From Leptotrichia sp. oral taxon 223 (GTDB lineage: Bacteria; Fusobacteriota; Fusobacteriia; Fusobacteriales; Leptotrichiaceae): a stretch of 64,000 nt of DNA. A program made the position numbers and the translations under genes. Positions 1 through 64,000 of this stretch are shown piece after piece. Numbering within the stretch: the stretch's first letter is position 1; every line of letters starts with the position of its first letter. The notes below the pieces were generated by a model. That model was given only the letters and a program-made list of their open reading frames with translations, had not been told where the DNA came from and did not search any database. The stretch lies in NCBI RefSeq assembly GCF_013394795.1, contig NZ_JABXYU010000004.1:1-64000 (forward strand), given 5' to 3'.

Positions 1-70
1 AACATCATAAAATCCCAATTATCCGCATAAACACTGGAAGCATTACACCCTATCAAGGATAAAACCAATC

Positions 71-91
71 AAATTACTACTGATTTACTAC
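71..91 (+). repeat. Left copy of terminal direct repeat, probable Int arm (DR2-type) site
   Basis: This 21-base stretch matches 17704-17724 near the right end at 18 of 21 positions in the same orientation, and each copy itself contains two TTTACTAC-like halves. Tn916 integrase binds direct repeats (DR2) inside both ends through its N-terminal domain. The match is seen; the identity as DR2 is inference. Confidence 0.5.
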
Positions 92-178
92 GTATGAATG
101 AGCTTTGGTACGACGATTTTTCTTGAAAGGTGAAATTTAAAAAGACACTTCCAATACAAATTGAATATTCAAAAGAGG

Positions 179-211
179 TAGGCACTTCAAATATGAGGTG
201 TCTATTTTTTT
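179..211 (+). terminator. Terminator-like hairpin upstream of orf23
   Basis: Arms 179-189 and 194-204 pair over 11 positions (two G-T wobbles) around an AATA loop, followed by a run of seven T. It would stop or attenuate transcription entering the conjugation operon from the left end. Confidence 0.6.
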
Positions 212-331
212 ACTCAATTTGAAAGGTCGTGATAATGATGACAAGAAAACCTCATGAAAAGAAATGCCGTTCTCCCACGACAGGCACACTGAAAATATAA
301 AAATCAATATATCACAGAAAGGACGAAAAAT

Positions 332-646
332 ATGGAACTAAAATATGTTATTCCCAACATGGAAAAGACTTTTGGAAACTTGGAGTTTGCCGGTGAGGAT
401 AAGGTCATACAAAGAAGAATCAACGGACAGCTTACCGTTTTATCAAGAAGCTATAACCTCTATTCCGATGTGCAGAGAGCAGACGATATTGTGGTAACAC
501 TTCCGGCAGAAGCAGGCGAAAAGAACTTTGCCTTTGAGGAAAAAGTAAAGCTCATCAATCCCCGTATCAAAGCAGAGGGATACAAAATCGGCACACGAGG
601 TTTTACCAATTATATTTTGGAAGCAGACGACATGATAAAAGCATAG
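332..646 (+). CDS. orf23: Orf23, DUF961 (YdcP/HelP-like) conjugation protein
   Basis: A 104-residue soluble protein, full length for Tn916 Orf23. DUF961 proteins of this kind (HelP in ICEBs1) act as helicase processivity factors that help unwind and replicate the element during transfer. It is paralogous to the next gene: both begin with a 'KTFG' or 'ATFG' segment and end in a '(L/K)ADD(M/I)(I/V)' block. A good ribosome site (AGAAAGGA) lies 9 bases before ATG 332. It opens the conjugation operon that in Tn916 is transcribed strongly only after circularisation. Confidence 0.9.
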   Translation: MELKYVIPNMEKTFGNLEFAGEDKVIQRRINGQLTVLSRSYNLYSDVQRADDIVVTLPAEAGEKNFAFEEKVKLINPRIKAEGYKIGTRGFTNYILEADDMIKA

Positions 647-662
647 AAAGTGAGGAAAAGAA

Positions 663-1043
663 ATGAGATTAGCAAACGGTATTGTTTTAGAAAAGGAAGC
701 GACCTTTGGAGAGCTGAAATTCTCCGCACTCCGTCGTGAGGTACGCATTCAAAAGGAAGATGGCACGCTTTCGGAAGAAATCAAGGAACGTACCTATGAC
801 CTTAAATCCAAAGGACAGGGACGAATGATTCAGGTAAGCATTCCAGCAAGTGTTCCGCTAAAAAACTTTGACTATAACGCACATGTAGAGCTTGTCAATC
901 CGGTTGCCGATACAGTAGCAACCGCAACTTTTCAGGGTGCAGAGGTGGACTGGTATATCAAGGCAGATGATATTGTACCGGCAAAGAATACGGGAAATTT
1001 TAAAAAAGAAGCTCCTAAAAAAGAGCCTGTTATTGAAAAATAA
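663..1043 (+). CDS. orf22: Orf22, second DUF961 conjugation protein
   Basis: 126 residues, DUF961 family, paralogous to Orf23 and 16 bases downstream of it. The shared pattern of 'RTYDLKSKGQ' against 'RSYNLYSDVQ' and the common '..ADDI' ending show the duplication. The C-terminus adds a lysine/glutamate-rich tail (KKEAPKKEPVIEK) that Orf23 lacks. Its role is expected to be the same as Orf23, support of single-strand processing in transfer; which paralogue does the work cannot be told from sequence. Confidence 0.88.
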   Translation: MRLANGIVLEKEATFGELKFSALRREVRIQKEDGTLSEEIKERTYDLKSKGQGRMIQVSIPASVPLKNFDYNAHVELVNPVADTVATATFQGAEVDWYIKADDIVPAKNTGNFKKEAPKKEPVIEK

Positions 1044-1078
1044 GATAAAGAGAAAAAATCGAAAGGAGAAATACGCAC

Positions 1079-2455
1079 ATGAAACGGTGGCTTTTTTCCG
1101 GTAAACGGATTCGCCCAAGTGATAAAGATTTGGTATTTCATACAGCCATATCTATACTCCTGCCAGTGTTTATTCTTGTAGTCGCCCTGTTTCATGCCAA
1201 AACTATCTTAGAGATAAACCGGCAGGAGTTTCATTTACCAAAGGCAAGTGAAATCAATACTCTCTACCTTGCTTTAAGCTGTATCATTTCCGGTATTGTT
1301 TGTCTGTCGCTGATTTTTGTGATTAAACGCTATCGTTATGACTGGGTAAAACAACTCTACCATCGTCAGAAATTAGCCAGAATGATACTGGAAAATAAAT
1401 GGTATGAAGCAAAACAGGTAAAATCAGAAGGCATTTTTGAAGATTCTTCCGGTCGGACAAGAGAAAAGATAAGCTACTTCCCGAAAGTCTATTACCGTAT
1501 GAAAAACGGTCTGATACGGATACGTGTAGAAATCACACTGGGCAAGTATCAGGAACAGCTCCTGCATTTAGAGAAAAAGTTAGAAAGTGGCTTATATTGT
1601 GAGCTGACCGAAAAAGAGCTGAAAGATTCCTATATGGAATACACCTTGCTTTATGATATGATTGCAAACCGCATATCCATTGATGAAGTACAGGCAAAAA
1701 ATGGAAAGCTCCGCCTTATGAAAAATATCTGGTGGGAATATGACAAGCTCCCACACATGCTGATTGCAGGCGGTACAGGTGGCGGTAAAACCTATTTTAT
1801 CCTGACACTCATTGAAGCTCTGCTCTGTACAAACGCAAAACTGTATATCTTTGACCCAAAAAACGCCGACCTTGCAGACTTAGGTTCTGTCATGAAAGAC
1901 GTTTATTACCAAAAGGAAGATATACTTTCCTGCATTGACAGATTCTATGAGGAAATGCTGGAACGCAGTATCTCAATGAAAGAAATGGAAAACTACAAAA
2001 CAGGAGAAAACTATGCCTATTTGGGACTTCCGGCTCATTTTCTGATTTTTGATGAATATGTCGCTTTTATGGAAATGCTTGGAACAAAGGAGAATACCGC
2101 TGTCTTAAACAAGTTAAAACAGATAGTCATGTTAGGTCGGCAGGCAGGTTTTTTCTTAATCTTAGCCTGCCAAAGACCAGACGCAAAATATCTTGGTGAC
2201 GGTATCCGTGACCAATTTAATTTCAGAGTGGCTTTAGGTCGTATGTCTGAAATGGGCTATGGTATGATGTTTGGAAGTGATGTGCAAAAAGATTTTTTCT
2301 TAAAACAAATCAAAGGTCGTGGCTATGTTGATGTAGGAACAAGTGTCATATCTGAATTTTACACACCCCTTGTACCGAAAGGACATGATTTCTTAGGGGA
2401 GATAAAGAAACTCGTGGACGGCAGGCAGGACGCACAAAAGGCGTGCGAAGCGTAA
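1079..2455 (+). CDS. orf21: Orf21, FtsK/SpoIIIE-type coupling ATPase (TcpA)
   Basis: 458 residues. Two membrane segments near the N-terminus (about residues 20-42 and 60-82) are followed by a cytoplasmic FtsK/HerA ATPase. The Walker A motif GGTGGGKT sits near residues 230-237, and the Walker B-like 'FLIFDEY' about 90 residues later. The protein is the coupling ATPase that brings the relaxase-DNA complex to the membrane channel. AAAGGAG stands 9 bases before the start. It ends just before the oriT region, the standard Tn916 arrangement. The gene reads through without any frameshift. Confidence 0.93.
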   Translation: MKRWLFSGKRIRPSDKDLVFHTAISILLPVFILVVALFHAKTILEINRQEFHLPKASEINTLYLALSCIISGIVCLSLIFVIKRYRYDWVKQLYHRQKLARMILENKWYEAKQVKSEGIFEDSSGRTREKISYFPKVYYRMKNGLIRIRVEITLGKYQEQLLHLEKKLESGLYCELTEKELKDSYMEYTLLYDMIANRISIDEVQAKNGKLRLMKNIWWEYDKLPHMLIAGGTGGGKTYFILTLIEALLCTNAKLYIFDPKNADLADLGSVMKDVYYQKEDILSCIDRFYEEMLERSISMKEMENYKTGENYAYLGLPAHFLIFDEYVAFMEMLGTKENTAVLNKLKQIVMLGRQAGFFLILACQRPDAKYLGDGIRDQFNFRVALGRMSEMGYGMMFGSDVQKDFFLKQIKGRGYVDVGTSVISEFYTPLVPKGHDFLGEIKKLVDGRQDAQKACEA

Positions 2456-2649
2456 GCCTTGCCGTGCGGACTGTCTGCCGATTGGTGTGGCAATAGCCAC
2501 GCCAGCACTTAACCCCCCGTATCTAACAGGGGGGTACAAATCGACAGGAAACAGTCAAAAAAACATTAGAAAATCCTTTGGTTACAAGGGATTTACAAAA
2601 TTTCAGCGTATGTCAAATGGGCTTTAAAAGTTGACATACGCCTTTTTGA
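2456..2649 (+). other. oriT: oriT region between orf21 and orf20
   Basis: In Tn916 the transfer origin maps between orf21 and orf20. Three inverted repeats are visible: 2484-2491 with 2496-2503 (8 pairs, one G-T); six C at 2513-2518 with six G at 2529-2534, spanning a GTATCTAACA loop like the nic-proximal repeat of ICEBs1-type origins; and a perfect 11-base repeat, 2606-2616 with 2631-2641, followed by CTTTTTG, which can also act as a terminator after orf21. The exact nick position is not determined here. Confidence 0.75.
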
Positions 2650-3855
2650 TTGGAGGGATTTTTACTGAATGAACAAACTTGGTTACAGCATTTAAAAGAA
2701 AAACGCTTGGCTTATGGACTATCTCAAAACCGTTTAGCTGTTGCGACTGGTATTACAAGGCAGTATCTAAGCGATATTGAAACAGGAAAAGTCAAGCCAT
2801 CAGAGGATTTACAGCAGTCCCTTTGGGAAGCTCTGGAACGCTTCAATCCCGACGCTCCCCTTGAAATGCTGTTTGATTATGTAAGGATTCGCTTTCCGAC
2901 AACAGACGTACAGCAGGTGGTCGAAAACATCTTACAACTGAAACTGTCCTATTTTCTTCATGAGGACTATGGTTTCTATTCTTATTCAGAGCATTATGCT
3001 TTAGGCGACATATTCGTCCTTTGCTCCCATGAACTGGACAAAGGAGTTCTGGTGGAATTGAAAGGTCGTGGGTGCAGACAATTTGAAAGCTATCTTCTGG
3101 CACAACAAAGAAGCTGGTATGAGTTCTTTATGGACGTTTTGGTGGCTGGCGGTGTGATGAAACGCCTTGACCTTGCCATTAACGATAAGACAGGGATTTT
3201 GAATATCCCTGTACTCACTGAAAAGTGCCAACAGGAAGAATGTATCTCCGTCTTCCGCAGTTTTAAAAGCTATCGCAGTGGCGAACTGGTACGCAAAGAG
3301 GAAAAGGAATGTATGGGAAACACCCTCTATATCGGTTCATTACAAAGTGAAGTTTATTTCTGTATCTATGAAAAGGACTACGAGCAGTACAAGAAAAATG
3401 ATATTCCCATTGAAGACGCAGAAGTAAAAAACCGTTTTGAGATTCGATTGAAAAATGAGCGTGCCTATTATGCAGTCCGTGATTTACTCGTCTATGACAA
3501 TCCAGAGCATACCGCCTTTAAAATTATCAATCGGTATATCCGTTTTGTAGATAAAGACGATTCCAAACCTCGTTCTGATTGGAAACTGAATGAAGAATGG
3601 GCTTGGTTTATTGGGAACAATCGTGAACGATTAAAACTAACCACAAAACCAGAGCCTTACTCCTTCCAAAGGACGCTGAACTGGCTATCTCATCAAGTTG
3701 CCCCGACCTTAAAGGTTGCGATTAAACTTGATGAAATCAACCAGACGCAGGTTGTAAAAGACATTCTCGACCATGCGAAACTGACAGACCGACACAAGCA
3801 GATTTTGAAGCAACAGTCAGTAAAAGAACAGGACGTGATAACAACAAAAAAATAA
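2650..3855 (+). CDS. orf20: Orf20, MobT-type relaxase / replication initiator
   Basis: Up to 401 residues. An N-terminal helix-turn-helix of Xre type (about residues 20-60, 'LSQNRLAVATGITRQYLSDIETGK') precedes a Rep_trans-type replication initiation domain. It nicks oriT and starts rolling-circle replication and transfer; in Tn916 the nicking specificity is helped by Int. The start is unusual: there is no in-frame ATG. GGAGGG (2652-2657) overlaps a TTG at 2650, and a CTG at 2665 sits at better spacing, so translation may begin at 2665 and give 396 residues. The gene is intact and lies directly after oriT. Confidence 0.9.
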   Translation: MEGFLLNEQTWLQHLKEKRLAYGLSQNRLAVATGITRQYLSDIETGKVKPSEDLQQSLWEALERFNPDAPLEMLFDYVRIRFPTTDVQQVVENILQLKLSYFLHEDYGFYSYSEHYALGDIFVLCSHELDKGVLVELKGRGCRQFESYLLAQQRSWYEFFMDVLVAGGVMKRLDLAINDKTGILNIPVLTEKCQQEECISVFRSFKSYRSGELVRKEEKECMGNTLYIGSLQSEVYFCIYEKDYEQYKKNDIPIEDAEVKNRFEIRLKNERAYYAVRDLLVYDNPEHTAFKIINRYIRFVDKDDSKPRSDWKLNEEWAWFIGNNRERLKLTTKPEPYSFQRTLNWLSHQVAPTLKVAIKLDEINQTQVVKDILDHAKLTDRHKQILKQQSVKEQDVITTKK

Positions 3856-3897
3856 CTCAAATACAAATTCATTGAATATAGAGAGGAGAACATTTTT

Positions 3898-4119
3898 ATG
3901 AATTTTGGACAAAACCTTTATAACTGGTTTCTATCAAACGCTCAATCACTGGTGCTTTTAGCAATCGTTGTGATTGGCTTGTATCTTGGCTTCAAGCGTG
4001 AGTTTAGCAAACTGATTGGCTTTTTAATTATTGCGATTATTGCGGTTGGCTTAGTCTTCAACGCTGCTGGAGTAAAAGACATTTTACTAGAGCTATTCAA
4101 TCGCATTATTGGTGCTTAA
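3898..4119 (+). CDS. orf19: Orf19, small membrane conjugation protein
   Basis: 73 residues with two hydrophobic segments (about 18-35 and 39-58) separated by a basic KREFSK loop. It corresponds to Tn916 Orf19, a small membrane component of the mating channel, probably a TcpB-like or pilus-less core part; the exact role is not known. AGAGGAG lies 8 bases before the ATG. The gene is intact. Confidence 0.85.
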   Translation: MNFGQNLYNWFLSNAQSLVLLAIVVIGLYLGFKREFSKLIGFLIIAIIAVGLVFNAAGVKDILLELFNRIIGA

Positions 4120-4235
4120 ATAAAACCGTTCTTTTGTGGAATATAAGTGGTTTTCTTATGTTCCGCAAAGGAATGGTACACCAAACGAAGTGCGGTAGGG
4201 ATTTTTGAATCTCTACAAAGAAAGGACGTGAATAT

Positions 4236-4733
4236 ATGGACGATATGCAAGTCTATATTGCGAATTTAGGCAAATACAATGAGGGCGAATTGGTCGGTGC
4301 GTGGTTTACCTTTCCCATTGACTTTGAGGAAGTCAAAGAGAAAATCGGCTTGAATGATGAATATGAGGAATACGCCATTCATGACTACGAGTTACCCTTT
4401 ACGGTTGACGAATACACTTCCATTGGCGAACTCAATCGACTATGGGAAATGGTATCGGAATTACCCGAAGAATTACAATCGGAGCTATCTGCTCTGCTCA
4501 CTCATTTTTCAAGCATTGAAGAACTAAGCGAACATCAAGAGGATATTATCATTCATTCCGATTGTGATGATATGTATGACGTGGCACGCTACTACATTGA
4601 AGAAACGGGTGCTTTAGGCGAAGTACCAGCTAGTCTTCAAAACTATATTGATTATCAAGCCTATGGTCGGGATTTAGACCTTTCAGGAACGTTTATCTCA
4701 ACCAATCATGGGATTTTTGAAATCGTCTATTAA
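4236..4733 (+). CDS. ardA: Orf18, ArdA antirestriction protein
   Basis: 165 residues, extremely acidic (Asp and Glu dominate, for example 'EELQSELSALL' and 'SDCDDMYD'). ArdA is an elongated dimer that mimics bent B-form DNA and blocks type I restriction enzymes, so incoming single-stranded then duplex Tn916 escapes restriction in a new host. The length matches Tn916 Orf18. AAAGGACG stands before the ATG. Its carriage fits an element that has moved from a Firmicute-like donor into this host. Confidence 0.93.
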   Translation: MDDMQVYIANLGKYNEGELVGAWFTFPIDFEEVKEKIGLNDEYEEYAIHDYELPFTVDEYTSIGELNRLWEMVSELPEELQSELSALLTHFSSIEELSEHQEDIIIHSDCDDMYDVARYYIEETGALGEVPASLQNYIDYQAYGRDLDLSGTFISTNHGIFEIVY

Positions 4734-4821
4734 ATCTGTCGGTACATTACTACTGGCAGATTTTCTATTTTACGGGGTGGCTCAATCAGCTACCCCTATT
4801 TTTTATGAAAGGATTGATTAC

Positions 4822-5214
4822 ATGAAGAAAATACGAAGCTATACCAGTATCTGGTCTGTGGAAAAGGTACTGTATTCTATCAATGATTTTAGACTTCCGT
4901 TTCCCATAACCTTTACGCAAATGACATGGTTTGTCGTGTCACTCTTTGCAGTGATGATACTTGGCAACTTGCCCCCTCTTTCCATGATAGAGGGAGCATT
5001 TCTCAAATACTTTGGGATTCCTGTGGCTTTCACATGGTTTATGTCTACAAAAACTTTTGATGGTAAAAAGCCTTATGGATTTTTGAAGTCTGTCATTGCT
5101 TATGCACTGCGACCAAAGCTGACCTATGCAGGAAAAAAAGTAACGCTTGGCAGAAACCAGCCACAAGAAGCCATTACAGCAGTTAGGAGTGAATTTTATG
5201 GCATATCCAATTAA
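4822..5214 (+). CDS. orf17: Orf17, TcpE-family membrane protein
   Basis: 130 residues from ATG 4822, which has GAAAGGA 8 bases upstream; the frame is open back to an ATG at 4708 inside ardA, but that start lacks a ribosome site and overlaps ArdA. Two hydrophobic segments lie around residues 35-55 and 62-78. TcpE-family proteins are membrane parts of the Gram-positive mating channel. The gene is intact and overlaps orf16 by 17 bases. Confidence 0.87.
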   Translation: MKKIRSYTSIWSVEKVLYSINDFRLPFPITFTQMTWFVVSLFAVMILGNLPPLSMIEGAFLKYFGIPVAFTWFMSTKTFDGKKPYGFLKSVIAYALRPKLTYAGKKVTLGRNQPQEAITAVRSEFYGISN

Positions 5215-7640
5215 ATACATTGAAAACAATCTCGTCTGGAATAAAGACGGGGAATGTTATGCTTACTATGAGCTTGTTCCTTACAATTACTCATTTCTAA
5301 GTCCAGAACAGAAAATACAAGTGCATGATTCTTTCAGACAGCTTATCGCACAAAATCGTGATGGCAAAATTCATGCTTTACAAATCAGTACAGAATCCAG
5401 CATACGTTCTGCACAAGAGCGTTCCAAAAATGAAGTCACTGGCAAGCTCAAAGCGGTTGCCTATGACAAAATCGACCAACAGACAGACGCTTTAATATCC
5501 ATGATTGGCGAAAATCAAGTGAACTACCGTTTCTTTATCGGCTTTAAGTTGCTTCTCAACGATCAGGAGTTTTCTATGAAAAGTCTTACCGTTGAAGCAA
5601 AAAATGCTTTGTCTGATTTTGTCTATGATGTGAACCATAAGCTGATGGGCGATTTTGTTAGTATGAGTAATGATGAAATCCTGCGTTTTCAGAAGATGGA
5701 AAAGCTCTTAGAAAATAAAATCTCTCGTCGTTTCAAAATCCGCAGGTTAGATAAGGACGACTTCGCTATCTGATTGAACACCTTTACGGACAGACAGGCA
5801 CTGCCTATGAAGAGTATGAGTACCATCTATCAAAGAAAAAGCTGGATAATGAAACGCTGATTAAATACTATGACTTGATTAAGCCTACTCGCTGTTTGGT
5901 GGAAGAAAAACAGCGATATTTGAAAATCCAGCAGGAAGATGAAACCGTCTATGTAGCTTACTTTACCAATTAACAGCATTGTCGGAGAACTGGACTTCCC
6001 GTCCTCTGAAATCTTCTACTACCAGCAACAGCAATTTACATTCCGATTGATACGTCAATGAATGTGGAAATTGTAGCGAATCGTAAAGCCCTATCTACTG
6101 TCCGCAATAAAAAGAAAGAACTGAAAGACTTGGATAACCACGCTTGGCAAAGTGATAATGAAACCAGCTCCAATGTGGCGGAAGCTCTGGAAAGTGTGAA
6201 TGAGCTGGAAACCAATTTAGACCAAAGCAAGGAATCTATGTACAAGCTGTCTTATGTGGTAAGGGTATCAGCAAATGATCTTGACGAACTCAAACGTCGT
6301 TGTAATGAAGTGAAAGATTTTTATGACGATTTAAGCGTAAAACTGGTACGACCATTTGGGGATATGCTCGGCTTACATGAAGAATTTTTACCTGCCAGCA
6401 AGCGTTATATGAATGATTATATTCAATACGTGACCTCTGATTTCCTCGCTGGTTTAGGTTTTGGTGCTACTCAAATGCTGGGGGAAATGAGGGGATTTAT
6501 GTTGGCTACAGCTTAGATACTGGACGCAATGTCTATCTGAAACCTGCTCTTGCCAGTCAAGGGGTTAAGGGTTCAGTAACCAATGCGTTAGCGTCGGCTT
6601 TTGTTGGTTCGCTGGGTGGTGGTAAATCCTTTGCGAATAACCTTATCGTCTATTATGCGGTGCTTTATGGGGCACAAGCAGTGATTGTAGACCCAAAAGC
6701 AGAACGTGGCAGATGGAAAGAAACCTTGCCAGAGATTTCCCATGAAATCAATATCGTCACTCTGACTTCTGATGAGAAAAACAAAGGCTTACTTGACCCT
6801 TATGTGATTATGAAAAATCCCAAAGATTCTGAATCACTGGCTATTGATATTCTGACATTCCTTACGGGGATTTCCTCTCGTGATGGGGAACGCTTCCCAA
6901 TCCTTAGAAAAGCCATTCGTGCAGTAACCAATAGTGAAGTACGAGGGTTGATGAAAGTGATTGAGGAATTACGGGTTGAGAATACGCCACTAAGTACCAG
7001 TATAGCCGACCATATCGAAAGTTTTACAGACTATGACTTTGCACATTTATTATTCAGTAATGGTTATGTGGAGCAGTCTATCAGCTTAGAAAAACAACTG
7101 AACATTATACAGGTTGCGGACTTGGTACTTCCCGACAAGGAAACTTCCTTTGAGGAATATACCACTATGGAGCTTTTATCCGTTGCTATGCTGATTGTCA
7201 TTAGTACCTTTGCTTTAGACTTTATCCATACAGACCGAAGCATTTTCAAGATTGTAGATTTAGACGAAGCATGGAGCTTTTTACAGGTAGCACAAGGAAA
7301 AACACTATCTATGAAGCTGGTTCGGGCTGGTCGTGCTATGAACGCTGGGGTATATTTCGTGACCCAAAATACAGACGACTCTTAGATGAAAAACTGAAAA
7401 TAACCTCGGCTTAAAATTTGCATTTCGTTCCACTGACCTTAACGAGATTAAAAAGACCTTAGCCTTTTTTGGTGTAGACCAGAGGACGAAAACAATCAGA
7501 AGCGATTGCGTGATTTGGAAAACGGGCAATGCCTTATCAGTGATTTATATGGTCGTGTCGGTGTGATACAGTTCCACCCTGTATTTGAAGAACTGCTCCA
7601 TGCCTTTGATACCAGACCACCTGTGCGAAAAGAGGTGTAA
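5198..7640 (+). pseudogene. orf16: Orf16, VirB4/TcpF-type transfer ATPase, frameshifted
   Basis: Start ATG 5198 has TTAGGAG 9 bases upstream; stop TAA ends at 7640. Seven single-base events break the frame: losses at about 5764 (C), 6044, 6486 (A), 7379 (C), 7400 (A) and 7480 (C), and one gained A at 5968. Correcting them gives 2448 bases, 815 residues, the usual Orf16 length. The product would be the cytoplasmic motor ATPase of the mating channel; Walker A is 'GSLGGGKS' near 6608-6631, and 'VDLDEAWSF' (about 7257-7283) is the Walker B region. As written, the longest piece starts after Walker A (6660-7385), so the gene would be inactive. All losses shorten small homopolymers, which suggests reading error as strongly as mutation. 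Confidence 0.85.
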
Positions 7641-7642
7641 AT

Positions 7643-9810
7643 GTGAAACCATCAATAGTAAACAGAATAAAATCAAACTGGACGCTGAAACGTCTAGGTA
7701 AAGTGGCAATGACAGTGGCTTTCACACTTGTGATTGCCATTTTTCTTTTAGCCATGCTGGGAACGGTGGTTCAAGCTGCGGGCTTGGTAGATGATACGGT
7801 CAATGTGGCAAATGAATACAGCCGATACCCACTTGAAAACTATCAACTGGATTTTATGTGGATAATAGCTGGGGCTGGCTTCCGTGGAACTGGTCGGACG
7901 GGATTGGAAAACAGGTCATGTATGGACTATATGCCATTACCAATTTTATTTGGACAATCAGTTTGTATGTTTCCAATGCGACAGGTTACTTAGTACAGGA
8001 AGCCTATTCCTTAGACTTCATTTCCGCTACAGCAGATTCCATTGGTAAGAATATGCAGACCTTAGCTGGTGTGAGTGCAACGGATTTTCAACAGAGGGTT
8101 TCTATGTTGGATTCCTCTTACTCTTGATTTTGGTTCTTGGGGTTTATGTTGCCTATACGGGACTGATAAAGAGAGAAACCACAAAGGCAATTCATGCCAT
8201 TATGAATTTTGTGCTGGTGTTTATCCTATCGGCTTCCTTTATTGCCTACGCTCCCGACTACATTAAAAAATCAATGACTTTTCATCAGACATCAGTAATG
8301 CCAGTTTATCACTTGGCACGAAGATTGTCATGCCCCATTCCGATAGTCAAGGCAAGGACAGCGTGGACTTAATCAGAGATAGCCTGTTTTCCATACAGGT
8401 TCAGCAACCGTGGCTACTGCTTCAATACAACAGTTCAGACATTGAAAGTATCGGTATTGACCGTGTGGAAAGCCTGCTCTCCACCAGCCAGATTCCAACA
8501 ATGGCGAAGACAGAGAAAAATTGTTGCGGAAGAAATTGAAGACAGAAGCAATACCAATCTAACCATTACAAAGACCATTAACCGTTTAGGTACAGTCTTC
8601 TTCCTATTTGTCTTCAATATTGGGATTTCCATATTGTATTCCTATTAACAGGAATCATGATTTTCTCGCAGGTACTTTTTATCATCTATGCTATGTTTCT
8701 GCCTGTGAGCTTTATTTTAAGCATGATTCCATCATTTGATGGTATGTCAAAACGAGCCATAACAAAGCTCTTTAATACCATTTTGACACGAGCTGGAATC
8801 ACATTGATTATTACGACAGCATTTAGTATTTCAACCATGCTCTATACCTTATCGGCTGGTTATCCGTTCTTTTTGATTGCTTTTCTACAGATTGTGACCT
8901 TTGCAGGAATCTACTTCAAGCTGGGCGATTTAATGAGTATGTTTTCTCTACAGAGTAACGATTCTCAAAGTGTGGGAAGTCGTGTGATGAGAAAACCTCG
9001 TATGCTTATGCACGCTCACATGCACCGTCTACAGCGGAAACTTGGACGTTCCATGACTACTCTAGGGGCTGGGTCTGCCATTGTTACAGGTAAAAAGGAC
9101 AGTCGGGTTCGGGGAGTTCTGCAAGGACACAAGCAGATCACTCCCGACCAGACGGAAAGGAAAAATCAACACTTGGAAAACGTATCGGTCAAACCATCGG
9201 TACAGTAGCTGATACCAAAGACAGAATGGTAGACACTGCTAGTGGTTTGAAAGAACAGGTTAAAGATTTGCCGACCAATGCAAGATATGCAGTATATCAA
9301 GGAAAATCCAAAGTAAAAGAGAATGTCCGTGATTTAACCAGTAGTATTTCTCAAACCAAAGCGGACAGAGCCAGTGGACGCAAGGAACAGCAGGAACAAA
9401 GGCGAAAAACCATTGCGAAGCGTCGCTCTGAAATGGAACAGGTCAAACAGAAAAACAGCCTGCTTCTTCTGTTCATGAAAGACCGACTACAAGACAAGAC
9501 AATATCATGATGAACAGACCTCAAAACAGTCTAATATTCAGACTTCATATAAGGAATCTCAACAAGCCAAACAAGAGCGTCCAGCAGTTAAGTCCGATTT
9601 TTCAAGTCCAAAAGTGGAACGCCAAGGCAATACCGTTCAAGAAAAAACCGTTCAAAGCCAGCAACTTCAACCACTACAGCAGATAGAACTTCACAACGTC
9701 CAATCACAAAAGAACGTCCGTCTACTGTTCAAAGAGTACCACTACAAAATACAAGAAGTAGACCACCAATCAAAACCGCCACCATTAAGAAAGTCGGTAA
9801 GAAACCATGA
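7643..9810 (+). pseudogene. orf15: Orf15, VirB6/TcpH-like polytopic channel protein, frameshifted
   Basis: GTG start 7643, stop TGA at 9810. Ten single-base losses break it: near 7855 (T), 8080 (A), 8270 (A), 8489 (C), 8520 (A), 8635 (T), 9098 (G), 9455 (A), 9506 (C) and 9659 (C). Restoring all ten gives 2178 bases, 725 residues. The protein would have several membrane segments in its first 450 residues and a long polar, glutamine- and lysine-rich tail. It is expected to form the inner part of the mating channel and to anchor the Orf14 hydrolase. Every event is a loss from a run of two to seven equal bases (9506 is CC to C). It overlaps orf14 by ATGA. Confidence 0.85.
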
Positions 9811-10808
9811 AGTTGAAAACTTTAGTGATTGGTGGTTCTGGATTATTCTTGATGGTCTTCTCACTGCTTCTGTTTGTTGCCATTTTATTTTCAGATGAAC
9901 AGGACAGCGGAATTTCCAATATTCATTATGGAGGTGTGAATGTTTCCGCAGAAGTGCTGGCTCATAAGCCTATGGTAGAAAAATATGCCAAAGAATATGG
10001 CGTTGAAGAATATGTCAACATACTTCTTGCGATTATACAGGTGGAATCGGGCGGTACTGCGGAAGATGTTATGCAGTCCTCGGAATCCCTCGGTCTTCCA
10101 CCTAATTCATTGAGTACAGAAGAATCCATTAAGCAAGGTGTGAAGTATTTCAGTGAATTATTAGCCAGTAGCGAAAGGCTCAGTGTAGATTTAGAATCGG
10201 TTATCCAGTCCTACAATTATGGTGGTGGTTTCTTAGGGTATGTGGCTAATCGTGGAAATAAATATACCTTTGAACTGGCTCAAAGTTTCTCAAAAGAGTA
10301 TTCAGGTGGCGAAAAAGTGTCTTACCCCAATCCCATAGCCATACCTATCAATGGGGGCTGGCGATACAACTATGGCAATATGTTTTATGTGCAACTGGTA
10401 ACGCAGTATCTTGTCACAACAGAGTTTGATGATGATACGGTACAAGCCATCATGGACGAAGCACTGAAATATGAGGGCTGGCGATACGTTTACGGTGGAG
10501 CTTCCCCGACTACTTCTTTTGATTGTAGCGGACTGACACAATGGACGTATGGAAAAGCTGGAATTAACTTACCACGAACCGCACAACAGCAATATGATGT
10601 GACCCAGCATATCCCACTATCGGAAGCACAAGCTGGCGATTTGGTTTTCTTTCATTCTACCTATAACGCTGGCTCTTATATTACTCATGTTGGGATATAC
10701 CTTGGCAATAACCGTATGTTTCATGCAGGCGACCCAATCGGTTATGCCGACTTAACAAGCCCCTACTGGCAACAGCATTTAGTGGGAGCAGGACGAATCA
10801 AACAATGA
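9807..10808 (+). CDS. orf14: Orf14, bifunctional cell-wall hydrolase (CwlT-like)
   Basis: 333 residues, intact. One N-terminal membrane anchor (about 8-28) leads to a lysozyme/SLT-type domain with the catalytic glutamate in 'QVESGG' (about residue 80) and 'SYNYGGG'. A C-terminal NlpC/P60 peptidase follows, with cysteine in 'FDCSG' (about 240) and histidine in 'THVG' (about 293). It cuts the glycan strand and peptide stem to open the wall for the mating channel. Its intactness between two frameshifted neighbours is notable. In a thin-walled diderm host its use is unclear. Confidence 0.93.
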   Translation: MKLKTLVIGGSGLFLMVFSLLLFVAILFSDEQDSGISNIHYGGVNVSAEVLAHKPMVEKYAKEYGVEEYVNILLAIIQVESGGTAEDVMQSSESLGLPPNSLSTEESIKQGVKYFSELLASSERLSVDLESVIQSYNYGGGFLGYVANRGNKYTFELAQSFSKEYSGGEKVSYPNPIAIPINGGWRYNYGNMFYVQLVTQYLVTTEFDDDTVQAIMDEALKYEGWRYVYGGASPTTSFDCSGLTQWTYGKAGINLPRTAQQQYDVTQHIPLSEAQAGDLVFFHSTYNAGSYITHVGIYLGNNRMFHAGDPIGYADLTSPYWQQHLVGAGRIKQ

Positions 10809-11737
10809 GAAAGGAAGATTTAATGATGAAATTTAGAAAAAATCAGAATAAAGAAAAACAGATACCAAAGGAAAAGAAACCTCGTGTCTACTATAAGGTC
10901 AATCCTCATAAAAAGGTTGTGATTGCCTTGTGGGTACTTTTAGGGCTTAGTTTCAGCTTTGCGATATTCAAGCACTTTACAGCTATAGATACTCATACTA
11001 TTCACGAAACAACTATCATAGAAAAGGAATACGTTGATACTCATCATGTAGAAATTTTGTAGAGAACTTTGCGAAGTCTACTATTCATGGGAGCAATCCG
11101 ATAAGTCCATTGATAATCGAATGGAAAGTCTAAAAGGCTATCTGACAGATGAACTTCAAGCTCTCAATGTTGATACAGTACGCAAAGATATTCCTGTATC
11201 GTCTTCTGTAAGAGGATTTCAGATATGGACGGTAGAGCCAACTGGCGACAATGAGTTTAATGTAACCTACAGTGTAGACCAGCTCATTACAGAGGGAGAA
11301 AATACAAAGACCGTCCACTCTGCTTATATAGTGAGTGTCTATGTAGATGGTTCTGGAAATATGGTACTGGTTAAGAATCCGACCATTACCAACATACCTA
11401 AGAAATCAAGTTATAAACCAAAAGCCATTGAAAGTGAGGGGACGGTTGATTCCATTACAACCAATGAAATCAATGAGTTTTTAACGACGTTCTTCAAGCT
11501 CTATCCTACAGCGACAGCCAGTGAACTTTCCTACTATGTGAATGACGGGATATTAAAACCAATCGGAAAAGAGTACATCTTTCAAGAACTGGTAATCCTA
11601 TTCACAATCGTAAGGATAATCAAGTCACGGTATCGCTGACAGTGGAGTATATCGACCAGCAGACCAAAGCAACGCAGGTATCTCAATTTGATTTGGTACT
11701 TGAAAAGAACGGGAGTAATTGGAAGATTATAGAATAA
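10805..11737 (+). pseudogene. orf13: Orf13, TcpC/VirB8-like channel protein, frameshifted
   Basis: ATG 10805 overlaps the end of orf14 by ATGA. One membrane segment lies near residues 38-58, then two NTF2-like periplasm-facing domains (TcpC family). Three single-base losses break the frame: one A near 11054, one A near 11075 and one A near 11595. With them restored the gene is 936 bases, 311 residues, as in Tn916. As written, translation stops at 11062. TcpC-type proteins are essential for channel assembly, so a real break would block transfer. Confidence 0.85.
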
Positions 11738-11806
11738 CAAATATTGGTACATTATTACAGCTATTTTGTAATCACGTACTCTCTTTGATAAAAAATTGGA
11801 GATTCC

Positions 11807-11835
11807 TTTACAAATATGCTCTTACGTGCTATTAT
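11807..11835 (+). promoter_or_regulatory. tet(M) promoter
   Basis: The -35 box TTTACA (11807-11812), a 17-base spacer and the -10 box TATTAT (11830-11835) match the known Tn916 tet(M) promoter arrangement. It drives the leader peptide and tet(M), and in Tn916 read-through from here reaches orf7, orf8, xis and int. Confidence 0.7.
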
Positions 11836-11866
11836 TTAAGTATCTATTTAAAAGGAGTTAATAAAT

Positions 11867-11890
11867 ATGCGGCAAGGTATTCTTAAATAA
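11867..11890 (+). CDS. orf12: tet(M) leader peptide (MRQGILK end of orf12)
   Basis: ATG 11867 follows AAAAGGAG at good spacing and codes for MRQGILK then stop. In Tn916 translation of this leader couples tetracycline-stalled ribosomes to read-through of terminators before tet(M). Here only about 68 bases separate its stop from the tet(M) start, against well over 200 in Tn916 as I remember it. What remains is a 4-pair hairpin, 11926-11929 with 11934-11937, followed by TTTT. Confidence 0.6.
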   Translation: MRQGILK

Positions 11891-11958
11891 ACTGTCAATT
11901 TGATAGTGGGAACAAATAATTGGATGCCCTTTTGGGCTTTTGAATGGAGGAAAATCAC

Positions 11959-13876
11959 ATGAAATTATTAATATTGGAGTTTTAGCTCATGTTGATGCAG
12001 GAAAAACTACCTTAACAGAAAGCTTATTATATAACAGTGGAGCGATTACAGAATTAGGAAGCGTGGACAAAGGTACAACGAGGACGGATAATACGCTTTT
12101 AGAACGTCAGAGAGGAATTACAATTCAGACAGGAATAACCTCTTTTCAGTGGGAAAATACGAAGGTGAACATCATAGACACGCCAGGACATATGGATTTC
12201 TTAGCAGAAGTATATCGTTCATTATCAGTTTTAGATGGGGCAATTCTACTGATTTCTGCAAAAGATGGCGTACAAGCACAAACTCGTATATTATTTCATG
12301 CACTTAGGAAAATGGGGATTCCCACAATCTTTTTTATCAATAAGATTGACCAAAATGGAATTGATTTATCAACGGTTTATCAGGATATTAAAGAGAAACT
12401 TTCTGCCGAAATTGTAATCAAACAGAAGGTAGAACTGTATCCTAATATGTGTGTGACGAACTTTACCGAATCTGAACAATGGGATACGGTAATAGAGGGA
12501 AACGATGACCTTTTAGAGAAATATATGTCCGGTAAATCATTAGAAGCATTGGAACTCGAACAAGAGGAAAGCATAAGATTTCAGAATTGTTCCCTGTTCC
12601 CTGTTTATCACGGAAGTGCAAAAAACAATATAGGGATTGATAACCTTATAGAAGTGATTACGAATAAATTTTATTCATCAACACATCGAGGTCAGTCTGA
12701 ACTTTGCGGAAAAGTTTTCAAAATTGAGTATTCGGAAAAAAGACAGCGTCTTGCATATATACGTCTTTATAGTGGCGTACTGCATTTGCGAGATTCGGTT
12801 AGAATATCGGAAAAGGAAAAAATAAAAATTAAAGAAATGTATACTTCAATAAATGGTGAATTATGTAAAATCGATAAGGCTTATTCCGGGGAAATTGTTA
12901 TTTTGCAGAATGAGTTTTGAAGTTAAATAGTGTTCTTGGAGATACAAAGCTATTGCCACAGAGAGAGAGAATTGAAAATCCCCTCCCTCTGCTGCAAACG
13001 ACTGTTGAACCGAGCAAACCTCAACAAAGGGAAATGTTACTTGATGCACTTTTAGAAATCTCCGACAGTGACCCGCTTCTGCGATATTATGTGGATTCTG
13101 CGACACATGAAATCATACTTTCTTTCTTAGGGAAAGTACAAATGGAAGTGACTTGTGCTCTGCTGCAAGAAAAGTATCATGTGGAGATAGAAATAAAAGA
13201 GCCTACAGTCATTTATATGGAAAGACCGTTAAAAAAAGCAGAGTATACCATTCACATCGAAGTTCCACCGAATCCTTTCTGGGCTTCCATTGGTCTATCT
13301 GTAGCACAGCTTCCATTAGGGAGCGGAGTACAGTATGAGAGCTCGGTTTCTCTTGGATACTTAAATCAATCGTTTCAAAATGCAGTTATGGAGGGGATAC
13401 GCTATGGCTGTGAACAAGGATTGTATGGTTGGAATGTGACGGACTGTAAAATCTGTTTTAAGTATGGCTTATACTATAGCCCTGTTAGTACCCCAGCAGA
13501 TTTTCGGATGCTTGCTCCTATTGTATTGGAACAAGTCTTAAAAAAAGCTGGAACAGAATTGTTAGAGCCATATCTTAGTTTTAAAATTTATGCGCCACAG
13601 GAATATCTTTCACGAGCATACAACGATGCTCCTAAATATTGTGCGAACATCGTAGACACTCAATTGAAAAATAATGAGGTCATTCTTAGTGGAGAAATCC
13701 CTGCTCGGTGTATTCAAGAATATCGTAGTGATTTAACTTTCTTTACAAATGGACGTAGTGTTTGTTTAACAGAGTTAAAAGGGTACCATGTTACTACCGG
13801 TGAACCTGTTTGCCAGCCCCGTCGTCCAAATAGTCGGATAGATAAAGTACGATATATGTTCAATAAAATAACTTAG
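11959..13876 (+). pseudogene. tet(M): tet(M) ribosomal protection protein, two frameshifts
   Basis: Tet(M) is an EF-G-like GTPase that removes tetracycline from the ribosome. The normal start ATG 11959 follows TGGAGG, but one A is missing from the run at 11962-11964 (codons 2-3). A second loss, one T in 12915-12918, splits the gene after about residue 319. Restoring both gives 1920 bases, exactly 639 residues. Visible motifs: 'AHVDAGKTT' (P-loop), 'DTPGHMDF' (G3) and 'NKIDQNG' (G4). As written, the first part could start only from a TTG at 11940 and would stop at 12920, leaving a G domain without the tip domains. Either the resistance is lost or the read is wrong. Confidence 0.92.
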
Positions 13877-13976
13877 TGTATTTTATGTTGTTATATAAAT
13901 ATGGTTTCTTGTTAAATAAGATGAAATATTTTTTAATAAAGATTTGAATTAAAGTGTAAAGGAGGAGATAGTTATT

Positions 13977-14162
13977 ATAAACTACAAGTGGATATTGTGT
14001 CCTGTATGTGGAAATAAAACACGATTAAAGATAAGGGAAGATACTGAATTAAAAAAATTCCCCCTCTATTGTCCGAAATGCAGACAAGAAAATTTAATTG
14101 AAATAAAGCAGTTCAAAGTAACTGTGATTACAGAGCCAGACGCAAAGACGCAGAGCCGATAA
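13977..14162 (+). CDS. orf6: Orf6, small Cys-rich KTR-motif protein
   Basis: Sixty-one codons with no ATG: AAAGGAGGAG lies 8-12 bases ahead of a cluster of non-standard starts (GTT, ATT, ATA at 13971-13979), so initiation is probably at an ATA or ATT codon near 13974-13977. Two CxxC pairs ('CPVCGNKTR' and 'CPKCRQ') suggest a small zinc ribbon. It follows tet(M) as in Tn916 and ends inside the first arm of the terminator. The function is unknown. Confidence 0.7.
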   Translation: MNYKWILCPVCGNKTRLKIREDTELKKFPLYCPKCRQENLIEIKQFKVTVITEPDAKTQSR

Positions 14163-14196
14163 AATGAGATTAATACAATCTCATTTTATCGGCTCT
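14152..14196. terminator. Strong bidirectional terminator between orf6 and orf9
   Basis: Twenty-base perfect arms (14152-14171 and 14177-14196) enclose the loop AATAC. The arms end in AAAAT/ATTTT-rich steps and serve the tet(M)-orf6 transcript and the converging orf9 transcript. The stop codon of orf6 is inside the left arm. Confidence 0.85.
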
Positions 14197-14221
14197 TTCC
14201 GTTATGTATGGATTCTTTTAA

Positions 14222-14575
14222 TTAGTCTTCGATGTTTCTTGCTTCGTTGATACCGCTGGCTAAAGATTCCATTAAGGATAGTTCTTTGTCTGTAAAGCTA
14301 TCCATGTATTTCTCTATCTGTAATCGTCGGGTGCTTTTTACCAAGTTATTAGCAGGTAAGAAAAATTCATCAACGGAAACATGAAGTAACGATACAAGGT
14401 CATAAAGAACTTGTATGCTGGGGTGTTGCCCTTTATTTTCAATATTAGTTAAGTACCGTGGGTCAATTTCAATCAATGCTCCCACTTGTTCACGAGTTAA
14501 ACCTCGTTTCAATCGAGCTTCTTTAATGGCTAAACCAAAGGCTCTAAAATCATATTTATCTTCTTTTTTACGCAT
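14222..14575 (-). CDS. orf9: Orf9, Xre-family repressor of Tn916 transfer regulation
   Basis: 117 residues with an N-terminal helix-turn-helix (about 20-50, '[24 protein letters not shown]'). In Tn916 Orf9 lies convergent to tet(M) and is thought to lower transcription of orf7 and orf8, which activate excision and transfer. AGAGGTGG precedes the start. The gene is intact, with normal length. Confidence 0.9.
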
Positions 14576-14732
14576 AGTAGACCACCTCTATACATTTTAT
14601 TGTTCCTACTGAATTAAAAACAGGTATAGAAAAACGTGTTATATGGTTTATAGGTTTATATTTAATAAAAAGCACTACTAAACGCCAATAAAAAAAACCG
14701 TTATATGGTAGTGCTATTTACGCTGTTAAAAT

Positions 14733-14800
14733 ATTGTATATTACTTCCAAATGGCGGTTTGTTGGAGGTCAACGTCGCCATGAAGTACATCATATACAAT
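14733..14800. other. Long nested hairpin in the orf9-orf7 intergenic region
   Basis: Four nested arm pairs are seen: 14733-14741 with 14792-14800, 14742-14747 with 14782-14787, 14752-14756 with 14776-14780, and 14761-14764 with 14770-14773. The segment between orf9 and orf7 (14576-15079) has no gene I can support. It carries the divergent promoters of orf9 and orf7, and this 68-base structure may act as an operator or as an RNA element in the orf7 leader. Confidence 0.55.
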
Positions 14801-15079
14801 AAATTTCCTTACATTGGGTTCTTGTCAAAAAAAGTCGTCTATCTGCAATAGATAAGTACGTCCACCAATGTGGTTTTATAAATCATATAGATAGAATAAC
14901 AGAAGCATGTAAACAGAGAAATAAATCTGTTTATATGCTTTTTTGGCTATTCAGAACTTTTTTACAAAGTTTATTTATCAGTAATGCAACAAATCCCCCT
15001 TTCACATTGGGACTAAGAGTGAAAGGAGATAAACGAGCAAGGCTCACTTCCTTTCCTAGACAGAAAGGGGGTGAGAAAC

Positions 15080-15502
15080 ATGAAACCATCTTCTTTTCAG
15101 ACCACAATAGAAAATCAGTTTGACTATATCTGTAAACGTGCTATGGAAGACGAGCGAAAGAATTATATGCTTTATCTTTCAAGGATTGCAAAGCGTGAGG
15201 TGTCCTTTTCGGATGTTGGCGATTATCTTGTTAGCCAGTTTGCGACAACAGATAACTATTCAACTGACTTTCAGATTTTTACACTCAATGGGTTATCAGT
15301 AGGCGTTGAAAATGATTTGTTGAGTGAAGCATTACGTGAGTTGCCAGACAAGAAACGTGAAATTCTACTGCTGTTTTACTTTATGGACATGAGCGATTCA
15401 GAAATTGCAGACCTGTTGAAATTGAACCGTTCTACTGTCTATCGGCATAGAACCAGTGGACTAGCCTTAATTAAAAAGTTTATGGAGGAATTTGAAGAAT
15501 GA
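15080..15502 (+). CDS. orf7: Orf7, sigma-70-region-4-like transfer regulator
   Basis: 140 residues from ATG 15080 (AAAGGGGGTG 6 bases upstream; an ATG at 15071 overlaps that site and is less likely). The C-terminal part, 'LPDKKREILLLFYFMDMSDSEIADLLKLNRSTVYRHRTS', is a sigma region 4 helix-turn-helix. In Tn916 Orf7 and Orf8 are positive regulators made by read-through from tet(M); they boost their own promoter and expression of xis and int. The gene overlaps orf8 by 4 bases (ATGA). Confidence 0.9.
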   Translation: MKPSSFQTTIENQFDYICKRAMEDERKNYMLYLSRIAKREVSFSDVGDYLVSQFATTDNYSTDFQIFTLNGLSVGVENDLLSEALRELPDKKREILLLFYFMDMSDSEIADLLKLNRSTVYRHRTSGLALIKKFMEEFEE

Positions 15503-15729
15503 AAACACAATATCCTATGATTCCCTTTCCTCTCATTGTAAAGGCAACAGATGGCGATACCGAAGCGATTAACCAGATTCTACATCATTACAGAGGGTAC
15601 ATAACGAAGCGTTCCCTACGACTTATGAAAGATGAATATGGCAATCAAAGTATGGTCGTTGATGAAGTCTTACGTGGAAGAATGGAAACCAGACTGATTA
15701 CAAAGATTTTGTCATTTGAAATTAAGTAA
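15499..15729 (+). CDS. orf8: Orf8, helix-turn-helix partner of Orf7
   Basis: 76 residues, starting inside the last codons of orf7, so translation is probably coupled. The N-terminal 'LIVKATDGDTEAINQILHHYRGYITKRS' resembles the Orf8-type helix-turn-helix domain of Tn916 elements, similar to sigma region 2 fragments. It acts with Orf7 to turn on the excision genes. Intact and full length. Confidence 0.88.
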   Translation: MKTQYPMIPFPLIVKATDGDTEAINQILHHYRGYITKRSLRLMKDEYGNQSMVVDEVLRGRMETRLITKILSFEIK

Positions 15730-15839
15730 TATCCTCTCTCCTTTCGTGGAAGCGTGCTAAACCATTCCACGCTTCCCGAACAGGGAGGTTTGTTATTCCA
15801 CCAAAGCATATTGAGCTTTCAATGTGTTTTGATAGGCTA

Positions 15840-16150
15840 ACGAGCCATTGTTCTTTGAAAACTGAATAAAAGTAATCGAATACGTTTCGATAAGAAAAGA
15901 GCCAACGGAACTAACCGCCATGACCTATCTTATAAAGATAGCGAGCGATTCATGTTAGTGATCCGAGAAGCAATCTTTAGCAGGATTGCCTGCAACGACA
16001 TTCTTATCGTGATAATGATACTCCCATACAGTCAATAGTCCGAGCGTGATAAAACCGTCGCAGGCAATGAGTATGGCTACATGAGAACCATGCAGGGGTG
16101 GAACTCCCGTGAGCTTTGCTAAAGCTGTTCGATTGCTGGTAAAACAACTT
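15840..16150 (+). other. Gene-free, strongly structured segment between orf8 and xis
   Basis: The 460-base gap 15730-16189 has no plausible gene. It shows dense pairing: 15910-15915 plus 15919-15923 with 15950-15959 (bulge CGC), an inner hairpin CTATCTT/AAGATAG, a local hairpin GCAATC (15970-15975) with GATTGC (15984-15989), arms 15888-15896 with 16001-16009, and 15985-15993 with 16060-16068. The last two sets interleave, so they could form a pseudoknot or alternate. This looks like a structured leader RNA for xis-int; the role is inference. Confidence 0.5.
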
Positions 16151-16189
16151 TTATGAAATCCAAATAAGTGATTTGGAAAGGAGGATTTT

Positions 16190-16393
16190 ATGAAGCAGAC
16201 TGACATTCCTATTTGGGAACGTTATACCCTAACCATTGAAGAAGCGTCAAAATATTTTCGTATTGGCGAAAACAAGCTACGACGCTTGGCAGAGGAAAAT
16301 AAAAATGCAAATTGGCTGATTATGAATGGCAATCGTATTCAGATTAAACGAAAACAATTTGAAAAAATTATAGATACATTGGACGCAATCTAG
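16190..16393 (+). CDS. xis: Xis, excisionase of Tn916
   Basis: 67 residues, the exact Tn916 Xis length. It is a small winged-helix MerR-like DNA-binding protein ('[25 protein letters not shown]') that bends DNA near both ends and favours excision over integration by Int. AAAGGAGG lies 7 bases upstream. It is followed after 81 bases by int. Intact. Confidence 0.95.
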
Positions 16394-16474
16394 CGTCGCC
16401 AAAGGGTCTTGTATATGATAAAATAGTATTAAGTCGTATCAAGGCTCTTTCCATAAAGGAAAGGAGCAAATGCC

Positions 16475-17692
16475 ATGTCAGAAAAAAGACGTGACAATAA
16501 AGGTCGAATCTTAAAGACTGGAGAGAGCCAACGAAAAGACGGAAGATACTTATACAAATATATAGATTCATTTGGAGAACCGCAATTTGTTTACTCGTGG
16601 AAACTTGTGGCTACAGACCGAGTACCAGCAGGAAAGCGTGATTGTATCTCACTTAGAGAGAAAATCGCAGAGTTACAGAAAGACATTCATGATGGTATTG
16701 ATGTTGTAGGAAAGAAAATGACACTCTGCCAGCTTTACGCAAAACAGAACGCTCAAAGACCAAAGGTTAGAAAAAACACTGAAACTGGACGCAAATATCT
16801 TATGGATATTTTGAAGAAAGACAAGTTAGGTGTAAGAAGTATTGACAGTATTAAGCCATCAGACGCTAAAGAATGGGCTATTAGAATGAGTGAAAATGGT
16901 TATGCTTATCAAACCATCAATAACTACAAACGTTCTTTAAAGGCTTCATTCTATATTGCTATACAAGATGATTGTGTTCGGAAGAATCCATTTGACTTTC
17001 AACTGAAAGCAGTTCTTGATGATGATACTGTCCCTAAGACCGTACTAACAGAAGAACAGGAAGAAAAACTGTTAGCCTTTGCAAAAGCTGATAAAACCTA
17101 CAGCAAAAATTATGATGAAATTCTGATACTCTTAAAAACAGGTCTTCGTATTTCAGAGTTTGGTGGTTTGACACTTCCAGATTTAGATTTTGAGAATCGT
17201 CTTGTCAATATAGACCATCAGCTATTGAGAGATACTGAAATTGGGTACTACATTGAAACACCAAAGACCAAAAGTGGCGAACGTCAAGTTCCTATGGTTG
17301 AAGAAGCCTATCAAGCATTTAAGCGAGTGTTAGCGAATCGAAAGAATGATAAGCGTGTTGAGATTGATGGATATAGTGATTTCCTCTTTCTTAATAGAAA
17401 GAACTATCCAAAAGTGGCAAGTGATTACAACGGCATGATGAAAGGTCTTGTTAAGAAATACAATAAGTATAACGAGGATAAATTGCCACACATCACTCCA
17501 CATAGTTTGCGACATACATTCTGTACCAACTATGCAAATGCAGGAATGAATCCAAAGGCATTACAGTACATTATGGGACATGCTAATATAGCCATGACGC
17601 TGAACTATTACGCACATGCAACATTCGATTCTGCAATGGCAGAAATGAAACGCTTGAATAAAGAGAAGCAACAGGAGCGTCTTGTTGCTTAG
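16475..17692 (+). CDS. int: Int, tyrosine recombinase of Tn916
   Basis: 405 residues, full length. The N-terminal arm-binding domain (about 1-75) precedes a core-binding domain and the catalytic domain, with arginine in 'GLRISEF' (225), 'HSLRHTF' (His and Arg near 345-348), 'MGHANI' and the nucleophile tyrosine in 'LNYYAHAT' (about 379). It cuts and joins the ends with 6-base coupling sequences and prefers AT-rich bent targets, which suits this host. AAAGGAG precedes the start. The gene is intact, so excision remains possible even if transfer does not. Confidence 0.96.
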   Translation: MSEKRRDNKGRILKTGESQRKDGRYLYKYIDSFGEPQFVYSWKLVATDRVPAGKRDCISLREKIAELQKDIHDGIDVVGKKMTLCQLYAKQNAQRPKVRKNTETGRKYLMDILKKDKLGVRSIDSIKPSDAKEWAIRMSENGYAYQTINNYKRSLKASFYIAIQDDCVRKNPFDFQLKAVLDDDTVPKTVLTEEQEEKLLAFAKADKTYSKNYDEILILLKTGLRISEFGGLTLPDLDFENRLVNIDHQLLRDTEIGYYIETPKTKSGERQVPMVEEAYQAFKRVLANRKNDKRVEIDGYSDFLFLNRKNYPKVASDYNGMMKGLVKKYNKYNEDKLPHITPHSLRHTFCTNYANAGMNPKALQYIMGHANIAMTLNYYAHATFDSAMAEMKRLNKEKQQERLVA

Positions 17693-17703
17693 TAGTACAA
17701 ATG

Positions 17704-17724
17704 AATTTACTACTTATTTACCAC
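17704..17724 (+). repeat. Right copy of terminal direct repeat, probable Int arm site
   Basis: Matches 71-91 at 18 of 21 bases in the same orientation, starting 11 bases after the int stop and about 140 bases inside the right end. This fits an arm-type Int binding site. Bases 17725-17866 up to the end carry no gene. Confidence 0.5.
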
Positions 17725-17941
17725 TTCTGACAGCTAAGACATGAGGAAATATGCAAAGAAACGTGAAGTATCTTCCTACAGTAAAAATACTCGAAAGCAC
17801 ATAGAATAAGGCTTTACGAGCATTTAAGAAAATATAAAAAGATAATTAGAAATTTATACTTTGTTTTACTTAAAAACAGTAAGTTTCATCTGTTTGTCGT
17901 TAAAATAATCAGTTATATTTTGATTTTTTTATTTATTATGG

Positions 17942-17947
17942 TATAAT
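17942..17947 (+). promoter_or_regulatory. -10 box of the gene at 17987
   Basis: TATAAT preceded by TATGG (an extended -10 like context) lies 40 bases before the ATG. The -35 region is a poor TTTTGA-like match. This is host DNA about 75 bases from the right end of the element, so the insertion may separate the gene from upstream control sequences. Confidence 0.4.
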
Positions 17948-17986
17948 TAATTTAAAGCTAACGCTAAAAAGAAAGCGAGTGTAACA

Positions 17987-18928
17987 ATGAAATTACTAGA
18001 AATATTTAAGGATTCTAAAAAACAGAAAACATCTCAAAATGTAATTGATGATGAGCAATTAAAAATAAATTTTATTTATCCTGAAGATGAAGAAATAGCA
18101 AAAATTGTTGAAAATGAAGTTTTGGCACATAGAAATCTTAAACAAATTCTGAAAATAAAAAATGAGTTAGAAGATATTTTAAACGAAAACATAAAACCAG
18201 GTCCTTTTGAATATGATTTGGTGGGACATGACTGCACTGGAACATATTACTATGAAAATATCTGGTTTATAGATTTGCTTGCAACAATTTATGAATATAC
18301 AGAAGAAAATAAGAGATCTAGAAGAAAAATATGTTGTAAAGCAATTTTAAGTAATTTTTATTATTTCGGAGTAACTTTTCCTGATAAAGTTTATGCAGAT
18401 AAATTTAACTATATCGAAAATATTTCTGATGAATTATACGAAAAAGCCCTTTTAGAAGAACAAAGATTAAAAAAGAAACTGTACAAATTTTCTGATGAAT
18501 ATCTAGAAGAAGTAAATAATAAAAAAATACAAGAATTTATAAATTTTGAAATTTCAAGACATAAAAACGAATATGAAAAAGAAGAAATTGCAGAACTTGA
18601 AAACATACTAAATCAAATAATTTATAACATAGACAACGAATCCGAAGAAGAAGATACAAACATTATTAAAAACAAAATCATTAATTTTATTGGAAATAGC
18701 AAAACATTTTCATACCAAAGCAAGAATATTTGGATTATAGAACTGGTAATAAAAATTTTAGAAAATTATTCCCAAGATTTAGCTAAATATAGAGCATTAT
18801 TTTGTATGGAACTTTTAAATCAATTATATCTTTTTGAAATTGAAGATTTAAACGAGTTAAATAAAACTGAGTTTGAAATGATACGAAAAAAATTATATCA
18901 GTATATATCAGTATTACAGATTTTATGA
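17987..18928 (+). CDS. Unknown acidic protein with an internal duplication
   Basis: 313 residues, not recognised. Rich in Glu, Lys, Ile and Asn; no signal peptide or membrane segment. Two halves resemble each other: 'ENIWFIDLLATIYEYTEENK' (about residues 88-107) against 'KNIWIIELVIKILENYSQDL' (about 245-264). In both, the block is followed by a cysteine-containing helix and then 'FYYFGV' or 'LYLFEI'. This suggests an ancient tandem duplication of an all-helical module. AAAGCGAG precedes the ATG. It lies immediately right of the inserted Tn916 and may be part of host accessory content. Confidence 0.75.
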   Translation: MKLLEIFKDSKKQKTSQNVIDDEQLKINFIYPEDEEIAKIVENEVLAHRNLKQILKIKNELEDILNENIKPGPFEYDLVGHDCTGTYYYENIWFIDLLATIYEYTEENKRSRRKICCKAILSNFYYFGVTFPDKVYADKFNYIENISDELYEKALLEEQRLKKKLYKFSDEYLEEVNNKKIQEFINFEISRHKNEYEKEEIAELENILNQIIYNIDNESEEEDTNIIKNKIINFIGNSKTFSYQSKNIWIIELVIKILENYSQDLAKYRALFCMELLNQLYLFEIEDLNELNKTEFEMIRKKLYQYISVLQIL

Positions 18929-19368
18929 TAAATTAAGGATGGAACGAAAGAAAAAGTTTTTGTAAGTAAGAATATTGAAAATTTTTTCAAAAAAGCCCTA
19001 GTTTCTACAACAAGAAGTGTTATCGGTAATCAGCTAACATAATCAAAGTAAAATATGAAATATGAATGAGAAGAGCAGAAGTGTTTCGTATAAGCTTACA
19101 AAAGAAAAAAACGACAACACATCAACAACATATAGCATTATACTATAATAGCACATCAATTTCACTAAAAATATACATAACATACATTATCGGACTAAAA
19201 ATTAAAATTTAACATAATAATATAATATATTTTTATTACGTCCGATAAAATACTTTATATTAATTATTATGTTATGTTTTAAATTTTTGAACTCCTATTT
19301 GTTTTTAACGTTGAATGTTGTCTGGATATTTATTATAACTGTTTAAGTACATATTAATTCTTCCAGTT
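18929..19368. other. Convergent intergenic region holding an imperfect inverted repeat
   Basis: No gene seen. Two arm pairs nest: 19175-19184 with 19268-19277 (10 of 10) and 19187-19195 with 19240-19248 (9 of 9, TTATCGGAC/GTCCGATAA). The pairs sit in the space between two converging genes, so a role in termination is possible, but the arms are long and spaced like a small mobile-element remnant. Confidence 0.5.
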
Positions 19369-19833
19369 TTATAATCCCTTCTTAAAGAAATTCTTAAATT
19401 CTGAAACTTCTGCAGCAGATTGAGTAATAGATACTGAATATGATGCTCCTTTAACTATACCTGGTTGATACGTCATAGGTATAAATTGAAATGAAATTTC
19501 AGGATTAGACACCATACAATACCCCAATGTAGCTTTAGTCTCGCTTTCATTTCTTTTATTAAATATATAAGCCTCACCATATTCTTTTAATTCTGAATCA
19601 ACAGGAATGACTACAACTTCTCCTTCTTTATATCCCACAATAAAATTACTGTGTTTTGTAATCTTAACAATAACGGCATTAGTAAGTTTTTCCATATGAC
19701 AATAAATTAATTTGTAATCATTACCATTAGCAACACAGCCATTAAATATTTCTCTCATTCTTGCTTTGTTTTTTTCATTTTCCTCATCAGTAGCTCCTAA
19801 AAACGCTTTTTTTACTAAATCTTTAAGTTTCAT
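19369..19833 (-). CDS. Unknown small cytoplasmic protein
   Basis: 154 residues, not recognised. It starts 'MKLKDLVKKAFLGATDEENEKNKARMREIF' and appears soluble, with a beta-rich middle part ('NFIVGYKEGEVVVIPVD'). GGGAG stands 9 bases upstream of the ATG. It lies alone, transcribed leftward, converging on the gene at 17987 and 130 bases beyond the end of the helicase gene. No motif supports a function. Confidence 0.7.
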   Translation of the reverse strand: MKLKDLVKKAFLGATDEENEKNKARMREIFNGCVANGNDYKLIYCHMEKLTNAVIVKITKHSNFIVGYKEGEVVVIPVDSELKEYGEAYIFNKRNESETKATLGYCMVSNPEISFQFIPMTYQPGIVKGASYSVSITQSAAEVSEFKNFFKKGL

Positions 19834-19966
19834 TGTTATATTTCTCCCTATTTTAATATTTTTTATTTTTATAAATTTTAATCATAAACTAATAACTTTA
19901 TATTTAATTCATTACTTATATTTTTATTGTCAAAAGAAAGTAACATTATACATTATATCTCTTCAT

Positions 19967-22900
19967 TTAGTCTAAATTATACAATTCGTATATCAACTCT
20001 TGTGGTATTTTCTCGTCTAACTTCCATAAAATCCTCATTGGTTTATCTCCATAGCTTTTATAATAATTGGCTTTTCCTAGATAAATAAATGGATTTGTTT
20101 TATTGTTATTCATGAACGCATATTTTCTTATAAATATGTGGACATTATACCCTAATTCACTATGATTAGTAAACATTTTCCCAACATTTGAGTTATGGGC
20201 TGTTTTAGGTTGGCTTATCCATTGAATTAGGTTGTCGGCAAATAATGAATTATCGTATTTTAAATTTTCTTGTAAAATATGGGTTTTGTCAATTGTTGCA
20301 AAAAGGCAAATATCCTTGTCTGTATTAGCATAACCTGCTCTCCAGCTGCCTTTTGGCACTTTGGAATCCAGTAAAATTTGGAGCTCTACTCTTTTATATT
20401 TTTTGTATGGAATTAAAATATTTTCATTAAAGATCGATAAATCATTATTTTTATTAAATTCTGCCAATCCTAAATATAGTAAATCTTTTAGACGAATCTT
20501 GAAATTGTAATTTAAATTTTGAGAATTATCTAAATTTATAAGTTTCTGATTTATTTCCTTTTTATTATCATTTTTAACTTTGAATAAATTGTTATATTTT
20601 TTATAAAACTTAAAAGAATCAGGATTATTTAAATCTTGTTCTAAAATTTTATCTTCAACTAATTCTTTAAAAATACGGTTTATTACGTACTCTTTTTCAA
20701 AATTATTTTTAATATTAAAATAATTTTTATATTCATTAATAATGATTTCTGAAGTTATAAAATCATTGTTTATCAAATAATTTATAATTAAATATGTAAA
20801 TGGCTCTACAAGCGTCAATTTTTTTTCTAAATATGCCAAAAATTCAATTTCTTTTGAATTTAAAGATATTTTATTTTGTTTTAAAATTTGAGGCTTTTCA
20901 AATTGTAACTGTGCATTATAAAATGAGTCTAATTTTAAGGATAATTCTTGAAATAATTCGATATTTGTATCAAAATCACTTACTTTTAAAATTTCATTTT
21001 CAGATTTGCCAATTTCCTGTTTATAATTCAAATACAATTCTTTTAAAATATTTTTAGAACTAAAGTTAATTTTTTCGATTTTTTCAATAATACGGTTTTG
21101 ACATACTCTATCCAGTTCCACATAACAGGATTTTGGGATATTTGAAAATTGATTTTTTATTTCGTTTATTATTTTTTCTTTTTTAGTAAATAAAGTATCC
21201 TTATTATCAACTTCGTTTGAAAAATAATTTATTAACAAATAATCTTTCTTATGATTTCCAATAAAATCAATAATTGTAACAAAATCTTTATTTTCAGCCT
21301 TTCTTAATCCTCTTCCAATTTGCTGTATAAAAATTGTTGAGGACATTGTGGGACGTAAGAATAGTAACAAATTAATTGTTGGAATGTCAATTCCTTCATT
21401 TAAAATATCTACTACACATAAGATTTCAATTTTTTTATTTTTAAATTTTTCTAAAATTTCTGCTCTATCATTTGAGCTTGTATTTGCTGTGATTACAGCG
21501 GATTTGTAGCCCTTGTTTGTAAATTCTTCTTTTATGAAAAAAGCATGCTCTATATTTTGGCAAAATGCGACAGCACTTAATTTATCGCCATCAAAACCAA
21601 ACTTATTGATTTTTTCAACAATATAATCGGTACGTGCATTCAGTAATAAATTTTCTAATAATACTTTTTCATTGTATTTCCCATTTTTATAAGGAATATT
21701 ATCATAATTAATTGTATAATCATTTACTCCAAAATAATGAAAAGGCACAATCAAATCCTCTTCCAAAGCCTCCTTTATCCCAATTTCATCAACAACATTG
21801 TAATCACAAAGTGAAAGAATATCCTTACCATCCATACGTTTTGGAGTCGCTGTCAAGCCTAGCAAAAATTTACTCTGAAAATATGATAGCGTCTTTAAAT
21901 AAGTGTCTGACATTGAATGATGAAATTCGTCAACTATGATATAATCAAAAAAATCAAGTTTAAATTCATTGTAACAATTTCTTAATGATTGAATTGAGGC
22001 AAAAATCATGTTTTTATTAATTTCTTTTAATCCACCATAAATTCTTCCGAATTCATTTTTATCAATTTTAAGAATTCTCGAAAAAACATTCATTGCATTT
22101 TCCAGCAACTCTTCACGATGAGCAATGAATAAAAATTTTATATTTGAAATTTTGGGCTTTTTATCATTTATTTTAAATAATTTATTTTCAGTATTAAAAT
22201 CAACTTCAAAAAATTGTTTTACATCCATTGCGGCAAGGTAAGTTTTTCCTGTACCAGTTGCAGAAATTACAAGACCCTTTTTATTTCTATTTTCTCTTGT
22301 TTCCTTCAACTTTTCCAAAACTCTTTTTTGCATGCTGTTTGGAATAAATTCATCTTTTTGTTTTATTTTTGTTTTTCTATAATCAAATGTATTTTGTGTG
22401 CTTATAGAGTTTTTATATTTTTCATATTCATCAATAAAATCTTCTGTCAATTCTATTGCTTCATTGCTGTGCCATAATTTCCCAAATTGATTTAATGATT
22501 TTTCATAAATATTAAAAAAACTGCTATCTGTCAGTTTCACATTCCACTCTTCTGCCGAATACAAGGCACTTTGACTAATATTAGACGATCCGATTATAAC
22601 ACTATGATATTTTTCTTTTTCAAACAAATATGCTTTTGTGTGGAAACTCTCACTTGAATTATTGTAAATTTTTACTTTTATGTTTTTGTATGATAAAAGT
22701 TTTCGCAACGCCTTTGAATCCGTAATATTCAAATAAACAGAAGTTATAATTTCACCTTGAATACCTTGTTTTTCAAGTTCGTCCAAAGTGCTTATCAATA
22801 GCTGGATTCCTGAATATTTTATAAAACTTACTATAAAATAGAATTTTTTACAGTTTGATAATTCCTGTTTTAAATAAATAAAAAAATTATGAAACTTTAC

Positions 22901-23233
22901 TTTTTCGTTTATAATTAATTCATTTATATTGCCGATTATATCTTTATTCTTTCGTTTTAATGGTAATTCAAAGTGAAAATCAGTATTTTGAATTTTTATT
23001 TTTTCTGATTCATCTGTAAATGCCTGATTTAACAAATACAATTGTTTTTCAGTAAATTCAATAACTTTTTGATAATCATTTTTCTCAATAAAATCAGAAA
23101 TTTTTTCTGAAAAAGTTTCCAGAACTTCAAATTCCAGATTTTCCTTGTATTCGGTTATTTCTAAAAAATTATCATTTTTTTCTTCTGTATTTATCAAATT
23201 ATTTGGCTCAGATTTTTTTACTAAAATACTCAT
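19967..23233 (-). CDS. SF2 helicase with PLD nuclease-like N-domain and DUF3427-type tail
   Basis: 1088 residues from ATG 23233 (GGAG 5 bases upstream; a GTG two codons earlier overlaps that site). An N-terminal phospholipase-D-like domain has the HxK signature in 'HTKAYLF' (about residue 198) followed by 'GSSNIS'. The helicase core has 'ATGTGKT' (about 325-331), 'VDEFHH' (about 434), 'LTATPKR' and 'QQIGRGLRKA'. The long C-terminal part resembles the DUF3427 domain. Proteins of this architecture are patchily distributed and often sit in restriction or defence settings; the substrate is not known. Transcribed after the exonuclease gene with a 47-base gap, so the two probably work together. I am sure of the domains, not of the pathway. 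Confidence 0.85.
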   Translation of the reverse strand: MSILVKKSEPNNLINTEEKNDNFLEITEYKENLEFEVLETFSEKISDFIEKNDYQKVIEFTEKQLYLLNQAFTDESEKIKIQNTDFHFELPLKRKNKDIIGNINELIINEKVKFHNFFIYLKQELSNCKKFYFIVSFIKYSGIQLLISTLDELEKQGIQGEIITSVYLNITDSKALRKLLSYKNIKVKIYNNSSESFHTKAYLFEKEKYHSVIIGSSNISQSALYSAEEWNVKLTDSSFFNIYEKSLNQFGKLWHSNEAIELTEDFIDEYEKYKNSISTQNTFDYRKTKIKQKDEFIPNSMQKRVLEKLKETRENRNKKGLVISATGTGKTYLAAMDVKQFFEVDFNTENKLFKINDKKPKISNIKFLFIAHREELLENAMNVFSRILKIDKNEFGRIYGGLKEINKNMIFASIQSLRNCYNEFKLDFFDYIIVDEFHHSMSDTYLKTLSYFQSKFLLGLTATPKRMDGKDILSLCDYNVVDEIGIKEALEEDLIVPFHYFGVNDYTINYDNIPYKNGKYNEKVLLENLLLNARTDYIVEKINKFGFDGDKLSAVAFCQNIEHAFFIKEEFTNKGYKSAVITANTSSNDRAEILEKFKNKKIEILCVVDILNEGIDIPTINLLLFLRPTMSSTIFIQQIGRGLRKAENKDFVTIIDFIGNHKKDYLLINYFSNEVDNKDTLFTKKEKIINEIKNQFSNIPKSCYVELDRVCQNRIIEKIEKINFSSKNILKELYLNYKQEIGKSENEILKVSDFDTNIELFQELSLKLDSFYNAQLQFEKPQILKQNKISLNSKEIEFLAYLEKKLTLVEPFTYLIINYLINNDFITSEIIINEYKNYFNIKNNFEKEYVINRIFKELVEDKILEQDLNNPDSFKFYKKYNNLFKVKNDNKKEINQKLINLDNSQNLNYNFKIRLKDLLYLGLAEFNKNNDLSIFNENILIPYKKYKRVELQILLDSKVPKGSWRAGYANTDKDICLFATIDKTHILQENLKYDNSLFADNLIQWISQPKTAHNSNVGKMFTNHSELGYNVHIFIRKYAFMNNNKTNPFIYLGKANYYKSYGDKPMRILWKLDEKIPQELIYELYNLD

Positions 23234-23280
23234 TTTCACTCCGTTTGTTCTATTTTTTCTATTTCCTGATTTTATATAAA

Positions 23281-23919
23281 TTATTCCTTTTTCAAAAATT
23301 CTAAAATCCGTTTATTTCCAGTCTTATGCTTCATCATCTTGAAGAAAATTCTAAACATTATTAAAACATCATAATAACTGCCGTGCAGCTGGCTTTCTTC
23401 AAATGGAATATTATAATAATTGGCACATTCCATAAGTTTTGGCCATTTGTAATTTCCGTAGGAAGAACCGTTTACTTTGACGATGTCTATATTTGTTAGC
23501 ATTGTATCAAATTGATTTTGCAGAGGAAAATCTACGAAACTTCTGTCAAATTTTATGTTATGGGCTACAAAATGGTTGGTATCCTGACAAAATAAAAAGA
23601 AATTATCCATATCTTCCTTAAAAGTCAAAGGATATTCAATTCCTGTATTTTTAATGATGCTCTTTCTTTCGCTTAAAATCACATCATCTGTCAATCCGTT
23701 TACACTAACTGCACCTTCATTTAACTCTTCACCTTCATTTCTAAAATAAAATCTGTTAAATTCAGACACTTTTTTCCATTTATTTCTTTCTTCTCCAGTA
23801 TTTTCAGAATTATAATTCACTTTTATTGCAGACATTGACAAAACTGAACTTCCCTGAAATCCATTTGTTTCCACATCAAAAAATATTATATTCTTATTTA
23901 GTTTTTTTTCTTTGTTCAC
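23281..23919 (-). CDS. DnaQ-like DEDDh 3'-5' exonuclease
   Basis: 212 residues. All DEDDh residues are visible: Asp15 and Glu17 in 'FFDVETNG', Asp125 in 'HNIKFD', and His179 with Asp184 in 'HGSYYD'. It should degrade DNA or RNA from 3' ends with two metal ions. It is a stand-alone exonuclease, not fused to a polymerase, and lies between lepA (42 bases upstream) and the PLD-helicase gene (47 bases downstream), all leftward. The exonuclease-helicase pairing hints at a DNA repair or defence function; it could also be an oligoribonuclease-like housekeeping enzyme. Confidence 0.85.
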   Translation of the reverse strand: MNKEKKLNKNIIFFDVETNGFQGSSVLSMSAIKVNYNSENTGEERNKWKKVSEFNRFYFRNEGEELNEGAVSVNGLTDDVILSERKSIIKNTGIEYPLTFKEDMDNFFLFCQDTNHFVAHNIKFDRSFVDFPLQNQFDTMLTNIDIVKVNGSSYGNYKWPKLMECANYYNIPFEESQLHGSYYDVLIMFRIFFKMMKHKTGNKRILEFLKKE

Positions 23920-23961
23920 TTTTTTCTCTTTTCCTTATATTTTTACACAAGATATAAAAAA

Positions 23962-25758
23962 TTAATCATTTAGTTTTAATACTGATAAAAACGCTTCTTG
24001 TGGTATTTCTACATTTCCGATTGCCTTCATACGTTTTTTACCTTCTTTTTGTTTTTCTAATAATTTTTTCTTACGTGTAATATCTCCACCATAACATTTT
24101 GCAAGTACGTTCTTTCTAAGTGCCTTAATTGTTTCCCTTGCAATTATTTTTGTACCTAATGCAGCCTGCAATGGTATTTCAAACTGCTGTCTTGGGATTA
24201 CATCTTTTAATTTTTCAACGATTGCACGCCCTCTGTAATAAGCATTTTCTTTATGGGCAATGAATGAAAAGTCATCTACTGGATTTCCACTTACCAAAAT
24301 ATCAACTTTTACCAAATCCGATTCCTTGTATCCAATCATCTCATATTCAAACGAAGCGTAACCTTTTGTACGTGATTTTAATTTGTCATAAAAATCAATT
24401 ACTATTTCTGCAAGTGGCAAATCGTAACTTATCATTGTACGAGTTTCATCAAGGTAATTCATATTAAGGAAGTTGCCTCTTTTTTCCTGACAAAGCTCCA
24501 TTACGTTTCCGACATAATCCTTTGGAACAATGATTGTACCCTTTACATAAGGTTCCTCAATATACTTTTTCCCTTCTGGAAATTCTGCTGGATTGTCAAT
24601 TACTACCATTTCTCCTTGTTCAGGCGTTACATGATATTTAACAGATGGTGCTGTTGAAATCAAATCAATGTTAAATTCACGACGCAATCTTTCTACAACT
24701 ATTTCCATATGCAAAAGTCCTAAGAATCCGCATCTGAATCCAAATCCCAACGCAAGTGAAGTTTCTGGAGCATAAGATAATGATGCATCATTTAACTGTA
24801 ATTTTTCCAATGCTTCCCTTAAATCTTCATAATCGTCTGTCGAAACTGGATAAATTCCCGCAAAAACCATACTTAATGCAGGACGATAACCTTCAAGAGC
24901 TATGTCTGTTGGATTGTTCACATGCGTAATTGTATCCCCAACTTGTGTATCCTTAATTGACTTAATTCCAGTAATAATATACCCAACCGAGCCAACTGTC
25001 AATTCATCAACTTCCTTCATTTTAGGCGAGAAAATCCCAACTTCCAATACGTCAAATTCCTTTTCGGTAGACATAATCTTAATTCTGTCTCCTTTTGCAA
25101 TTTTCCCTTCAATTATTCTAATGTACGTTATAACTCCTCTAAAATCATCATAATGCGAGTCAAAAATTAACGCCTTCAACGGACTGTCAATTTCTCCTTT
25201 AGGTGCGGGAATATGCTCAATAATTGCCTCCAATAAGTCCTCGATTCCAAATCCAGTTTTTCCAGAAACAAGAACAGCGTCGTCTGATGGAAGCCCAATA
25301 ACTTCCTCTATTTCCAGTTTAACCTTGTCAGGATCCGCAGATGGCAAGTCAATTTTATTTATTACAGGCAATATTTCCAAATCATTTTCCAAAGCCAAAT
25401 ACACGTTTGCCAATGTCTGTGCTTCAATTCCCTGTGCAGCGTCAACTACAAGCAAGGCTCCGTCACAAGCTGCAAGCGATCTTGACACTTCGTAAATAAA
25501 GTCAACGTGTCCTGGAGTATCAATTAAATTTAACTCATAAGTTTCCCCATTTCGAGCCTTATATTTCAACGTAACCGCCTGTGCCTTAATCGTTATCCCT
25601 TTTTCTCTTTCTAAATCCATACTATCCAACAGCTGATCCACCATTTCCCTTTGTGTTACAGTCCCTGTCTGTTCCAAAAGCCTGTCCGCAATAGTAGATT
25701 TTCCGTGATCAATATGTGCTATTATCGAAAAATTTCTTTTATTCTTTTGATCCAACAT
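23962..25758 (-). CDS. lepA: LepA (EF4), back-translocating elongation factor
   Basis: 598 residues, normal for the family. GTPase motifs: 'AHIDHGKST' (13-21), 'DTPGHVDF' (about 80) and 'NKIDLP' (about 134). The LepA-specific C-terminal domain ends '[25 protein letters not shown]'. LepA binds the ribosome like EF-G and affects initiation and recovery under ionic stress. GGAGG precedes the start by about 10 bases. Host marker gene; its protein would be useful for placing the organism. Confidence 0.98.
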
Positions 25759-26100
25759 TTATATTGTTTCCTCCGTCTATCATCTTTTAGTATATTTTAT
25801 AAAATGAGTAACTATTCCATCCGAACCTAGTTACTCAACATTATTCATATTATATAATAATTTTACATTTTTTCATAGTCTTTAACAAAAATATTTTATC
25901 AAAATTCAGTTATTTTTTATATTATATTCCAATTTCTCGCAAAATTATAGTAAAACTACTTTAAAACTGAACTTAAAGACCATAACTATTTTATTCAAAC
26001 CCTGAGTTTGTATAATTTTTAATAGTTTAATTTTAAATAGGTTCGAGTATACTTTAAAATTAGAAATAAAAATTACATTTGCATCACTTAAATTATAAAT
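25759..26100 (-). promoter_or_regulatory. lepA leader with hairpin
   Basis: No gene. Read leftward, arms 25829-25837 and 25805-25813 (TGAGTAACT/AGTTACTCA, 9 of 9) enclose 15 bases and are followed by TTTTAT, 47 bases before the lepA start. This could end transcripts from the gene at 26101 or attenuate lepA. Confidence 0.45.
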
Positions 26101-26766
26101 TTATTTAACTTTTAACTGATTCCCAGATTGAAAAATAAAATAATTTACATTCGATAAAAATTCCCTAAAATATGATTTTGGTATGGAAATAAGCGGTGTT
26201 TTCGCTGGAAGTCCGTAAATTTCATAATTTTCATTGTCAAATCCAACTTTTCTAGCAATATTTTTAGAACGGAAAATATGATAATCATTCGTTACAATCA
26301 ATACTTTTATTTTTTGATTTTTTTCATTATTATTTAAAATATTTTTACCATTTTCAATATTTTTTATCTTCTCAAGACTGAATTTAAAATTCTCAACAGT
26401 ATTCTTAGATTTATCCTCCAAAATAATTCTATCCTCACTAATTCCATTTTTCAAAAGTTCCTTTTTTATCGCCAATCCTTCTGCCACATTTTCATTTTTC
26501 CCTTGTCCACCAGTTGCAATAACCTTAACTTCTGGCTTTTTCTTTAAATACTCAGTTGCAGCCTTTATCCTTTCCATAAGTGATTTAGTCGGATTTTCTC
26601 CTTTTACTCTTGCTCCCAGTATTATTACATAATCCACTTTTTTATTTTCATTTACGGCTTTTCTATCAGTTATATATTCTTTTATTATAAAATATTGGAC
26701 AAAGCAAAATAAAAAAATAAATATGATGATAGAGATTTTTATTAATTTTATAATTATATCTTTCAT
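26101..26766 (-). CDS. SanA/YdcF-family (DUF218) membrane-anchored protein
   Basis: 221 residues. One N-terminal membrane segment (about 8-28) is followed by a DUF218 domain: 'DYVIILGARVKGENPT', 'VIATGGQGKNE', 'ENFKFS' and 'LIVTNDYHIFRS'. The family (SanA, ElyC, YdcF) is linked to envelope integrity and peptidoglycan precursor or vancomycin phenotypes in enterobacteria. The biochemical activity is not settled. It lies just downstream of the frameshifted gene at 26783. Confidence 0.85.
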   Translation of the reverse strand: MKDIIIKLIKISIIIFIFLFCFVQYFIIKEYITDRKAVNENKKVDYVIILGARVKGENPTKSLMERIKAATEYLKKKPEVKVIATGGQGKNENVAEGLAIKKELLKNGISEDRIILEDKSKNTVENFKFSLEKIKNIENGKNILNNNEKNQKIKVLIVTNDYHIFRSKNIARKVGFDNENYEIYGLPAKTPLISIPKSYFREFLSNVNYFIFQSGNQLKVK

Positions 26767-26782
26767 ATTTTATTTCCTTAAA

Positions 26783-27321
26783 TTATAATATTTCTATTTT
26801 ATCTGAACCATTATTCATTCGATATTTTATGTTTTTATTATCTGGAATATTAGTTATTCTGCTATTTCTTATTGCATTACTAATTACAGATGTATTTTTA
26901 ATAAAATCATCAGTTTTAAGAAGATAATAAGCGTTATGTGTCCAAACACTATTATGATCTATAGTAAAATCAGCTCCTATATCTGCTATTTTAGAACTTT
27001 TATTCCATTTATTAAAAAAAGAAATCTTTTTTAACAATGTACTATTTGTTTCAATAAAAACATACATATGAACATATATTTCTTTAGCCATATCTCTTGG
27101 TATTTGCTTAAACTCTTTTCTTTTTTTTGTTCTTTTCGTTTCATTTCATATAAAATTTTTAATTTTTTAGAAATATCTTCCAAAACTCCTAATGAAAAAT
27201 AAAAACATAGTGTCAACATATATCTAGAATCCATATTAATTCTTATTCTATTTCTTTCTAATTCAATTTCTATCTCAATTATAAAGGTTAATCCATTAAA
27301 TTTATATTCAATTTTTTCCAT
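26783..27321 (-). pseudogene. Unknown 179-residue protein split by a slip in an A8 run
   Basis: Two overlapping frames join if the A8 run (T8 on the + strand, 27121-27128) had nine bases: total length 539 plus 1 gives 180 codons. The first part starts 'MEKIEYKFNGLTFIIEIEIE' and the second continues '..FKQIPRDMAKEIYVHMYVF'. The start overlaps the stop of the upstream gene as TAATG, so translation is coupled. Not recognised. The long homopolymer could be a true phase-variable tract or a sequencing miscount. Confidence 0.6.
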
Positions 27322-28244
27322 TACTCATCTTTCCCATCAGCATCACTTTCTCCTTTTATCAGACTCGCTGGTAAGTATAAAAACAATTCTAACATATTAT
27401 CTGTTTCTCTTAAATCTTTCAATTTGTGTATTTTCTTAATATTTTTATTTCCAAGCTCATATTCACTTAATATAAAATCTGTACTTTTATCAGTTACCAT
27501 ATACAAATAGATCTTTTCATTACTTTTATTCATTAATATCAAATATCCATTTACTTTTTCCGCTAATCTATCCATACTTTCATAATTTATATATGTGCTT
27601 AAAGAAATCATTATTATATTTTTATTTTCATTATCAGGAATAAAACCAAAATTGAAGGGAAAATAATCAGACTTTGGATAAATTATTTCCTTTTTATTCT
27701 CTTTATAATAAATTCTTTTAACCATTGGCATTTTATGAATTATTTCAAGCATTTCCTTCTCATTTTTTATATTTGATATTTCTGTACTGTAAACTATCGA
27801 TTTAGGTTCACAGTAATGCTGATTATAAAATTCGGAAAAAAAGTAACAACTAAAAAAACATAGTATCACTTTTATTAATCTTTTTAAATTTTTTTGTTTC
27901 AAATATCTTGTAATTGAAAGCAAAATTAATTGAAATGCTGAAAAAATAATATACACATACATAATAACTATATTCCAAAATTTATTCATATCATTAAATC
28001 CAGAATATTTCATTCCAAAAATAGAAATACCAATTATCATCGTTACCCAATAAATATTAATTTTTTTTGTCTTTAAAGCGATAATTAATGATAAAGCAAC
28101 ACAAATTACTAAATTTGATAATATCATTATTCTGGTTGTATATCCTGAATGACCACTTGAAAATATAATTATATTTCGAAAAAGAAACAGTAAATATGCA
28201 ATATAAATCCTATTTTTAAATTTATCTTTCACATTTTTCTCCAT
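27321..28244 (-). CDS. Unknown membrane protein
   Basis: 307 residues. About five hydrophobic segments in the first 140 residues are followed by a soluble domain of about 150 residues ('SIVYSTEISNIKNEKEMLEII', 'KIYLYMVTDKSTDFILSEYELG'). Not recognised. It begins 10 bases after the vapD stop and overlaps the next gene by one base, so vapD, this gene and the frameshifted one look like one transcript. Confidence 0.7.
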   Translation of the reverse strand: MEKNVKDKFKNRIYIAYLLFLFRNIIIFSSGHSGYTTRIMILSNLVICVALSLIIALKTKKINIYWVTMIIGISIFGMKYSGFNDMNKFWNIVIMYVYIIFSAFQLILLSITRYLKQKNLKRLIKVILCFFSCYFFSEFYNQHYCEPKSIVYSTEISNIKNEKEMLEIIHKMPMVKRIYYKENKKEIIYPKSDYFPFNFGFIPDNENKNIIMISLSTYINYESMDRLAEKVNGYLILMNKSNEKIYLYMVTDKSTDFILSEYELGNKNIKKIHKLKDLRETDNMLELFLYLPASLIKGESDADGKDE

Positions 28245-28254
28245 TTTTATTATA

Positions 28255-28539
28255 TCATTCTTTCACGATAGCTGTAAAATCGCTCCAGTCTTCAACTTTA
28301 AAAGCTTTAATATCTCTTACAGAATTTTTAAACCATTCGATAGATTTTAGTTTTGTTATGGCTTTATAAACTTCAGCTAAAGTATTTTTTTCAGTACTAT
28401 TCACATATAAACTACCTTGTGTCCATTCAGAACCCAGTATCTCCAATTCCTGTCGAATTTCATCGTAAGCCCTGTTATATGAATCCCCATAATTTTTTTT
28501 CAAATCATCAATTTTTAAATCAAATGCAATTGCATACAT
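28255..28539 (-). CDS. vapD: VapD, Cas2-like endoribonuclease
   Basis: 94 residues with the VapD pattern: 'MYAIAFDL' at the start, '[10 protein letters not shown]' in the middle and '[16 protein letters not shown]' at the end. VapD is a ferredoxin-fold RNase structurally close to Cas2. It is the toxin of a VapXD pair in Haemophilus, while in Helicobacter and others it has no obvious antitoxin. Asp7 in 'AFDL' is the likely catalytic residue. AGGAGGG precedes the ATG. No VapX-like gene is visible upstream. The neighbouring genes are an unknown membrane protein downstream and a divergent yefM. Confidence 0.9.
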
Positions 28540-28623
28540 CTGTATCCCTCCTCTTTTAAATATTTTACAACAATATTTTAGTATATTTTATCATAATTGT
28601 CAATTTCTTATTTTATTTTTTAA

Positions 28624-28662
28624 TTGACATTTTGTACAAAAAGAATTATAATAAATTGTACA
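28624..28662 (+). promoter_or_regulatory. yefM promoter with paired TGTACA operators
   Basis: TTGACA (28624-28629), 17 bases, TATAAT (28647-28652). Two TGTACA palindromes lie at 28633-28638 and 28657-28662, inside the spacer and just after the -10 box. YefM of E. coli autoregulates by binding palindromes with exactly this core. Confidence 0.8.
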
Positions 28663-28685
28663 AAAACTATAAAGGAGTGATAGAT

Positions 28686-28940
28686 ATGTTAGCTGTAAGT
28701 TTTTCAACTATGAGAAATAATTTAAAAAGTTATTGTGATAAAGCAGTGAAAGAAAATGAAGATGTAATTGTAACAAGAAAAAATGAAGAAAATGTAGTTT
28801 TAATAAATCTTGAAAAATATAATCAATTTTTGAAAGCAGTCCAAAATGCTGAATATCTTGCAAAAATAGATAGAGGATTTTCTCAGATGAAAAGTGGAAA
28901 AGGGCAAGTTCATGATTTAATCGAGGTCGACGATGAATAA
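28686..28940 (+). CDS. yefM: YefM antitoxin (Phd/YefM family)
   Basis: 84 residues from ATG 28686 (AAAGGAG 7 bases upstream). 'MLAVSFSTMRNNLKSYCDKAV' and 'DVIVTRKNEENVVLINLEKYN' are classic YefM N-terminal DNA-binding blocks; the acidic tail ends 'LIEVDDE'. YefM binds and neutralises the YoeB RNase and represses its own operon. Here the partner is damaged, so the antitoxin is effectively an orphan. Its intact operators suggest it may still act as a repressor. Confidence 0.92.
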   Translation: MLAVSFSTMRNNLKSYCDKAVKENEDVIVTRKNEENVVLINLEKYNQFLKAVQNAEYLAKIDRGFSQMKSGKGQVHDLIEVDDE

Positions 28941-29078
28941 ATTATGGGCTTAGGCAAACCTGAAGCTTTGAAATATAGAAAAGGATTTAGTCGAAGAATT
29001 GACGAAACTAACAGGCTTGTCTATGCCATTGATGAAAATGGAGTTTTATGGATAATTTCTTGTAGAGGGCATTATTAA
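28934..29078 (+). pseudogene. yoeB: yoeB toxin with an out-of-frame internal deletion
   Basis: The original start ATG 28934 overlaps the yefM end and codes M-N-K-L-W, typical of YoeB. The frame then hits a stop, and the YoeB C-terminal half resumes one frame over as 'GLGKPEALKYRKGFSRRID' to 'IISCRGHY' (stop at 29078). About 35 codons are missing between them. The remaining part still has counterparts of E. coli Glu46, Arg65, His83 and Tyr84, but the N-terminal helices are gone. An ATG at 28944 could express the 44-residue remnant. A MITE-like palindrome starts 25 bases after the stop. Confidence 0.88.
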
Positions 29079-29102
29079 AATTGTTTTTTGTTGATTAAAA
29101 GA

Positions 29103-29252
29103 GGGTGTCTCATAAATCAAAAATAATTTTACTAACATAAATGTTATATATTTTTAAAAATCAACAGATATTATTTTTATTGATTTTATAAATATAGAAA
29201 AATATATAAAATTTATGATTTAGTAATTTTATTTACTTTATGAGACAGCCCC
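29103..29252. repeat. MITE-like near-perfect palindrome
   Basis: About 150 bases that can fold end to end. The ends read GGGTGTCTCATAAA and, inverted, GGGGCTGTCTCATAAA, a terminal-repeat style common in transposons whose ends read G-CTGTCTCA. No coding content. It separates the yoeB remnant from the ABC exporter operon and could also act as a terminator for both strands. Confidence 0.65.
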
Positions 29253-29355
29253 TTTTATTTTTTATATTATATCACTATTTTAAGTATTTTAACAAATACT
29301 CTGGTTTTCACATAAATATTACTCTGCTATCACAATTAAAATTAAATCATTTAAT

Positions 29356-31251
29356 TTACTGATTTTCAAATCCGCCTGTATAAAGCTGATAATAAGTTCC
29401 TTTTTGTGCAATCAGTTCATCGTGATTTCCACGTTCGATAATTTTTCCTTGATCAAGTACCATTATTACATCGGAATTTTTGATAGTTGAAAGCCTGTGG
29501 GCGATTACAAAGACTGTTCTTCCCACCATTAACTTATCCATTCCTTCCTGCACGATTTTTTCTGTTCTTGTATCGATGCTTGAAGTTGCTTCATCCAGAA
29601 TTAAGACTGGTGGATCGGCGATTGCCGCTCTTGCTATTGATAATAATTGCCGTTGTCCTTGTGAAAGGCTGGAACCGTCACCGCTTAAGTAAGTGTCGTA
29701 GCCTTGTGGCAAGTGTTTTATAAAATGATCAGCGTTGGCAAGTTTTGCGGCTGCATATACTTCTTCATCTGTAGCATCAAGTTTTCCATATCTAATGTTG
29801 TCAGCAACTGTTCCAGAGAACAAGTGTGTGTCCTGTAATACAATTCCAAGCGATTCTCTTAAATCCTGTTTTTTTATTTTTTCAATGTTAATGCCATCAT
29901 ATCGGATTTTTCCAGAGTTAATATCGTAAAATCTGTTAATTAAGTTTGTAATTGTAGTTTTTCCAGCTCCTGTTGCACCAACGAAGGCGATTTTTTCTCC
30001 TGGCTTTGCATAAAGATTAATATTGTGAAGTATTGTCTTTTCATCATTGTAGCCAAATGTTACATCTTCAAAAACAACATCTCCCATTAGTCTTTCATAA
30101 GAAATTGTTCCGTCAGAATGTGGATATTTCCAAGCCCATGCACCTGTGTGCTTTTCAGTTTCTGTAATGTTTCCATTTTCATCAATATTTGCGTTTACAA
30201 GAGTTACATAGCCGTTATCTTGTTCAGGTGGCTGATCTAGCAGGTTAAATACTCTTTGAGCTCCAGCCGATGCCAGTATTACTGATGTTAATTGCTGTGC
30301 AATTTGTGAAACAGGCTGATTTATTACTTTTATAAACTGCAAAAATGATACGAGTCCACCGATTGTAAAGCCTGCAATATTATTAAACACAATTATTGAT
30401 CCAAGAACTGCTGTAAGTACAAAGTTTATATTCCCAAGATTTCCAACAGCAGGACCTAGAATATTTGCAAATTTCATCGCATTATTCGCCCTGTTAAATA
30501 ATGCCGTATTCAGCTTATTAAAACGCTCATCAGCCTTTTTCTCATACGAAAATACTTTTACAACTTTCAGCCCTTCTATCATTTCTTCCACATATCCGTT
30601 TACAATCCCGATATTTCTTTGCTGTGCAGTATAGTTCTTTGAGCTTTTGGAAGAAATAGTCTTTGTTGTGATAATCATAATTATAATCATTATTACTACA
30701 AAAATTGTTAGCGGGATATTTAAGATGAACATTGAAATAAGAACACTTATAATTGTAATAATCGAAGATATTACCTGTGACAAGCTTTCTACCAGCATAT
30801 TTCTTAAAGCGTCAATATCACTTGAATAGACGCTCATTATATCTCCGTGTGCATTTGTATCAAAATACTTTATAGGAAGCGATTCCATGTGTATAAACAC
30901 GTCATCTCTCAACTTTTTCAATGTTCCCTGTGCAACATAAATCATAAATATTTCATAAATATATGTACAAATAACAGCTCCCCCATATACAGCCGCCATT
31001 TTTAAAATTAAACTGACAAGCTCATTAATAAAATTGGGGTTATTTTTTCCAATATTAGGCATAATGATTCCGTCAATCAATTCTTTTGAGTACATCGTAC
31101 CAACAACCATCCCAAACGAACTTAGACAAATAAATATAACAACAAACAACGTCTGTATTTTATAATGTCTAAACATGTATCCTAATAATCGTATTAATCC
31201 TTTTATCTGATTTTGAGATTGAGAATTTTCAGTTTTTTTATTTTTACTCAT
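29356..31251 (-). CDS. ABC exporter half-transporter, catalytically complete subunit
   Basis: 631 residues: six membrane segments (first about 330 residues) and a nucleotide-binding domain with 'GATGAGKTT' and Walker B 'VLILDEATSS' with the catalytic glutamate. The signature motif is 'LSQGQ' rather than LSGGQ. It overlaps the upstream partner gene by one base. In heterodimeric multidrug exporters (LmrCD, BmrCD, TM287/288) one subunit has a degenerate signature and the other a degenerate Walker B; this pair shows exactly that. Likely substrate: drugs or lipids; not determinable here. Confidence 0.92.
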   Translation of the reverse strand: MSKNKKTENSQSQNQIKGLIRLLGYMFRHYKIQTLFVVIFICLSSFGMVVGTMYSKELIDGIIMPNIGKNNPNFINELVSLILKMAAVYGGAVICTYIYEIFMIYVAQGTLKKLRDDVFIHMESLPIKYFDTNAHGDIMSVYSSDIDALRNMLVESLSQVISSIITIISVLISMFILNIPLTIFVVIMIIIMIITTKTISSKSSKNYTAQQRNIGIVNGYVEEMIEGLKVVKVFSYEKKADERFNKLNTALFNRANNAMKFANILGPAVGNLGNINFVLTAVLGSIIVFNNIAGFTIGGLVSFLQFIKVINQPVSQIAQQLTSVILASAGAQRVFNLLDQPPEQDNGYVTLVNANIDENGNITETEKHTGAWAWKYPHSDGTISYERLMGDVVFEDVTFGYNDEKTILHNINLYAKPGEKIAFVGATGAGKTTITNLINRFYDINSGKIRYDGINIEKIKKQDLRESLGIVLQDTHLFSGTVADNIRYGKLDATDEEVYAAAKLANADHFIKHLPQGYDTYLSGDGSSLSQGQRQLLSIARAAIADPPVLILDEATSSIDTRTEKIVQEGMDKLMVGRTVFVIAHRLSTIKNSDVIMVLDQGKIIERGNHDELIAQKGTYYQLYTGGFENQ

Positions 31252-33002
31252 TACTTATCACTCCCTTCTGTCTGGGATTCATAGACTTCACGATATATCT
31301 TGCTTGTTTTAAGCAGTTCATCGTGTGTTCCTGACGCTATGATGATTCCATCTTCCAGAACTAATATTTTATCAGAATCTTTTATTGATGATACTCTTTG
31401 ACCGATAATAATTTTTGTAATGTGTGACAATTCATTTTTGAAGGCTTCTCTTATTAATTTATCTGTCTTTGTGTCAACTGCGCTTGTTGAATCGTCTAAG
31501 ATTAATATTTTTGGAGATTTCAGCAAAGCTCTGGCAATACACAGCCTTTGTCTTTGCCCTCCAGAAACATTTGCTCCGCCACGTTCAATGCGAGTGTCAT
31601 ATTTTTTAGGAAATTTTTGAATGAATTCATCAGCTTGTGCCAATTTGCAGGCATGTTCCATTTCCTCATCGGTTGCATTCTCATTTCCCCAACGTAAATT
31701 ATCCTTTATAGTTCCTGAAAACAGCACATTTTTTTGAAGAACCATCGCAACATTATCTCGAAGCGTCTTTATATCATAATTTTTTACATTTACTCCACCA
31801 ACTAGAAGTTCCCCATCCAAAACATCATATAATCTTGGAATCAACTGAACAAGAGCTGATTTCGCACTTCCTGTTCCCCCAATAATTCCAATAGTTTCTC
31901 CAGACTTTATTTCCAGATTGATTTTTGTCAAATTTAGCACATCAGGATTATTACTGTAACTGAAGTTTACATTTTTAAATACAATTGAACCATCTTTTAC
32001 ATCTATTATCCCATTTTCAGGATTTTTAATACTAGGCTCCTCATCCAGCACCATTACAATCCTATCTCCAGACGCTCTTGAAAACACAATATTTACAAGC
32101 ATCATCGCAAGCATAAGAAGACTCATAAGAATATTTGTTGTATAAGCAAAAAGGCTTGTAAGCTGTCCAGTTGTGAGCTCATTTACAACAATCATCTTTG
32201 CTCCAAACCATGAAAGCAGCATAATACATCCAAATACTGTTATCTGCATTACAGGAGATACGAATATTATAATATTTTCTCCTTTTAACAGCATGCTTCT
32301 CAAACTTTCAGTAGCCTTCTTGAATTTACTAGTTTCATATTTTTCACGAATATACGCTTTTACAACACGGATCCCGTTTATATTTTCCTGAAGGCTGGAA
32401 TTTATGTCATCATACTTTCTTATTGCAGCTGTAAAAATTGGATGTACCTTAAAAATAATAAAGGCTAAAAAGCTTCCTAAAAACAAAACTGCAACAATGA
32501 ATATCATCGACAATTTGGGACTTATCATAAACGACATAAATATTGCCACGCACATCATAAGCGGAGCCCTTACAAATCCTCTTATCAACATCTGAAATGA
32601 ATTCTGAATATTGTTTACATCTGTCGTAAATCTTGTAATCAGTCCAGCTGTAGAAAATTTATCGATATTAGTGAACGAAAAGGACTGTATCTTAGAAAAT
32701 AAATCTTTTCTCAAATTTTTAGCAAATCCAGCTGAAGCATAAGAAGCATATTTACTGGCCTGTATTCCACATAACAACGACAACATCGCCACGCCAAATG
32801 TTGCAAGCCCCATTACAACAATAAATTTCATATCCCCCTTTCCGTTATTTCCATTAAGCCCATCATCTATAATCACAGCCATAAGTGTCGGAATAAGCAT
32901 TTCAAAAATAACTTCTGTTCCAATAAACAGCGGTGAAATTAATGCGCTTTTTTTATATTCCCCAAGACGGGAAAATAATTTTTTTAACATATAAATAAAC
33001 AC
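31251..33002 (-). CDS. ABC exporter half-transporter, degenerate-site subunit
   Basis: 583 residues: six membrane segments, then 'GGTGSAKSA' (Walker A), 'VSGGQRQRL' (signature) and 'ILILDDSTSAVD', in which the catalytic glutamate after Walker B is replaced by aspartate. That marks the degenerate half of a heterodimeric exporter whose other half is encoded immediately downstream. It is the first gene of the pair. Confidence 0.92.
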   Translation of the reverse strand: MFIYMLKKLFSRLGEYKKSALISPLFIGTEVIFEMLIPTLMAVIIDDGLNGNNGKGDMKFIVVMGLATFGVAMLSLLCGIQASKYASYASAGFAKNLRKDLFSKIQSFSFTNIDKFSTAGLITRFTTDVNNIQNSFQMLIRGFVRAPLMMCVAIFMSFMISPKLSMIFIVAVLFLGSFLAFIIFKVHPIFTAAIRKYDDINSSLQENINGIRVVKAYIREKYETSKFKKATESLRSMLLKGENIIIFVSPVMQITVFGCIMLLSWFGAKMIVVNELTTGQLTSLFAYTTNILMSLLMLAMMLVNIVFSRASGDRIVMVLDEEPSIKNPENGIIDVKDGSIVFKNVNFSYSNNPDVLNLTKINLEIKSGETIGIIGGTGSAKSALVQLIPRLYDVLDGELLVGGVNVKNYDIKTLRDNVAMVLQKNVLFSGTIKDNLRWGNENATDEEMEHACKLAQADEFIQKFPKKYDTRIERGGANVSGGQRQRLCIARALLKSPKILILDDSTSAVDTKTDKLIREAFKNELSHITKIIIGQRVSSIKDSDKILVLEDGIIIASGTHDELLKTSKIYREVYESQTEGSDK

Positions 33003-33028
33003 CTCTCTTTTTTTAATTGTATAAATTT

Positions 33029-33089
33029 AAAAGCACGAAACTTATCGAAGAAACAAAATTCATTTCCATTAATAAATTTCAGTGCTTTT
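33029..33089 (-). terminator. Probable terminator after the esterase gene
   Basis: Read leftward, AAAAAGCAC and GTGCTTTT arms plus a GAAA/TTTC extension pair around a 36-base loop. It lies between the esterase stop and the exporter start. Confidence 0.4.
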
Positions 33090-33131
33090 TATTTGTTATT
33101 AAACTTAAATAAATTACTTAAATAAAATTAC

Positions 33132-33869
33132 CTAGATATCCAAATATTCCATAAAATACCTTATCTGTAATCTCCACCAGTCCCAGTCGTGAGCCACATC
33201 ATAGCCCCAAAAATCAGTCCATGCCGGAACCTGTTTTTCATAAAGGATATGTGCAAGTTCTCTGTTGCTAGGAAGAAGTTCACCTTCCCAGGCTCCCTGT
33301 CCAATACACACTATGATATTTTTTTGTCTGTAAATATCCAGATAAGGATGATCCCATGGCATATTTCTTAAAAAATCAACAACAGAATTATTATAAACTA
33401 AATCATCTTTGTAATCTCCAAAGAACATCGAAGCATCAAACATTCCACTTAAGGAAATCAATGTGTCAAATAAGTCGGGCCTTCTGAAAAATGCTATCCC
33501 TGCATGTGCTCCACCCATACTGCATCCTGTAGCAATAATGTCGCTTCTCCAGGAAATGTCCTGTATTCTTGGCACAAATTCATTTGTAATATAATTAAAG
33601 TATTTTTCCTGCATTTCTATTCTGTATCTTGGGTTTCCATTAAAATCTGACCAGCTTTCCCTGTCAACACTTCCTACGCAAAATAACTGCAGCCTTCCTT
33701 GTTCAATGTAGTCTGACAGAACATCCACCATTCCAAATTCTTCATACTGGTTACAAGTTCCATCCTGTGAAGGAAAAACTAAAACAGGCTTTCCTGAATG
33801 TCCGTATCTTATGAATTCCATCTCTCTTCCCAAATTATGGCTGTATTCTTTTCTGTATTCTATTTGCAT
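33132..33869 (-). CDS. Esterase of alpha/beta-hydrolase fold (EstA/D-like)
   Basis: 245 residues, cytoplasmic. The nucleophile elbow is 'GCSMGG' with Ser117; a histidine near residue 228 in 'VAHDWDWW' is the likely catalytic base. The fold matches the esterase D/putative esterase family that acts on small acyl or carbohydrate esters. It lies 24 bases downstream of the ATP-grasp gene, so the two are probably co-transcribed and may act on the same metabolite. Confidence 0.85.
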   Translation of the reverse strand: MQIEYRKEYSHNLGREMEFIRYGHSGKPVLVFPSQDGTCNQYEEFGMVDVLSDYIEQGRLQLFCVGSVDRESWSDFNGNPRYRIEMQEKYFNYITNEFVPRIQDISWRSDIIATGCSMGGAHAGIAFFRRPDLFDTLISLSGMFDASMFFGDYKDDLVYNNSVVDFLRNMPWDHPYLDIYRQKNIIVCIGQGAWEGELLPSNRELAHILYEKQVPAWTDFWGYDVAHDWDWWRLQIRYFMEYLDI

Positions 33870-33893
33870 TCTTTCTCCTTGATTTTCTTATTT

Positions 33894-35099
33894 TTATTCT
33901 TCAGTTTTCTCATGTACAAAGCTTATAAATTCATCCATTTCTTCTTTTGTGGCAAACTTCGCTGTATACATATAATTCCCCATAGCTTCTGAAAAAATAT
34001 CCGGCATTCTCTCGTCCATCACAATTGCATTTCCATATTTCTGCTTAATTTCATCGTGTGAATGAACATAATTTTTGTTGTCACGACGGCTGGCATAAAC
34101 ACAGTAGTTTTTTTCTATATTTTCATTTAATTTAGCTTTTTCGATTTTGTCAAAGGCAACCATGTCAGCCCAGATTTGATAAACGTCAGTATTGTTGGCA
34201 TAATTATACATATCAGGAGTATATCCGCCTGCAGGACGCATATTTGCTTCCAGTCCTACATAATCCTCTTTTTTGCCTAGTCCTTTTTTATTTTTATTCA
34301 GTTTAAAAAATTCAAGATGTATAAATCTGCTTTTTACTCCAAAGCCTTTCACAGCCCGTCTTCCCGCATCCAGTAATTTTTCAGGCATTTCTTTTTCTAC
34401 ATAATAAAATACATCCAGCCCCTTATTTACAATATCCATGACAGCAGGTTCAACTATCCCTGTTTCAAAAATAGGATTCCCGCTGGAATCAATAATTGCG
34501 TCATAAGAAACCAAGTTCCCGTCAACATATTCTTCCATAATATATTTCACATTTTCATTACAAGTTTTAAAAAATTCCTTCAATTCTTCTTCATTCTTGA
34601 TTTTATGAGTATCGCTCGCTCCAACTCCGTTATCAGGCTTAGCGACTACTGGGTACCCAACTTTATCAATAAATTTTTTCGCCTTTGAAAGCGTTGTTAC
34701 CAATGAAAAGTCAATAAATGGTATTTCTGCTTTTTTATATGCTTTTTTCATTTTAGATTTTTCTTTTATATTTGCAATTTTGTCAGCTTTTATTCCAGTT
34801 GTAATATTAAAATCCGAACGAAGTCTCGCATCCTGCATAAGCCAGTATTCATTATTTGACTCAAGCCAGTCGATTTTCCCATATTTATGTGTAAAAAAAG
34901 CCACTGCCTTTAATACTTCATCATAATTTTCAAGACTGGAAACTTTATAATACTCCGTCAGGCTATCCTTTAATTTTTGATTCAATTGATCGTATTCTAT
35001 ATCAGCAATTCCTAATACATTTATTCCATTTTGTTTCAATCTATCGCAAAATTCACAGTTAGTTTTTGGAAATTGTGGCGAAATATAAACAAAATTCAT
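33894..35099 (-). CDS. ATP-grasp ligase
   Basis: 401 residues. An ATP-grasp core is seen: 'GYPVVAKPDNGVGASDTHKI' (ATP-binding lysine), 'YIMEEYVDGNLVSYDAIID' and 'GLEANMRPAGGYTPDMYN' (metal-binding Glu and Asn). It resembles CarB-like peptide or amino-acid ligases of unknown substrate that form an acyl-phosphate and join it to an amine. Start ATG 35099 is preceded by AGGAGATGAG. It is paired with the esterase gene. Confidence 0.87.
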   Translation of the reverse strand: MNFVYISPQFPKTNCEFCDRLKQNGINVLGIADIEYDQLNQKLKDSLTEYYKVSSLENYDEVLKAVAFFTHKYGKIDWLESNNEYWLMQDARLRSDFNITTGIKADKIANIKEKSKMKKAYKKAEIPFIDFSLVTTLSKAKKFIDKVGYPVVAKPDNGVGASDTHKIKNEEELKEFFKTCNENVKYIMEEYVDGNLVSYDAIIDSSGNPIFETGIVEPAVMDIVNKGLDVFYYVEKEMPEKLLDAGRRAVKGFGVKSRFIHLEFFKLNKNKKGLGKKEDYVGLEANMRPAGGYTPDMYNYANNTDVYQIWADMVAFDKIEKAKLNENIEKNYCVYASRRDNKNYVHSHDEIKQKYGNAIVMDERMPDIFSEAMGNYMYTAKFATKEEMDEFISFVHEKTEE

Positions 35100-35281
35100 A
35101 ATATCTCATCTCCTTCTACCATTAAATTGATCTACTATTATTATTTTTGTAATTTATTTTTTTAGTAATTATATATTATTATAGCATAATTTTTTAAAAA
35201 ATGTAAATATTATATTTTTTCATTATTTATTATTTAAGTTTTTTTATTTAAAAAAGTTAATATTAATTTTTATTTTAAATT

Positions 35282-35309
35282 TTGAAAAATCATTAATTTA
35301 TGCTATAAT
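35282..35309 (+). promoter_or_regulatory. Promoter of the gene at 35347
   Basis: TTGAAA (35282-35287), 16-base spacer, TATAAT (35304-35309). Confidence 0.65.
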
Positions 35310-35346
35310 GAATTAATATAATTTAAACATACAAATGGAGGTTATT

Positions 35347-35931
35347 ATGGATTTTGATAATAATAAAGATGAAATGGATTTTTTAAACGAAGAAAAGAAT
35401 ACCGAAAGCAATCAAAGTAAACATCATTTTAACAACTTGGAAAAATTAAACGAAATCAGAAATGGAGTAACAAATAATTCTAATGATAAAACAGATGATT
35501 CTAACAGTTTTCAAACTGCCAGTAATAATAGAACAGAATCTCTCACTTTAACGCTGGATCCTTTAACAATAAAAAATATGAAATTTATTGCACTTATATT
35601 GAAAATTTTTTCAGTTTTGGGAATAATTTCCGGCGTACTTCAATTATTAATGTTCTTCTTTATAGTTCCTCTTGCTACTGGTATTTTTTCTATTTTAATC
35701 GCATTAAAATTTTTTAAGTCAGCCAGTTTTTTGGAAGAGGCTGTTCTTACGAATGATGAAAATAAATTAAAGCTGTATTTTAACGAGCAGTCCAAAGCTT
35801 TAAAACTATACGTTATTTTCATAATTGTCAGCATTGTTCTTACTGTTATCTTTTTCATTTTTATTTTTTCACTTGCTTTAACAGGTATTTTGGGTCATTC
35901 TAACTCTAACTATTATTATAATTCATATTAA
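35347..35931 (+). CDS. Unknown membrane protein with polar N-terminus
   Basis: 194 residues from ATG 35347 (GGAGG 5 bases upstream; an ATG at 35335 overlaps the ribosome site). An 80-residue Asn/Asp/Ser-rich head precedes three hydrophobic segments (about residues 85-105, 107-127 and 155-180). The pattern resembles small DUF5362-type membrane proteins, but I am not sure. Single-gene unit with its own promoter and terminator. Confidence 0.75.
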   Translation: MDFDNNKDEMDFLNEEKNTESNQSKHHFNNLEKLNEIRNGVTNNSNDKTDDSNSFQTASNNRTESLTLTLDPLTIKNMKFIALILKIFSVLGIISGVLQLLMFFFIVPLATGIFSILIALKFFKSASFLEEAVLTNDENKLKLYFNEQSKALKLYVIFIIVSIVLTVIFFIFIFSLALTGILGHSNSNYYYNSY

Positions 35932-35967
35932 ATCTTAAATTTATAAAATTTGATATAACTAAAAAAG

Positions 35968-35998
35968 AATCCCTAAAAATAAAAATAGGGATTTTTTA
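35968..35998 (+). terminator. Terminator after the gene at 35347
   Basis: AATCCCTA (35968-35975) pairs with TAGGGATT (35986-35993), then TTTT; it also suits leftward transcripts. Confidence 0.8.
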
Positions 35999-36048
35999 TT
36001 AAAATTATTTTCTAGAAATTCGTTTTAAAATTTAATTTGAAAATATCT

Positions 36049-36966
36049 CTAAACACTAGAAATTACTACAGTTTTTATTTTTTTTATTACCTCATAGCCT
36101 TCATTAATCATAACTCCCCATATAAGATTAACATGCTTATCTTTTATAACATCTGAAATTCTCTCTGTTATCTGTCCAATATCCGCAAGTGATACATTTC
36201 TCCCCGTAGTAAAATTTATCAAAACTTTTTTTGCATTTTCCAATTTTCCCTCAAACAGATTATTTTTCATAAGCTGCTCCATTATCTTGTCAACTGCATT
36301 ATCCCCCTTGCCTTCTCCAACCCGAATAGTCGTATCCTTTGAATTATGCAAAACAGCTTTCACATCTAATAAATCAATATTCATAAATCCAACTTCCGTC
36401 AGAATATTTACAATACTTTCAATGCCTTCCTTTATAATCTCGTTGACTTTAGCATAGGCCACTTCAAGCGGTTCTTTCCTATCTATGTGATTATACAATT
36501 TTTCGTTAGGAATAACAATCAGGCTATCCGTAATTTTCTCAATTTTTTTCATCCCAGTATTGGCAATTTTCAACGTTTCAAACCCTTCCAGATAAAATGG
36601 ACGTGCAACAATACTAATAGTAAAAATGCCCAATTTTTTTGCAACTTCAAGAATAATAGGCAGTATTCCGCTTCCAGTAGCCCCGCCAATTCCTGAAACT
36701 AAAAATAAAATATCTGTACCTTTAATCAATTCCCGAAATTGATTTTCACACTGAAATGCCACTCTTTCAGCCTGTTCCCTAGTGCATTCCTTAACTCCAG
36801 TATCCAAAAAGATCTTTTTTTCTGCTCTGCTAAAATTAGAGTTCCTGTTATCCGTATCAATCGTTATATATTCTATTTTCCGCACATTTGAAGCTATCAT
36901 AAAATTAACAAAATTTATCCCCATCCCGCCAATTCCAATAACTTTCATACTCATTTTATCCTTCAT
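36049..36966 (-). CDS. FtsZ-like tubulin-family GTPase, divergent
   Basis: Up to 305 residues; AAGGA stands 4 bases before an in-frame ATG at 36954, so 301 is also likely. It has an FtsZ-like start ('KVIGIGGMGINFVN'), a tubulin signature loop altered to 'GIGGATGSG' (92-100, FtsZ usually GGGTGTG) and a T7-like 'MNIDLLDVKAVL' keeping the catalytic aspartate. It lacks the long linker and C-terminal tail peptide of division FtsZ and does not lie in a division gene cluster. It may be a second tubulin homologue or the diverged FtsZ of this lineage; the genome elsewhere would decide. Confidence 0.82.
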   Translation of the reverse strand: MKDKMSMKVIGIGGMGINFVNFMIASNVRKIEYITIDTDNRNSNFSRAEKKIFLDTGVKECTREQAERVAFQCENQFRELIKGTDILFLVSGIGGATGSGILPIILEVAKKLGIFTISIVARPFYLEGFETLKIANTGMKKIEKITDSLIVIPNEKLYNHIDRKEPLEVAYAKVNEIIKEGIESIVNILTEVGFMNIDLLDVKAVLHNSKDTTIRVGEGKGDNAVDKIMEQLMKNNLFEGKLENAKKVLINFTTGRNVSLADIGQITERISDVIKDKHVNLIWGVMINEGYEVIKKIKTVVISSV

Positions 36967-37396
36967 GCCAATCCCGCTCTTGCAAATACAAATTATTGCA
37001 AATCTCCCTTCTATTGAAAATATTTAACTTTGAAATTAATTTTTTGTTTATAGGTATATTTTAGCAGATTAGAGGGGGTATTTCAAGGGAGAGAATCTAA
37101 TTATGAAGTAAAAAAATATTAATTTTATAATTTATTTAATTGTTTCGTTATTTCATTACTACTTTTATTTTTCTTTGATAAAATTCTTTATACTAAAATA
37201 GTTAAAAGCAAACTGCATAACATTACATTATTTTTACCTTTCACAATTTATAAATTTTATATTCTTACTTTTAAAAGTATACCTCAAAAATTCAATTTTT
37301 CAAATTTTATAATACTTAAGACAGAATAAAAATTTAAACCATAAATAATTTGAATAAAACAAAAAAGGAATACCTAAAAGATACTCCTCTCATACA
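36967..37396. other. AT-rich intergenic region
   Basis: No gene seen. At about 37363-37388 a GGAGTA/TATTCC hairpin followed by T residues (leftward) probably ends the transcript of the gene above. The remainder is AT-rich and featureless to me. Confidence 0.5.
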
Positions 37397-38353
37397 TTAT
37401 TTACTTCCTTTTCCACCAATCTTCTCAAAAACAATCGACTTTGTTGCTACATAAAGCAAAATCGCTATTAACAAAGGTAATACAATTGATGTCAATAAAA
37501 TTATTCCAATAATAACTGGCGTATCTTCAACCAAGTCTTTTGAGATAATATTTATTTCCTTTGAGAAATTATCAATTTTGGCTTTTGCACTGTCAATTTG
37601 TCCTGGAATGTTAAAAATGCTTTTGGATTGATCCAGCGAAAGCATCTCATCCTTCACTTTATTTAGCCTTCCCAAATCCTGATTTAGTTCAACAATTGCA
37701 GGTTCCTTGTATTCCTTTTCAAAATAGCTTGATATTGTCGAATTTACAAATATTGCACTTGGTAAAACTATGTAAATATAAAGCAATATGAAAAATGAAT
37801 ATTTAGAAATCTTTCTAAAAATTTTTGTAACTTTATTTTTATAAATAGTATATGGAAAAATTGTAATTAATGAAATAAATGTCAAGATTGTAGCCAATTT
37901 CACCTTAAAAATTTCATAATAAATCGTTTCCAGCTTCAGTATAACAACGCTCGCAAGCGACACTTTCCACAAAATGTTTATCATATCATAAATAGGCTGA
38001 ACAATATCCCCAATTTCAATTTCCATTCCAACGATCATACTGACATTAACCGTACTTCCTTCAATAATATCCGTAGTCCCTTTCAAAAGCGACAATGTTA
38101 AAAACATTTTTTTAGATTCTTCATAAGTTTTTTCCAAATACGGCATTGTCAAATGTTTAAAAAAATTAAAAATTGTATGTTCAAAAATTTTATCCATTAT
38201 TCCAAAAATACATAAAATCAATCCAATTACAATTAATATTTTAACCAAAAGGTTCTTTTTATCCGAATCCCACTTTTGAAAATCATTTTTCTGATTTTTT
38301 TCCAAATTTTTTCCCTCATCCGCTGTCATCACAGCCTCATTTTTTTCTGCCAA
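37397..38353 (-). CDS. Unknown polytopic membrane protein
   Basis: 318 residues. A polar N-terminus (about 30 residues) is followed by hydrophobic segments near 35-55, 130-150, 155-175 and 185-210, a coiled stretch ('EPAIVELNQDLGRLNKVKDEML') and a last segment near 280-305. Not recognised. AAAAGGAG lies 8 bases before ATG 38353. It stands alone between the FtsZ-like gene and tcdA. Confidence 0.7.
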   Translation of the reverse strand: MAEKNEAVMTADEGKNLEKNQKNDFQKWDSDKKNLLVKILIVIGLILCIFGIMDKIFEHTIFNFFKHLTMPYLEKTYEESKKMFLTLSLLKGTTDIIEGSTVNVSMIVGMEIEIGDIVQPIYDMINILWKVSLASVVILKLETIYYEIFKVKLATILTFISLITIFPYTIYKNKVTKIFRKISKYSFFILLYIYIVLPSAIFVNSTISSYFEKEYKEPAIVELNQDLGRLNKVKDEMLSLDQSKSIFNIPGQIDSAKAKIDNFSKEINIISKDLVEDTPVIIGIILLTSIVLPLLIAILLYVATKSIVFEKIGGKGSK

Positions 38354-38507
38354 TTAATCTCACTCCTTTTTCCTTTTGTTATTTCAATTATTTTCAAACA
38401 TTTATTAATAATGACAAACTTGTTTGATAATTTATTTTAGAAATTATAACATTAAAATTAAGTTGTCAAATAATTTTAATAATTAAGATATTTAACATTA
38501 TCTTTAT

Positions 38508-39290
38508 TTAATCCCACTCCAATAACTTTCTCACTACATAAGAAGCCAGTACAAGCCCCGCCGTCCCTGGTACAAATGAATTGCTTCCAGGCGTAGTTTT
38601 TCTCGGAATTTTATTATTTTCCCTAAATTCAGTCGGTATTTCTTCCTTAAATAATTCAGATTTATTTGGCCGCACAGGTATTTCCCTTGAAAATACTGCC
38701 GGAACATTTGTAATCCCCTTCTTTTTCAAAATACTTCTAACAGCTCTTGCCATCGGACAAACGGAAGTATTTTTTATTTTTGCAATTTCCACCATTTCAG
38801 GGTGCATCTTGTTACCAAATCCCATTGAAGAAATAATATTTATTTTATTTTTCACACAATATTCAATCAGATTAACCTTGCTCCTAATAACATCAATCGC
38901 ATCCACAACAAAATCATATTTATTATTATTTAAAGAATCATTTTTAGAATTTTCTAGAATTTCATCAACATCATCATAAACCAGCCTTTTCACAAGCTCA
39001 ACCTTACAATCCGGGTTAATATCTAATATCCTGTCTTTCATAACATCAATCTTAGGCTTTCCAATCGTACTCCTAAGCGAATGCAGCTGTCTATTAATAT
39101 TCGACTCCGAAATCTCATCGAAATCAACCATAGCAATATGTCCAACTCCAGATCTTGCCAAAGCCTCCACAGTATAAGAGCCAACCCCGCCAACTCCAAA
39201 CACAATTACCCTTGCGTTTCTCAACTTCTCAATTCCGTCTTCTCCCACCATCATAGAAAATCTGGCAAACGTCTGATTTTTAGCACCCAA
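38508..39290 (-). CDS. tcdA: TcdA (CsdL), tRNA threonylcarbamoyladenosine dehydratase
   Basis: 260 residues, E1-like ThiF fold. 'VFGVGGVGSYTVEALARSG' is the nucleotide-binding glycine loop; 'DFDEISESNINRQ' and 'DAIDVIRSKVNLIEYC' are family blocks. The enzyme cyclises t6A at tRNA position 37 using ATP. Genes on both sides are unrelated. The stop is followed by an AT-rich gap. Confidence 0.9.
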   Translation of the reverse strand: MGAKNQTFARFSMMVGEDGIEKLRNARVIVFGVGGVGSYTVEALARSGVGHIAMVDFDEISESNINRQLHSLRSTIGKPKIDVMKDRILDINPDCKVELVKRLVYDDVDEILENSKNDSLNNNKYDFVVDAIDVIRSKVNLIEYCVKNKINIISSMGFGNKMHPEMVEIAKIKNTSVCPMARAVRSILKKKGITNVPAVFSREIPVRPNKSELFKEEIPTEFRENNKIPRKTTPGSNSFVPGTAGLVLASYVVRKLLEWD

Positions 39291-39526
39291 TTTTAGCTCA
39301 TCTCCCCTTTCAATATAGATTTTTACTATTCCTTATCTAAAATTTCGCTCATATTATATCATAAATATATAAAATGTAAATAGCAGGAATATAAATTTTT
39401 TTATAAAATTTTGCTTCTTATCTTTATCGTTATAATTGCTGTCATTAAATCAAAAACGCCGTGATTTTTTAGAAATAGGTGCTAATTTAAATCCATAAAG
39501 AATAAAATAACAAATAAATATAGTTA

Positions 39527-39555
39527 TTGAAAAAAACATCAATTTATAATATAAT
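39527..39555 (+). promoter_or_regulatory. htpX promoter
   Basis: TTGAAA (39527-39532), 17 bases, TATAAT (39550-39555). Confidence 0.65.
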
Positions 39556-39578
39556 TAACATAAATTTAAAGAAAGGAG

Positions 39579-39606
39579 CTTGTATAATGTAACTATATTA
39601 TACAAG
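39579..39606 (+). promoter_or_regulatory. Hairpin in the htpX 5' leader over an ATG-TAA mini-ORF
   Basis: CTTGTATAAT (39579-39588) pairs perfectly with ATTATACAAG (39597-39606). AAAGGAG immediately precedes the left arm and an ATG directly followed by TAA is at 39587-39592. The htpX ATG follows 14 bases after the hairpin. It could be a repressor operator or a heat-sensitive RNA structure. Confidence 0.55.
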
Positions 39607-39620
39607 GAAAAAAGATACCT

Positions 39621-40490
39621 ATGTTTATAAATACTATGAAAACAGGTTTATTAATGTTTGGGCTAGTTTTTCTCTTTGTAGCAATTGGTGGCGCATTAGG
39701 AAGTCAAAAAGGAGCGATAATCGGACTTCTTATTGCCGGAGGAATGAGTTTTTACAGCTACTGGTTTAGCGATAAGATGGTTATAAGAGCGTATAATGGG
39801 CAGGAAGTTACTCCTCAAAATAATCCAAGATTATATCAGTTAATACAAAGGCTCGCAAGAAATGCTGGTTTACCAATGCCAAAAATTTACATAATTCCAG
39901 AACGTCAGCCAAACGCATTTGCAACTGGGAGAAATCCTCAAAATGCAGCGGTTGCCTGTACTGCAGGATTGCTTGAACTAATGGATGATAATGAACTGGC
40001 TGGAGTTATGGCTCACGAGCTGGGGCATATAAAGCATCGCGATATCTTAATAAGTACGGTTGCTGCCACTTTCGCTGGAGCAATTGTTAATATAGCAAGA
40101 TTTTTACCTTATATATCAAGTGGAAATAATAGAGATGAAGATAGAAGAACTAATATTGGAACTGCGATACTGCTTTCATTTCTAGCTCCAATAGCGGCTT
40201 CAATAATTCAGATGTCCATTTCAAGAAAACGGGAATATATGGCAGACAGAGCTGGAGCAGAATATTCAGGAAATCCTTTGTATTTGCGTAACGCATTACA
40301 AAAACTGGAAAGTTACAGCCATCATATTGCAATGAACAGACAAGATCCTGCAACGGCGCATATGTTTATTATAAATCCATTTTCAAGCCTCGGTAACTTT
40401 AACGTAAAAAATTTATTCAGTACGCACCCTTCTACTGATGACAGAATAAGAGAACTTGAAAAAATGGCAAGAGAAAAGCATTTATTGTAA
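39621..40490 (+). CDS. htpX: HtpX, membrane M48 metalloprotease
   Basis: 289 residues. Two membrane segments at the N-terminus (about 8-26 and 29-47), then the zinc motif 'HELGH' (132-136) and the third ligand region 'EYMADRAGAEYSG'. HtpX removes misfolded membrane proteins together with FtsH. The start ATG 39621 has only a weak AAGGAAAA 10 bases upstream; the better AAAGGAG lies before the leader hairpin (39579-39606), so translation may be controlled by that structure. Confidence 0.93.
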   Translation: MFINTMKTGLLMFGLVFLFVAIGGALGSQKGAIIGLLIAGGMSFYSYWFSDKMVIRAYNGQEVTPQNNPRLYQLIQRLARNAGLPMPKIYIIPERQPNAFATGRNPQNAAVACTAGLLELMDDNELAGVMAHELGHIKHRDILISTVAATFAGAIVNIARFLPYISSGNNRDEDRRTNIGTAILLSFLAPIAASIIQMSISRKREYMADRAGAEYSGNPLYLRNALQKLESYSHHIAMNRQDPATAHMFIINPFSSLGNFNVKNLFSTHPSTDDRIRELEKMAREKHLL

Positions 40491-40611
40491 TTTTTACGTT
40501 TACGTTTACTTTAAGAAAATATTTTAATAAAATAATTATTTTTTATTTTTCTTGAGAATTTACTCTAAATATGATAAAATGTATAAAATTTACGAAATAT
40601 GGAGAATTGAT

Positions 40612-40998
40612 ATGATTAACACTTTTACATTTTTGACATTATTGTTACTTTTTGTACGAATTTATTCATTTGTTTCACTTTTATTTTTAAGCGGCAAACA
40701 GGTACAGTTTGCAGAAAGAATAACTGTGCTAATATTATTATTCGAAGTTCTGATTATATTTTTATATTCTTTCTTTGCTTCGTTCCGTTATTTACTGCCG
40801 CCAGTTTTAATGCTATTAAAAACTTCAAAGTTTTTAATTTTTAATAATTTTTCAGTAGTATGTCTAATTTATTCCCTTTTAAATCTGGTGTTAAGCTTTA
40901 CATTCGGAAGCCAAAGAATCTTCAAATTTATAAATAGATTTTTGGTTGGGATAATTTTCTTGACAAATATTATTTATGGATTCTTATTAATAGTCTAA
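40612..40998 (+). CDS. Small polytopic membrane protein, unknown
   Basis: 128 residues from ATG 40612 (TGGAG 9 bases upstream). Four hydrophobic segments (about 4-24, 38-58, 70-90, 108-126). No conserved motif recognised. It follows htpX by 120 bases and may be co-transcribed with it or have its own promoter (TATGATAAAAT near 40565). Confidence 0.65.
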   Translation: MINTFTFLTLLLLFVRIYSFVSLLFLSGKQVQFAERITVLILLFEVLIIFLYSFFASFRYLLPPVLMLLKTSKFLIFNNFSVVCLIYSLLNLVLSFTFGSQRIFKFINRFLVGIIFLTNIIYGFLLIV

Positions 40999-41005
40999 AA
41001 TAAAT

Positions 41006-41048
41006 AAAAAGTGCACTAAATAGAATTTATCTAAATGGTACACTTTTT
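41006..41048. terminator. Bidirectional terminator between 40998 and 41069
   Basis: AAAAAGTG (41006-41013) pairs with CACTTTTT (41041-41048), flanked by A and T runs, between converging genes. Confidence 0.7.
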
Positions 41049-41068
41049 TTATTTTTATTTCAAATAAT

Positions 41069-41278
41069 CTAACCTTCCTGTTTTTCAAGAATCATATTTA
41101 CCTCTTCAAGAATTATATCTGGATTTAATCCATGAACTGCAATCCCCTCTCCCAGCGTTTCAGCACTCGAAATAATGCAGCCAACACATCCAAGCCCATA
41201 TCTCATAAGCACCTGCGCTATAATCGGATATTTTTCAACTGCTTCCATTATATTCATATCTTTTGTCACTTTTTCCAT
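41069..41278 (-). CDS. DUF1858-domain small protein
   Basis: 69 residues from ATG 41278, 8 bases after GGAGG; ATG 41284 and 41314 are poorer choices. 'MNIMEAVEKYPIIAQVLMRYGLGCVGC' is the DUF1858 pattern, with 'CVGC' cysteines that may bind a metal or cluster. Often found near hybrid-cluster or nitrogen/sulfur metabolism proteins. Upstream of it, on the same strand, is sodA. Confidence 0.85.
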   Translation of the reverse strand: MEKVTKDMNIMEAVEKYPIIAQVLMRYGLGCVGCIISSAETLGEGIAVHGLNPDIILEEVNMILEKQEG

Positions 41279-41482
41279 AATCATTTCCTCCTGTTTAAAA
41301 TTTTTATTTTTCATCTATCTAAAGTAAGTATAACAAATTAAATCATCTCAGTCAACTTTTATAAACAAATATTTTTTATCTCAAATAATATTTAAAATTT
41401 TTAAACAAAAAAAGATTGAACTGGAATTATTATAATCAATGCTTCCAACTCAATCTATAAATCTATTTTAATTTATTTTACC

Positions 41483-42118
41483 TTATTTTGCAGCTTCATA
41501 CTTTTTAGATACTTCATCCCAATTTATAACATTGAAAAATGCTGAAATATAATCTGGACGTCTATTTTGATAATTTAGGTAATATGCGTGTTCCCATACG
41601 TCTATTCCTAAAATTGGAGTCCCTTGTGAACATCCGCAAGGTGTTGCTCCTGGCATTAACGGGTTATCCTGGTTTGCAGTCGAAGTTACTTTTAATTTCC
41701 CATCTTTATTTACAACAAGCCAAGCCCATCCTGAACCAAATCTAGTTGCTGCGGCTTTTGAAAATTCTTCCTTAAATGCGTCAAAGCTTCCAAATGCTTC
41801 GTTTATTTTTTCGGCTAGCTCTCCTGTAGGCTCTCCTCCTGCGTTAGGTCCCATTATTTCAAAATACAGATTATGGTTGTAAAAACCTCCACCATTGTTT
41901 CTAACAGCTCCACGTATATTTTCTGGCAATATATCCAAATTTGCTAAAATTTCTTCTATTGGTTTTTCCAAAAATTGTGGTGCATTATTTTTTAGCGCTT
42001 CATTTAAATTGTTTGTATAAGCTGCATGATGCTTTCCATAATGGATTTCCATAGTTTTTGCATCAATGCTTGGCTCCAATGCATCAAAGTTATACGGTAA
42101 TTCTATTTGTCTAAACAT
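41483..42118 (-). CDS. sodA: Superoxide dismutase, Fe/Mn type
   Basis: 211 residues. Metal ligands are visible: His in '[15 protein letters not shown]' region (about 27), His near '[10 protein letters not shown]' (about 82), and '[15 protein letters not shown]' (Asp and His). 'GSGWAWLVV' and 'NQDNPL' fit the manganese form. It protects an organism otherwise seeming anaerobic from oxygen. Monocistronic. Confidence 0.96.
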
Positions 42119-42273
42119 TTTTTATCACTCCCAAATTTATTATCATGATACATTTTAGCACATTAATTTTATAAAATCAATAAAAATTTATATTTTTTAT
42201 GAATTTGTTATTATTACAATTATGAATGAGTTAAATAAAATATTCACTATCACCTGTCTGTCAGAAATTTATG

Positions 42274-42951
42274 CTACTCCTTTATAATATATCCGACACT
42301 TCTTACAGTTTTTATAATTTTTTGATCAAATCCCTTATCTATCTTAGATCTTAAGAAATTAACATACACATCTACAATATTACTTTCTGAAACAAAGTCT
42401 ATATCCCAGATTTTTTCAGAAATCATAGTTCTTGTAAGCACTCTGTTCTTGTTTCTTAAAAAATATTCAAGCAGCAAAAATTCTTTATTTGTCAGCTCAA
42501 TTTCTTTTCCATCACGTTTAACTTCTCTGTTTGCAGGATTTAATGTTAAATCGTAAGCCGTCAAAATTCCCATTTCGTCTTCTGTCAAACGTTTGTTTAA
42601 AATTCTTACGATCGCTCTGAATTTAGCAGAAAGTTCTTCCAGTCTAAAGTCATTATATATGTAGTCATCGATTCCCTTTAATAACGCCTCTGTCTTAGCA
42701 TATCTGTCATCCTGTTCAATCGCCATCAAGATATAGCTTTGTCTTTTATATCTTATTATTCTTTCAATTGCCAATGGGAAATCTTCAATTGAACTGATGT
42801 CTAGAAAAGAGATATCAAGGGATTCTGTCTTTAATGCATCCAGCATTTGTTCCTCGTTTTCTGCCAATATTACATTAAAACTTAATTCTTTTAACAGCTG
42901 ACCCACTACCATTCTGGTTTTTTCATTTTTATTAAATACTAATACTTTCAT
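42274..42951 (-). CDS. OmpR-type response regulator with altered receiver
   Basis: 225 residues: receiver (1-110) and winged-helix output domain ('LTNKEFLLLEYFLRNKNRVLTRTMISEKIWDIDF', '..TVRSVGYIIKE'). Asp51 in 'FLDISSIED' is in the phospho-acceptor position. The acidic pair that binds magnesium is replaced by 'FNKNEK' (Asn7, Lys8), and the conserved Lys/Thr are not obvious. No histidine kinase gene is nearby. It may work without phosphorylation, like other atypical regulators. Confidence 0.85.
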   Translation of the reverse strand: MKVLVFNKNEKTRMVVGQLLKELSFNVILAENEEQMLDALKTESLDISFLDISSIEDFPLAIERIIRYKRQSYILMAIEQDDRYAKTEALLKGIDDYIYNDFRLEELSAKFRAIVRILNKRLTEDEMGILTAYDLTLNPANREVKRDGKEIELTNKEFLLLEYFLRNKNRVLTRTMISEKIWDIDFVSESNIVDVYVNFLRSKIDKGFDQKIIKTVRSVGYIIKE

Positions 42952-43015
42952 TTTTTTGTCGTATGATAAATATATTAATGCTTATAATATATTTAAAATA
43001 CTTCTCCTTTCGCAT

Positions 43016-43831
43016 TTATTTACTTTCGTTTTTGTTTTCTAAATTTTCTATTACTTTATTAATTACGTCATTCATCCGTCTTGATGCCACAGAATCGTTT
43101 GAAATAAATGGTAACCCGCTATCACTAGATTCTACGATATTCCCATCTAATGGTATTGAGCCTAGAAAATCTATTTTTTTCTCTTGGGCCAACTTTTTAA
43201 CACCGCCTTTTTTAAAAATATTCATTTCCTTTTGACAGTCAGGGCAAATAAAACCACTCATATTTTCAATTATACCAAGCAGATTTAGATTTATCAGTCT
43301 AGCAAAATTTATTGCTCTTGTGGAATCCAGCAAAGAAACTTTTTGTGGTGTTGTAACAATTATCGCTTTTGAATCTGTGCCTATATTTTGTGTAATACCT
43401 AATGTTTCATCACCTGTTCCTGGCGGCAAATCAACTATTAAAAAGTCAATTTCTCCCCATTTAATTCCTTCCAGCATTTCCATTATTGCTGTAATTTTTT
43501 GCGGGCCTTTCCACACAACTGGTGAATTATCTGGAATAAAAAAACTTAATGATGATATATGCAAATTTTGGGTTATTTCCAGCGGTTCAGCGATTTTTGA
43601 AAGTTTTACGCCTTCTTTTCCAAACATAAGCGGGACATTGGGTCCATGCAAATCAGCATCAAGAATACCAACCTTATAGCCTCGCAATGATAATCCATAA
43701 GCTAAATTAACAGATACTGTTGTTTTTCCAACACCGCCTTTACCGCTCATAATTACAATTTTATGCTTAATATTGGACATATTGGAATCAATTCTTTGTT
43801 TTCGTTCAGCTAAAGCTGGATTAGTCTGCAT
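43016..43831 (-). CDS. mrp: Mrp/NBP35-type iron-sulfur carrier ATPase
   Basis: 271 residues. Deviant Walker A 'MSGKGGVGKTT' (28-38), 'DADLHGPNVPLMFG', 'DLPPGTGDE' and 'GFICPDCQKEM' with the CxxC that binds a bridging [4Fe-4S] cluster. It delivers clusters to target proteins. It lacks the N-terminal MIP18 domain of longer Mrp. Start ATG 43831 has AAGGAGG 6 bases upstream. Confidence 0.93.
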   Translation of the reverse strand: MQTNPALAERKQRIDSNMSNIKHKIVIMSGKGGVGKTTVSVNLAYGLSLRGYKVGILDADLHGPNVPLMFGKEGVKLSKIAEPLEITQNLHISSLSFFIPDNSPVVWKGPQKITAIMEMLEGIKWGEIDFLIVDLPPGTGDETLGITQNIGTDSKAIIVTTPQKVSLLDSTRAINFARLINLNLLGIIENMSGFICPDCQKEMNIFKKGGVKKLAQEKKIDFLGSIPLDGNIVESSDSGLPFISNDSVASRRMNDVINKVIENLENKNESK

Positions 43832-44151
43832 TCATTCCTCCTTACTCTAAAAATATTTTAATTTTATTTAACTTCCCTACTTTAATTAAAACATAAACTT
43901 AGAAAAAATACAAGTTATTTTTTAAAATTTTTTGAAAAAAAATTAATTCATTTGTTAATATAAATAAATTATAAATAAAAATTTTTTTTATTAAAAAATA
44001 AACTGGACTAATTGCTCTCTTTTTTATATAATATATTTAAACTACTTTTAAAATATAGAAATTTTTATACATATGTTTTTACACTAATAGATTTTTAAAT
44101 TCGATTTTCAAGTAGTTTTATTATAAGTTTAATTAGGAAAGGAAATTTTAT
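43832..44151. other. Divergent promoter region between mrp and the gene at 44152
   Basis: No gene. Very AT-rich. A TATATAATATAT stretch near 44029-44040 and AAAGGAAA before 44152 are the only clear signals. Confidence 0.5.
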
Positions 44152-44727
44152 ATGAATATTTATTTAAAAGCCAGTCTGCGAAGATTACTGTTATTTTTAA
44201 TATTGTCATTGTCCCTTATATGCAAGACAAAGACAGAAGACAAATATTTCTGGTATTCCCCGAGGGAAGTTATTGCAAATGTGGATAAATTGCAGCCAGG
44301 AGATATTCTTATTTTATCAAAAAGGCCAACTTTACGTTCAATGTGGGGACACGCCGCCGTTCTTAATGAAAATAAAAAAGTAGTTGAATTTCCCTCATAT
44401 TCTGCTGGTTACAGCGAAAGCCCGCTATATGCCTGGCAAAATATCAATAGAAAAGTAGCTATTTTTAGGCTAAAAGGGATTGATAATAAATTTAAGGCAG
44501 CATTATTCAAAGAAATTGATGAAACAACAACAAAGCCATATGGACTGACATTTCACAAAAACTTTGATAAAAGACTTTATTGTTCACAGTTCATTTATAT
44601 AGTGTTTAAAAAGGCGGGAGAAAAAGTCGGACGTGAAGTAAATCTTGACTCCAATGGCGGCGGCTGGGTTATGCCATTTGATATAATGGATTCTCCATTG
44701 CTGGAAAACATTTCTATTTATAATTAA
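44152..44727 (+). CDS. YiiX/NlpC-P60-like exported hydrolase
   Basis: 191 residues. An N-terminal hydrophobic segment (about 8-26) looks like a signal peptide or anchor. 'LQPGDILILSKRP', 'SMWGHAAVLNE' (His) and 'YCSQFIYIVFKKAG' (Cys) match the circularly permuted papain-like YiiX family (order His then Cys). Acts on peptidoglycan stem peptides or lipids in the envelope. Followed at once by a strong terminator. Confidence 0.82.
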   Translation: MNIYLKASLRRLLLFLILSLSLICKTKTEDKYFWYSPREVIANVDKLQPGDILILSKRPTLRSMWGHAAVLNENKKVVEFPSYSAGYSESPLYAWQNINRKVAIFRLKGIDNKFKAALFKEIDETTTKPYGLTFHKNFDKRLYCSQFIYIVFKKAGEKVGREVNLDSNGGGWVMPFDIMDSPLLENISIYN

Positions 44728-44740
44728 TAAATTTTACTAT

Positions 44741-44770
44741 AAAAAGCTCCCATATGAGAGCTTTTTCAAT
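44741..44770 (+). terminator. Terminator after the YiiX-like gene
   Basis: AAAAAGCTC (44741-44749) pairs with GAGCTTTTT (44758-44766). Confidence 0.8.
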
Positions 44771-44855
44771 TTGTTCTAATATTTTCCCAAACCAAGTTGT
44801 TGTTAATATTATTTCCCATTTAAATAATAAAAAACAATTAAAACTATAATTAAAT

Positions 44856-45794
44856 CTAAATCTGAAAATTAGAAATTTCTGACAATTTCGTCAAATCATA
44901 CGGTGTACCCTGATAAACGTGGTGATTTACCCAGTTGGAAAATAGTAAATTTGCGTGAGCCCGCCATATAAAAAGCGGTTCTTTGCTTACATCATCATTT
45001 GGATAATAATTAAACGGAACTTTTATATCTTTTCCTAATTTCACATCTCGTTCATATTCTTTTGCAAGCGTCATTCTATCATATTCCAAATGTCCCATAA
45101 TAAAGATATTTCTTTTATCCTTAGTACGGACAATGCTGACTCCCGCTTCCTTAGAATTTGCGATAATTTCCAATTCTGGTACTTTTTCAATATCTTCTAC
45201 ACGTACTTCCGTATGTCTTGACTGCGGCATATTAAACACTTCATCAAACCCACGCAGCAGCATCGTATGGAAAATATCAATTTTTAAAGGATAAATTCCA
45301 AAAAGCTTTTCTTTTAACGGATATTTCTTTATTCCATAATGATAGTAAAGTGACGCCTGCGCCCCCCAGCAAATGCACATTGTCGAATAAACGTGAGTTT
45401 TGCTCCATTCCATAACTTTTGTCAGTTCCTGCCAGTAGGCAACTTCTTCAAAAGGCAAATTCTCCACCGGAGCTCCTGTTATAATTAAACCATCAAAATA
45501 GTCATTCCTTATATCGTTAAAAGTTTTATAAAAATTAGACATATGCTCTTCTGAAATATTTTTTGATACGTAGGAAGCCATTTTCAAAAAGGTAACTTCC
45601 ATTTGAAGCGGAGTATTACTAAGCAATCTTAATAGCTGAGTTTCCGTTTCAATTTTTGTAGGCATAAGATTTATTATTATAAATTTTAAAGGACGAATAT
45701 CTTGCGACAATGCCCTATTTTCATCCATTACAAAGATGTTCTCCTTTGCTAAAATATCTACAGCCGGTAAGTTATTTGGTATTTTTATAGGCAT
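44856..45794 (-). CDS. metA: Homoserine O-acyltransferase MetA
   Basis: 312 residues, normal for MetA. Catalytic Cys is in '[17 protein letters not shown]' and the His/Glu pair in '[11 protein letters not shown]'. It transfers an acetyl or succinyl group to homoserine, the first committed step to methionine; most Firmicute-type enzymes of this family use acetyl-CoA. It is 38 bases downstream of dnaN, too close for a riboswitch. It complements the methionine importer at 59.5-63.0 kb. Confidence 0.95.
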
Positions 45795-45832
45795 TGTGTA
45801 TTCTCCTTTCGTAAAAATTTATTTTAAATTTT

Positions 45833-46960
45833 TTAACTTTCCCTAAGCGCCAATGGCATTGTGAAATATAGTGATTTATCATTATCTTCATCTCTTACAA
45901 TTACCGAACTTTTGTTATTTAGCAATTCCAGCACGGTTACTTTTCCTTTAATTGTAGAAATGTAGTCAAGTAAAAACCTTACATTCAATGAAATTTTTAA
46001 ATCATCACCTTCCTGAATTGTTGCAATTTCCTCTTTTATCTGCGCATTTTCACTCGTTCCAGTAAGCAGCAGCCTGTTATTGGCAAAATTAAATATTCCG
46101 CCATTTTTAGCTTCTTTGTTATCCCTAACAAATATAGCTGTTCTTCTTAATACCGATAAAAAATCCTTTGTATTTAACAATATTTTTTTATTATGCTGCG
46201 AATTATTTAAAATTGACTTGTAATCTGGAAATTGCAGATCAATTGTACGAGTTAATATTTCTACATTTGAAAATTGGAAAAACACTTTTGAGCCATCTGA
46301 TTTTACGGTAATATTTTCTTCATCAATAAGTTTCATAATTTTTATTAATCCGTCAATTGTCTTTAACGGAATGCTCAGACTAAGATTTTCCTTCCCTTTT
46401 TGAGTGTCATCCAAATCTTCTTCAATGTATGTCAATCTATATGTGTCAGATGAAACCAGTTTTAATTTGTCTTCCTCAATTTCCACTCTGATACAGTTTA
46501 CAGCTAGATTTTCTGGATTTGGCGAAGCTGAAATTTTTACATTTTCAATATTATTTAATAATTTTTCCTTTTCAAATACATATTCAACTCCATTTTCCAG
46601 TTTTGACTGAACTGGGAAATTTTCTGCATCGTATAATGAAAATTCAGTATTTGTAGAACTTGCCTGAATTATTAGTTTACCATTTTCTTCAATTAGTGTA
46701 ATTTTTTCATCAGAAATTTGTTTTAAAAATTCTTCAATTAATTTATGTTTTATGACAATTTTTCCATCTTCTTCAACTTGTGCCTCTATTTTTGTATTTA
46801 TAGACAGTTCCAAATCTGTTCCTCGTAAAATTGCCTTTCCTTCGTTTGTTTCAATATAGATTCCAGAAAGGACTTCTCTTATTTTATTTTCAGTTACTGC
46901 ATTTTCAACTATAGTTATAGCTTTTAACAATGATTTTCTATCAACGATTATATGTAACAT
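45833..46960 (-). CDS. dnaN: DNA polymerase III beta clamp
   Basis: 375 residues; three topologically similar domains, ending 'YFTMPLALRES' (clamp C-terminus). It tethers the polymerase to DNA. It is not next to dnaA here: it follows a sigma factor gene by 15 bases and precedes metA, an uncommon arrangement. AGAGGTG precedes the ATG. Confidence 0.96.
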   Translation of the reverse strand: MLHIIVDRKSLLKAITIVENAVTENKIREVLSGIYIETNEGKAILRGTDLELSINTKIEAQVEEDGKIVIKHKLIEEFLKQISDEKITLIEENGKLIIQASSTNTEFSLYDAENFPVQSKLENGVEYVFEKEKLLNNIENVKISASPNPENLAVNCIRVEIEEDKLKLVSSDTYRLTYIEEDLDDTQKGKENLSLSIPLKTIDGLIKIMKLIDEENITVKSDGSKVFFQFSNVEILTRTIDLQFPDYKSILNNSQHNKKILLNTKDFLSVLRRTAIFVRDNKEAKNGGIFNFANNRLLLTGTSENAQIKEEIATIQEGDDLKISLNVRFLLDYISTIKGKVTVLELLNNKSSVIVRDEDNDKSLYFTMPLALRES

Positions 46961-46975
46961 ATGTTCACCTCTCTT

Positions 46976-47797
46976 TTATAATATATCCTTATATTCTTCC
47001 AAGTGTTCCTTTAATTTGGTTATAGCTTTTTTTTCTATCTGTCTTACTCTTTCACGTGTAATGCCCATCTGCTCGCCGATTTCCTTTAATGTATGAATCT
47101 TATTGTCATACAGTCCATAACGATACTCAAGAATAGCTCTTTCACGTTCATTCAGAACTCTTTCAAGCAAGTCTTTCATTTCAATTAACTGATCTTCTTT
47201 TATTATTTTATCTTCCACATCATCATTTTTCCCAATGATGTCTTCCAAGTAAATATTATCTCCAATTGTTTCATTCAGCGACATTATATCTTGAAATTCA
47301 CCTAAAAGCAAAATAACCTTACTTTCCTTCAGATCAACTTTCTTTGCAATGTATTCTGTTGATGGAGCTTCACCATGAACGGCAGTATAATCCTTTATAA
47401 CCTTATTCACTTTTGATAATTGTTCATATTTATAAGATGGTATTCTTATATCACGCCCTATATTAATAATTGCTTTTTTTATCGACTGTTTTATCCACCA
47501 TACTGCATATGTACTAAACCTATGTCCTTTTTCATAATCAAATTTATTTATAGCTTTTATCAATCCAATATTACCCTCGCTAATCAGATCAATCAGAGGA
47601 AGCCCATTTCCAAGTGACTTTTTAGCTGTACTTATTACCAATCTTAAATTTGATAAAATTAATAATTGCCTTGCCTGTTCGTCATCATCTTCCCTAATCC
47701 GTTTTAACAGTTCGTATTCTTCTTCCTTTGAGAGTAAATCAAATTTTTGAATATCACTTAAATATAACGACATCAAGTTTAAGTTGTTATCTTCCAT
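46976..47797 (-). CDS. Sigma-70-family factor of the primary type, short
   Basis: 273 residues. Region 1.2, then region 2 with 'LISEGNIGLIKAINKFDYEKGHRFSTYAVWWIKQSI', region 3, and region 4 with 'TLKEIGEQMGITRERVRQIEKKAI'. Residues of the -10 melting and -35 recognition helices match primary sigma factors. Region 1.1 and the nonconserved insert are absent, so it is either a group 2 factor or a minimal RpoD. TTGACA/TATAAT promoters in the window would suit it. Confidence 0.9.
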   Translation of the reverse strand: MEDNNLNLMSLYLSDIQKFDLLSKEEEYELLKRIREDDDEQARQLLILSNLRLVISTAKKSLGNGLPLIDLISEGNIGLIKAINKFDYEKGHRFSTYAVWWIKQSIKKAIINIGRDIRIPSYKYEQLSKVNKVIKDYTAVHGEAPSTEYIAKKVDLKESKVILLLGEFQDIMSLNETIGDNIYLEDIIGKNDDVEDKIIKEDQLIEMKDLLERVLNERERAILEYRYGLYDNKIHTLKEIGEQMGITRERVRQIEKKAITKLKEHLEEYKDIL

Positions 47798-47830
47798 TAC
47801 CTCACTCCAATTTTATTTTTTTATAATATC

Positions 47831-48859
47831 TTAACTTAAAAATTCTGATTTTAAATCCCTGCTCATAAATGTAGATTCCAATTCTGAAACTGGCTTTCCA
47901 TTGTAGATTACTTCATAAAGCGCTGTGAAAATAGGTGCTTTTAGATTATTTTCCTTTATGATTTTATAAAGGGCCTTTATTGTTTCTGCACCTTCTGACA
48001 CCATGTTCATATGTGAAACTATGTCTTCAATTTTTTCACCTTGTCCCAGCTTTTCTCCTACAAACCTGTTTCTGCTATGCTTACTTGTACAAGTTACAAT
48101 AATATCTCCAAGCCCTGATAATCCCATAAATGTTTTAGGATTAGCATTGTAATATTTTGCAATTTCAAACATTTCGTTAATTCCACGAGTTATAAGAGCA
48201 GCCTTCGTGTTATCTCCATAACCCATCCCATCGGCAATTCCCGCTGCAATTGCAAGGCAGTTCTTCAATGCTCCCGCAAGTTCGGCGCCCATCAGATCCG
48301 TTCCCGTATAAACTCTAAAATAAAGGTTACTGAATGCTGTCTGTACAGTTTTTGCAGCTTTTTCATCTTCAGATACAGAAAGTATTGCAGATGGCAGTTT
48401 TTGAGCGACTTCTTCAGCGTGTGTCGGTCCTGCCAGCAGGACATAGCTATATTGCTTGTTTTCAAATTCTTCAGCCACTATTTCAGAGATTCTTTTTTTC
48501 GTAGCAATTTCTAGCCCTTTTGCAACATTTACCAGTATTATATTATAATTTAAGAAATTTTTCAATCTTTTTAAAATTTTTCTTAAAAATTGTGTTGGAG
48601 TCGCCAGTAGCAGAATATCAATTTTACCATATTTTTCAGGATTTTCAAGCACTTCTCCGTAATCATCCACAACATTAAGGCTTTCAGGCAATTTTATATT
48701 TGGCAAAAATTGCGGATTTTCCTTTGTGTTGCGAATAACTTTCCTCACTTCTTCATTATGCTCCCACAAATACACTTTATGCCCATTTTCTATTAATAGC
48801 TTCGAAAGACAAGTGCCCCAGCTTCCGCCGCCAATAACCAATATATTTTTCATCATCAT
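47831..48859 (-). CDS. gpsA: Glycerol-3-phosphate dehydrogenase [NAD(P)+]
   Basis: 342 residues (three ATG codons in a row; AAGGAAGG spacing best fits the third, 48853). NAD-binding 'VIGGGSWGTCLSKLL', catalytic lysine region 'ELAGALKNCLAIAAGIADG', and 'GLSGLGDIIVTCTSKHSRNR'. Reduces dihydroxyacetone phosphate to sn-glycerol 3-phosphate for phospholipid synthesis. It is 12 bases downstream of plsY, the next enzyme in the same pathway. Confidence 0.97.
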   Translation of the reverse strand: MMMKNILVIGGGSWGTCLSKLLIENGHKVYLWEHNEEVRKVIRNTKENPQFLPNIKLPESLNVVDDYGEVLENPEKYGKIDILLLATPTQFLRKILKRLKNFLNYNIILVNVAKGLEIATKKRISEIVAEEFENKQYSYVLLAGPTHAEEVAQKLPSAILSVSEDEKAAKTVQTAFSNLYFRVYTGTDLMGAELAGALKNCLAIAAGIADGMGYGDNTKAALITRGINEMFEIAKYYNANPKTFMGLSGLGDIIVTCTSKHSRNRFVGEKLGQGEKIEDIVSHMNMVSEGAETIKALYKIIKENNLKAPIFTALYEVIYNGKPVSELESTFMSRDLKSEFLS

Positions 48860-48870
48860 CCCTTCCTTTC

Positions 48871-49506
48871 TTATTTTTTATTTCCTTTCTTATTTTTTAA
48901 GCTAAATTTAGATTCTGTTCCATTTTTTAATCTTTCGATATTGCTTTTATGTTTTACTGTAATCAAAATTGCTATTAAAATTCCTAAAATAACATATATT
49001 ATCTGCTGATACAAAAAATATATAAAAATCGGAAGCGATATAGCTGCAAAAATTGAAGACAGCGAAACATATCTTGAAACAGCAAAAACTGCAAAAAACA
49101 CAATTGCAGCAAACAATATAGCTTTCGGAACTAGAATTAAAAATACTCCAAGCGTTGTCGCAACAGCCTTTCCACCTTTAAAATTCATAAAAATGGAAAA
49201 CACATGCCCTAAAATTGCACAGATCCCAACCAATACATAATCCAAATCTGAAATTTTCGTCAAATTTTCAAAAAAATCAGCTTTTAGCAAAATTACCATT
49301 AATGTCGGAACCAATCCTTTTGAAATATCCAATATTAACGTTAAAATACCTAATTTTGCCCCTAAAACACGTGCAGCATTTGTAGAGCCTGTATTTCTGC
49401 TTCCATGCTCACGAATATCTATTCCTTTAAATACTTTTCCTATCCAAAGTGCATTTGGTATACTTCCCAGAATATAGGAAATAGCCATTAATAAAATTGT
49501 AATCAT
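48871..49506 (-). CDS. plsY: Acyl-phosphate:glycerol-3-phosphate acyltransferase
   Basis: 211 residues with about six membrane segments. 'GSIPNALWIGK', 'SRNTGSTNAARVLG' and 'GHVFSIFMNFKGGKAVATTLGV' are PlsY signature loops. It acylates glycerol 3-phosphate, made by the adjacent gpsA, at position 1. Confidence 0.97.
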   Translation of the reverse strand: MITILLMAISYILGSIPNALWIGKVFKGIDIREHGSRNTGSTNAARVLGAKLGILTLILDISKGLVPTLMVILLKADFFENLTKISDLDYVLVGICAILGHVFSIFMNFKGGKAVATTLGVFLILVPKAILFAAIVFFAVFAVSRYVSLSSIFAAISLPIFIYFLYQQIIYVILGILIAILITVKHKSNIERLKNGTESKFSLKNKKGNKK

Positions 49507-49533
49507 TTTTATTCCTCTTTAAAGTTTTATTTT

Positions 49534-50993
49534 TTATTTATCGTTCTTTACTTTTTCCTCTTCATTTAATTTTCCATTATATTCCAGCCTGTTATTTTCA
49601 TTTTCAATCATTTTATCAAAAAATCTTTTTTCCTTATATAAAAATCCTAAAAGTATTACAAAAAACAGTAAATCAGTAAATGGCTGTGCAAGCCATACAC
49701 CATCCAGTTTCCAAATATTTGAAAAAATTATAACAACTAATAGAAATATAACAACTTGCCGCAATAAATTCAATGTAACTGAATATTTTGAACGCCCTGT
49801 CGCCTGAAAATAATTTGGAACAATTATTCCAAAAGATGAAATTATAACAAGCGAAAAATATACTCTAATTGCCTTTACTCCTTCTCTCAGAGCCTCAGGT
49901 GTACTTTTTTCATTAAAAAATAAAATCAGTTCTTTTGGTAAAAGCATTACGATTATCCAGAATGTAAAAGATAAGGCAACTCCAGCATTTATAGCAGTCA
50001 TTAGAGATTTTTTCACTCTCCTGAAATTTTTTGCCCCATAATTAAACCCAATTATCGGCTGAACAGCTTGAGAAACCGCATAAACACTCATTGTCATAAT
50101 TGGCAAATATGAATTTATGATTGTCATAACCGCCACACCATAAGTTCCGCCATAAGTATCCACAATTTTATTTGTTACAAGTCCTACTCCTGAACTTGCG
50201 GCTTGTAATAGAAATGGTGACATTCCTATTGAAAAAATATCTCTTACTATTTTTGAATCCAATTTCATTTTGAAAATCTTATAGTGATAACACTTTCCTC
50301 TTCCAGCTTAAACCCAAACATATCTATTTTAAAGGGCAATTTTCCCACTATTAGAAACCACAATACAAATATTGCAGACAGCACATTCCCAATTAATGTC
50401 GCATAAGCAGTTCCCTCAATTCCAGTGTGCATAATCATTACAGCCACATAATCCAGAACAATATTTACAACTGCTCCAATTAGCATTGAAAACATCGCAA
50501 CTCGTGGTGCTCCAGCCGCATTTAACACATTTGTCAGTCCAAATGAATAAAACAACGGTAAGATCGCCAGCAATATTATTTCCATATAAGCCCTCGCATA
50601 CGGCAATGTTTCGTTATTAGCACCTGAATATCGTAAAACCGTGTTAATATTCAACATTAAAAGCACATACAATGTAAGTCCTAAAACAGTAAATAATGTT
50701 ACAGCATTTCCCAATATTTTCTTGGCTTCTCCCTTTTTTCCCTGTCCAAGCCTAATCGAAATGATAGTTCCGGCTCCAACTCCGATAAACATTGAAAAGG
50801 CAATAATCAGCATAACGATATAAAAAGCAATTCCTGCTCCAGCAAGCGCCTTTTCGCTAATTTTCCCAACAAAGAACCTGTCAACAATATTGTACAGAAC
50901 AACTGCCGCAGATCCAATAAGCGTTGGTATGAAATATTTCACAAATAATTTCAAAATAGAACCTTTTAACAGTTCCTCACGTTTTTTTTCCAT
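49534..50993 (-). pseudogene. MATE efflux transporter, one frameshift
   Basis: Length 1460 bases; one more A at the junction near 50267-50271 gives 487 codons and a normal 486-residue, 12-segment MATE protein. The N-terminal half (50993-50265) ends '..ESVITIRFSK' and the C-terminal half resumes 'MKLDSKIVRDIFSIGMSPF'. MATE proteins use sodium or proton gradients to expel cationic drugs. The split falls in an A4 run, so a miscalled base is likely; coupled translation of two halves (overlapping ATGA) is the alternative. Confidence 0.82.
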
Positions 50994-51029
50994 ATTTTAT
51001 CCTTTTTGTAAAGTTTTTAAAGTTAATCT

Positions 51030-52232
51030 CTATTTTTTTAACAAATAATCGGCAATTTTTTCCAAAACTCCAGAATCACCTAATTTTTCTCTCTCTTTTT
51101 TTAATTCTAAAACAACATTTTCTTTATTTTTTTCCATAATTTCCATTTCTTCAAGCAATTTTTCCACCGAAAAATTTTCCTGCAGCAGCTCCTTAAAAAT
51201 CTCTCTATTCGCATTTAAATTAGTAAGCGTTATATATTTTATTTTGACTATCTTTCTTGCAATAAAAGCATTGATTTTAGATGTTTTATAAACTACAATC
51301 ACAGGCAGCCCCATCAGCGATATTTCAAAAGTTACTGTTCCTGAAGTCGCTATTGCATATTTGCAGTCTTTCCGAATGTTTTTTATTTCATCAAAAGTTA
51401 TTTCCAAATTTGGAATTTTATGAACATCAATTTTATATTTTTTCTCAAAATCACGTATATATTTTCTATGGTCCTCACTCGCCAGCTTCATTAAAAATTT
51501 CTCATTTTTAACTTTTTCATTTCTAACCAGTTCCATAACTACTGGCAAAAATTTTTCAATTTCCTGTCGTCTGCTTCCAGGAAGTAACAATATTTTTTCT
51601 CCCAACTTGTCAGAAAATTCATATTTGTCAACAAACGGATTTCCAAAATATTCCACTTTCAGCCCTTTTGACTCATCTTTTTTCAAAGTATCATCGTAAT
51701 ATGCCTTTTCAAATGGAAAAATTACGATAACATCGTCAAATTTCTTTAATTTTTCAATCCGCTTTTTCCCCCAAGCCCAAACTTTAGGTGGAATATAATA
51801 AACCATTCTCAAATTTTGCAGTTTTTTTTCTGAAATCTTCTTTTTCAATAATTCAAAAAATTTCAGATTAAATCCTCCAAAATCAACAAAAATAACAGTT
51901 TCTATCCTATTTTCCTTGATAAACTTTAAATATTCACAAGCCTTTTCCGTAAAATAGCTGTACTTTTTCAAAGCCTCCACAAATCCCATAACATCATTAT
52001 TTTTAATGTGATTTACAACCTTAACCCCAGCCTTTATCGATCTATCCCCAACTACACCAAAAAATTCAGCATTTTCATCTTTTTTCCGCATTTCCTCCAC
52101 AATGTATGAAGCGTGTAAATCTCCCGACATTTCACCACAGGAAATGAAGATTTTTTTCTTTTTTTTAGAGTTTGCCATTGACAAATCATTATTTTTTTCT
52201 TTTATTACATTATTTTCATTATTATTTCTCAT
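51030..52232 (-). CDS. lpxB: Lipid-A-disaccharide synthase
   Basis: 400 residues. 'IFISCGEMSGDLHASYIVEEM', 'VWAWGKKRIEKLKKFDDVIVIFPFE' and 'LLPGSRRQEIEKF' are LpxB blocks. About 25 extra polar residues precede the usual start. Joins UDP-diacylglucosamine and lipid X into the lipid A disaccharide. Its partner LpxI, which makes lipid X, is encoded 205 bases upstream. Confidence 0.95.
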   Translation of the reverse strand: MRNNNENNVIKEKNNDLSMANSKKKKKIFISCGEMSGDLHASYIVEEMRKKDENAEFFGVVGDRSIKAGVKVVNHIKNNDVMGFVEALKKYSYFTEKACEYLKFIKENRIETVIFVDFGGFNLKFFELLKKKISEKKLQNLRMVYYIPPKVWAWGKKRIEKLKKFDDVIVIFPFEKAYYDDTLKKDESKGLKVEYFGNPFVDKYEFSDKLGEKILLLPGSRRQEIEKFLPVVMELVRNEKVKNEKFLMKLASEDHRKYIRDFEKKYKIDVHKIPNLEITFDEIKNIRKDCKYAIATSGTVTFEISLMGLPVIVVYKTSKINAFIARKIVKIKYITLTNLNANREIFKELLQENFSVEKLLEEMEIMEKNKENVVLELKKEREKLGDSGVLEKIADYLLKK

Positions 52233-52436
52233 TTTTTAGCCTTTTTTATATTCTTTAATTTATTTACTTAAAACTACTTTAAAAATTATTCAAATATCTA
52301 TTTTTTATATTTCGTAGGCAAAACAGAAATATTTGAAGATGTTTTAAAAATAAAAATTAAACAAAATATCCTTATTTGTCCTTATTTGTAATATTTTTTG
52401 AGTTTAATTTTAAAAAATAGTTTTACTAAAAAACTT

Positions 52437-53246
52437 TTAAACCTTGATTCCTTTTATAAAAATTTTATTTTTATTTGCAAATTTTATAACTTCCTCTTTC
52501 TCAATAAAGAGCATTTTATCGGCTTCAATCACAATCCCACGTCCATTGATTTCCACAACTTTTTTTATTGTTTCCAGCCCAATCGTTGGAATGTCTATCC
52601 GATAATCCTGATTACGCCTTGCCATTTTTACCACAATGCAGTTTTTTCCGGCCAGTTCCCCACCACGTAAAATTGCCTTATCTGTGCCTTCCACACCTTC
52701 CAACGCAATAACAGATTCATCCTTTACAACAACAGTCTGCCCTGCATCAATATCCGTAAGCATTCGTGCAGCTTCTACCCCAATTTCTATTGTTTTTTCC
52801 TCATTCACGCTTGGTGAAGCCTTTGTATATACTTCATTTCCAGCAATATACTCGTCCAACAGATAATTCTGTGGCAGGACTTTAATGTTTTCCGATTCAA
52901 TGTAATTAATTATTGCCTTTAAAATATTTTTATCTTTTTTATTTTTTGTAGATAATAATATTTTAGTTGCCGTCAAATCAAATTTCAAATTTGAAAAAAT
53001 CAGGTTTTTTTCCACTTTTCCAAGCATTATTAACTGACTTACCCCATTTTTCTTAAAATAAGAGATTATTTTCCCAACTTGAGCAACGCTATATTTTACA
53101 GAATTTTTATGCTCCTTTACACTTTCCTCCACACTTTCAAACAGATAAACCGAAAACGGCTCAATTCCTTTCAAAATACATTGATTTATAAATAATTCAG
53201 GCAATTTCCCATTTCCAGCAATCAGACCTACTTTTTCCATTATCAC
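52437..53246 (-). CDS. lpxI: LpxI, UDP-2,3-diacylglucosamine pyrophosphatase
   Basis: 269 residues. 'VGLIAGNGKLPELF', 'AARMLTDIDAGQTVVVKDESVIALEGVEGTD' and 'VKMARRNQDYRIDIPTIGLET' are LpxI motifs. It cleaves UDP-diacylglucosamine to lipid X, doing the job of LpxH in proteobacteria. Lies between lpxA and lpxB. Confidence 0.95.
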   Translation of the reverse strand: MIMEKVGLIAGNGKLPELFINQCILKGIEPFSVYLFESVEESVKEHKNSVKYSVAQVGKIISYFKKNGVSQLIMLGKVEKNLIFSNLKFDLTATKILLSTKNKKDKNILKAIINYIESENIKVLPQNYLLDEYIAGNEVYTKASPSVNEEKTIEIGVEAARMLTDIDAGQTVVVKDESVIALEGVEGTDKAILRGGELAGKNCIVVKMARRNQDYRIDIPTIGLETIKKVVEINGRGIVIEADKMLFIEKEEVIKFANKNKIFIKGIKV

Positions 53247-53407
53247 TTTTTCCTCTTAAAAAAATATCTATATAAAAAATTAACTCAAAATAAAATATAG
53301 ATTATTTTGAGAAATTTTACATTTTAAGTTTCTTATTTTTATTTTCTTGAACTTTTAAAATATTTTTAGTTCAAATTTATATTTGTATTACTTTATCTAA
53401 AATTTTT

Positions 53408-54184
53408 TTATCTTGTAATACCTCTTTTACTTTTCCGTATAAAATTAACTAAATTTTTCGCTTCCTCATATTGTCCATAATCACGCTCCACAGTTTGAAG
53501 CGCCTCTTCCAGTTTCAATTTTTTCTTAAATATAATTTTATACAGCTCTCTTAACCTCTTTATCTGCTCTTCTGAAAAACCTCTACGTTGAAGCCCTACA
53601 ATATTAATATAAACAGCTCTCGCCTTATTACCTTCAGACAGCATGTAAGGAACAACATCCTGATTTACAGCTGAACATCCGCCTATCATTGCGTGCCGTC
53701 CAACCCTTGTAAACTGATGCACAGCAGTAAGTCCGCCTACCACCGCATAATCTTCCACTTCCACATGCCCAGCAAAAGTAGCAGCATTTGCCAAAACACA
53801 GTTGTCTCCAATTATACAATCGTGAGCAATGTGAACGTAAGCCATTACAAGTGTATTGTTTCCAATTCTTGTTTCATATTTATCAGTAGTTCCACGGTGA
53901 ATTGTAACAAATTCACGAATTTTATTGTTATTTCCAATAACAACTCTCGTTTTTTCTCCAGCAAACTTTAAATCCTGCGGATCTTTCCCTATTGAGGCAA
54001 AAGAAAAAATATAATTATTCTCGCCAATAATCGTTTCCCCTTCAATTACAACATGCGATTCTACAATAGTTCCATTTCCAATTGTCACTTCTGACCCTAT
54101 AATCGAGTAAGGACCTATCTTTACATTTTCTCCAAGTTTAGCATTTGGATCAACAATTGCCGTTGGATGTATATTTAAACTCAT
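53408..54184 (-). CDS. lpxA: UDP-GlcNAc acyltransferase
   Basis: 258 residues, hexapeptide-repeat left-handed beta helix followed by a helical C-terminus. 'VHIAHDCIIGDNCVLANAATFAGHVEVED' holds the catalytic His, and 'IHPTAIVDPNAKLG' opens the helix. First step of lipid A synthesis, acylating UDP-GlcNAc. Followed downstream by lpxI. Confidence 0.97.
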   Translation of the reverse strand: MSLNIHPTAIVDPNAKLGENVKIGPYSIIGSEVTIGNGTIVESHVVIEGETIIGENNYIFSFASIGKDPQDLKFAGEKTRVVIGNNNKIREFVTIHRGTTDKYETRIGNNTLVMAYVHIAHDCIIGDNCVLANAATFAGHVEVEDYAVVGGLTAVHQFTRVGRHAMIGGCSAVNQDVVPYMLSEGNKARAVYINIVGLQRRGFSEEQIKRLRELYKIIFKKKLKLEEALQTVERDYGQYEEAKNLVNFIRKSKRGITR

Positions 54185-54341
54185 AATTATTATACCTCTT
54201 ATTTTTATTTTTTGAATTATTTAAAACTTTTGTTTCAAAACTGTATAAAACTGCTAAAATTTAAAATTTCTATTTTACTTAAATAAAAAATTTATTCAAT
54301 TTTAGAAAGTTTTACTCTAAAATAGTTTAAGTATTATTTAA

Positions 54342-54776
54342 TTATAAATCCTGTACTGAAAATTTCAAGTCAGCTTCACTCACAACTGTACCGTCGACAA
54401 CACATCTTCCACGTGCAACTATTACATTACTTTTAACTTTTATTTTTTCTACTTCCAGTCTTAACTGATCTCCTGGAACAACAGCTCTTCTAAATTTACA
54501 TTTGTCAATTGACATAAATAAAGGTATTTTCCCTGGTTCCAGCATTAGCAATCCTACAGCCTGTGCCAGTGCTTCTATTTGCAAAACTCCAGGCATTACA
54601 GGTTTTCCTGGAAAATGTCCTTGAAAAAACTCCTCATTCATTGTAATATTTTTTATCGCTACCAGAGAGTCAGTTCCATTTTTTTCAACAACTCTGTCTA
54701 CTAGCAAAAATGGATATCTATGCGGCAATATTTTCATAATATCCTCTATGTTCATAATTGTTTCATTTGCTGCCAT
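54342..54776 (-). CDS. fabZ: 3-hydroxyacyl-ACP dehydratase
   Basis: 144 residues from ATG 54776; GGAGG lies 10 bases upstream, while a farther ATG at 54827 would give an unusual leader. Hot-dog fold with 'LPHRYPFLLVDRV' (His) and 'GHFPGKPVMPGVLQIEALAQ' (Glu). Dehydrates hydroxyacyl-ACP, competing with LpxA for hydroxymyristoyl-type substrate; the lpxC-fabZ-lpxA order balances both. Confidence 0.97.
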   Translation of the reverse strand: MAANETIMNIEDIMKILPHRYPFLLVDRVVEKNGTDSLVAIKNITMNEEFFQGHFPGKPVMPGVLQIEALAQAVGLLMLEPGKIPLFMSIDKCKFRRAVVPGDQLRLEVEKIKVKSNVIVARGRCVVDGTVVSEADLKFSVQDL

Positions 54777-54885
54777 ATTTTTTATTCCTCCTGAATCTAT
54801 ATTTTTATTTATTTCAACTTTTTTCAAATTTTATATTTACATTATATTTGATTTTCATCCAAATTACAAGCGATTTTTATATTTT

Positions 54886-55734
54886 TTACAAATATTTTTT
54901 AGCAATCATTTCAGTTAATCTCGAATTTACATAATGTCCAGCCTTTATCGCAATAATATGAGCTTTTACAGGCGTTCCCAAAACATACAAGTCTCCAATT
55001 ATATCAAGAATTTTATGTCTTACAAATTCATCAGAATATCTTAACCCTTCTGGATTCAATGGTCCATCTGCCCCGATTACCACAGCATTTTCCAGACTTC
55101 CTCCCAATGCCAAATTATTCTTTTTAAGAAAATCTATTTCATAATCAAATGCAAAAGTTCTACATTTTGCAATATTTTCCATATAATTTTCCAAATTTAC
55201 TTCAAGCTCATAATATTGTGATTTTAAAAAGCTATGGTTAAAGTCAATCGTATAAGATATTTTAAACCCGTCATAAGGCAATGCCATCACATATTTCCCA
55301 GCCTTCTCATCCGAAAATATAACAGGCTCCATAATCACAACGGGCTCTATTTTTTCATCCAGTTCCACAATTCCAGCTTCTAGCAATTTTTCAACAAATC
55401 CCGCCGAACTTCCATCCAAAATAGGCAGTTCATTCCCTGAAATCTCAACTAAAATATCAGTTATCCCTGTAATCGAAAGTGACGATAAAAAATGCTCAAC
55501 CGTATGAACTTTTACATCATCCTCATTCCTAATATTCGTCCCTCTCTCCAAATCAAATAAATTTCTATAATCAACTTTTATAACATTATTTTTGCCACTC
55601 ACATCAATTCTTTTAAAGATTATCCCTCGCTCATCATCATTTCCGCTGGGCTTCAAAGTTAATTTTATTTCTTCCCCTTTATGAAGCCCAATTCCAGATA
55701 TTTCAATAGTATTTCTAATAGTTTTTCTTTTCAC
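54886..55734 (-). CDS. lpxC: UDP-3-O-acyl-GlcNAc deacetylase
   Basis: 282 residues. 'GIGLHKGEEIKLTLKPS', zinc ligands in 'HTVEHFLSSL' and 'EFVRHKILDIIGDLYVLG'. Committed zinc-dependent step of lipid A synthesis. First of the leftward lpxC-fabZ-lpxA-lpxI-lpxB group, evidence of a lipopolysaccharide-bearing outer membrane. Confidence 0.97.
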   Translation of the reverse strand: MKRKTIRNTIEISGIGLHKGEEIKLTLKPSGNDDERGIIFKRIDVSGKNNVIKVDYRNLFDLERGTNIRNEDDVKVHTVEHFLSSLSITGITDILVEISGNELPILDGSSAGFVEKLLEAGIVELDEKIEPVVIMEPVIFSDEKAGKYVMALPYDGFKISYTIDFNHSFLKSQYYELEVNLENYMENIAKCRTFAFDYEIDFLKKNNLALGGSLENAVVIGADGPLNPEGLRYSDEFVRHKILDIIGDLYVLGTPVKAHIIAIKAGHYVNSRLTEMIAKKYL

Positions 55735-56152
55735 TTCCGAATTTCCTCCATTTTCTAAAATTTCAGTTCATATCTAATTTTTGTTTATAAATTATTTTTC
55801 TTTTCTCATAAATATTATATCATAAAATTAAATATTTTTCCTTTTATTATTTATAAATTTATCAATAAATTATAAAATACATAAATAAAAGAATTATTAT
55901 ATTAGATCTGTTCGATAACTATATAAGTTCAAAAATACAATAAAATAAATATTACTCGCAAGGGGCAAGACCCATTGTTAAAAATAAAGAATATTAAATT
56001 ATCGACAAGTTTATTGTATTTATGTTGATAGTTGGTTAATGAAAAATAAAAAAAATATAATGTCCGATAATATATTAGTATGTTAAGAAAATTCATATTT
56101 ATTCATATTTATTCATATTTTCTTCTTTAATTAATAATTAAAAACAAAAAAC
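55735..56152. other. Intergenic region with inverted repeats and 10-base tandem repeats
   Basis: No gene. A 12-base perfect inverted repeat (55933-55944 with 56010-56021) flanks a short GC-richer core (AAGGGGCAAGACCC). Three exact copies of ATTCATATTT run 56091-56120, flanked by AAGAAAA and TTTTCTT. GTCCGATAA at 56062-56070 repeats a motif from 19240. Confidence 0.5.
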
Positions 56153-56180
56153 TTGACATTTTCAAAAAATAATGTATAAT
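56153..56180 (+). promoter_or_regulatory. Promoter of the type III toxin-antitoxin locus
   Basis: TTGACA (56153-56158), 16-base spacer, TATAAT (56175-56180), near consensus. Start of transcription expected near 56187, just before a 6-pair hairpin 56200-56205 with 56210-56215. Confidence 0.8.
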
Positions 56181-56186
56181 TAAATT

Positions 56187-56380
56187 AGATAGATAGATTT
56201 TCTTCTTTTGAAGAATCAAAAATACAGGTGTTCCACCACCTTTAAGTGAAGGATCTAAAAATACAGGTGTTCCGCCACCTTTAAGTGAAGGATCTAAAAA
56301 TACAGGTGTTCCGCCACCTTTAAGTGAAGGATCTAAAAATACAGTAAGCTACCATTTTGTTTTGGTAGCTTTTTTATAGG
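56187..56380 (+). ncRNA. toxI-like: ToxI-like antitoxin RNA, 39-base tandem repeats
   Basis: Anchor AATACAG recurs at 56221, 56260, 56299 and 56338, a constant period of 39 bases: three full units and a partial fourth. Unit 1 differs from 2 and 3 by A for G (TTCCACC versus TTCCGCC). Each unit has AGGTG and CACCT that can pair around a 6-base loop, and the sequence GAAGGATCT ends it. In type III systems the toxin cuts the repeat array into single units, each of which binds and inhibits a toxin monomer in a closed RNA-protein ring. A terminator separates the array from the toxin gene. Confidence 0.88.
56346..56376 (+). terminator. Attenuating terminator between antitoxin RNA and toxin gene
   Basis: AAGCTACCA (56346-56354) pairs with TGGTAGCTT (56363-56371), then T residues. 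Such leaky terminators set the RNA-to-toxin ratio in type III loci. Confidence 0.88.
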
Positions 56381-56387
56381 GGGAAAA

Positions 56388-56978
56388 ATGAAATATAAAA
56401 ATTATGAGGAGTTACACTTATTTGAAATTAATGATAATTATATAAATTATTTGCAGAAATTTGACAAACATATTCTAAATTTTTCTGGAAAAAAATATAA
56501 AACTTCACGAAAATATTTAGGTATTTTACTAAAAATAAACGACTGTAATTATTTTGCTCCATTATCATCTCCAAGCAAAAAATTTGATTATGATTTAAAT
56601 GGAAATTTAAGAAAGTCAATTATTCCACTAATAAGAATGGTTAGAATAACAAATACTGGAAAACAGGATTTTTTAGGAACTATAAAACTCGGATCCATGA
56701 TTCCTGTTTTTAATAATTCACTTATGAGATACTACGATTTGACATTAGAATCGGATATAAAATACAAAAAAATGGTTCAAAAGCAGCTAACCTTTATTTT
56801 GAAGAATAAAGAACTGATTTTAAGAAATGCTAATAAACTTTATAGACAAAAAAATTCAAATATGTCTATGGGTTATATAAAAAATACTGTTAATTTTGAA
56901 TTACTGGAAGAAAAAGCAAAACTGTATTTACATAATAAATTTACCAAGTTCAAAAAAACAACCAAAAATTCTTTTTAA
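56388..56978 (+). CDS. toxN-like: ToxN/AbiQ-family type III endoribonuclease toxin
   Basis: 196 residues. 'NYINYLQKFDKHI', then 'SRKYLGILLKI' and 'YFAPLSSPSKKF' (Pro58-Leu-Ser-Ser-Pro62) match the ToxN fold, in which the Thr/Ser-Ser pair before Pro is at the active site. 'KYKKMVQKQLTFILKNKELILRNANKLYRQK' corresponds to the helical C-terminal part of ToxN. GGGGG lies 5 bases before the ATG. The fold is a compact RNase related to Kid/MazF; family members abort phage infection. The tail beyond 'NSNMSMGYIKNTVNFELLEEKAKLY' is a little longer than in the founding ToxN. Which of the ToxIN, CptIN or TenpIN groups it belongs to cannot be decided by eye. Confidence 0.9.
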   Translation: MKYKNYEELHLFEINDNYINYLQKFDKHILNFSGKKYKTSRKYLGILLKINDCNYFAPLSSPSKKFDYDLNGNLRKSIIPLIRMVRITNTGKQDFLGTIKLGSMIPVFNNSLMRYYDLTLESDIKYKKMVQKQLTFILKNKELILRNANKLYRQKNSNMSMGYIKNTVNFELLEEKAKLYLHNKFTKFKKTTKNSF

Positions 56979-56989
56979 CACTTTATAAA

Positions 56990-57024
56990 AAAACTATCTC
57001 AATATTAGTCAAGATAGTTTTTTA
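56990..57024. terminator. Bidirectional terminator between toxN-like and pepO-like genes
   Basis: AAAACTATCT (56990-56999) pairs with AGATAGTTTT (57012-57021), flanked by A and T runs. Confidence 0.85.
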
Positions 57025-57055
57025 TTTTTTTATTCAATTATTTTACCAAATTATT

Positions 57056-59197
57056 TTACCAGATTTTTATTCTGTCTTGAGGAGCTTTATACATTTTATC
57101 TCCTGGTTTTATTTCAAATACCTTATGGAATGCATCTACATTTACCACTGTCCCGTTTACACGGAAGATGTTTGGTGAATGTGAATCAGTTTTTGCCAGA
57201 TTTCTTAGGTATTCCGGTGTCGATTTTTGTCGCCACATTCTTGCAAAGCTCAAAAAGAATAATTTATTTGTTGTATCAGAATAAACTTTTGCAGACGTCG
57301 GGTGATCTTTTAAATACAGCTGCAAGGCATCATAGGCAACGTTTAGTCCGCCTAAGTCAGCAATATTTTCTGTTAATGTAAATTTTCCGTTTACATTTAC
57401 TCCATCACCAACTGAATACGCTGAAAATTGATTTTCCAATCTTTTAGTTGCTGCATCAAATTTTAACTTGTCTTCTGCTGTCCACCAGTTTTTTACGTTT
57501 CCATCCCCATCATATTCAGCCCCTGACACATCGAATGCATGTGTAAGTTCGTGTCCAATGATGCTTCCTATTGCCCCAAAGTTACTAGCCATTTCCAGTT
57601 TATTATAGTCATAAAATGGAAACTGTAAAATTCCAGCCGGGAACACTATTTCATTTCCTGTTGGAGAATAATAAGCATTTATTGTATGCGGATACATATG
57701 CCATTCTTTCTTGTCTACCGGTTTTCCAACCTTTTTCATTTCTTCCCCATATGCCCATTCGCTTATTTTTTTCAATTGATCATACAGCGTATCATCACTT
57801 GAGATTGTCATTTTGCTGTAATCTCGCCATTTGTCGGGGTATCCAATTTTCACGTTGACTTTTGCCAGTTTTTCAAGTGCTTTTTTCTTAGTTGCGGCAC
57901 TCATCCAGTCCAGTTTTTCAATTCTGCTTTTCATGGCTTTTTTGATATAGTCAACCATTTGCAGAGCATTTTTTTTAGCTTCCGGTGAGAAGTTCCTTTG
58001 GACATAAATTTTTCCGATTATTTCCCCTAAACTTCCATTTGTAAAGTTCAATGCCCTTTTTTCAAGCGTTTCCCTTTCCTTTTGCCCGTTTAAATATTTT
58101 CCAAAAAATTCAAAACTTCTTTTGCCCATATCATCTGTCAAAATTCCGGCTGCAGAACTTATTAAATTATATTTCATATAATCCTTAATTACATCAATAT
58201 TTGCGTCATTTACAAAATTATCCAGATTTTTATAATAATTCAATTCACTTATGATGACTTTATCAGTTTTTATGTTCAATTCTTTCAAGTATTGTGCCAA
58301 ATCGACGTTTTTAGACAATGTTCCCAATTCGCTTACTTTTATTGGATTATTATATTTTTTTACATCGTGACGTTCCTCATTTGTCAATAATGTATTTGCA
58401 ATCTGCTTTTCAAATGCAACTATTTTTTTTGCTCTTTCAAGGGTATCCTTTTCTCCGGAATATTTCAGCACGTCGCTTACATATTTTGTGTATTCTTCCA
58501 ATATTGCCCTATTTTCCTTTGTATCTTTCTGATAATAATCTCTTGACAGTCCAATTCCAGCACTTCCTAAATATATCGCATTATTTTTGGAGTCATTCAA
58601 GTCAGTTCCTACACCCCATCCATAAAATTCAGAACCGCCAGTTTTTGTAACTTCAACATTATATTTTTTCAGATCTTCAATATTCTGTATAGCATCAATT
58701 TTATCCAAATCTTTTTTAATAGGTGTCAATCCTTCTTCATTTCTTTTTTTCATATCAGAATAACTGTCATAAAGTGTTATGACTTTCTTTTCATCTGCAG
58801 TCAAGGACGACTTATTCTTTAACTCCTTTATTAAATTACGTAAAAAATCCTGATTTTTCTCATTCAGTTCATAAAAGGAACCCCATGCTGGCTTTGTGCT
58901 GGGAATCTGCGTCTTTTTTGTCCAATTTTCATTCACATAGGCATAAAAATCATCTTTCGCCTTAACTGTTGTGCTAAGTTCATCAAATAGCTTTTTATCG
59001 CTGTCCTTCAATAATTTTGCCTGCTGCTTTTCATAAAAATCCCAGAATCCCATTTGCTTTGGTGCAGGCTGTGCCGGCTTTGTTTCCTTTTGCGATGCCC
59101 TTTTCACCGAAAGCTCCTCATATTCATAATTTTCGTTTTCTGCATAAATTAAATTAATGCTAGCTAAAAATAGCGAAACTGTAAGTAATTTTTTCAT
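57056..59197 (-). CDS. pepO: M13-family (neprilysin/PepO-like) zinc peptidase
   Basis: 713 residues with a signal peptide (1-19, 'MKKLLTVSLFLASINLIYA'). Zinc motif 'IGHELTHAFD' near residue 546-552 and 'ENIADLGGLNVAYDALQ' hold the ligands; 'NAYYSPTGNEIVFPAGILQ' is the substrate-binding block. M13 enzymes cut peptides of moderate size outside the cell; here probably periplasmic. Monocistronic. Confidence 0.95.
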   Translation of the reverse strand: MKKLLTVSLFLASINLIYAENENYEYEELSVKRASQKETKPAQPAPKQMGFWDFYEKQQAKLLKDSDKKLFDELSTTVKAKDDFYAYVNENWTKKTQIPSTKPAWGSFYELNEKNQDFLRNLIKELKNKSSLTADEKKVITLYDSYSDMKKRNEEGLTPIKKDLDKIDAIQNIEDLKKYNVEVTKTGGSEFYGWGVGTDLNDSKNNAIYLGSAGIGLSRDYYQKDTKENRAILEEYTKYVSDVLKYSGEKDTLERAKKIVAFEKQIANTLLTNEERHDVKKYNNPIKVSELGTLSKNVDLAQYLKELNIKTDKVIISELNYYKNLDNFVNDANIDVIKDYMKYNLISSAAGILTDDMGKRSFEFFGKYLNGQKERETLEKRALNFTNGSLGEIIGKIYVQRNFSPEAKKNALQMVDYIKKAMKSRIEKLDWMSAATKKKALEKLAKVNVKIGYPDKWRDYSKMTISSDDTLYDQLKKISEWAYGEEMKKVGKPVDKKEWHMYPHTINAYYSPTGNEIVFPAGILQFPFYDYNKLEMASNFGAIGSIIGHELTHAFDVSGAEYDGDGNVKNWWTAEDKLKFDAATKRLENQFSAYSVGDGVNVNGKFTLTENIADLGGLNVAYDALQLYLKDHPTSAKVYSDTTNKLFFLSFARMWRQKSTPEYLRNLAKTDSHSPNIFRVNGTVVNVDAFHKVFEIKPGDKMYKAPQDRIKIW

Positions 59198-59519
59198 TTT
59201 TCTTCATCTCTTTAAATATTTTGAAAATTAAATAAATAAATGTCAGATATAATTTTTTTAATTTTCAAATTACCATATTTAAAAATAATTTCTCCTCTCT
59301 TTTTTATAAAATATTCAAACTTCATAGACTCATAATCTGAGTTAAATAAAAATACTTTTCAATTCAGGCAAAACAAAAAATATTTACTTTATAATTGCCC
59401 TCTAAAAAAGCATTACGTTTATTATACATTTTTTTTAAATTTATTTCAAGAACTTTACAAAAAAATAGCCTTAAAATTTAATTTAAAGCCATTTTTCCAT
59501 ATAAATATTTTTATAAAGT
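59198..59519. other. Intergenic region between metQ and pepO
   Basis: No gene and no clear terminator. AT-rich; a short ACTCATAATCTGAGT palindrome lies near 59326-59340. Confidence 0.5.
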
Positions 59520-60347
59520 CTAGAATGCAGGAATTACTCTGCCTTCATATTTTTCTTCAATATATTTTTTAACTTTTTCACTTTGCAGCGCTTTTACCAA
59601 TTTTTTAACCCTTTCGTCATTTTCATTTCCCTTTAAAACCGTAACAATGTTTACATAAGGCGAATCTTTACCTTCTATCAGGATAATTTCGTTCTTTGTA
59701 ACTCCAGCATCAATTGCAAAGTTTGAATTTATAATTGCTCCTGCAACTTCGCTTAATCTTGGTGCAATTTGTTCATTTGATAATGTTTCAATCTTGATAT
59801 TTTTTGGATTTGCAGCGATGTCTGCTGGTGTAGAATCCAGTTTTGTGTTGTCTTTTAATTTTATAATTCCAGCTTTGTCTAGCAGAATTAATGCACGTCC
59901 TCCATTTGTTGGATCATTAGGAATTATCAAAGTATCCCCATTTTTCAAGTCATTGACATTTTTTATTTTTTTAGAATAAAGTGCCATTGGTTCCAAATGA
60001 ATATTTCCAACTGCTGATAATTCAATGTTATTTTTTTTGCCAAAATCTTCCATGTATGGAGCATGCTGGAAAAAGTTTGCATCTATACTTTTGTCTGCAA
60101 GCGCCTTATTTGGCTGAACATAATCATTAAACTTAACTACTTCCAGTTCAATTCCTTCCTTTTTCAGGTCATCCTTTACTAAATCCAGTAATTCAGCATG
60201 CGGAACAGGTGTAGCTCCCACGATTAATTTTTCAGTTTTTTTTGCAGTTCCATTTTGACTGCCAGCCGCTCCATTAGTTTCATTCTTGTTTCCACAAGCT
60301 ACTAAAAATAATGCAGTTGCTAATAATAATGATAATATTTTTTTCAT
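59520..60347 (-). CDS. metQ: MetQ methionine-binding lipoprotein, second copy
   Basis: 275 residues from ATG 60347; GGAGG is 6 bases upstream. Lipobox 'LVAC' then glycine (Cys about residue 18). 'IVGATPVPHAELLDLVKDDLKKEGIELEVVKFNDYVQPNKALADKSIDANFFQH' type NlpA fold. Captures methionine for the MetNI permease. Last gene of the operon; close in sequence to the preceding copy. Confidence 0.94.
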   Translation of the reverse strand: MKKILSLLLATALFLVACGNKNETNGAAGSQNGTAKKTEKLIVGATPVPHAELLDLVKDDLKKEGIELEVVKFNDYVQPNKALADKSIDANFFQHAPYMEDFGKKNNIELSAVGNIHLEPMALYSKKIKNVNDLKNGDTLIIPNDPTNGGRALILLDKAGIIKLKDNTKLDSTPADIAANPKNIKIETLSNEQIAPRLSEVAGAIINSNFAIDAGVTKNEIILIEGKDSPYVNIVTVLKGNENDERVKKLVKALQSEKVKKYIEEKYEGRVIPAF

Positions 60348-60395
60348 AAATACCTCCAAAATTTTTTTATTTATAATTTATTTTACAACCTTCTA

Positions 60396-61208
60396 CTAAA
60401 ATACTGGAATAATCACATCTTTGTATTTTTCTTCCATATATTTTTTAACTTTTTCACTTTGCAACGCCTTCAACAATTTCTGAATTTTAGGATCATTTTC
60501 ATTCCCTTTCAATGTTGCAAGCACATTTGCATAAGGAGAATCCTTGTCCTCTTTCAAAAGTCCGTCATCTTTATACGACAATCCTGCATTCAATGCAAAA
60601 CTGCTATTTACAATTGAAGCTGCCACTTCAGGTAATCTTGGCGGCAACTGTTCTGCCGAAAGTTCCTCAAACTTAATATTTTTTGGATTGTTCACAATAT
60701 CTTTCAATGTTGCTTCCGTATTTTTATTATCATTTAATTTTATAATTCCACCTTTGTCAAGTAAAATTAATGAACGTGCCAAGTTTGTCGGATCATTTGG
60801 CAATAAAATAGTATCTCCATTTTTTAAGTCATTAATGCTTTTTATTTTTTTTGAATACAGTGCAAGAGTTGGCAAATACACTTTTCCAACTGCCACCATT
60901 TCAAATCCATTTTTCTTCCCAAAATTCTCCATATATGGAATATGCTGGAAAAAATTCGCATCAACCTCCTTGGACTGCAGCACTTTATTAGGCTGAACAT
61001 AATCATTAAACTCAACTATCTCCAGTTCAATCCCTTCTTTTCTTAAATCATCTTTCACAACATTCAAAATTTCTCCCGCTGGAACGGGCGTAGCTGCAAC
61101 CTTTAATTTTTGAGTCTTTTTATTTTCAGAATTTTTAGCAGCTTTATCAGGATTTCCGCAAGCCATCAAAAATAACGCTGCAATCAGGACTAATAAAATT
61201 TTTTTCAT
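60396..61208 (-). CDS. metQ: MetQ methionine-binding lipoprotein, first copy
   Basis: 270 residues. Lipobox 'LMAC' and glycine (Cys about 17). NlpA fold with 'VAATPVPAGEILNVVKDDLRKEG'. More than half of residues match the next MetQ by eye, so a tandem duplication. The loops around the ligand pocket differ ('NPDKAAKN', 'ALYSKKIKSIND'), so the copies may prefer different forms of methionine (for example D-Met or the sulfoxide). Confidence 0.94.
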   Translation of the reverse strand: MKKILLVLIAALFLMACGNPDKAAKNSENKKTQKLKVAATPVPAGEILNVVKDDLRKEGIELEIVEFNDYVQPNKVLQSKEVDANFFQHIPYMENFGKKNGFEMVAVGKVYLPTLALYSKKIKSINDLKNGDTILLPNDPTNLARSLILLDKGGIIKLNDNKNTEATLKDIVNNPKNIKFEELSAEQLPPRLPEVAASIVNSSFALNAGLSYKDDGLLKEDKDSPYANVLATLKGNENDPKIQKLLKALQSEKVKKYMEEKYKDVIIPVF

Positions 61209-61243
61209 GAAATCATCTCCCTTTCTGTATCTATATTATTAAA

Positions 61244-61927
61244 CTATATTCTTTTTCTCTTGTTCATCAGCATTTTTACAATGCTGTTTCCAATAAACTG
61301 TATGATTTGTACAAGCACAATTATAACAATTGTCGCCTGCCACATCACTTCGGGCTTGGATCTTTGGTATCCATCAATTACAGCGGCATTTCCGAGTCCG
61401 CCGCCACCAATTGTTCCAGCCATCGCAGAATATCCAATTAAACTTATTAATGTCAGTGTCATTCCATGAACAAGCGCAGGCATCGCTTCTGGAATCATAA
61501 CTTTAAAAATAATTTCAGAAGTTTTGGCTCCCATTGATTTTGAGGCCTCAATAAGCCCTTCATCGACTTCCTTTAACGCCCCTTCAATAATCCTTGCCAC
61601 AAATGGTGCGGAACCTAAAGAAAGCGGAACAATAAATGCAATACTTCCGTAAGATTTATGAACAAGCATTCGTGAAAGTGGTATTAATAAAACCATTAGG
61701 ATTATAAATGGAATTGATCTTGTAATATTTACAATAATCATATCCAGTATTTTATGAATCGTCTTATTTGGTTTTACCCCCTTTTCATCAGACGTAACAA
61801 GCAGAATTCCAATTGGAAGTCCGATAATTAATGCTATAATTGTTGAAATAAATACCATATAAATTGTTTCCCAAAGAGGCTCGGCCATATTTTGAAATTG
61901 TAAAAATTTAATCCAGTCAAATCTCAT
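61244..61927 (-). CDS. metI: MetI methionine permease
   Basis: 227 residues with five to six membrane segments. EAA motif 'EGLIEASKSMGAKTSEIIFKVMIPEAMPALVHG'. Membrane subunit of the MetNI importer; overlaps the metN stop (one base). Confidence 0.96.
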   Translation of the reverse strand: MRFDWIKFLQFQNMAEPLWETIYMVFISTIIALIIGLPIGILLVTSDEKGVKPNKTIHKILDMIIVNITRSIPFIILMVLLIPLSRMLVHKSYGSIAFIVPLSLGSAPFVARIIEGALKEVDEGLIEASKSMGAKTSEIIFKVMIPEAMPALVHGMTLTLISLIGYSAMAGTIGGGGLGNAAVIDGYQRSKPEVMWQATIVIIVLVQIIQFIGNSIVKMLMNKRKRI

Positions 61928-63000
61928 TATACCACCTCCGAATCTATTTTATTTTCTTTTAGCCATTCAATAATGTCTTTTGCTTTCTCTTCGTTTGCTG
62001 AAATTTCTATCAGCAAGTTTCCAACGATAATATCGCCTACTTTGTCAATAAATCCGCCTAAAATATTTACTTCCACATCATATTTACGAATAATTTTTGT
62101 AATATAGGACTCATTTACCTGTTCCTCGTTATATTTCAGTCTTAATCGCAATTTCCCAGTGTTTTCTTCACGATTTTTTATTTCTTCTTCCGTCCTAAAT
62201 TCTTCATGTGAAATATTTTGTACAAATTCTTTTGCCAATTCTGTCTTAGGATTTAAGAAAATTTCCTTTGTTTCCCCTTTTTCAATAATTTCCCCGTCTG
62301 ACATGATTGCCGCTTTATTACAAATTTTCTTTATAACTTCCATCTGGTGCGTAATTAAAATTATTGTTATTCCAAATTTTTTATTTATATCCTTCAAAAG
62401 TTCCAGAATAGAATTGGTTGTTCTAGGATCAAGTGCCGATGTTGCCTCATCTGACAGCAGCAACTGCGGATTATTTGCCAATGCCCGTGCAATTGCCACA
62501 CGCTGCTTCTGTCCGCCTGAAAGCTGTTCAGGATAGCTCAGCTTCTTGTCTGAAAGCCCCACAATTTCAAGCAGTTCGTCCACCCTTCTATTAATGTCCT
62601 TCTTATTCCATCTGGCAATTTTCAATGGAAAAGCTACATTATCAGCTACATTTCTAGAATTTAACAAGTTAAAGTGCTGAAAAATCATCCCTGTCTTTTT
62701 TCTGTATTCACGTAACAATCTTATATTAAAATCTAAAATATTTTTATCTTCATACCCAAGACTTTTTTTCCCTTTTTTATCAATGACTTCGTGCTTTACA
62801 AAAATTTCTCCAGAAGTAGGCTCTTCCAGTCTATTAAGAAGCCGTATAAGCGTAGACTTCCCAGCTCCGCTCAGTCCCATAATTCCATAAATATCCCCTT
62901 GCACAATATCAAGATTCACGTTATTTACAGCCAGCAGTTCCTGCCCGTTATTAAGTCTATATTTTTTTACCAGATTTCTTATCTTAATTAAACTGTCCAT
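61927..63000 (-). CDS. metN: MetN methionine importer ATPase with NIL domain
   Basis: 357 residues: ATPase with 'GLSGAGKSTL', 'LSGGQKQRVAIARALANN', 'LLLSDEATSALDP', and a C-terminal NIL domain (about 275-357) that binds methionine and shuts the transporter when the cell has enough (transinhibition). First gene of metN-metI-metQ-metQ. Confidence 0.96.
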   Translation of the reverse strand: MDSLIKIRNLVKKYRLNNGQELLAVNNVNLDIVQGDIYGIMGLSGAGKSTLIRLLNRLEEPTSGEIFVKHEVIDKKGKKSLGYEDKNILDFNIRLLREYRKKTGMIFQHFNLLNSRNVADNVAFPLKIARWNKKDINRRVDELLEIVGLSDKKLSYPEQLSGGQKQRVAIARALANNPQLLLSDEATSALDPRTTNSILELLKDINKKFGITIILITHQMEVIKKICNKAAIMSDGEIIEKGETKEIFLNPKTELAKEFVQNISHEEFRTEEEIKNREENTGKLRLRLKYNEEQVNESYITKIIRKYDVEVNILGGFIDKVGDIIVGNLLIEISANEEKAKDIIEWLKENKIDSEVV

Positions 63001-63054
63001 ATTTCACCTCTTTTTCATGTATTTTGCTTTATCTTTACTTTTGTAGTCAAAAAG

Positions 63055-63083
63055 ATTATATTATTTCTTACTTTAAAAGTCAA
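63055..63083 (-). promoter_or_regulatory. Proximal promoter of the met importer operon
   Basis: Leftward TTGACT (63083-63078), 17 bases, TATAAT (63060-63055). Confidence 0.7.
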
Positions 63084-63106
63084 CTGTTTTTAAAATACTT
63101 TTTGAT

Positions 63107-63135
63107 ATTATATCATTTTTATATTGTATATACAA
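63107..63135 (-). promoter_or_regulatory. Distal promoter of the met importer operon
   Basis: Leftward TTGTAT (63135-63130), 17 bases, TATAAT (63112-63107). Two promoters 52 bases apart, no SAM riboswitch seen between them and metN. Confidence 0.6.
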
Positions 63136-63169
63136 GTTTTATTTTTCAATAATAAAAAAAATTTTAAAA

Positions 63170-63194
63170 GAAAAGGGTATTATCATGATACCCT
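63170..63194 (-). terminator. Terminator after the amino-acid ABC ATPase gene
   Basis: Leftward GGGTAT (63093-type arm at 63193-63188) pairs with ATACCC (63180-63175), followed by TTTTCTTTT. Confidence 0.75.
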
Positions 63195-63207
63195 CAAAAT
63201 TAGCTAT

Positions 63208-63954
63208 TTAATTATTTGTATTCAAAAATTCCTTTACTCTTTGAGAAGAGGGATTTTCAAATATGTGCTGTGAAGTACCCGTTTCCAGTATTTCGCCTCT
63301 TTCCATAACGATTACTCTGTCTGAAATTTCACGGACAAAGTTCATTTCATGGCTTACAATTAGCATCGTAATTTTTTGTTTTTTCAGTTTTCTTATTATA
63401 TCCAACACTTCCTTTACCAGCTCAGGATCTAATGCTGATGTTGGTTCATCGAAAAGCATAATATCCGGCTGCAATGCCAATGCCCTTGCTATTGCCACAC
63501 GCTGCTTCTGCCCACCTGAAAGTTCATTTGGAAAACTGTCAATTTTATCTGAAAGTCCAACTAAATCTAGCATTTTATTGGCAATATTTTCAGCTTCCAT
63601 TGTTGCCATTTTCTTTACAAGTTTCAGTGTCTTGACTATATTATTTCTAACCGACATATGAGGAAACAAATTAAATGTCTGAAAAACCATTCCAGTCTTT
63701 AGCAGCATTTCCTTTTTTATTTTTTTATCAACATTCTTATCTGTCAAATTATTCCCCTCAATCAGCACTTCTCCCGATGTTATGCTTTCTAAATCAACTA
63801 TACAGCGTAAAATTGTTGACTTTCCGCTTCCAGAAGGCCCTATTAATGAAACAACTTCACCTTTATCAATATATAAATTAATATTTTTCAAAATTACATT
63901 ATCGCCATACTGTTTTTTTAAATTTTTTAATTCTATTATTTTTTCACTTTCCAC
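63208..63954 (-). CDS. Polar amino-acid ABC transporter ATPase (GlnQ-like)
   Basis: 248 residues. 'GPSGSGKSTILRC', 'LSGGQKQRVAIARALALQ', 'MLFDEPTSALDPELV' and the H-loop 'VSHEM' are complete. It matches GlnQ/HisP-type ATPases. Its permease and binding-protein genes would lie to the right of the window. Ends 25 bases before a terminator. Confidence 0.95.
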   Translation of the reverse strand: MESEKIIELKNLKKQYGDNVILKNINLYIDKGEVVSLIGPSGSGKSTILRCIVDLESITSGEVLIEGNNLTDKNVDKKIKKEMLLKTGMVFQTFNLFPHMSVRNNIVKTLKLVKKMATMEAENIANKMLDLVGLSDKIDSFPNELSGGQKQRVAIARALALQPDIMLFDEPTSALDPELVKEVLDIIRKLKKQKITMLIVSHEMNFVREISDRVIVMERGEILETGTSQHIFENPSSQRVKEFLNTNN

Positions 63955-64000
63955 AATTTATCTCCCAGTTTCTTATATTTTAATAAAACTATTTGTAAAT

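Follow-up and report, generated by a model that had tools for sequence, protein, structure and literature searches.

In chloroplasts and archaea, labour is divided between two FtsZ types, FtsZ1 and FtsZ2, which are ancient GTP-competent partners; the protein described here, hereafter W, differs from these pairs in being a probable Leptotrichia-lineage duplicate without a T3 loop. The FtsZ/tubulin superfamily also has divergent members such as FtsZl1/FtsZl-2 (Tubulin_2, PF13809), CetZ and TubZ, which W resembles in being divergent itself; unlike FtsZl1/FtsZl-2, however, W matches PF00091 and FtsZ_C, and PF13809 was absent among its Pfam matches at E values up to 1. In Agrobacterium tumefaciens, three FtsZ homologues are described in the excerpted text of PMC13170164, of which only Atu2086 carries a linker and CTP. 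The other two are like W in being extra copies without linker or tail beside an essential full-length FtsZ, but they belong to a different phylum and are likened to W by description, not by sequence. Tail-less FtsZ paralogues are therefore already known, while the loss of T3 with T7 retained, together with a series of copies in one genus, appears to be new. A literature search over titles and abstract openings returned nothing on Leptotrichia FtsZ copies, a result that speaks for the one library searched rather than for absence in print.

The S. aureus FtsZ structures, in the excerpted account of PMC8936486, have a composite active site, with N208, D210 and D213 of the T7 loop reaching the nucleotide of the next subunit, and with D46, Q48, G72 and R143 on the nucleotide side handling the ions, water and gamma-phosphate. 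In this excerpt, assembly was stopped by the D46A, R143Q, N208L, D210N and D213N changes, and was allowed by Q48A and R143K with a GTPase activity about six-fold lower (PMC8936486).

The gene for W lies in the window, that is, the whole stretch of 64,000 nucleotides analysed here, which belongs to an assembly of 2.58 Mb in 4 contigs at 99% completeness. Among named relatives, the nearest one found is Leptotrichia sp. oral taxon 879 (85% protein identity). The reading frame, from ATG to stop, fills its span exactly (Table 1). Its product passes the Pfam cut-offs for the GTPase domain (PF00091, 97.1 bits, cut-off 33) and for FtsZ_C (PF12327, 49 bits, cut-off 27) and falls below that of the NCBIfam FtsZ equivalog TIGR00065 (213.7 bits, cut-off 295.2), and profile alignment gives 33% identity with canonical FtsZ. 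W is classed here as an FtsZ-derived paralogue, apart from FtsZ itself. The two have in common the whole fold, most of the P-loop glycines, the base contacts and the T7 catalytic residues, but W is without the linker, tail, T3, Q48 and R143, carries GGATGSG in place of GGGTGTG, scores below the equivalog cut-off, lies outside the division cluster and is one of several copies.

Table 1. Position of the W gene, the loops of its product and its candidate promoter in the window
Feature	Position	Strand	Remarks
W, FtsZ-derived paralogue without C-terminal linker or tail peptide	36049..36966	(-)	305 aa
T1 loop GIGGMGIN, residues 11-18	36913..36936	(-)	G20, G21, N25 equivalents in 14/14
T3 loop remnant LDTGVKECT, residues 54-62	36781..36807	(-)	five-residue deletion, G70-A71-G72 gone
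T4 signature loop GIGGATGSG, residues 92-100	36667..36693	(-)	
T5 loop ARPFYLEGFET, residues 121-131	36574..36606	(-)	E139 equivalent present, R143 equivalent lost in 14/14
T7 (synergy) loop GFMNIDLLDVK, residues 193-203	36358..36390	(-)	N208, D210, D213 equivalents in 14/14
Candidate W promoter, TTGAAA, 17 nt, TAAAAT with TG	37058..37086	(-)	consensus scan

Three PF00091 matches were found in this genome, namely canonical FtsZ on contig C1, W on C4 and a further copy, T, on C1. The canonical ftsZ, which a sequence-only reading of this DNA had advised looking for, is therefore present, along with W and two further FtsZ-like genes; it encodes 373 aa and adjoins frames resembling FtsQ/DivIB and MurB. 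The same reading was right to place W, which lies in the window on C4, away from the division genes, and the possibility it had reserved, that W is the only normal FtsZ of its clade, does not hold beside a canonical ftsZ. Its suggestion of a new tubulin paralogue stands as far as an extra copy beside canonical ftsZ is concerned, but that copy, by its sequence, derives from FtsZ and does not form a separate tubulin family.

To describe the residues we used B. subtilis FtsZ numbering over 14 W, 10 T, 9 U, 10 V and 54 Fusobacteriota FtsZ rows, where U and V are the other FtsZ-like copies discussed below. Residues N196, D198 and D201 of W correspond to N208, D210 and D213 in the B. subtilis/S. aureus numbering, and the retention of the T7 aspartates claimed by the earlier reading is borne out in all 14 orthologues. 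The GIGGATGSG loop it had pointed to is likewise found, at residues 92-100. The canonical T4 signature GGGTG(S/T)G is not matched by the GGATGSG of W, in which the third glycine has become alanine in 11 of the 14 orthologues and serine in the other three; G104, G106, G107, G110 and G112 are retained throughout, as are E139, N166 and the Asn of column 187 (14/14 each). Judging from the alignments, the main change in W is the deletion of the T3 loop, which the earlier reading had overlooked: profile alignment to solved FtsZ leaves a five-residue gap there, and residues 70-72 are missing in 14/14 W proteins, these being GAG in 54/54 Fusobacteriota FtsZ rows. R/K143 is also lost in 14/14 (R or K in 54/54 FtsZ rows), Q48 is lost in 14/14, and D46 has changed to Asn in 4/14. 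Among the canonical proteins themselves, the FtsZ of Leptotrichia and of genome G014 has Lys at position 143 in 14/14 (L001, L005-L016, L042), the replacement with which the GTPase of the S. aureus protein falls about six-fold, and the other Fusobacteriota FtsZ rows have Arg there in 35/40.

Thus, the T7 donor residues of W are intact in the residue table, and its acceptor half is damaged at the gamma-phosphate. The loss is not one-sided over the protein as a whole, since W retains 21/33 FtsZ-invariant columns in the nucleotide loops and 9/16 in T7 plus the C-terminal domain (Fisher p 0.76). The C-terminal domain has much diverged (67/154 cells retained), and given this divergence the bottom interface of W may be altered too. 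Within the W clade, T1, T5 and T7 are less variable than average (p 0.003, 0.043 and 0.047; seven loops tested, uncorrected), and the constrained P-loop suggests that the top face is still in use. Two cysteines, C61 in the T3 remnant (36784-36786) and C73 (36748-36750), are invariant in 14/14 W proteins, 12 of which have no cysteine beyond these two; no cysteine occupies either column in the 54 Fusobacteriota FtsZ rows.

The W orthologues are 302-322 aa long, and all 14 stop as soon as the final FtsZ strand is complete, so that the missing linker and tail peptide noted by the sequence-only reading are indeed absent. The canonical FtsZ proteins of the same 14 genomes have 368-395 aa and end in the tail FV(L/V)PPFF(E/Q)E (14/14). 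SepF was found in 33/33 Leptotrichiaceae genomes and FtsA (SHS2_FTSA) in 0/33, and from these profile searches it appears to be SepF that anchors FtsZ in this family. Since W has no tail and SepF was the sole anchor found in searches for FtsA and SepF, W is without a recognised membrane route of its own.

An AlphaFold2 model of W built from nine sequences has the complete fold (pLDDT 89.1, pTM 0.89) and superimposes on S. aureus FtsZ with a Z score of 39.6 and an rmsd of 2.1 over 301 residues. This model is not an independent test, because the other eight alignment rows are FtsZ or W relatives; prediction from the single sequence gave a pLDDT of 39.9. A VIA-align search with the model returned FtsZ alone among the 50 matches listed, and is not informative on other families. 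In the model a helix spans residues 63-72, with C61 and C73 at its opposite ends.

Among 33 Leptotrichiaceae genomes, W is present in 13/13 genomes of the genus, each of which also has a canonical ftsZ, and in G014 of a sister genus, and it is absent from most of the other genera. The tie to long filamentous cells that the sequence-only reading had raised finds no support in this distribution. Its neighbours in the window are genes for a DUF5362 protein, an unassigned membrane protein, ThiF, an ATP-grasp protein and an esterase, and the DUF5362-family cluster is convergent to W in 10 of the 14 W loci. W is probably a single-gene unit, because it has a candidate promoter of its own, from a consensus scan that is weak in itself (31 found against 23.3 expected), and because a terminator-like stem (37391-37363) follows the upstream gene. 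No genomic link to division genes was seen across the 14 W loci, and in the window none of the genes next to W could be recognised as a defence gene, the other 13 loci having been compared by gene cluster only. An Rfam search over 35000-58000 gave no match. Elsewhere in the window, a complete-looking type III toxin-antitoxin module occupies 56209-56978 on the forward strand, where ToxN (PF13958, 117.9 bits) comes after 3.5 copies of a 39-nt repeat. By ORF reading, positions 1-17692 resemble a Tn916-type conjugative element with FtsK/relaxase-like, conjugation and integrase frames, in which a TetM-like gene runs over two overlapping frames (11940-13876) and a VirB4-like gene is broken up over several.

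At least two PF00091 matches occur in 33 of 98 Fusobacteriota genomes, or in 31 of 98 without G015 and G091. The 20.8-bit match in G015 was not accepted as FtsZ, since its ORF, which lies in a conjugation cluster, reads like a VirB11-type ATPase, and the two matches in G091, on separate profile halves at contig ends, were taken for one gene that the assembly has split. Tail-less second FtsZ proteins are also found outside Leptotrichiaceae, in the genera g13 (314-332 aa, 9 loci fetched) and g19/g24 (317-321 aa, 4 loci; together L069-L081), but unlike W they have the GxG of T3 and R/K143 in 13/13. Viral contigs searched with W gave no match, and a plasmid search gave FtsZ-like matches below 60% identity in 116 records, several of the 20 listed being chromosome-sized.

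Phylogenetic trees were built from FtsZ-family rows only, with no CetZ, TubZ or tubulin rows; the smaller trees omit ten long-branch FtsZ rows, four odd rows (PX, Z2), V and most of the near-copies. W forms one clade, with support 99/92 in the 101-row tree and 100/100 in the 52-row tree with FtsZ alone, and in the latter it joins 19 Leptotrichia-lineage FtsZ with weak support (58/78). In quick trees, T+U join the Leptotrichia-lineage FtsZ at 88 and W+T+U at 92 (SH-aLRT). A basal joining of W with P13 (from g13) and P19 (from g19/g24) in the 101-row tree was read as a probable artefact of long-branch attraction. Kinship of P13 and P19 with the FtsZ of their own genera is not rejected (AU p 0.46 and 0.27), and duplication has therefore likely taken place separately in two families. 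An origin of W from Leptotrichia-lineage FtsZ is thus most likely, favoured by these trees at weak to moderate support without being proven. W has the appearance of vertical inheritance, with a G006/G008/G009 group common to the W and FtsZ trees.

Median dN/dS values (Nei-Gojobori, pairs with dS 0.05-1.5) are 0.142 for W (67 pairs), 0.124 for FtsZ (91 pairs), 0.206 for T (44 pairs) and 0.445 for U (28 pairs, from eight of the nine U genes). W is under purifying selection. The alternative offered by the sequence-only reading, a rapidly evolving FtsZ, is not sustained, as within the genus the dN/dS of W nearly equals that of FtsZ and its divergence, as seen in the trees, is on the stem branch. 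U was probably exchanged between species, since its dS is 0.09-0.14 where that of FtsZ is 0.3-0.6 (pairs listed); no such drop is seen in W. On the sequences compared, W is an FtsZ duplicate fixed in Leptotrichia, open and conserved in its 14 carrier genomes, and as a conserved extra copy beside a full FtsZ, without linker or tail, it has the features of a lineage-specific tail-less FtsZ paralogue.

Judged by its residues, W is one of several half-dead FtsZ copies that occur in Leptotrichia. T (325 aa) and U (282 aa) flank a ToxN gene on contig C1 of G000 (L065:7026-9691). U (C1:1082025-1082873), which was found by protein comparison over the fetched loci, scores 24.1 bits with PF00091 and 56.3 bits with FtsZ_C. 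T is present in 10/13 genus genomes; U is present at 87-100% identity in 9/13, while G001 has a copy at 64% and G010 a remnant, and no U was seen in either G006 or G009. The two stand at one locus in eight genomes, with a ToxN-cluster gene between them in five of these; the one such gene tested matches PF13958, and 39-nt tandem repeats lie upstream in G000. The third copy, V (235 aa), has a profile match to the T7 and C-terminal half of FtsZ (probability 97.7%); FtsZ_C is above its cut-off in the 46% relative of V in G007 and below it in V itself. Eight genomes, with another genus represented among them, carry a full-length V at 92% identity or more; V is broken in G003 and absent from G000, and was not found in phages, plasmids or viral contigs.

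The FtsZ-invariant columns retained in the nucleotide loops and in T7 plus the C-terminal domain are, respectively, 15/33 and 16/16 for T (p 0.0001), 8/33 and 10/16 for U (p 0.013), and 2/33 and 5/16 for V (p 0.03). N208 is present in 10/10 T, 9/9 U and 1/10 V, D210 in 10/10, 8/9 and 10/10, and D213 in 10/10, 9/9 and 9/10. By these columns, T, U and V have lost most of the GTP pocket and retained the T7 aspartates. The cassette around V consists of an unassigned protein, a WYL regulator, V and a nuclease-like protein (L129:6441-10574 and equivalents in L130-L138), the last matching PDDEXK_4 or, weakly, Mrr (one of each tested). It occurs at differing genomic places and adjoins T in G006. PADLOC gave a strong match for the WYL protein only, and from its gene content, its placement and the identity of V, which exceeds 90% between genera, the cassette looks like a mobile defence island.

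How might W act? The reading that we prefer, at a probability of roughly 40%, is that W, a tail-less and T3-less FtsZ duplicate, caps or paces FtsZ filaments via its T7 face. W would still bind guanine nucleotide, and its reading or hydrolysis of the gamma-phosphate would not be normal. The T7 face would dock on a canonical FtsZ filament at the end where the nucleotide is exposed and give its catalytic aspartates to the FtsZ below, and the next subunit would find in W only a poor acceptor face. Without a tail W could not be tethered by SepF, and it may thus be a soluble subunit that caps filament ends or sets their pace, so limiting or timing the assembly of the Z-ring. The reading follows from the damaged acceptor face and the lack of a tail for SepF, and the one-sided pattern of T and U in the same genome, with T7 present and the nucleotide face lost, was counted for it; our confidence goes no higher because the C-terminal domain has diverged and the P-loop is still constrained. 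Such a cap would be like SulA, MciZ and Gp0.4 in occupying one FtsZ interface. Those three, however, are small and unrelated proteins and bind to the T7 face (PMC13423816, excerpt); W is itself an FtsZ and would bind the opposite, nucleotide face.

The main rival, which we regard as somewhat unlikely, makes W a second self-sufficient FtsZ, a T3-independent self-polymer with a separate cytoskeletal job like that of CetZ or plasmid TubZ. A W-W interface is conceivable with most P-loop glycines, the base contacts and T7 invariant in 14/14, and the separate locus, probable own promoter and low dN/dS also agree with it, but the loss of R/K143 in every orthologue and the D46 to Asn change in four speak against self-polymerisation, as R143Q or D46A blocks assembly of the S. 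aureus protein (PMC8936486, excerpt). We give little credence to W as a redox- or metal-gated FtsZ regulator, whose switch would be the two invariant cysteines, one of them at the gamma-phosphate position; their exclusive conservation in W favours such a gate, but in the model the helix would hold them too far apart for a direct bond. Decay is hardly tenable, as is the notion that W is a fast-evolving, only FtsZ of the clade: despite its divergence at 33% identity, W is open in 13/13 genus genomes, has a dN/dS of 0.14 and is accompanied by canonical ftsZ in each.

It is about as improbable as the redox or metal gate that W serves as a bait for phage FtsZ inhibitors, displaying its T7 face and thereby sparing FtsZ or reporting on it. 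Phage T7 Gp0.4, like SulA and MciZ, binds the synergy-loop face of FtsZ, and the Gp0.4-FtsZ complex triggers the defence toxin CapRel, according to the excerpted PMC13423816; these two points are the ground for the bait idea in T, U and V, and the neighbourhood of these related copies, with ToxN or WYL-nuclease genes, lends it some appeal for W as well. The idea is nevertheless much weaker for W, which has no recognised defence gene beside it in the window, looks vertically inherited and retains a pocket that a bait would not need. A wider scheme, also unlikely though a little less so, would see in Leptotrichia an FtsZ tool-kit made of an active FtsZ, W as pacer and up to three pocket-dead baits (T, U and V) that display to phage FtsZ inhibitors the T7 face to which these bind and trigger linked effectors, i.e. 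ToxIN between T and U and the WYL-regulated PD-(D/E)XK nuclease cassette around V.

If true, this tool-kit would amount to an integrated-decoy strategy in bacterial form. T, U and V have each lost the GTP pocket while T7 residues stayed, and they lie beside antiphage-type modules, so that the bait idea can be tested directly. Should W indeed cap or pace FtsZ filaments, division would have a regulator derived from FtsZ, and W would be a separation-of-function FtsZ found in nature, with T7 intact and gamma-phosphate sensing gone; it would then serve as a test object for the role of the T3 loop in filament dynamics.
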